Shown in pieces: positions 1-21,074 of a DNA stretch of 21,074 bases (position 1 is its first letter; each line of letters opens with the position of its first letter). The position numbers were made by a program, and so were the translations under genes. Origin of the DNA: a virus; IMG/VR virus record IMGVR_UViG_3300044729_000556, positions 1 through 21,074 of that record; one strand, 5' to 3'. The notes beneath the pieces were generated by a model. That model worked only from the letters and a program-made list of their open reading frames with translations, did not search any database and had not been told where the DNA came from.

Positions 1-598
1 CTGTTCCATCTAATATAACTTTATAGTTATCGTAGGCTGAACTAAATACACCATTCAAACTTACAGAAGAAACACCTGAGAAAGTTACAGCACCAGTTGC
101 ACTAACAGTTCCATTATCAGCAGATGTAGGAATAACCATTCTTAAACCAGGTGCAGCATTAACTAGCCCATCAACCTGTGACTGTGTATAAGTATTAGCA
201 ACAGTAAACGCAATAAAAGAAAACACTTCCAACACATCACTTGCAACAAGAGCAGGACTCAAACCAGTAATACTTGTACCATTAGTTGCCGTATAATCGT
301 GACCACGAACAAGCACAGCACCATTCAAAACAACCTGCTCCAAACCTGCTGTGTAAGCCAAAACTGCACCATTAGCATCAGCACCAGAAATAGATGTTTC
401 ACCACCAGAAGCCACAAAACGGAAACGTTGGAACTGTTGAGAACCTGTGGTCACATCAGCATCAGAGTCAACCCAAATGTCCCCTGTGGAGGGGCTGGAT
501 GGGGCGCTTGCCTGGTATTTGATTGGGTTTGCTGGAATGGTTGGACCTGTTTCTTGCCAGGCTGTTCCGTTCCAAACATATATTGGTACTGCTGCCAT
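1..598 (-). CDS. Tail fibre / receptor-binding-type protein, C-terminus cut off by window edge
   Basis: The ATG at 598 overlaps the preceding TAA in a TAATG junction. The frame stays open for 199 codons to base 1, so the C-terminus lies outside the window. It begins MAAVPIYVWNGTAW, then has QASAPSSPSTGDIWVDSDAD, close to the C-terminal QTSAPTATAVGELWVDSDAT of the tail-fibre protein at 2361-4127. A beta-rich segment (GLEQVVLNGAVLVRGHDYTA, about residues 85-105) follows, of a kind common in marine phage fibres. Near the cut end FSGVSSVSLNGVFSSAYDNY matches the genes at 820-1464 and 1477-2022, so this is a third paralogue. The likely role is a distal tail appendage that contacts the host surface. 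The function rests on domain resemblance and position. Confidence 0.75.
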   Translation of the reverse strand, partial: MAAVPIYVWNGTAWQETGPTIPANPIKYQASAPSSPSTGDIWVDSDADVTTGSQQFQRFRFVASGGETSISGADANGAVLAYTAGLEQVVLNGAVLVRGHDYTATNGTSITGLSPALVASDVLEVFSFIAFTVANTYTQSQVDGLVNAAPGLRMVIPTSADNGTVSATGAVTFSGVSSVSLNGVFSSAYDNYKVILDGT

Positions 599-810
599 TA
601 TCTAACCAACCCTTCGAGTTCTTCTTCTGTTAAACCAAGTGCAAGAAGTTTTGCTTTAGCAGACGCACGTACTGCTTCACGTTCTGCTTGTGCTTCTTCT
701 TGTGCTTCGTGTTCTGCTTGACGTTCAGCAATCTCTTCATCAGTTGGTTCCTCTAAAAACACTGGAACTACACTGTCTTCTGGGGTTATATCTATTTTTT
801 CTTTTGGCAT
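598..810 (-). CDS. Small acidic helical protein between fibre genes
   Basis: This 70-residue protein starts at ATG 810 behind AAGGA and ends with a TAA that overlaps the next start. Residues 20-50 are an uninterrupted Glu/Ala/Gln/Arg-rich stretch (EEIAERQAEHEAQEEAQAER) that should form a helix or coiled coil. It ends in ALGLTEEELEGLVR, a pattern I know from small proteins beside tail-fibre genes in many phages. No enzymatic motif is visible. A fibre-assembly chaperone or small tail component is possible from position alone. The reading frame and signals are convincing; the role is not known. Confidence 0.7.
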   Translation of the reverse strand: MPKEKIDITPEDSVVPVFLEEPTDEEIAERQAEHEAQEEAQAEREAVRASAKAKLLALGLTEEELEGLVR

Positions 811-819
811 TTGTTTTCC

Positions 820-1464
820 TTAATCCTTGTAACCATAAACTGCAACAGTGCCAGTTATATTTCCTGTGCTTGGATAAACTGTAAAACCTGTAAAACTTGT
901 TGTAGCATTAAACCAATAACTATCAAATTCAGAAAAATGAATGGCTGTTTGATTCTTAGTACCACTTGTTTTTTGAAATTGCGTATAATCAGTAGCAAAA
1001 GGTAAAGAAACTAAAATATCGTGTAAATGGTAAGTAGGTGTTGTTGTGTCCATTGAACCCATACCAAACTGCGCTTGATTTATTGAAACACTTGCTCCAC
1101 TTGAACTATCAGAACCAACATACCAACCAACTCGGCTGTAATTGCTTGTAGAATTATCAGCACCAGAAACCCTAAATCTAAAATTTACGTTTAAATCTGC
1201 TGAGGCAGCAGTCAATCTTAAAAGAATTCTGTAATTGTCATAAGTTGCACTAAAAACATCATTAAGACTCACAGAAGATGCGCCAGTAAAAGATACTTGA
1301 CCAGCAGTAGAAATACTGGCTGAACCAGAACCAACAGATACAGAAGTTGGAATGATTGCATTCAACCCAACACCGTTACTTAACTGGTAATTAGAAAGGT
1401 TAGTAACCTCAGAAGCCAACGGAACCCAGTCGGTTCCAGAATACACGTACGCTTGTTTAGCCAT
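820..1464 (-). CDS. Receptor-binding-type tail protein, paralogue 2
   Basis: This 214-residue protein starts at ATG 1464 behind AGGAG, which overlaps the stop region of the upstream gene. The first 15 residues (AYVYSGTDWVPL) resemble the VWNGTAW start of the gene at 1-598 and may be a common attachment segment. The main domain begins near residue 55 with QVSFTGASSVSLNDVFSATY and continues as a Ser/Thr/Asn-rich beta structure. It ends in GNITGTVAVYGYKD, matching GNITGVISIYGYNQ at the end of the 1477-2022 protein. It has no Cys, signal peptide or membrane segment. It is probably a distal fibre or receptor-binding subunit. The homology among the three genes is visible by eye; the biochemical role is inferred. 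Confidence 0.7.
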   Translation of the reverse strand: MAKQAYVYSGTDWVPLASEVTNLSNYQLSNGVGLNAIIPTSVSVGSGSASISTAGQVSFTGASSVSLNDVFSATYDNYRILLRLTAASADLNVNFRFRVSGADNSTSNYSRVGWYVGSDSSSGASVSINQAQFGMGSMDTTTPTYHLHDILVSLPFATDYTQFQKTSGTKNQTAIHFSEFDSYWFNATTSFTGFTVYPSTGNITGTVAVYGYKD

Positions 1465-1476
1465 TTGTCATATCTC

Positions 1477-2022
1477 CTATTGGTTGTAACCGTAAATGCT
1501 AATAACTCCTGTTATGTTTCCAGCAGCAATTAAATTGATACCATCTGCAGAATAATTTTCATTATGTAAATGACTTCCATAAGAAGAACGCAATTCACCA
1601 TTTGAGGCATACCAAGCACCTTGAGATTGTGCCGTAGTTGGAGTTGTATTAAAAGGTGTTGCTACTTGAATTGTCCAACTGTAATAGGCATTACTACTAC
1701 CTGAATCAGTTTCACCAATCATAAAACCGCTACCACTATTATTAGTAAAAGAATTTCTTGTAGCAGATGAATTTATTGTATCTACCATAGTTGAATAATT
1801 TGCTGACTTGTCTGTTGTTCCACTTCTTAATTTAATCCAAACTTGTCCATCAGTAGCAGCAGTTGTTATATGGCATTTAATTAAATACTGATTATATGTT
1901 GCAGAAAAAATAGTATTTACTGCTTGACTGGTTACTCCACTAAAACTAGTTGTGTTTAGTAAAACCAAACCAGGTTCTAAACCACTAGTCAAACCACGAG
2001 CCGTTGCTGATTTAACTCCCAT
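1477..2022 (-). CDS. Receptor-binding-type tail protein, paralogue 1
   Basis: This 181-residue protein starts at ATG 2022, abutting the end of the preceding gene. It carries the shared domain almost from the N-terminus: FSGVTSQAVNTIFSATYNQY at about residues 27-46, then Ser/Thr/Asn-rich sequence with SANYSTMV, and the terminal GNITGVISIYGYNQ. It lacks the N-terminal VYSGTDW-type segment of its two paralogues, so it may attach differently or act as a free subunit. Its stop TAG is followed directly by the AGGAG ribosome site of the next gene, so expression is probably coupled. Tail or receptor-binding function is inferred from its place in the fibre cluster. Confidence 0.7.
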   Translation of the reverse strand: MGVKSATARGLTSGLEPGLVLLNTTSFSGVTSQAVNTIFSATYNQYLIKCHITTAATDGQVWIKLRSGTTDKSANYSTMVDTINSSATRNSFTNNSGSGFMIGETDSGSSNAYYSWTIQVATPFNTTPTTAQSQGAWYASNGELRSSYGSHLHNENYSADGINLIAAGNITGVISIYGYNQ

Positions 2023-2351
2023 TACGCAATCTCCGCTCCGAAGATATTAAAAGACAAGTTTGCTGTAGACGCATAAACAGTAACAACATCTGCTGCATCA
2101 ACAGTCATACCAATAGTCCAAGTCATAGAATCATTAGGACCAACAGGTGCATCATAGGCAATGTAATGTTCGTTTGCTATTGTTGCACCGTTAGGTCTAA
2201 CAGCAATACGATATGTTGCTGCAGTTGTCGAACGGTTACATACCGTGATGGTAGAAATAGTTGTTTGCTTCCCTGCTCCAACAGTATAAACATCTGTGTT
2301 GGTTGTTGCTGATGGTGCAGACTGTGCTAACACCTTATATGTAATTGCCAT
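2022..2351 (-). CDS. Small beta-rich virion protein
   Basis: This 109-residue protein starts at ATG 2351 behind AAGGA. The sequence alternates hydrophobic and polar residues throughout (TTISTITVCNRSTTAATYRI; VVTVYASTANLSFNIFG), as in a compact beta-sandwich. It contains HYIAYDAPVGPNDSMTWTIG, a pattern I recognise from small structural proteins in many marine and actinobacterial phages. There are no charged catalytic clusters. Being between the tail fibre and the receptor-binding paralogues, it is likely a tail or decoration component. The frame is well supported; the function is unassigned. Confidence 0.7.
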   Translation of the reverse strand: MAITYKVLAQSAPSATTNTDVYTVGAGKQTTISTITVCNRSTTAATYRIAVRPNGATIANEHYIAYDAPVGPNDSMTWTIGMTVDAADVVTVYASTANLSFNIFGAEIA

Positions 2352-2360
2352 TGTTTTTCC

Positions 2361-4127
2361 TTATGCTCCCATCATCACGAACGGATGAATCGATTCCGAA
2401 TATATTTCTGTCTTTTGAACAAAATCGTTAGTATTTAAAACTGATGCTGTTGCATCAGAATCAACCCACAACTCACCAACAGCAGTAGCAGTTGGGGCTG
2501 AAGTTTGATAATAAGTTGCTGAACCAGAAGACACAACAGCCCAAGAAGACGCTGTACCATTAGTGGTCAAATACTTTCCTGACTGACCTGTCTGGGTTGG
2601 AACCAGCAAAGTAGTATCATCAGTTTTAACCAAGGTTGCAGAACTTGGAATAGTTGTACCGTTAATAGATGTTGCTGTAGCAACACCCAAAACAGGTGTA
2701 GTTAAAGTTGGTGTGTTTTGTACAACAAATGTTGAACCAGTACCAGTCTGTGAAGCAATAGAAGTTGCAGCACCAACAGAGGTAATAACACCTGTTAGAT
2801 TACTTGGTGCAATAACAACAGTATCAACATAACCTTTAGTTGCGGCATCAGTTGAAGTTGTTGGTGTACCAAGACCAGTAACTTTGTTGGTACCCATAGC
2901 AAGGTTCCCAGACATTGTGGAACCAGCCTTCAGAACAACAGTGTCAGAGAAGTTCGCTGTATCAGCAAGTGCTGCAGCAATCTCATTCAAAGTATCCAAA
3001 GTACCAGGTGCACCATCAATAAGGTTAGTGATAGAAGTATCAACATATGCTTTAGTAGAAGCATCAGTATTAGATGTTGGTGTTGCAAGGTTAGTAATCT
3101 TTTGTGAGTTCATTGAGAACGAACCAGTAGGTGCAGCAAGGTCAGTTACTTTAGAAGTACGAACTTGTGTATCAAAATCAGAAACAGTTGATGCAAGTTG
3201 TGTACCAGTGTGGTTAGCACGAGCCAGAGGGTCAGTTGCTAACTTGCCGTTGGCAATTGAACCAGCCAACATTGTGTTAGTAACAGTGCCAGTATCTGCA
3301 GCAGTAATCGCTGTACCAGCAATCTTAGTCTTATCAATAGCAGCAGATGCGTTAACATCAGCGTTAACAATCACACCAGCAGCAATAGATGTTGTAAAGT
3401 TAATATTGCCTGAACCGTTAAATGATTGGGCTGAAGCCTCAACATCACCAAGGATTTGAAAATCTCTAGCAGTTGCAAGAGTGGTTGCAGTAGAAGCATT
3501 ACCAGTAACGTTACCTGTTAAAGAAGCAGTAATTGTTCCAGCACTAAAGTTACCTGAAGAATCACGAGAAACAATTGCTGAACCAGAGTTACTTGAAGTA
3601 GCAGTAGTAGCAGAGTTCTGAACCTTACTTGCTGTAGAAATAGTTGCTAACTTAGTATCAGCAATCGCTGCAGCAGCAGCAATGTTAGCATTAGCAATCT
3701 CACTAATAGTATTACTTGCAGCACTAATAGTTTTGTTAGTTAAAGTTTGTGTGTTAGTAGTACCAACCACAGCACCAGTAGCACCGTGAGCAGCAGTAGC
3801 CTCAATATGAGAAGCAGCATTACGCATATCCTCACCGATAGCCATATGGCGAACCTTGGCACCAGAAGTATGAGTCTTACCAGTTGAACCATCATAACCA
3901 CGAACAACAGTTAAAGTATTAGAAGTAACAGCAGTTACCCTAACAATTTCTTCACTTGATGTTTCAGGGTCAAGTACAACAATGAAGTCATCAGTTGATG
4001 TGATGGATGCTGGGTTAATACCACCAAGTAAATTGGTTGCATTAGCAACAACAACAGAGGTTGCAGATGTGGTTAAAGAACCAACAACTTCGGTTTCTAA
4101 AGAAACACTAGAATATTTTCTTGACAT
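2361..4127 (-). CDS. Tail fibre protein
   Basis: This 588-residue protein starts at ATG 4127. Residues 1-95 form a beta domain ending ILTVVRGYDG-like sequence (SEEIVRVTAVTSNTLTVVRG, then SGAKVRHMA), a typical virion-attachment domain of phage fibres. From about residue 120 the protein is low in charge and rich in Ala, Thr, Ser and Asn, with fibre signatures TNTQTLTNKTI, LTGNVTGNASTAT and ANHTGTQ. Two 21-residue repeats, KITNLATPTSNTDASTKAYV and KVTGLGTPTTSTDAATKGYV, each followed by Asp, lie at residues 343-363 and 415-435. Between them is GTLDTLNEIAAALADTANF, which resembles shaft segments of T4-like fibres. The C-terminus contains SAPTATAVGELWVDSDAT. It probably trimerises into a fibre anchored at the tail vertex. 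Fibre identity is well supported; the exact family is not settled. Confidence 0.82.
   Translation of the reverse strand: MSRKYSSVSLETEVVGSLTTSATSVVVANATNLLGGINPASITSTDDFIVVLDPETSSEEIVRVTAVTSNTLTVVRGYDGSTGKTHTSGAKVRHMAIGEDMRNAASHIEATAAHGATGAVVGTTNTQTLTNKTISAASNTISEIANANIAAAAAIADTKLATISTASKVQNSATTATSSNSGSAIVSRDSSGNFSAGTITASLTGNVTGNASTATTLATARDFQILGDVEASAQSFNGSGNINFTTSIAAGVIVNADVNASAAIDKTKIAGTAITAADTGTVTNTMLAGSIANGKLATDPLARANHTGTQLASTVSDFDTQVRTSKVTDLAAPTGSFSMNSQKITNLATPTSNTDASTKAYVDTSITNLIDGAPGTLDTLNEIAAALADTANFSDTVVLKAGSTMSGNLAMGTNKVTGLGTPTTSTDAATKGYVDTVVIAPSNLTGVITSVGAATSIASQTGTGSTFVVQNTPTLTTPVLGVATATSINGTTIPSSATLVKTDDTTLLVPTQTGQSGKYLTTNGTASSWAVVSSGSATYYQTSAPTATAVGELWVDSDATASVLNTNDFVQKTEIYSESIHPFVMMGA
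2823..3101 (-). repeat. Two diverged 63-base direct repeats inside the tail-fibre gene
   Basis: The units are 3039-3101 and 2823-2885. Each encodes 21 residues of the form K[IV]T[NG]L[AG]TPT[ST][NS]TDA[SA]TK[AG]YVD, and 14 of the 21 residues are identical. Their starts are 216 bases (72 residues) apart. They are internal coding repeats of a fibre shaft module, not mobile sequence. Confidence 0.75.
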
Positions 4128-4135
4128 TATTTACC

Positions 4136-5029
4136 TTATATTGTGTAGTGGACGCGGACAGGATACTTACCATTTAACTTCTGTGACTCCTCTTGCAAAC
4201 GTTGCTGATACAAAGCCAACAAATATCTTGCAGTATTTGTACCAGAACCAAACTGTCTAGTCGTATCATTCTGGTCTGCTTCAGGAGAAGTGAAAGACAA
4301 ACGACCTGGGTCAATGAAAGAAACCATACGATAAGAAGCACCATAAACAATTACATCTCTGGCTGATTCAGGTAAACCAGTAACAGTATTAAACACATCA
4401 GAACCAGAAGACAAAACAGTAGGTTCTTTAGTATAAATAACTTGAATAGTTCTACCAGGAATAGGTGCATCGTAAATACTTATTGTGTTATTTGTAGCAT
4501 ATTCTGCTGTTGCAGCAGTAGGGTCTTGCCTCCAACGACGAACTGGAACCCATTCACCTGAAGGACCAACAGTATCCCAAGAAACCGCTAACACTGTTTC
4601 AGCATTAGCAGGTAAAGAGTAAGTTGTTTGGGCTGCATTGTATGTAAAAGTTGTAGAAGCAACACCAAAAATGTTTGGATAAACAGCACGAATAGTATCG
4701 TTAATAGCACGCTTAACAGATAAACGTGGGAAAGAAGGAGAGAAAGTAACCTTAGTATTTAAAGCATGTGCTGCTGCAGTAGTACCACGGTACCCTCTAC
4801 CAAAAGGTGAAACAACAGCGGAACGGTCAGAACGGTCAACAGAATCAATATGTAAAAGTTCATCTTCAATTTCAATAATACCTTTACCAATATTGTCACC
4901 ACTTGCAAGAGCAAGAGTTAAATCATTATTATCAATACCAGAAGTTAAATATGTTGTTCTATCTTGTCGAAGGGTAAAACCTTCAAGGTTAATTAAAACC
5001 TCTTCAATCATATCATTAAATGTAGTCAC
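4136..5029 (-). CDS. Putative head-tail adaptor (connector) protein
   Basis: This 297-residue protein starts at GTG 5029, overlapping the previous stop as GTGA, with AAGGA 7 bases upstream. It opens with a helix (FNDMIEEVLINLEGF), followed by a beta insertion at residues 27-95 (YLTSGIDNN ... GYRGTTAAAHALNTKVTF). A helix follows (SVKRAINDTIRAVYPNIFGV), then a beta-rich middle and a C-terminal helical stretch from about residue 220 (PESARDVIVYGASYRMVSFI ... YLLALYQQRLQEESQ). The helix-beta-helix plan and position after the capsid genes fit adaptors that bind below the portal in short-tailed phages. The beta insertion resembles the N-terminus of the adjacent tail fibre. Assignment is by architecture and context; a tail tube or collar protein is the main alternative. 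Confidence 0.6.
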   Translation of the reverse strand: MTTFNDMIEEVLINLEGFTLRQDRTTYLTSGIDNNDLTLALASGDNIGKGIIEIEDELLHIDSVDRSDRSAVVSPFGRGYRGTTAAAHALNTKVTFSPSFPRLSVKRAINDTIRAVYPNIFGVASTTFTYNAAQTTYSLPANAETVLAVSWDTVGPSGEWVPVRRWRQDPTAATAEYATNNTISIYDAPIPGRTIQVIYTKEPTVLSSGSDVFNTVTGLPESARDVIVYGASYRMVSFIDPGRLSFTSPEADQNDTTRQFGSGTNTARYLLALYQQRLQEESQKLNGKYPVRVHYTI

Positions 5030-5187
5030 TTAGATTTCCTTGCTATAGCAGCGTTATCAACTAGGTTTGGATACTTCCTGCCAGCAGCCTTAGCACGAGC
5101 CTTAGCACTTTTAATCTGAGCAGGTGTTAATTTCTTAGAAGTTTTCTTAGGGTTCTTCTTATCCCAAAATGCTTTCTTTTTCACCAT
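5026..5187 (-). CDS. 53-residue basic protein with YPNLVDN motif
   Basis: ATG 5187 lies inside the last codons of the upstream gene, and TGA 5026-5028 overlaps the GTG start of the adaptor gene. A GTG at 5184 is an alternative start. The product begins MVKKKAFWDKKNPKKTSKKL and contains LTPAQIKSAKARAKAAGRKY followed by PNLVDNAAIAR. I count 15 Lys and 3 Arg against 2 Asp. The AKARAKAAGRxYPNLVDN pattern is one I recognise from small proteins of unrelated marine phages, which argues for a real conserved gene despite its size. It is mostly helical and likely to bind nucleic acid or an acidic partner, but the function is unknown. Confidence 0.7.
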   Translation of the reverse strand: MVKKKAFWDKKNPKKTSKKLTPAQIKSAKARAKAAGRKYPNLVDNAAIARKSK

Positions 5188-5438
5188 TTCACCAAATTTG
5201 CCCAATAAGCAGCACTCATTTTTCCTTTAGCAATATCTTTTGCATGACGTGCTTTAAAAGACTTTTGACGTGGTGTGGCTTTTTTGTCCCCAGTAACACC
5301 TTGTTGACCAAAACGAATAGTCTTAACCTGAGAACCAACCTTAGCCACAACCACATGAGATTTAGTTGGATGACTTGGTGTACGTTTAGGTTTATTGAAA
5401 CCTGAAACACCTGCACGTTTTAATCTAGAATCTTTCAT
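5181..5438 (-). CDS. 85-residue conserved phage protein ending KGKMSAAYWANLVKW
   Basis: ATG 5438 overlaps the upstream TGA as ATGA, with AAAAGG just before. The product begins MKDSRLKRAGVSGFNKPKRT and continues HPTKSHVVVAKVG, VKTIRFGQQGV, then KSFKARHAKDIAKGKMSAAY and WANLVKW. This matches a family of small proteins of unknown function widespread in tailed phages and giant viruses. I believe Pfam lists it as DUF6321, but I could not check. The invariant-looking KTIRFGQQG, RHA and KMSAAYWAN segments are all intact. It is very basic. It sits in a run of small basic genes just upstream of the adaptor, so it may be a virion or DNA-associated component, but no activity can be read from the sequence. 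Confidence 0.82.
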   Translation of the reverse strand: MKDSRLKRAGVSGFNKPKRTPSHPTKSHVVVAKVGSQVKTIRFGQQGVTGDKKATPRQKSFKARHAKDIAKGKMSAAYWANLVKW

Positions 5439-5857
5439 TTACCTTTTCGTCTCTTGTTAATATCCACAACCTTGCCACTTCTAATAGCACGTGCTCTTTC
5501 ACTACGTGCAGAAGCAGAATTAGTTATACCAGCAAATGGTGAATTAGGAACTTTCTTAACAGCAACACCATTCTTTTTCAAATCCTTCATAAACTTATTA
5601 GTGGCTTTTTTATTAACAGCAGCCTTAACACCCTTACCAAGAACCTTTGCAGCCCTACCATAAGGTGCAGTAGCCAAAGCAGCATTCAAAGCCAAATCCC
5701 TACGAACCTTATTCCTTTGAGCAGGAGTTAAAGCATTCCAATTCTTACTAGCAGTCTTAGCAGCCTTAGAAGCATCTTTAGGTTTAACACCCATACCACT
5801 AGACCCAGCATAAAAATATGGTTTCTTACCATCATTCTTCTTAGGTTTCTGTGCCAT
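5435..5857 (-). CDS. 140-residue basic protein, unknown function
   Basis: ATG 5857 overlaps the upstream stop (TAATG), preceded by AAGGGT. The product starts MAQKPKKNDGKKPYFYAGSS and contains LTPAQRNKVRRDLALNAAL, then APYGRAAKVLGKGVKAAVNK, and ends VVDINKRRKGK. Charge is strongly positive over the whole length, with predicted helices in the middle and no membrane segment, Cys pair or enzymatic motif. The last codons AAA GGT AAA also provide the ribosome site of the next gene. I do not recognise a named family. A DNA-binding or internal virion role is possible from composition and neighbours only. Confidence 0.65.
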   Translation of the reverse strand: MAQKPKKNDGKKPYFYAGSSGMGVKPKDASKAAKTASKNWNALTPAQRNKVRRDLALNAALATAPYGRAAKVLGKGVKAAVNKKATNKFMKDLKKNGVAVKKVPNSPFAGITNSASARSERARAIRSGKVVDINKRRKGK

Positions 5858-6465
5858 TATTTTTTACCCTTACTAATAGAATCTTTAGCCATCTTTTTCT
5901 TAATCTCATTGGCTCTTTGTATTAACAATCTACGTTGTTTAATAATAGCCATCTTCTCATCACTAAGTCTTTCAATAGCCTGAGAAATCTTTTCCTTTTG
6001 TTTAGGAGTTGTAGGTTTCTGTTTCAACAAAACAGCCAACTGTCTACTAATTCTATTAAACTCAGATTCTAATTCATCTCTAGTATCACCAAGAGTTTTA
6101 GGTTTATTAGCACTCTTATTTTGTTTCTTACCAGCAACACCTTTAGATTCAATAGTTGATTGAGACCTATTATTAATTCTGCCAGAACGAAGAACCTGTC
6201 CCTCAGAAGTAGTCTTAGCAGTTAACTCATCTTTAAGACCATCAAGTTTTTTCTTTAAAGAAATACCAAAATCTGCAATCTTCTTTTTAACAACAGGGTC
6301 AGTTGTTTCTTTAAACTTTTGACGACCAACAGCAAGACGTTTTTCTAACTCATCAATTTGTTGTTCTAAAGTTTGGGCAGCCTTCTTAACAGCCTTCTTA
6401 ACAACAGGGGCAGCCTTAGCCGCGGCTTTACCTGCCCCACCTACAACAGGTCCAATCATTGACAT
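5857..6465 (-). CDS. 202-residue basic coiled-coil protein, unknown function
   Basis: ATG 6465 is two bases after the upstream TAA, with an AGGT ribosome site in the upstream gene's final codons. Residues 1-30 are Ala/Lys/Val-rich (AGKAAAKAAPVVKKAVKKAA). Residues 31-80 look like a coiled coil (LEQQIDELEKRLAVGRQKFK). A low-complexity basic linker follows (about 85-125), then a second long helix from about 128 (TRDELESEFNRISRQLAVLL) to the end, SISKGKK. No enzyme motif is visible. The helix-linker-helix plan suggests a structural or scaffolding protein. It is the longest member of the basic-gene island. The gene is secure; the role is unknown. Confidence 0.68.
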   Translation of the reverse strand: MSMIGPVVGGAGKAAAKAAPVVKKAVKKAAQTLEQQIDELEKRLAVGRQKFKETTDPVVKKKIADFGISLKKKLDGLKDELTAKTTSEGQVLRSGRINNRSQSTIESKGVAGKKQNKSANKPKTLGDTRDELESEFNRISRQLAVLLKQKPTTPKQKEKISQAIERLSDEKMAIIKQRRLLIQRANEIKKKMAKDSISKGKK

Positions 6466-6467
6466 GA

Positions 6468-6608
6468 TTATTTACCTGGTTTTTTAGGTGTTGCTTTTTC
6501 AATACTTGATGGTTTTGGTGCTATTGGCATACCCATTGGGTTGTCGCCTTTGCTGTTAGCCATTGCATGGTCTACGTTTGGATAGTTGCATCCACATGTT
6601 GAACACAT
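6468..6608 (-). CDS. 46-residue Cys-rich mini-protein (CSTCGC)
   Basis: ATG 6608 follows the upstream TAA by two bases, behind AGAAGAGG located in the upstream gene's last codons. The 46-residue product begins MCSTCGCNYPNVDHAMANSK and ends IEKATPKKPGK. Its CxxCxC cluster plus His14 could bind a metal, and the rest is Pro- and Lys-rich and probably flexible. Both junctions fit the coupled pattern of its neighbours, and without it there would be an unexplained 145-base gap in an otherwise gapless run. A small metal-binding or redox-sensitive role is possible; nothing more specific can be said. Confidence 0.68.
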   Translation of the reverse strand: MCSTCGCNYPNVDHAMANSKGDNPMGMPIAPKPSSIEKATPKKPGK

Positions 6609-6610
6609 AA

Positions 6611-6907
6611 TTATTTACCTCTTCTTGCTTTGTTAATTTTTGTTCTTGTTTTCATTGCTTCAAATGCTTTATCAGATTTACGTGCCATATCTTTATCCCA
6701 ACCAGGCATTCTACTTGATGTTTTTTCCCAGTTTACAAATCTGTTTACACCACTTTGATATTGCTTACCTCTTGCACGTGCTTCACTAGCAACTTTACCT
6801 TTTGCTGGTGTATTTGCTGCTTTAAGTGCACGAGTAACTGCTGCCTTACCATACTTTGCAATCAATCTTGCTGCAGCATCTGCTGCACCTTTTTGTACTT
6901 TAGCCAT
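6611..6907 (-). CDS. 98-residue basic protein, paralogue of the 6910-7203 gene
   Basis: ATG 6907 is two bases after the upstream TAG, with AGAAGAGG as ribosome site. The N-terminus KVQKGAADAAARLIAKYGKA aligns without gaps to KPKKGAADEVAKLVAKYGMK of the upstream gene, so the two are a tandem duplication that diverged. The centre has GVNRFVNWEKTSSRMPGWDK and the end is INKARRGK. The protein is Ala/Lys/Arg-rich with a predicted N-terminal amphipathic helix. The function is unknown; shared composition with its neighbours suggests a joint role. Confidence 0.7.
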   Translation of the reverse strand: MAKVQKGAADAAARLIAKYGKAAVTRALKAANTPAKGKVASEARARGKQYQSGVNRFVNWEKTSSRMPGWDKDMARKSDKAFEAMKTRTKINKARRGK

Positions 6908-6909
6908 TA

Positions 6910-7203
6910 CTATTTACCTCTTCTTTTAATTACTCTAGTAGGACTCAATGTGCCCTTTGTTTCTCTTCTGTTCATTGTTCTTTCAACATATCTATTCCAT
7001 TGGTTACTTTCTTTAACTTTACTTTCAGTAAGTTTTCTACCCTTTTTAGACATAGACTTAGTTGGAACAAGTTTCATACCTGCTGCTTTATTTTCAAAAT
7101 TTCTTCTAGCAAATGCTTCTGCTTCTTTAACTGCTTTCATTCCATACTTAGCAACTAATTTAGCAACTTCATCAGCAGCACCTTTTTTAGGTTTACTTGC
7201 CAC
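6910..7203 (-). CDS. 97-residue basic protein with GAAD...AKYG motif
   Basis: The start is GTG 7203, 6 bases after GGGAG and inside the end of the previous gene (11-base overlap). The product begins ASKPKKGAADEVAKLVAKYG and ends RVIKRRGK. Its first 25 residues are a paralogous match to the downstream 98-residue protein, while the C-terminal halves differ (NQWNRYVERTMNRRE here). It is strongly basic and probably helical. The last codons AAA AGA AGA GGT AAA carry the ribosome site of the next gene. The function is unknown. Confidence 0.7.
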   Translation of the reverse strand: MASKPKKGAADEVAKLVAKYGMKAVKEAEAFARRNFENKAAGMKLVPTKSMSKKGRKLTESKVKESNQWNRYVERTMNRRETKGTLSPTRVIKRRGK

Positions 7204-7372
7204 GACGAACTCCCTTAACTTTCTTCAAATTAGGATTAGCCTTAACAGCCTTCTTACTTGCTTTACGTGCACCAGCAGCAAGAATCGCACCAGCAGACTT
7301 CATACTGACACCTTGCTTCTTAGCAATAGACTTCTGTGCAGCCTTAAAACCCATGCCCTTTTTAGCCTTCAT
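7193..7372 (-). CDS. 59-residue protein with 19 basic and no acidic residues
   Basis: ATG 7372 overlaps the upstream TAA (TAATG). The product is MKAKKGMGFKAAQKSIAKKQ, then GVSMKSAGAILAAGARKASK, then KAVKANPNLKKVKGVRRGK. I count 16 Lys, 3 Arg and no Asp or Glu. The FKAAQKSIAKKQGxSMxxAG pattern resembles small proteins found beside structural genes in other marine phages. The composition is histone-tail-like and fits direct DNA or RNA binding. It is short but backed by precise start and stop coupling to both neighbours. The function is inferred only from charge. Confidence 0.7.
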   Translation of the reverse strand: MKAKKGMGFKAAQKSIAKKQGVSMKSAGAILAAGARKASKKAVKANPNLKKVKGVRRGK

Positions 7373-7500
7373 TATTTTTTCTTACCCATTCTTTTCATCT
7401 TAGACATAGTTTTTTTCTTGCCGTATTCCATCATCATTTCTTTTTTAGATTCTTTTTTTTCGTGCATTTTCTTTGCACCTTTTGATTTATAATTAGACAC
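7372..7500 (-). CDS. 42-residue Lys/Met-rich mini-protein
   Basis: The preferred start is GTG 7500, 8 bases after GGGAG, overlapping the previous stop as GTGTCTAA. ATG 7467 would give a 31-residue form. The product is (M)SNYKSKGAKKMHEKKESKKE, then MMMEYGKKKTMSKMKRMGKK K. It has 16 Lys, 1 Arg and 8 Met in 42 residues. The TAA overlaps the next ATG. Length and low complexity make it uncertain alone. However, it exactly fills the gap between two genes with coupled signals at both ends, and I recall similar Lys/Met-rich mini-proteins in uncultured marine phages. Confidence 0.58.
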   Translation of the reverse strand: MSNYKSKGAKKMHEKKESKKEMMMEYGKKKTMSKMKRMGKKK

Positions 7501-7744
7501 CGTATGCTCTCCCAGTTTTGTTAGATATATCTATTGCTTTGCGAATATCCTTAGTCTTAGTACTATCAGGTTGAATACCCTGAGACCTAGCCTTACGATA
7601 TAACGCAAGTTCATTATCCCACTTCTTAGCAGACATAGTTAATCTACTAGATGCTTCACCAGGATTTAAATCAACTGTAGAAGCCTTGCAACCAAAACAT
7701 CCTTCAACATAATCTGGATGTGTTCTAATTCTGTGTAAACTCAT
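7493..7744 (-). CDS. 83-residue conserved phage protein with GCFGCK motif
   Basis: I chose ATG 7744, preceded by GGGGA, over the upstream ATG 7777, which lacks a ribosome site and would overlap the previous gene by 53 bases. The product begins MSLHRIRTHPDYVEGCFGCK and continues KKWDNELALYRKARSQGIQP and ISNKTGRAYGV. HPDYVEGCFGCK followed by a KKW..EL..Y..AR..GIQP segment is a pattern I recognise from small proteins in many actinobacterial and uncultured phages. The Cys pair (CFGC) with nearby His residues may bind zinc. It overlaps the membrane-anchored gene upstream by 20 bases. The function is unknown. Confidence 0.8.
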   Translation of the reverse strand: MSLHRIRTHPDYVEGCFGCKASTVDLNPGEASSRLTMSAKKWDNELALYRKARSQGIQPDSTKTKDIRKAIDISNKTGRAYGV

Positions 7745-8018
7745 TTGTTGTCCCCAAACGTTTTTCAATTCTGTCAATAGCGTCCTTCATAGAGGAACCA
7801 CCATTATGACTTAACTCACCGTCTAATCTGTTAAGTCTTTCCATAACACCTGGAACGGCATCTCTACCTGGACCACCAGGCTCGCCTTCCCAGTCTCTGC
7901 GAAATTTTTCCAACCATTCCATCATAGAACGAATCTTTCGAACCGATGGTGCAATCACAAAAAATACAGAAGCAAGTGCACTTGCAGTCGCACCTGCTAC
8001 AAGAATGTTGTTTATCAT
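7725..8018 (-). CDS. 97-residue membrane-anchored protein, holin-like candidate
   Basis: ATG 8018 overlaps the upstream TGA as ATGA. Residues 4-24 (ILVAGATASALASVFFVIAP) form one transmembrane helix, followed by positive residues (SVRKIR). The soluble part has WLEKFRRDWEGEPGGPGRDA, VPGVMERLNRLDGELSHNGG and SSMKDAIDRIEKRLG. The ELxxNGGSSxKDxxDRIE segment is typical of a small membrane-protein family in actinobacterial phages. One N-terminal membrane span plus a charged tail fits a holin or other lysis or membrane factor, but there is no endolysin beside it. The membrane anchor is clear; the lysis role is a guess. Confidence 0.72.
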   Translation of the reverse strand: MINNILVAGATASALASVFFVIAPSVRKIRSMMEWLEKFRRDWEGEPGGPGRDAVPGVMERLNRLDGELSHNGGSSMKDAIDRIEKRLGTTNEFTQN

Positions 8019-8272
8019 CCTTCAAAGTTACTTTCAGTAATGCCGATGCCAGCCGCAATGATTGCAGACTTTTGTGCACTGGTAACTTCATACTCGTGTC
8101 CTCCTGCATAATATTCTGTTGCTGCAGTAATTTCATCCTGTGTTGGATATCTTCTTAAAGAATAAATACCAGAAGTTTTTAAAACACTAACACCACGATT
8201 ATGTGTATAACGGTAAAATAAACCAGTACCTGCTGGTCCTTCTTCTACTGTTGGTGGAAAAAACTTTGGCAA
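8015..8272 (-). CDS. 85-residue conserved protein downstream of the capsid terminator, TTG start
   Basis: The start is TTG 8272, placed 6 bases after a strong AGGAG. There is no ATG or GTG nearby in frame, so TTG is the only start that fits. The product begins MPKFFPPTVEEGPAGTGLFY and continues RYPTQDEITAATEYYAGGHE and YEVTSAQKSAIIAAGIG. The FPPT opening, RYPxQDE and GGHEYxVT segments resemble a small protein common in the head-tail region of actinobacterial phages. It probably acts in the virion or head-tail joining. Its ribosome site begins right after the hairpin at 8291-8316, so its transcript must come through that hairpin. Confidence 0.75.
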   Translation of the reverse strand: MPKFFPPTVEEGPAGTGLFYRYTHNRGVSVLKTSGIYSLRRYPTQDEITAATEYYAGGHEYEVTSAQKSAIIAAGIGITESNFEG

Positions 8273-8290
8273 TTTACTCTCCTAATAAGT

Positions 8291-8316
8291 AAAGCCCCCA
8301 GTTTCCCAGGGGCTTT
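8291..8316 (-). terminator. Terminator-like hairpin after the major capsid gene
   Basis: On the minus strand AAAGCCCC pairs with GGGGCTTT (8 base pairs) around a 10-base loop. The stem is followed by TTTACTTATT, a moderately U-rich tail. The stem reads the same on the plus strand, where AAATTTGATTT follows, so it could act in both directions. It lies 19 bases after the capsid stop and 18 bases before the next start. A terminator at this place is classical for phages (T7 has one after gene 10). Confidence 0.82.
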
Positions 8317-8335
8317 AAATTTGATTTGAATCTAA

Positions 8336-9355
8336 TTAAGCACTAATGCTTGATGCTGATTCAATTCTGTATAGTGCTTGTTCGCGGTAACGCTTGAAGC
8401 CTAATACTCCGTACCAACCAATTGGACGCAAACGCATCAATTTGTCAGTAACGTTTCCGATAACTACATGTGGTTCTTCAGCAACTGCTTCTGCAAGTGC
8501 TTGTTGACCAGCAAGTATTGTACGGAATACACGACGGCTTGAAGCACCGTCTGTAGCGTTGTACATACGTGGTGATTCAATGAAGTATGCACCTTCGAAT
8601 GTACCGATTTCACCAGCCCAAATGTTTTCATTTGTTTGGTATTCGTGTGGCAATCTCCATGAGGCTGAGCCTGTTTCTGCACGAAGGTCGTGTGAAACTT
8701 CAGGATGAATTGCACACCAGTACAATGAACCTTTACGAGCAACTGCGTTGTTTGCACGTAGTTTTGCTACTGCAAAACGAATATCTGCTGCAGAGATTGT
8801 ATCTTCTGCTGCAATTTCGTTAGTTGCTGTTGGGTCAGATGCACCAGCAGAACCGTAGCGAACGTTAGTTCCACCACGTAGTTCTGTTTGTACAATTTCA
8901 TCAATTGAGTCAGCCATGTTGTAAGCAACAATGTTTGCAATTGCTGGGTCAACATCTGCCAATGAGAATAATTGCAGTTTACGAGTGGTTAGAACTGCGT
9001 TACCGTATTCGTTAAGAGTTACGGTTACAGCAGTTGGTGTACCAATCGCTACTGAATCTGGGTCAACTTGCTCTGAAAGAGCAGTTGTTGCCTTAGTCAT
9101 ATCATTGTAAATTTGAAATACAATGGATGAACCTGGCATTGATTGACGTGCTGGTCGCTTGTCTGCGACAGAACGCAATAGTGGTTGGCTACGTAGAGCG
9201 AACTCTACTAAACGGTCATATGCTTTTTGTACGAGACCTGCACCATTGGATGGTGTAAAGGTACCGACGTTATCAGCACTTGAATATTGACCGCCACCAA
9301 GACCACCATTAGTATTTGCTGAACCACCTGAGAGGGCGGAATAAGCATTTGGCAT
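8336..9355 (-). CDS. Major capsid protein, N4-gp56-like HK97 fold
   Basis: This 339-residue protein starts at ATG 9355 behind AAGGA. After a Gly/Ser/Asn-rich N-terminal arm (residues 1-40) come AYDRLVEFALRSQPLLRSVA and PGSSIVFQIYND, then a central helical domain (DSIDEIVQTELRGGTNVRYG). Residues 224-264 hold the pattern LRAETGSASWRLPHEY...IWAGEIGTFEGAYFIESPRM. This spine-helix and P-loop-like segment with G.IG...G..F.ESPRM is characteristic of the N4-gp56 family of major capsid proteins. The size fits. It follows the scaffold gene, with only a 16-base gap, and is followed by a terminator, as expected for the most abundant virion protein. It would assemble the icosahedral shell. Confidence 0.92.
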   Translation of the reverse strand: MPNAYSALSGGSANTNGGLGGGQYSSADNVGTFTPSNGAGLVQKAYDRLVEFALRSQPLLRSVADKRPARQSMPGSSIVFQIYNDMTKATTALSEQVDPDSVAIGTPTAVTVTLNEYGNAVLTTRKLQLFSLADVDPAIANIVAYNMADSIDEIVQTELRGGTNVRYGSAGASDPTATNEIAAEDTISAADIRFAVAKLRANNAVARKGSLYWCAIHPEVSHDLRAETGSASWRLPHEYQTNENIWAGEIGTFEGAYFIESPRMYNATDGASSRRVFRTILAGQQALAEAVAEEPHVVIGNVTDKLMRLRPIGWYGVLGFKRYREQALYRIESASSISA

Positions 9356-9371
9356 GTTTGGTTTTCCTTAG

Positions 9372-9857
9372 TTAGTAGTTATTTTGTTCTGCACCGAAAA
9401 TCATCGCAGTGATTTCTTCGGCACTTTGTGCTTGGTCGATGCGAAGCATCATGTCATCCACACCGATAGGAGCCTGTCCTGCTGCGGTGATGGTGTCAAT
9501 TTGTCGAAGGGTTGCCAAACTTGGATTCTCAACAGGTTTTTCTTGTTGAATTTCAATACCAAAAACATCAGCATTATCTTTAACCCAGTTTTCAACTGTC
9601 TCAAGATTAACATCAATATCTTGTGGTATAAATTTAGCAATCTTTGGATTAACGCCCATCGACTCCAAAACATACTGAACTGTAGATTCACGTTCAGCAA
9701 CTTTATAACTACCCAGTTGCTGTTCGAGTTCTTTGATTTTCTTTGACTGTTCTTTTTCTAATCTTCTCAATTGCTTGAGTAAATCAGTTTCAGCAGGAAT
9801 ATCATCCTCGTACTCGTCAGTGATATCTGCATCCCAGTTGTTTCTTTTGTTGCTCAT
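9372..9857 (-). CDS. Capsid scaffolding protein
   Basis: I chose ATG 9857 (MSNKRNNWDADITDEYEDD), which has GGGAG 8 bases upstream; the frame is open to ATG 9899, but that start has no ribosome site. The 161-residue product has an acidic N-terminus, then a coiled coil (DLLKQLRRLEKEQSKKIKEL, about residues 25-55). It continues with VQYVLESMGVNPKIAKFIPQ and a helical C-terminus (QAQSAEEITAMIFGAEQ). Acidic N-terminus, coiled coil, 'GVNPKxAKxIP' and position immediately before the capsid gene are the usual marks of scaffolds in actinobacterial phages. It would guide procapsid assembly and then leave. No protease motif is present. Confidence 0.8.
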   Translation of the reverse strand: MSNKRNNWDADITDEYEDDIPAETDLLKQLRRLEKEQSKKIKELEQQLGSYKVAERESTVQYVLESMGVNPKIAKFIPQDIDVNLETVENWVKDNADVFGIEIQQEKPVENPSLATLRQIDTITAAGQAPIGVDDMMLRIDQAQSAEEITAMIFGAEQNNY

Positions 9858-9981
9858 GCAACAGTCTCCCATTCTTTTTGTAGTTGACGTAAGCCTCACA
9901 TCAAAACAGGGGGCGAATTGATATGGCTCTTACTACCAGACTTTTACTCACGCAAGGGCTGGTCGGTCTTGCTGTGGAGGT
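9858..9981. other. Longest intergenic region (124 bp), between LysM protein and scaffold genes
   Basis: This is the longest stretch without a minus-strand gene. By my count the part at about 9907-9979 is near half G+C, noticeably richer than the AT-rich genes around it. It contains a 21-bp imperfect palindrome (9884-9904) and the scaffold ribosome site (GGGAG at 9866-9870). On the plus strand there is a 20-codon ORF (9923-9985), and GGAGG at 9976-9980 precedes another ATG. I see no convincing sigma-70 promoter, tRNA or terminator. As the only real gap before the capsid genes it is the best place for a regulatory element. Confidence 0.5.
9884..9904. promoter_or_regulatory. 21-bp imperfect palindrome upstream of the scaffold gene
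   Basis: The minus strand reads TTGATGTGAG G CTTACGTCAA. The two 10-base arms match at 8 of 10 positions, and in RNA the two mismatches become G-U pairs. It could be an operator for a dimeric repressor or a small RNA hairpin in the leader of the scaffold-capsid message. It ends 26 bases before the scaffold start codon. The symmetry is seen directly; a regulatory role is inferred. Confidence 0.4.
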
Positions 9982-11148
9982 TTAAATGTTCCCTGCAGTT
10001 CCTCTAGTGCTAAGGGAAGTTCTTGAAATTCCTGATTCACCACTAAAGGTACCAATTTCACGTTGAACTAATCTTTTACGACGTTGAGATTCAAGTCCTT
10101 TAAATGTTTCAGCAGTAAGTTCTTCTTCAAGACCTGTGGTTGTTCCTTCATAAATCTGTGCAAACTTACTTAATGGTTGTAGGTTTTCTGCAACAGTACT
10201 GAATCCTTGTCTTGCTGCTTCTCTAGTAATACCAAGGGTTTCTAATTCTTGAGATAACATTGGGTTAGCAGTCAAACCAAATCTTGCAGCCTCAGAAGAA
10301 ATCTCTGCTCTTTGATACTTACGTTGTAATTGAGCAGCCATATCTTCAGGGTTCTTACCTGTTAATAAAGCCTTAGCAAAATCTGTTGTATTAAGAGTTG
10401 GGAAATATGTTTTTAATTGTGTTTTTAGTAACTCATCAGCATTATTAATTTTATCGTAAACATTAGTAATTCTATCTCTTGTTTCTTGAACAGAAACATC
10501 ATTACCAATAAGTTCAGCAAAAGTATTTTGGTTAGCCATGTCACCTAAACCATAGCGTGTTAATACTTCTTGATAATCTTTTTCTAATTGTAAATAAGTA
10601 AATGGGTCTACTACTTGGGCTTTTCTACCAGCAGCAATATCTCCAGCAAAGTTCTTATTGTATTTATCCATACCAGCAAAACGTTGTTTAAATTCTGGTA
10701 GGTCACGCATAGCAACCTGAACACTTTCTTCGGTGTAACCTTGGTTGATTTGAAGGTCAGCCAGTTTATCAACAATACTTTCTTGCATTCCTAATGCTGA
10801 TGCAAGTGATTTGGCTACAGCCCTAGCACTAACCTTTTGACTTTCTACTTGTGCTTGTTGGTCACGTTGAAATTCTAATACCCAATCGGGTACTTGTTCA
10901 GTAGTTGTAGTTGTTGTACCAGCCCCAGCACCAGGTGTACCTGGGGTTGCTTTCAAAGCAGGAACAGTAAAAGTAGTACCACTAAAAAGAACAGTACTAC
11001 CAGCCCGTTGACGTGCTGCTAAAGTTTTATTAGCACTGATTGCTTGATTAACTTGTGCAACAGGGATACCTAAAGACTTAGCAATAGTGGCAGGGGTGTC
11101 ACCTTTTTGAACTGTAACTTTACCAGTTTTTTTATCAACGGTAGCCAT
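9982..11148 (-). CDS. LysM-domain internal virion / structural protein
   Basis: This 388-residue protein starts at ATG 11148, directly after the upstream TAA, behind GGGGGA. Residues 11-63 are a LysM peptidoglycan-binding domain (VTVQKGDTPATIAKSLGIPV ... GTTFTVPAL). A Gly/Thr-rich linker follows (GTPGAGAGTTTTTTEQ, about 67-82), then a long helical region containing GYTEESVQVAMRDLPEFKQR and DPFTYLQLEKDYQEVLTRYG. The C-terminus is Arg/Ser/Thr-rich (ESQRRKRLVQREIGTFSGES). LysM binds glycan strands of the cell wall. Next to a lytic transglycosylase this fits a virion protein that engages peptidoglycan during DNA entry. Placement inside the virion is inferred from gene order; no catalytic domain is seen here. 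Confidence 0.78.
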   Translation of the reverse strand: MATVDKKTGKVTVQKGDTPATIAKSLGIPVAQVNQAISANKTLAARQRAGSTVLFSGTTFTVPALKATPGTPGAGAGTTTTTTEQVPDWVLEFQRDQQAQVESQKVSARAVAKSLASALGMQESIVDKLADLQINQGYTEESVQVAMRDLPEFKQRFAGMDKYNKNFAGDIAAGRKAQVVDPFTYLQLEKDYQEVLTRYGLGDMANQNTFAELIGNDVSVQETRDRITNVYDKINNADELLKTQLKTYFPTLNTTDFAKALLTGKNPEDMAAQLQRKYQRAEISSEAARFGLTANPMLSQELETLGITREAARQGFSTVAENLQPLSKFAQIYEGTTTGLEEELTAETFKGLESQRRKRLVQREIGTFSGESGISRTSLSTRGTAGNI

Positions 11149-12435
11149 TTAGTAATATCCCCCAGTTAATCTAAGTAAAGGTCCTAATAACATTCTTTGT
11201 GCTTTCTGAGTAGAATCAAATCTAGAATCATTCATAGCAAGTTTAATAACTTCAGCCCTAGACATTGCATAAGGTGAACCATCTTTAGGATTAGTTGCTG
11301 TTAAAGCAGATTTCAAAACAGCATCATTATAAAAAATGTCTTCAGCATTAAGTTCTAAAGTATCAGCAATATCATCTCTGAATGGTTTAGCAACATCATC
11401 AAGAGTTGCACCTGATTCAAACCTAGCCTTAAAATTAGGGAACGCTTTAATTGCTTCTTCTCTGAACCTAGCAGTTATATCATCATCTGACATAGCACCA
11501 GTAAATTTATTCTTAACAAGAGTTTTTAATTCTTTACTACCATCAGGCAAAGTGACACCATAAGATGATGCTGTTTTACGAATACCTGTAGCATAAGTAT
11601 TTGCTAAACCTCTGAGATATGATGATTCAAAATCAACAGAGTTAGCAACTATCCTAACAAAATCTTCTTTTTTTAATTTAAACAATGCTGCTTTATTAGC
11701 AAGGTCTGCTATTTGCTTTTCATTATAGTCAGCACCAGCATCAATAAAGGTTTGTCTTATATCGTCTTTATAGTTTTCAATAGTATCTTTAAATGTTGCA
11801 GGGTCAGTCTTTTGTAAAGCAAGAGCATCTCTTGTTTGTTTAACATTTTCTCTATAAAACTTAGAAGTTTGAATAATTGTTGATGCTTGTTCAGGAGATA
11901 TACTTCCGTCATTAAGACCAGCAATAACATAATCTAAACCAGCAACAGAAGCCAAACTTTGAAGGAAAGATAAATCAACAGTGTTCTCGCCACTAGTATC
12001 AAAAAGTGTATCTAAACTTCCTATAACTTTACCTCTACCTTTAAATACTTTAGGTCCTTTAGAGCGTGAAGGAGTACTTGAACCATCCATATATTTTTGA
12101 TATGTTCCTTCAGTGAATGTAGTCCAAGGGCTGTAATCTGTTCCTTCTTTACTGATAGCCCAAGCAGCCTTAGCGTTATACACAGGGTCTTCTAACTTTG
12201 CTGCATCTCTTAATCTATCTACACCAGAATATTTAGAAGGGTCTCTTAAACTACGTATCTGAAACAAACCAACACTGTTGCCCCATTTACTGTTAGCAAG
12301 TGTTTTATCACCTTGTGCATCAGTATTGCCAGCAGATTCAGCGATAGCAATAGCAACCATGGTAGGAATATCTTGTTCAGGTACACCTGCTTGACGTAAT
12401 AATTCTATAATTTGTTGTCTTGTATACTTAGCCAT
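11149..12435 (-). CDS. Virion protein with N-terminal lytic transglycosylase (lysozyme-like) domain
   Basis: This 428-residue protein starts at ATG 12435 in a TAATG junction, with GAGGT upstream. Residues 1-116 look like a soluble lytic transglycosylase domain: AIAIAESAGN with probable catalytic Glu33, GLFQI at 56-60, NAKAAWAIS at 87-95 and PWTTFTEGTYQKY at 103-115. It would cut glycan strands of the host wall. Residues 120-428 are a helical region with no family I can name, containing LRGLANTYATGIRKTASSYG and RAEVIKLAMNDSRFDSTQKA. In T7 the transglycosylase is the N-terminus of the large internal protein gp16; here it is on a separate, shorter protein next to the giant one. No signal peptide is present, so delivery with the virion is more likely than a lysis role. 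Confidence 0.82.
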   Translation of the reverse strand: MAKYTRQQIIELLRQAGVPEQDIPTMVAIAIAESAGNTDAQGDKTLANSKWGNSVGLFQIRSLRDPSKYSGVDRLRDAAKLEDPVYNAKAAWAISKEGTDYSPWTTFTEGTYQKYMDGSSTPSRSKGPKVFKGRGKVIGSLDTLFDTSGENTVDLSFLQSLASVAGLDYVIAGLNDGSISPEQASTIIQTSKFYRENVKQTRDALALQKTDPATFKDTIENYKDDIRQTFIDAGADYNEKQIADLANKAALFKLKKEDFVRIVANSVDFESSYLRGLANTYATGIRKTASSYGVTLPDGSKELKTLVKNKFTGAMSDDDITARFREEAIKAFPNFKARFESGATLDDVAKPFRDDIADTLELNAEDIFYNDAVLKSALTATNPKDGSPYAMSRAEVIKLAMNDSRFDSTQKAQRMLLGPLLRLTGGYY

Positions 12436-13466
12436 TATTTTAACCTCGAAGTAAAGTCACCTAAAGAACCAGCATCTTGAGACATAACAGAATTAAAAGC
12501 ATCACCAAACTGTTGAAGTGCCCAGTAAGGACGTTTACCTTCAGTAGATTCAACAAGTAAATTAGCAATATCTGTTTCGTCAAAACCACCACTAGTAACA
12601 TCTAAAGTTAAACCAGTAACAGGGTCTATGTATTGAGATTCAACTTTTGGTGAAGCAAAAGCATTAGATTTAATTTGTTCTCTTAAATTTAATGCTTCAA
12701 CTTCTGTAGCATCACGATTATAATATGTTTGAAAAACATTATTAATTGCAAGATTTAGTTTAGTATCACTAGGAATGTTAACAGAACCACCTGTTTTTAA
12801 TTCTTGTTGATAGTTAGTTTGTAGAAAATCATCCCAATCTTGAATGTTGCCACCTGCACCTTGAGGGGTTTCAAGTAATTGTCTATTAGAAACACTAACA
12901 TCATTCAACATACTCTCAATGGCTCTTTGAGTCACTGGGTCAATAATATTTTTTGTTCCTGGACGAATTGCGGAAAGGTAACTTTCTGGGTCCATGTAAC
13001 GACCTTGATAAAGTTTTTCTTTCAAATCTAGAATTGATGGTCCACCTGTTTGGCTTTTGTAAGTATATAAACTTGCAAATTCTTCTGCTGCTTGAAGTAA
13101 TGGTTTAACATATAAATAACCCATACCACCAGGAAGAAGAACAGAAGGTTGTGCTGCATCAGTTTCAGGACTCTCTGGTGAAGGAAGCATGAACATAAAA
13201 GAAGCACCGCCACCTTCAAGAGGAGCAACTTTACCTTCTTGAAGAACTCTGCTACTTGGAACATAATCACTAGGGTTTCTACCATATATATTATAGGTTT
13301 TAGCAATCTTTGCTTTAGTAACCTTTGCACCCTGAGATTCTATTTCTTTCATCTGTTCTGGAGTGTATTCTCTATCAGCAAAAGATGCTTTAAGTCCCTC
13401 AGCCAAAAACCTTGTTAAAGGATTTCCTTTATCTTGTGACTCGTCTTTCTTTATATTATCAGCCAT
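12435..13466 (-). CDS. 343-residue putative internal virion protein
   Basis: ATG 13466 follows AAGGT. The product begins MADNIKKDESQDKGNPLTRF and is mainly helical and hydrophilic. It has a short Gly-rich hydrophobic segment (VLLPGGMGYLYVKPLLQAAE, near residue 110) and a middle region with DPESYLSAIRPGTKNIIDPV. It also contains NVFQTYYNRDATEVEALNLR, which resembles spacer sequence in large phage structural proteins. No catalytic motif is visible. It lies between the giant protein and the transglycosylase protein, with start and stop coupling, so it is probably a member of the same ejection complex. That role rests on context only. Confidence 0.62.
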   Translation of the reverse strand: MADNIKKDESQDKGNPLTRFLAEGLKASFADREYTPEQMKEIESQGAKVTKAKIAKTYNIYGRNPSDYVPSSRVLQEGKVAPLEGGGASFMFMLPSPESPETDAAQPSVLLPGGMGYLYVKPLLQAAEEFASLYTYKSQTGGPSILDLKEKLYQGRYMDPESYLSAIRPGTKNIIDPVTQRAIESMLNDVSVSNRQLLETPQGAGGNIQDWDDFLQTNYQQELKTGGSVNIPSDTKLNLAINNVFQTYYNRDATEVEALNLREQIKSNAFASPKVESQYIDPVTGLTLDVTSGGFDETDIANLLVESTEGKRPYWALQQFGDAFNSVMSQDAGSLGDFTSRLK

Positions 13467-13477
13467 TGAAACCTTAT

Positions 13478-16400
13478 CTATAACGTATCTCTAGATTTGA
13501 ACTTGAGCATAGGTTCAAATATAACTTTACTTGCTTGACTTAAAGAACCATCACCAATGGTTAGTTTCCTTAAATCAGTTAATGCATTGTTTCTGTAAAT
13601 CTTTTTATCTCTAACAGCATTAGGGTCATTGATAGAATTTTTGTAATTAAAATAGTTCATTGAATCATCAACTATTTCAGTTGAAGCAATTAACTTATTT
13701 CTAGTCATCTCATCAATAGGAGCAGTTGGGTCATTCAACATTGACTTCAAATCTCTAAGCATTGTTTCTTGTTTAGAAATACCAAAGTCACCTTGTTGTA
13801 AAGCACGGTCTAAGAAAGGATTAGATATTCTTAAAGCCTTTCGATACCGTTCAGTTGAATCTTTAATGTATTGATGTTTCCTGTAATCAGGTTCTTTAGC
13901 AATAGCATCAAAGGCTTTATCTTCAGCATCAAAGTATCTTTGTCTATCAACAGCAACTTGAACTTCGTTAAGGAAAGATTCTAAATCTCTACTCTTAATC
14001 ATCTCTGATGCTTCAAACCAAGCATATGCTGCTGGACTAAAATCACCAACATCTGGTGCAGCCAAGAAAGCAACATCGCCATACTTCTTTATAAAGTCTT
14101 GGTTACGAATAGTCCAGTCTTTAACAGCATCAGTTTTTTGAAATGCTATTTCTTGAACTTTATCGTTACGAGAAACAGTGTAAACAAGTCTGTTAGGATT
14201 TTGTCCGACAAATGCTACTAATGCTTCTTCGTAAAGGTCATCACGTCTAGGGTTTGGTGCCTTGGCAAGGTTCTCATAAAGGTCAAAGAACTCTTGACGG
14301 ATAGCACTAATACCAACTTCTCTTAAATAATCTGGAACATCTCTTGACTCTTTAGTTGACACACCGAAAGGTATTGGTGTCATACCAAGAATGTTTCTTA
14401 AAGCAACAACGTTATGCCCAGTTATTCTAATCTTTTTAATGTATTCATATTTTTCTTCAGCAGTTGCATTAACAGGTAAACCAATACCATTGGCTTGATT
14501 GTATGCAATTGCTTGATGAACAGCAGTTACTTCTTGTTTTTCTTTATCGTCAGAGGAAAGAACTCTCCACCCTCTATCAAGCCAAACAGGTACCATTGCT
14601 CTACGTAAAGTTAAGTTGTCCCCAATTTCACCAAGCATAATGTTATCAACTCTGTCAGCAACAATATCACCATAACTGCCAGGTAGATTGCCAACTATTG
14701 TTTTAAATAACCAAACAGAACCACCAGCAACAGGTCCAGATAATGTTGGCATTGCTGCATCAGGTGACAAAGATGGGTTAGCAAAGTTTAAAGTTAAACT
14801 AAAGTTATTAAATAATGGTTGTTTGTATCCTGCTTCACCGCCACCAAGAACATTCATTACAGGACTTACAGCCTGGAATATGAAGTTATCCATTGGCATA
14901 ATTACATAACGTCCACCTGAAGCATCTTCGTGTATGAAACCACTACCATCTAAACCTAATGAGGCTAAACGCATTCTGTAAAGAACAGGTAATGTGTGTT
15001 TACGTAGACGATAAAAACGTCTCATAAAGTCTTCTGTTGCACGATAGAAACGTCCAACGTTACGAACAGACCAGGCTAATTGGCTTCGAATTGCAGGGTT
15101 ATCAACAAAGTTTAATAGTTCCATTGTTGCTTCTTGGTTAGCAATTTCGGTATAACGTTTCTTTGCTACCTCTTTAGCCCAGAACATAGCAGAATCTGAT
15201 GGGTTTGGTCCTACAGATTTTAAAATTTCTTTAGCAAAGTCTTGTTCTGCTTGACGATATACTTCTCGTTTAGCCAAGTACATTGCAGTGTGTGCAGGTG
15301 CACGATGCCATGCTGTTACTTGTTGGTCAAATCTTTCATAGAACCATTCTTTAACTTTACCGAAAGAAGATATACCATCGGAACCAGCAAAATCAATATT
15401 TGTTTTAAACTGTCCAGTTATTAGGTTATCTTGTGATGCTGCAAAGTATTCTTCGAAATCTAATTCTTTCCATGCCTTATCTAAAGTAACTGGTGTTGGT
15501 GCATTAGGGGCAATCTTTGAATTAATTAAATCCCAAAGTCTTTGATTAAAGGCTTTCTCATAACCACCATTGAACTCGTTCTTTAAATCAGCAAGAACAT
15601 TAACTACTCGTTCTTGTGCAATTTCAGCATCAGTAAAACCTTGTTTACGTTTAACAACTGAATCAGCAGAACCATTAATAAAGGCTCCAACAGTTTTAGG
15701 GTTACTTATAATCCAGTTATCTGTAGAATCTTTCCAAAATCCAATGTTTAACATTGAACTATCTACAGCATCTTGAATATCTTTAGGTGTTTGTAAACCA
15801 TTATGTTTAAAGAATGTTTCGGCTGGTCTCCAATAGACCTTAAACCCTTGTGATTTTGGATTACCAAGTCTGAAATCGTTCATGCCAAAACGTTTTTTGG
15901 TTTCCCACCATTGACTAATTGCACGTTGACGTCGGTCAGCATTTTCAGCAACAGGTTTAAATATGCTGCTAATTGTTCCACCAAGTTCTTCAACTTGCTT
16001 ACTTAAAGTATCTAATGGTGCAATTTCAATACGTGGCATTTCAAATCTGCCACCAAGACCAGAGTTAACAGCAACAGTTGAAGTAACTGATTCAAGAGCA
16101 TGAGGGTTATTTACCAGCAAATCGTGCATATCTTCTCTTTGCTGTGCTGTTACTATCTTAATTTTAGTTTTCTCATCAACTGCACGAATAGATTCGTCAG
16201 CCAAGAACCCTATTTTTTCTACTTGAGATAAATCACGTGCAACTATTTGTGCTCTAACCTCATCAGTTATTGCACCAGAATAGTTTCTAAGTTTGTTTCT
16301 TAACCAGGCTATAGATTTTACTGGTCCACCAAGCATCACACCTGCTGCTGTTGCACCAAAACGACCTACACCTGATAAATAATTATATAATGCTTCCTTT

Positions 16401-18514
16401 GGTGCATAAAGCATGAAGAACATTTGTTCATCGATGGCTGATTTGATACCAAGTTTTGGGGCTAAAGTAAAGAATGTCCAGTTATCGTTTAATCCTTGGA
16501 TTGTTTTACTGTTAGTTATTGCACCAACACGTTTAAGCATTTCATATTTGCTACCACCATGGACTTTAAACAAAGCATCTGAAGTAAATTGTGCAATTTC
16601 TTGCCAAGGTAATTGACCAATAAATGGGGTTTCTTGAAAAGCATGAGGTGCACCAGCAACTACTTGACGAACAGGTAGATTTTCTAGTAATGCTTCTGGT
16701 CCACCAGATAATACTCTTTGTTTAGCACTAACAACACCTGCATCAACAAACTCTTTACCAATAAAACTTTCAACTTGTGAGAAGAAACCAGGTGCGTTAC
16801 CAAATTGTTCGTTAAGAATCCTTTTCATGAACTCTTCGCCACCAGGCATAGCACTTACACCCATGCGATGCATGATAAATGAGTAAAGTCCACGTAATGC
16901 TAGAACTCTATCTCCAGGTGTTTCAAGGTTTCTGAACATTTGAGTATACAATTGTGCTAAAGGTTTACTCATTACTAACCCTGCAGTGCTTTCAACAACA
17001 TCAAGTGTGTTATCAACACCACTGGTTAACGCTTTTGCACCAGTTTCTGTTTCTTCAACTACGTTATTAACAATATTTATTGGTCTGTTACCAGGATGAA
17101 TACGTAGTTTATTCATTAAACCATTAATACCTTTAAGGCTTTCTCTAGCCATTTGTATAGATGGTGCGTTAGCGAATGTTTCTAAGTTCTTTGTTGAACC
17201 AAGTGCTGTTTCTTCACCCATTAGAAGGGTAGTTTGTAGAAAATCTTCAGTAAAAAGTTTTTGTTCTGATGGAGTTAATGCACTTTTAGTTGCTGCTTGC
17301 CAAAAGTTTGATACTTTTTCTGTTATTTCTTTTTTAATTGCACGTGTTTTACTTGCATGTAAAACGTGGTTGCCTATGAATCTTTGAGTTGAGTGTGTTC
17401 TTCCACCAAAGAATAAAGCAAAATCATCCATTTTACTAAAATATTCTCTTGCTGATTCAGCATCAAATACTTTATTGGCTGCTAGTAAAGATAGTGCTTC
17501 ATCGGTATCAAATTGTGTACCTTGAGTTATCTTTAAAATCTCATCTTTAATACTCTTTTGAGCAACAGGGTTACCTTTTGCTTCAGCGTATCTTTGAACT
17601 TTAGGTCCAAGGTTGTCCCATGCTTGGACTACTTCAGGAAATTTTTCAAAAGCAATATCAATACCATCAGCACCAAGTTTGGCTAAGTTCGCTAATTTAG
17701 ATGCTCTTGTTAAACCTAAACGTGCAATTGGTCCTAAACCAAAAGTAACATATGTTAAAGGGTCAATCATTATTTGGTACTGTAAATCTAATACACCAGA
17801 TAATGTGTTAAATGCAAGTTTGTAAAAAGGATTATCTGTTTGTCTATTACCTAAAACGTTTCTTGCTGTGGTACGACCTGGGCTTAGTTGTGCTCTTTTA
17901 TATTGGTCAAGTATTGGTCTGAAAGTATCTGGTTGATTGAAAACTAAATCAACAACGTTTCTTAATTCTTCACTGTTTAAACCTTGATTAGCAATTATTT
18001 CACCAGGTGTTTTACCTTGGGCTAATCCTCTAGCAACAGTACCAACTGTTGTGCCATAAGTTGCGTCTAATGTTTCAATTTGTTTTTGGTCAAACATGTT
18101 GGCACCATCCCAACCGTCTTGCCAAATCTTATTACTCAAATCAGGACCTTGTGCTGCTAATTGTGCTGTACGTCCTGGCATGTTAATAACATCACTGTAT
18201 GTTTTGGCTGCACCAAAAACAGCAGTGATAGGTGATTTAATAAGTTTTATTGCAGCACTGGCTAAACTCCAGTTACTTGGTTGATTATTGTAATCTGTTT
18301 TACCAAATAAACTTTCTAATGCTTTTTGGATTTCTGGGTCTAAAGCATCATAGTTTAATTTAGCAGTACTTTTATCATCCATGTTTAACAGTTCACGATG
18401 CTTATCAAACAAATAAGTGTATGACTCAATACTGTTTTTAGAAGATTTACTTAAGTTTGCTTTATAGGCAGCAGTTGCCAGATTAGGTGCAGTCTTCCAT
18501 ACAATCTGGTCCAT
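13478..18514 (-). CDS. Giant (1678-residue) putative internal virion / DNA ejection protein
   Basis: ATG 18514 overlaps the upstream TAA, with GGAGC upstream. It is by far the largest gene, taking up almost a quarter of the window. The sequence is mostly helical with scattered hydrophobic patches (PITAVFGAAKTYSDVINMPG; YQIMIDPLTYVTFGLGPIAR; GATAAGVMLGGPVKSIAWLR; FIFQAVSPVMNVLGGGEAGY), and highly charged helices near the C-terminus. I find no Walker box, polymerase, protease or muramidase motif. Size, composition and company with LysM and transglycosylase proteins suit a protein of the T7 gp16 type that forms the channel for DNA entry. T7 gp16 is about 1300 residues, so this one is longer and lacks the enzymatic head. 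It is not a tape measure, as no tail-tube genes exist here. The role is inferred. Confidence 0.65.
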   Translation of the reverse strand: MDQIVWKTAPNLATAAYKANLSKSSKNSIESYTYLFDKHRELLNMDDKSTAKLNYDALDPEIQKALESLFGKTDYNNQPSNWSLASAAIKLIKSPITAVFGAAKTYSDVINMPGRTAQLAAQGPDLSNKIWQDGWDGANMFDQKQIETLDATYGTTVGTVARGLAQGKTPGEIIANQGLNSEELRNVVDLVFNQPDTFRPILDQYKRAQLSPGRTTARNVLGNRQTDNPFYKLAFNTLSGVLDLQYQIMIDPLTYVTFGLGPIARLGLTRASKLANLAKLGADGIDIAFEKFPEVVQAWDNLGPKVQRYAEAKGNPVAQKSIKDEILKITQGTQFDTDEALSLLAANKVFDAESAREYFSKMDDFALFFGGRTHSTQRFIGNHVLHASKTRAIKKEITEKVSNFWQAATKSALTPSEQKLFTEDFLQTTLLMGEETALGSTKNLETFANAPSIQMARESLKGINGLMNKLRIHPGNRPINIVNNVVEETETGAKALTSGVDNTLDVVESTAGLVMSKPLAQLYTQMFRNLETPGDRVLALRGLYSFIMHRMGVSAMPGGEEFMKRILNEQFGNAPGFFSQVESFIGKEFVDAGVVSAKQRVLSGGPEALLENLPVRQVVAGAPHAFQETPFIGQLPWQEIAQFTSDALFKVHGGSKYEMLKRVGAITNSKTIQGLNDNWTFFTLAPKLGIKSAIDEQMFFMLYAPKEALYNYLSGVGRFGATAAGVMLGGPVKSIAWLRNKLRNYSGAITDEVRAQIVARDLSQVEKIGFLADESIRAVDEKTKIKIVTAQQREDMHDLLVNNPHALESVTSTVAVNSGLGGRFEMPRIEIAPLDTLSKQVEELGGTISSIFKPVAENADRRQRAISQWWETKKRFGMNDFRLGNPKSQGFKVYWRPAETFFKHNGLQTPKDIQDAVDSSMLNIGFWKDSTDNWIISNPKTVGAFINGSADSVVKRKQGFTDAEIAQERVVNVLADLKNEFNGGYEKAFNQRLWDLINSKIAPNAPTPVTLDKAWKELDFEEYFAASQDNLITGQFKTNIDFAGSDGISSFGKVKEWFYERFDQQVTAWHRAPAHTAMYLAKREVYRQAEQDFAKEILKSVGPNPSDSAMFWAKEVAKKRYTEIANQEATMELLNFVDNPAIRSQLAWSVRNVGRFYRATEDFMRRFYRLRKHTLPVLYRMRLASLGLDGSGFIHEDASGGRYVIMPMDNFIFQAVSPVMNVLGGGEAGYKQPLFNNFSLTLNFANPSLSPDAAMPTLSGPVAGGSVWLFKTIVGNLPGSYGDIVADRVDNIMLGEIGDNLTLRRAMVPVWLDRGWRVLSSDDKEKQEVTAVHQAIAYNQANGIGLPVNATAEEKYEYIKKIRITGHNVVALRNILGMTPIPFGVSTKESRDVPDYLREVGISAIRQEFFDLYENLAKAPNPRRDDLYEEALVAFVGQNPNRLVYTVSRNDKVQEIAFQKTDAVKDWTIRNQDFIKKYGDVAFLAAPDVGDFSPAAYAWFEASEMIKSRDLESFLNEVQVAVDRQRYFDAEDKAFDAIAKEPDYRKHQYIKDSTERYRKALRISNPFLDRALQQGDFGISKQETMLRDLKSMLNDPTAPIDEMTRNKLIASTEIVDDSMNYFNYKNSINDPNAVRDKKIYRNNALTDLRKLTIGDGSLSQASKVIFEPMLKFKSRDTL

Positions 18515-18921
18515 TATGCTCCGATAATTGTGTTGTATGCTGCTGCTGTTTCACCTGAAGGGTCAAACTGCATAACCTCTGCTAGTACTTGTTCAATTGT
18601 TGGATTTTGTGGTGTAGGTAAATCTAATGAACTAAAGTCTGTACCAAGACCAACTCTTGAACCTTGTGTTGTTGGTTCTGATGGTCGTTCAGTCATCGCT
18701 GTTAAAGGAGTAAGTTTACCCATCATTGCTTTTTGAACATCAGCAGCAGTTGGTATTCTTGCAGCAGTTGGTTTACCAGCCATATCTGCACCTTGTTGTT
18801 GTTGCAACAATGCTTGACCTTCACCGTAAGAACCACCAGACATATAACGTACTGGTTGTTTGGAAGTGTTCATGTCAGTTCGTCTAGCGAACTTACTTGG
18901 TCCTGATACTTGCTCAGCCAT
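18514..18921 (-). CDS. 135-residue conserved protein downstream of portal
   Basis: ATG 18921 overlaps the upstream TAA, behind GAGGAT. The product is rich in Gly, Gln, Pro and Thr and likely disordered. It has YMSGGSYGEGQALLQQQQGA, then MTERPSEPTTQGSRVGLGTD, and a helical C-terminus (PTIEQVLAEVMQFDPSGETA). The SGGxYGxxxAL..QQ and RPxEP segments resemble small proteins that follow the portal in actinobacterial phages. It may be a portal-associated or internal virion protein. There is no enzymatic motif, and its role is unknown. Confidence 0.72.
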   Translation of the reverse strand: MAEQVSGPSKFARRTDMNTSKQPVRYMSGGSYGEGQALLQQQQGADMAGKPTAARIPTAADVQKAMMGKLTPLTAMTERPSEPTTQGSRVGLGTDFSSLDLPTPQNPTIEQVLAEVMQFDPSGETAAAYNTIIGA

Positions 18922-19178
18922 TAATCCTCATCTTCATCAAGTGTGTTAAATTTTTCATCTAACAAACGCCCTGCTTCTGTAATCATTCCCTGTAATTTCC
19001 AGTTAGGAGATTTGTTGTCATCTAGTACATGTAAAAAGTATTTGCCATTGGAATCAATCATTTCAACAATGGTTATTGCACCTGTTAGCATTCCACCCAT
19101 CGGATGCAAGTCTTGAACAAAATCGTTTAACGCATCCTGAAACTTTTTCACGTAATCAGGTTGTGTACGTTTTGTCAT
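18921..19178 (-). CDS. 85-residue protein, unknown function
   Basis: ATG 19178 is one base after the portal stop, and AGGAT in the portal's last codons is the ribosome site. The product begins MTKRTQPDYVKKFQDALNDF and contains GAITIVEMIDSNGKYFLHVL, a likely beta hairpin, then WKLQGMITEAGRLLDEKFNT and an acidic end (LDEDED). A beta hairpin followed by 'W...GM...A..L' is seen in small actinophage proteins near the portal, but I cannot name a family. The acidic tail codons GAT GAG GAT supply the next ribosome site. Confidence 0.7.
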   Translation of the reverse strand: MTKRTQPDYVKKFQDALNDFVQDLHPMGGMLTGAITIVEMIDSNGKYFLHVLDDNKSPNWKLQGMITEAGRLLDEKFNTLDEDED

Positions 19179-19179
19179 T

Positions 19180-20898
19180 TTATCCTGCTATCTGTCCTAG
19201 TATTTGTGCTATGTTTGGTGCTTGTGGTGGAGTGGCTCCAGTTGAGGGAGCGGGAGCACTCGTAGGGGACGGTTGTGCTACAACCTGCTGTGGTAACCCC
19301 TCAACTGGAGTAGGTTCAGGTTCAGCAAATACTTTCTTTGCTGCCTCTTCAATTGAAGTTCCATTTTGTCTTGCAGTTATTATTTCAGATAATTGTAAAA
19401 TAAGTTTTGCAGGACTTTGTCCAGTTGCAATCATTTCAGGTAATGCTGCTGCACTTGATTCTATTGCTTTGTTTAAGTTATCTCTCATACGTTGAACATC
19501 AATGCGTTCTTGTTCTTTAGAAACATTCAATGCCCATGGTAGTTCACTCATAACAAATTCGCGTGATACTAAATCCCCACCCATTGCTTGTAGTGAGAAG
19601 ATAAGTGCACGTGATGGGTCAAGACCTGCCATCAGTCCGTAACGAACTTCAACAGTGTAGTCACCTTTAATGTCTTTTGCTGGATTGTATTTAAGTTCGT
19701 ATGGTGCACCGTCATTTACACCACGAACTGTTTTATCTATTGGGAATATTTTTTCATCTATACGCATGCATAGACTTAAAACATCTTCAAAGGTTTGTGC
19801 TATTACTTGTTGTCCTGCTTTGATTTGTGAATCAAATGCACCTAATAACGCCTGGACACCTTGACCAGTGATAATGCTGGCATCAATGTTGCCAGTTCTA
19901 CCTTCTGGATATCGGGCACCCAGACGCATTTCCTGTTGCAACACTGCTTGTTCAGTAAATGCTGCATTCGGTAACTCTAAACCGACTCTTCGGATTTGCT
20001 GAGGGTTTTGACTTCTCAACACAGCATCTGGTCCGAATGCTAATTCTTGAACATCATTAGGCAATGCCAACGGAGCCTGAACGGATTTTTCTGCTGCTTC
20101 AAGTGCAAGCAAGGAGAAACGTGCACGTGCGAGTTGAACCCACACCACGTCATCAAATTGTCCACGCATGTCATCATCAATGCTTGGGCGACGTGCAACA
20201 CGTACCATCATCTCACCAATTGGATTAGGTGTACGTTTTAAAACAAGATTACTTTTTTGTGGAACAAACAAAAGGATTTGTTCAGCATCCTCATACTTAA
20301 CCATTTCAACCATGGCATACAAATCAACATTGTCTCTACCGTTAGGTCCAACAAGTTGTGATTCGTATTCTGGAAATTCAACAATTAACTCTGCAAGAGT
20401 TTTATAATATCTACGAGTGTAAGAAACTAAACGATTAAAGCGGTCAAACTCTGGGTATGCACCAAGAGGATTATCTAAACGTATACGAGGCTGATTACTT
20501 TCAACATCTATTTCAACAACTATTGGTAAAAAACCATATGTGAGGTACCAATCAGCCCCAGTATACATTTGCGTTTGTAAGCGTGAAGAGTGAGCATAGT
20601 AGTTCACAATCATGCTTCGCTTCTCTGCCTGTGCTTTAGCACGGTCAGAAGTTACATTGAAGGTTGTGCAATTAAAACTTGGTAGAGGTGCAAGCACTTC
20701 TGCTAAATCTCTTGCCGCAACATCAATGAAGTTAGCAATCATTGGTTGGGTCATGCCTTCAGGAAAAAAGTCAGGGTACACGTTAGATATTTGTCCACGT
20801 CTTACAGACAAAACATTTGCCATACGTGTGTCACGGTCAGCGTTGCGACGTTTTAAAGCCTCAACCTTGTCAGCGATTTGTCGCACTTCAAGTGCCAT
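19180..20898 (-). CDS. Portal protein
   Basis: This 572-residue protein starts at ATG 20898, 5 bases after AGGAG. Early sequence has PMIANFIDVAARDLAEVLAP (about residues 52-71), typical of the first portal helices, then DWYLTYGFLPIVVEIDVE and PRIRLDNPLGAYPEFDRFNR. This is the beta region in which portals of this class carry a 'DP..xYPE' segment. The long helix and wing region follows (ARARFSLLALEAAEKSVQAP ... ITGQGVQALLGAFDSQIKAG). The last 45 residues are Pro/Ala-rich and flexible (EPEPTPVEGLPQQV). Size and position match podovirus portals. It would form the dodecameric ring at the capsid vertex for DNA packaging and exit. A terminase is expected upstream, outside the window. Confidence 0.85.
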   Translation of the reverse strand: MALEVRQIADKVEALKRRNADRDTRMANVLSVRRGQISNVYPDFFPEGMTQPMIANFIDVAARDLAEVLAPLPSFNCTTFNVTSDRAKAQAEKRSMIVNYYAHSSRLQTQMYTGADWYLTYGFLPIVVEIDVESNQPRIRLDNPLGAYPEFDRFNRLVSYTRRYYKTLAELIVEFPEYESQLVGPNGRDNVDLYAMVEMVKYEDAEQILLFVPQKSNLVLKRTPNPIGEMMVRVARRPSIDDDMRGQFDDVVWVQLARARFSLLALEAAEKSVQAPLALPNDVQELAFGPDAVLRSQNPQQIRRVGLELPNAAFTEQAVLQQEMRLGARYPEGRTGNIDASIITGQGVQALLGAFDSQIKAGQQVIAQTFEDVLSLCMRIDEKIFPIDKTVRGVNDGAPYELKYNPAKDIKGDYTVEVRYGLMAGLDPSRALIFSLQAMGGDLVSREFVMSELPWALNVSKEQERIDVQRMRDNLNKAIESSAAALPEMIATGQSPAKLILQLSEIITARQNGTSIEEAAKKVFAEPEPTPVEGLPQQVVAQPSPTSAPAPSTGATPPQAPNIAQILGQIAG

Positions 20899-20906
20899 TC
20901 AAACTC

Positions 20907-21074
20907 CTATTGGTATAAGTCAGCGTATGTTGCTGCTGCTAGTTCATCTAAGTTAACAACACCACGCTGGCGGATACCAGCCCTAGTTGCATATTTGTTG
21001 TAGTTATGAGATTGTGCAAACCCCATTTGCTGAATTAATTCTTTAACTCTAATCTCACAAAACCATAAAGCCAT
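20907..21074 (-). CDS. Small protein or C-terminus of an upstream gene at the window edge
   Basis: The frame is open from base 21074, where the first three bases read ATG, to TAG at 20907-20909, giving 55 residues: MALWFCEIRVKELIQQMGFA, then QSHNYNKYATRAGIRQRGVV, then NLDELAAATYADLYQ. The TAG overlaps the AGGAG of the portal gene, so the end is well supported. Because the ATG is exactly at the edge, no ribosome site can be checked. This may be a complete small protein, or the tail of a longer gene such as a terminase subunit, though no terminase motif is visible. The function is unknown. Confidence 0.55.
   Translation of the reverse strand: MALWFCEIRVKELIQQMGFAQSHNYNKYATRAGIRQRGVVNLDELAAATYADLYQ

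Follow-up and report, generated by a model that had tools for sequence, protein, structure and literature searches.

What is the role of a 1678-residue protein, without any recognised domain, whose gene takes up 23.9% of the viral DNA in which it lies? That DNA, here called the window, is the whole analysed stretch of 21,074 nucleotides (positions 1 to 21,074 of the IMG/VR virus record IMGVR_UViG_3300044729_000556). We consider it likely that the giant is the core ejection (pilot) protein of a short-tailed phage, the host of which was probably an actinobacterium; we infer both its location in the virion and its ejection.

The giant gene and its neighbours

A sequence-only reading of the window had drawn attention to a single gene, filling about a quarter of it, at 13478-18514. 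The ORF is exactly that, and uninterrupted; its strand is newly assigned (Table 1). In comparisons with L001 and L003, which are close relatives, the reading frame is uninterrupted and changes fall most often at codon position 3 (32/18/50 at positions 1/2/3 for L001 and 116/65/266 for L003), so the giant is taken to be a selected gene. The same reading had recognised no domain, and the searches agree with it: there were zero matches to PHROGs at E up to 1 and zero to NCBIfam at E up to 0.01, the sole Pfam match had an E of 0.066, below the cut-off, and the sole match among PDB sequences had an E of 4.9. Likewise, no cargo or effector domain was recognised in the window copy with Pfam, PHROGs and NCBIfam. 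The several hydrophobic patches that had been thought capable of membrane insertion did not hold up. The highest 19-residue Kyte-Doolittle mean is 1.32, 0 windows exceed 1.6, and 97.6% of 500 shuffles of the protein reach the same maximum, so the patches do not exceed chance expectation. This scale cannot settle the matter: T7 gp14 also peaks at 1.31, and 9 of the 25 giants in sister group 1 exceed 1.6 somewhere.

Table 1. Features of the window and of the giant gene, in order of position
Feature	Coordinates	Strand	Remarks
Head-tail adaptor, 297 aa	4136..5029	(-)	Pfam SU10_adaptor E 4.1e-12; phrog_7578 (unknown function) E 7.1e-112
Major capsid protein, N4-gp56 family	8336..9355	(-)	TIGR04387 E 2.8e-34; phrog_1357 E 1.1e-86
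Probable scaffolding protein, 175 aa as called	9372..9899	(-)	Pfam DUF4355 E 0.001 (below cut-off); phrog_648 E 5.7e-4
388-aa protein, weak LysM match	9982..11148	(-)	phrog_8424 E 1e-54; homologue of Immanuel3 gp13, L011 530 aa, L017 482 aa
428-aa protein, SLT_3 lysozyme-like head	11149..12435	(-)	SLT_3 E 1.8e-28
343-aa protein, no known family, directly downstream of giant	12435..13466	(-)	Position of Immanuel3 gp10
Giant protein P0001, proposed core ejection protein	13478..18514	(-)	1678 aa, ATG start
Block still aligned to sister branches after realignment	13517..15379	(-)	Residues 1046-1666 against L017 residues 1091-1699, hhalign
Densest invariant-residue run in the window's branch (R...RFYRAxEDFxRRxYR)	15008..15064	(-)	Residues 1151-1169, invariant alignment columns
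Approximate equivalent of the sister-branch cargo point (L017 after residue 821), empty	16205..16237	(-)	Residues about 760-770, low confidence
Point with 104-134 extra residues in five window-branch relatives, empty in the window	16646..16651	(-)	Residues 622-623
135-aa protein directly upstream of giant	18514..18921	(-)	phrog_8200 E 9.8e-15; kin of Immanuel3 gp7, L011 147 aa
85-aa protein between portal and giant	18921..19178	(-)	27% identical to L011 84 aa, E 7e-4, small-set blastp
Portal protein, 572 aa	19180..20898	(-)	phrog_104 E 1.4e-21; 43-53% identity to Streptomyces and Planktophila phage portals

The giant had also been described as lying next to LysM and transglycosylase proteins. 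The SLT_3 protein is present, but it is encoded second downstream, after the 343-aa protein, and the LysM match of the 388-aa protein (E 7.3e-4, 19.9 bits) falls just below the Pfam cut-off of 20.9. The 428-aa protein has a C-terminal region that is common to Immanuel3 gp11, which has an NlpC/P60 head, and gp12, which has an SLT head. No significant similarity was found between the 343-aa protein and Immanuel3 gp10. The probable scaffolding protein also matches phrog_7813, of unknown function, at E 8.9e-31.

A family of giants in a conserved gene order

On sequence comparison, the window giant and gp9 of the Beephvirinae, a subfamily of Streptomyces podoviruses, are homologous and belong to a single family whose gene order is conserved. 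The superfamily is unannotated, and its members have 1514-1986 aa. Of the 80 contigs, 36 have 7.5 kb or more of room at the portal locus, and in all 36 a giant lies downstream of the portal; the other 44 are too short to judge. The order portal-giant-partners-scaffold-capsid is found in the window, in four Beephvirinae records (Immanuel3, FlowerPower, Kumquat and Stella) and in the Planktophila phages. The placement that defines the family, between portal and scaffold/capsid with partner proteins next, is that of the window giant. In the Beephvirinae, the giant is gp9 of Immanuel3, FlowerPower and Kumquat and gp10 of Stella, has 1635-1648 aa, occupies the same operon place as the window giant and is assigned to phrog_10618, a family of unknown function; that of Abafar, in the same subfamily, is annotated “hypothetical protein”. 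Among the matches listed, the Beephvirinae portals are 43-45% identical to the window portal, and the capsid proteins of the Beephvirinae-type records are 55-57% identical to that of the window. Immanuel3 has two hydrolase-headed partners (NlpC/P60 and SLT), whereas the window has one; in the 442-aa partner of L011 and the 364-aa partner of L017 no hydrolase head was recognised.

Pairwise searches do not connect the window giant to the Beephvirinae giants: there was no tblastn match at E 0.01, the best E in a small-set blastp was 0.046, and the phrog_10618 profile is not matched even at E up to 1. Among five giants scanned, phrog_10618 matches Immanuel3 gp9, L017, L083 and L121 but not L086. 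The connection is made by profiles. An iterative hmmsearch, halted after one round, gathered 40 members of a set of 95 proteins, and the groups were then joined by profile-profile comparison. Four entries had been dropped before the count of 95 (two antisense ORFs, one tail ORF and one duplicate locus), one giant's start was moved to the annotated start, and group alignments included only members longer than 1450 aa where a group had any. The window's branch matched the Beephvirinae branch along most of its length with 99.2% probability (E 1.1e-19, 1077 columns), or 98.7% (E 3.3e-16) in a larger alignment, and matched three combined sister groups with 99.5% (E 3.2e-23). Controls made from the Beephvirinae alignment, 20 of them column-shuffled and 1 reversed, reached at most 0.3%. 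Realignment of the match to the combined sister groups leaves only 555 columns (residues 1046-1666).

Compared directly, the window's branch and the cargo-bearing branch gave inconsistent probabilities (3.8%, 85.5%, and 1.0% with larger alignments), and therefore the kinship of these two rests on the Beephvirinae intermediate. When the window's branch was split, the window's part matched the Beephvirinae with 96.8% and the part containing phage E7 with only 53.6%. Against the cargo branch, the E7 sub-branch and the rest of the window's branch gave 0.6% and 1.9%, and against the combined groups they gave 96.4% and 99.2%. The proposal of an actinobacterial host derives from the named relatives only; two scans for hosts, with portal queries against genome contigs, confirmed no relative.

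Exchange and insertion among the relatives

Phages E7 (OX376640) and F5 (OX376641) were isolated on ‘Ca. Planktophila’. The giant of E7 (1764 aa) is in the window's own branch, with 27% identity over residues 1064-1605 (E 5e-45), and that of F5 (1711 aa) is in the sister branch, in the same gene order. The two DNAs are 96.3% identical over 5.5 kb before, and 97.0-97.7% identical over 16.9 kb after, an exchanged block of 8.27 kb in E7 and 8.55 kb in F5 that contains the giant and its two downstream partners. The block begins inside the small gene before the giant, the break falling in the E7 counterpart of the window's 135-aa gene, and runs to the end of the second gene that follows the giant. 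It was published as an 8-kb island of hypothetical proteins that have no homologues in the other phage (PMC10202952); we read it as two diverged versions of one module. The published island would thereby become a testable idea about phages swapping their entry apparatus.

Insertions longer than 100 aa in the sister branch (66 giants) fall at one point in 10 of 10 cases, five being ADP-ribosyltransferases (ARTs) and five ParB-like, and giants that are 98.2% identical outside the insert carry different inserts. The ART domain was found in L039, L044, L165 and L174, with Pfam E values of 6.8e-15 to 1.6e-16 in the four inserts or giants scanned. Two ART inserts match Alt-like PHROGs (best E 9.4e-8 and 3.8e-6), but these are surpassed by an “ADP-ribosyltransferase exoenzyme toxin” family (E 2.7e-15 and 2.3e-16), the best PHROG, which would suit a secreted toxin no less than an effector that is injected. 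All four ParB-like inserts scanned, those of L040, L042, L043 and L169, match phrog_1033 (E 3.3e-7 to 6.3e-5). In Pfam, L042 and L043 give E 0.021-0.034, below the cut-off, and L040 and L169 give no match; against the PDB, ParB is found at E 0.18, and L042 or L169 alone finds nothing. The ParB-like call is thus weak in Pfam and PDB and is based on PHROGs and a conserved GNHR motif. Two other candidates were set aside: a peptidase or endolysin cargo in the L083 giant (phrog_25820 E 5e-4, phrog_20590 E 0.0026), where the region is coiled coil (APG6_N E 3.1e-4), and a colicin-DNase match in L069 (E 0.045), which was not used as cargo.

Across the 91 aligned giants of the window's branch, insertions of at least 60 aa occur in five distant members only, so that the argument from cargo applies to the window solely by way of its family. 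The insert of L022 at the equivalent of residues 622-623 is GNAT-like. The equivalence of residues 760-770 to the sister-branch cargo point is found on the Viterbi path only and is lost after realignment.

Proposed ejection, its rivals and a possible delivery platform

That the giant is probably a core ejection protein was also the opinion of the sequence-only reading, and it is the best supported one, indirectly, although the hydrophobic-patch argument no longer contributes. It is favoured by the position of the gene between the portal and the scaffold/capsid genes, and by the 16-nm tail of a podovirus relative, Abafar, as given in the accessible part of its description. It is further favoured by the exchange of the giant together with partners whose counterparts in the window and Immanuel3 bear peptidoglycan-hydrolase heads. 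Finally, sister giants contain ART and ParB-like domains, and these are kinds on record in packaged or injected phage proteins, according to the consulted portion of Iyer et al. 2017 (PMC5512222). Against the ejection reading are the lack of profile similarity to T7 gp14-16 or N4 gp50-52 and an operon place unlike that in T7, where genes 14-16 precede the tail-fibre gene; the window giant precedes scaffold and capsid. It also counts against this reading that phi29-like phages of Gram-positive hosts are without ejection proteins, as stated in the available sections of a review (PMC8954989); those sections list Mycobacteria, with no detail, among the hosts of phages that have them.

We suggest that, within the procapsid, the giant would be assembled around the portal along with the proteins encoded immediately downstream. 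When the phage adsorbs, the giant would exit the head via the portal ahead of the DNA. The partners, with SLT or NlpC/P60 hydrolase heads and possibly LysM, would open the peptidoglycan, and the giant may form or line the DNA path across the envelope. In some relatives, an enzyme-like domain (ART, ParB-like or GNAT-like) at a fixed point would enter the cell along with it. Channel formation and the function of the inserts are things that we infer.

A tail or head-tail structural protein, such as a tail-tip, tube-lining or appendage component that remains part of the particle instead of being ejected, would agree with the annotation, in FlowerPower, Kumquat and Stella, of two genes following the giant as “minor tail protein”, with a weak Pfam match to the T4 tape measure in 1 of 30 family members (E 0.0026) and with the mostly helical models of the giant. 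This is unlikely, however. Judged on Abafar, the tail falls far short of what a 1650-aa tape measure would need, the adaptor and tail-type genes follow the capsid gene, at a distance from the giant gene, and ART and ParB-like inserts are hard to reconcile with a part that remains outside. Less probable still is an internal head protein for assembly or packaging, retained in the virion or lost at maturation, with no role in DNA entry. The location between portal and scaffold would suit such a protein, as would a window copy with no recognised domain or searched motif, but the effector-type inserts and the block exchange with hydrolase-associated partners both suggest involvement in entry.

N4 ejects a giant polymerase, and the window's capsid protein belongs to an N4 family, as it might if the giant were a virion RNA polymerase or other large virion enzyme. 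We regard this as very improbable, since N4 gp50 reached at most 0.9% against any of the five giant groups. In a motif scan, HExxH, RxxxKx6-7YG and [TD]xxGR, which we take to be motifs of the N4 gp50 polymerase, were present in gp50 and absent from the window giant.

Structure prediction in segments and comparison with T7 gp15/gp16 had been proposed as checks on ejection by the giant. AlphaFold2 was run on residues 1-900 and 781-1678 with 30-row alignments from which L011 and L002 were omitted. The models are mostly helical, in line with the sequence-only reading, with a mean pLDDT of only 56 and 62, respectively, and they are too weak for a fold to be claimed. Foldseek with both halves of the low-confidence model gave 0 matches in the PDB at E 0.001, and the best VIA scores, Z 8.4 over 79 residues and 3.4, are in the range of common helical arrangements. 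A viral library searched with the C-terminal half gave three matches at E 0.001 or better, all to functionally unnamed proteins. With hhalign, the window's group reached at most 0.2% against T7 gp14, gp15 and gp16, and the best value for the five groups against T7 gp14-16 and N4 gp50-52 was 7.0%. To that extent, the suggestion of an uncharacterised ejectosome type stands, and we conclude that the giant is probably the core ejection protein of a class of podoviruses, with no detectable kinship to the T7 or N4 ejection proteins, and in some lineages probably carries an effector.

The proposed likeness to the T7 ejectosome (gp16, gp14 and gp15) lies in a large, helical protein that a short-tailed phage encodes in one gene group with a peptidoglycan cutter. 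The window giant is longer than T7 gp16, as had been noted (1678 against 1318 aa), and its hydrolase, SLT_3, is on the separate 428-aa protein, whereas the gp16 type has an N-terminal transglycosylase head on the same protein. The remark that there is no enzymatic head applies to the window copy but not to the family, in which some relatives have internal ART, ParB-like or GNAT-like insertions.

It is tempting to go beyond ejection and to view the giants as a delivery platform, in which an ejection scaffold that stays constant offers unrelated enzyme cassettes a docking point and is pushed with them into the actinobacterial host, along with the DNA, disarming the host at once. The cassettes would be ADP-ribosyltransferase and ParB-like nuclease, with GNAT at another point, and would be swapped between nearly identical phages. 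We put this forward tentatively, its chances being somewhat short of even. ADP-ribosyltransferases of freshwater phages were reportedly described by Ghai et al. in 2017. In the accessible text of a study of 24 phages (PMC6802176), such enzymes are interpreted as “Trojan horse” toxins against protist predators. If the platform idea is true, at least some of them would be virion-borne effectors against the bacterium, comparable to T4 Alt. One insertion site that takes alternative enzyme-like domains would amount to a natural design for delivering proteins, and it would bear on the role of these enzymes.

In the parts of the literature that the searches covered, these giants were nowhere described as ejection proteins, and there was no account of alternative inserts sharing a single point or of a DNA-ejection machinery of podoviruses of Streptomyces or of the freshwater ‘Ca. 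Nanopelagicales’, which are abundant. The giant and its neighbours would provide a concrete candidate for that machinery, with cultured cases in Immanuel3 and Abafar (Streptomyces) and in E7 and F5 (‘Ca. Planktophila’).

Known systems offer further parallels. Like the polyvalent proteins and N4-like virion RNA polymerases, as presented in the consulted portion of PMC5512222, some relatives of the giant join ART, ParB-like or GNAT-like domains in one long virion-operon protein. In contrast to the polyvalent proteins, the cargo of the giant family is optional and at one point of a constant scaffold; no cargo was recognised in the window copy, which also lacks HExxH. In the Saffermanviridae, which are cyanobacterial podoviruses, Pf-WMP4 gp32 and its counterpart in Pbo-yong3 are ART proteins of 1459 and 1471 aa encoded beside annotated tail or peptidase/hydrolase genes. 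Their profile similarity to the giant scaffold is at most 0.6%, which makes them a parallel rather than a detectable relative. Their ART resembles the inserts of the giants (tblastn E 8e-6 and 7e-5), and Pf-WMP4 gp32 is annotated “ParB-like partition nuclease”.

The giant protein and its neighbourhood

The giant ORF runs without interruption in a linear virus record of 21 kb. Its protein is 97% identical to that of L001 and 91% to that of L003 (L-handles denote relatives' loci or contigs), and third codon positions are the commonest place of substitutions. As the sequence-only reading had stated, the protein has no recognisable domain: searches of Pfam, PHROGs, NCBIfam, and PDB sequences gave no meaningful match, and profiles of its two halves found nothing below E 0.27 in the PDB. 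The hydrophobic patches noted in the same reading do not rise above chance, the same maximum being reached by 97.6% of 500 shuffles. Structure prediction, proposed there as a check, gave no usable model. In the near relatives L002 and L004 (the latter contig the same as L209), the ORF is split, through either a sequencing error or a real disruption.

All window genes with an assignment lie on the minus strand, in the order portal, 85 aa, 135 aa, giant, 343 aa, 428 aa (SLT_3), 388 aa (weak LysM), probable scaffold, N4-gp56-type capsid, small proteins, adaptor, and further genes. The Beephvirinae phages Immanuel3, FlowerPower, Kumquat, and Stella have this gene order, with a "hypothetical protein" of 1635–1648 aa. 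With the window's portal, as with its adaptor, 31 phage records match (29 Streptomyces phages and the 2 Planktophila phages); the capsid matches 98, the best among the matches listed being those two Planktophila phages and the Streptomyces phages. From these relatives we infer the host. Abafar, of the same subfamily, is described in an excerpt of PMC11536984 as a podovirus whose tail measures 16 nm and whose head measures 60 nm. Planktophila-type phages encode, between portal and giant, a 178-aa proteasome-type protein that could process virion proteins; no proteasome-type gene is found in that interval of the window. Elsewhere in the window, two adjoining small basic proteins are alike and are possible tandem duplicates.

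In Immanuel3, gp11 carries an NlpC/P60 head (E 3.6e-30) and gp12 an SLT head (E 2.5e-5); their common C-terminal region (44% identical) is also present in the window's 428-aa SLT_3 protein (24–25%). Immanuel3 gp13, a 530-aa protein of L011 (Planktophila phage E7), and the window's 388-aa protein are homologues. A common body bearing wall-cutting heads of several kinds fits an entry apparatus, and such heads seem to have been exchanged among the partner proteins. A Pfam scan of the L011 442-aa and L017 (Planktophila phage F5) 364-aa partners recognised no hydrolase head. The two partner families show no similarity to T7 gp14–16 or N4 gp51–52.

Coordinates of the features discussed
Feature	Locus	Position	Remark
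Giant ORF, 1678 aa	window	13478-18514	minus strand
Split giant ORF	L002	4659-9692	near relative
Split giant ORF	L004	4288-8990	near relative
NlpC/P60, SLT, SLT_3 heads on one kind of C-terminal region	L013	12251-14865	
Same	window	11149-12435	
Two small basic proteins, 97-98 aa	window	6611-7203	minus strand; K-G-A-A-D...KYG
Proteasome-type protein, 178 aa	L011	7500-8036	PF00227 E 1.2e-5, partial match
Exchanged block	L011	8373-16921	blastn
Exchanged block, counterpart	L017	22069-30335	reverse complement
Giant with ParB-like domain	L043	5607-11270	
Giant with ADP-ribosyltransferase	L044	193-6009	
Large protein with similar ADP-ribosyltransferase (Pf-WMP4 gp32)	L282	2140-6519	cyanobacterial podovirus
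Large protein with similar ADP-ribosyltransferase	L283	2170-6585	cyanobacterial podovirus

Extent of the family

A portal profile found at least 590 relatives in IMG/VR. Among the best 80 loci, a complete ORF of 1514–1986 aa follows the portal in all 36 with at least 7.5 kb beyond the portal match, a count that leaves out 44 contigs too short to judge. A profile of the window-branch giant found at least 589 relatives, 80 of which were taken. Grouping of 95 giants or pieces by blastp gave groups of 40, 33, 9, 6, 6, and 1. In profile comparisons, the Beephvirinae group matches the window's group (99.2% probability, E 1.1e-19, 1077 columns). It reaches 100% (E 1.9e-47) with the group of 33, 100% (E 6.7e-59) with the other group of 6, 98.5% (E 2e-15) with the group of 9, and 98.6% (E 8.8e-16) with the single protein. 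The window's group was also set against a combined alignment, which pooled the Beephvirinae group, the second group of 6, and a few sequences from the group of 33 and from its later additions; here it scored 99.5% (E 3.2e-23), and residues 1046–1666 of the window giant survived realignment. Control profiles derived from the Beephvirinae alignment, 20 with shuffled columns and one reversed, all gave 0.3% or less. Direct comparison of the window's group with the group of 33 was inconsistent (3.8%, 85.5%, and 1.0%); thus, the kinship runs via the Beephvirinae branch. The giants make up a general, unannotated family encoded after the portal.

Block exchange between phages E7 and F5

Phages E7 (OX376640) and F5 (OX376641) were both isolated on 'Ca. 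Planktophila' strain LanE-43, and PMC10202952 reports an 8-kb island whose hypothetical proteins have no homologues in the other of the two phages. In a blastn comparison covering 33.8 kb of E7, DNA identity to F5 is 96.3% at 2833–8372 and 97.0–97.7% at 16922–33823, the first 2.8 kb matching only in pieces of 72–95%. The 8.55 kb at E7 8372–16922 has no blastn match to its 8.27-kb F5 counterpart. The start of this block falls within the small gene that precedes the giant, and its end coincides with that of the second gene downstream of the giant. Among plus-strand E7 ORFs of at least 75 aa with an F5 partner, those outside the block are 92–100% identical, except one at 61% that is overlapping and of doubtful reality. 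The E7 giant belongs to the window's branch and the F5 giant to the sister branch, and the block's last gene is homologous in the two (26% over 281 aa); therefore, the island is better taken as two divergent forms of a single module, the giant and two downstream partners. It reads as an exchange of these genes between deeply separated branches, two in number, of the same family. Other contigs also pair portals at least 95% identical with giants of both branches (15 closest pairs listed).

Inserted domains and the proposed role

Of 108 ORFs in the F5 branch, 82 were distinct, and the alignment holds the 66 distinct giants longer than 1450 aa. An insertion of 161–223 aa is present in ten, always after L017 residue 821; apart from these, insertions reaching 40 aa are limited to seven giants, which have 41–53 extra residues close to the N-terminus. 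Five inserts (L039, L044, L046, L165, and L174) are ADP-ribosyltransferases, with E 6.8e-15 to 1.6e-16 to PF03496 in the four scanned; the L046 and L044 inserts share 95.8% identity. In PHROGs, the L044 and L174 inserts match the family 'ADP-ribosyltransferase exoenzyme toxin' best (E 2.7e-15 and 2.3e-16); Alt-like RNA-polymerase ADP-ribosyltransferases rank behind it (best E 9.4e-8 and 3.8e-6), and the L044 insert matches a solved ADP-ribosyltransferase at E 3.4e-4. In the alignment these inserts keep the class's expected FRG, SST, and ExE elements. The other five (L040, L042, L043, L169, and L170, the last two the same) are ParB-like, with E 3.3e-7 to 6.3e-5 to phrog_1033 in the four scanned; in Pfam alone they fall below cut-off or have no match. 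Outside differing inserts, the L043 and L044 giants are 98.2% identical and those of L039 and L040 96.0%, with flanking DNA identities on both sides of 96% and 94%, respectively; L038, with no insert, is 95.5% identical to L044.

Among 91 distinct giants of the window's branch (four further contigs, L209, L254, L266, and L276, having no complete giant ORF), only five have insertions of at least 60 aa when compared with the window giant, at one point after residue 622. That of L022 is a GNAT-like domain (PF00583, E 2.7e-4, 21.6 bits against a cut-off of 20.7). A 75–77-aa insertion of L054 and L065 in one earlier alignment is broken up in the 91-giant alignment. The window giant has no recognised cargo, domain scans covering part of the 91, and the F5-branch cargo point maps onto it without confidence.

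Taken together, the position of the gene, the short tail, the hydrolase partners, the block exchange, and the effector-type inserts favour the view that the giant is probably the core ejection protein. We infer that the giants are present in the virion and ejected, and that their inserts are active. No similarity of the giant to T7 gp14–16 or N4 gp50–52 was found. A passage of PMC8954989 describes phi29-like phages of Gram-positive hosts as lacking ejection proteins and names Mycobacteria among the hosts of phages that have them; with the giant family, podoviruses that infect Streptomyces and Nanopelagicales would have an ejection system. An excerpt of PMC5512222 documents virion-operon proteins with ART and ParB-like domains under the name of polyvalent proteins. 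In cyanobacterial podoviruses, large proteins with a similar ART lie beside tail or hydrolase genes, but they have no detectable kinship to the giant scaffold and form a parallel case.
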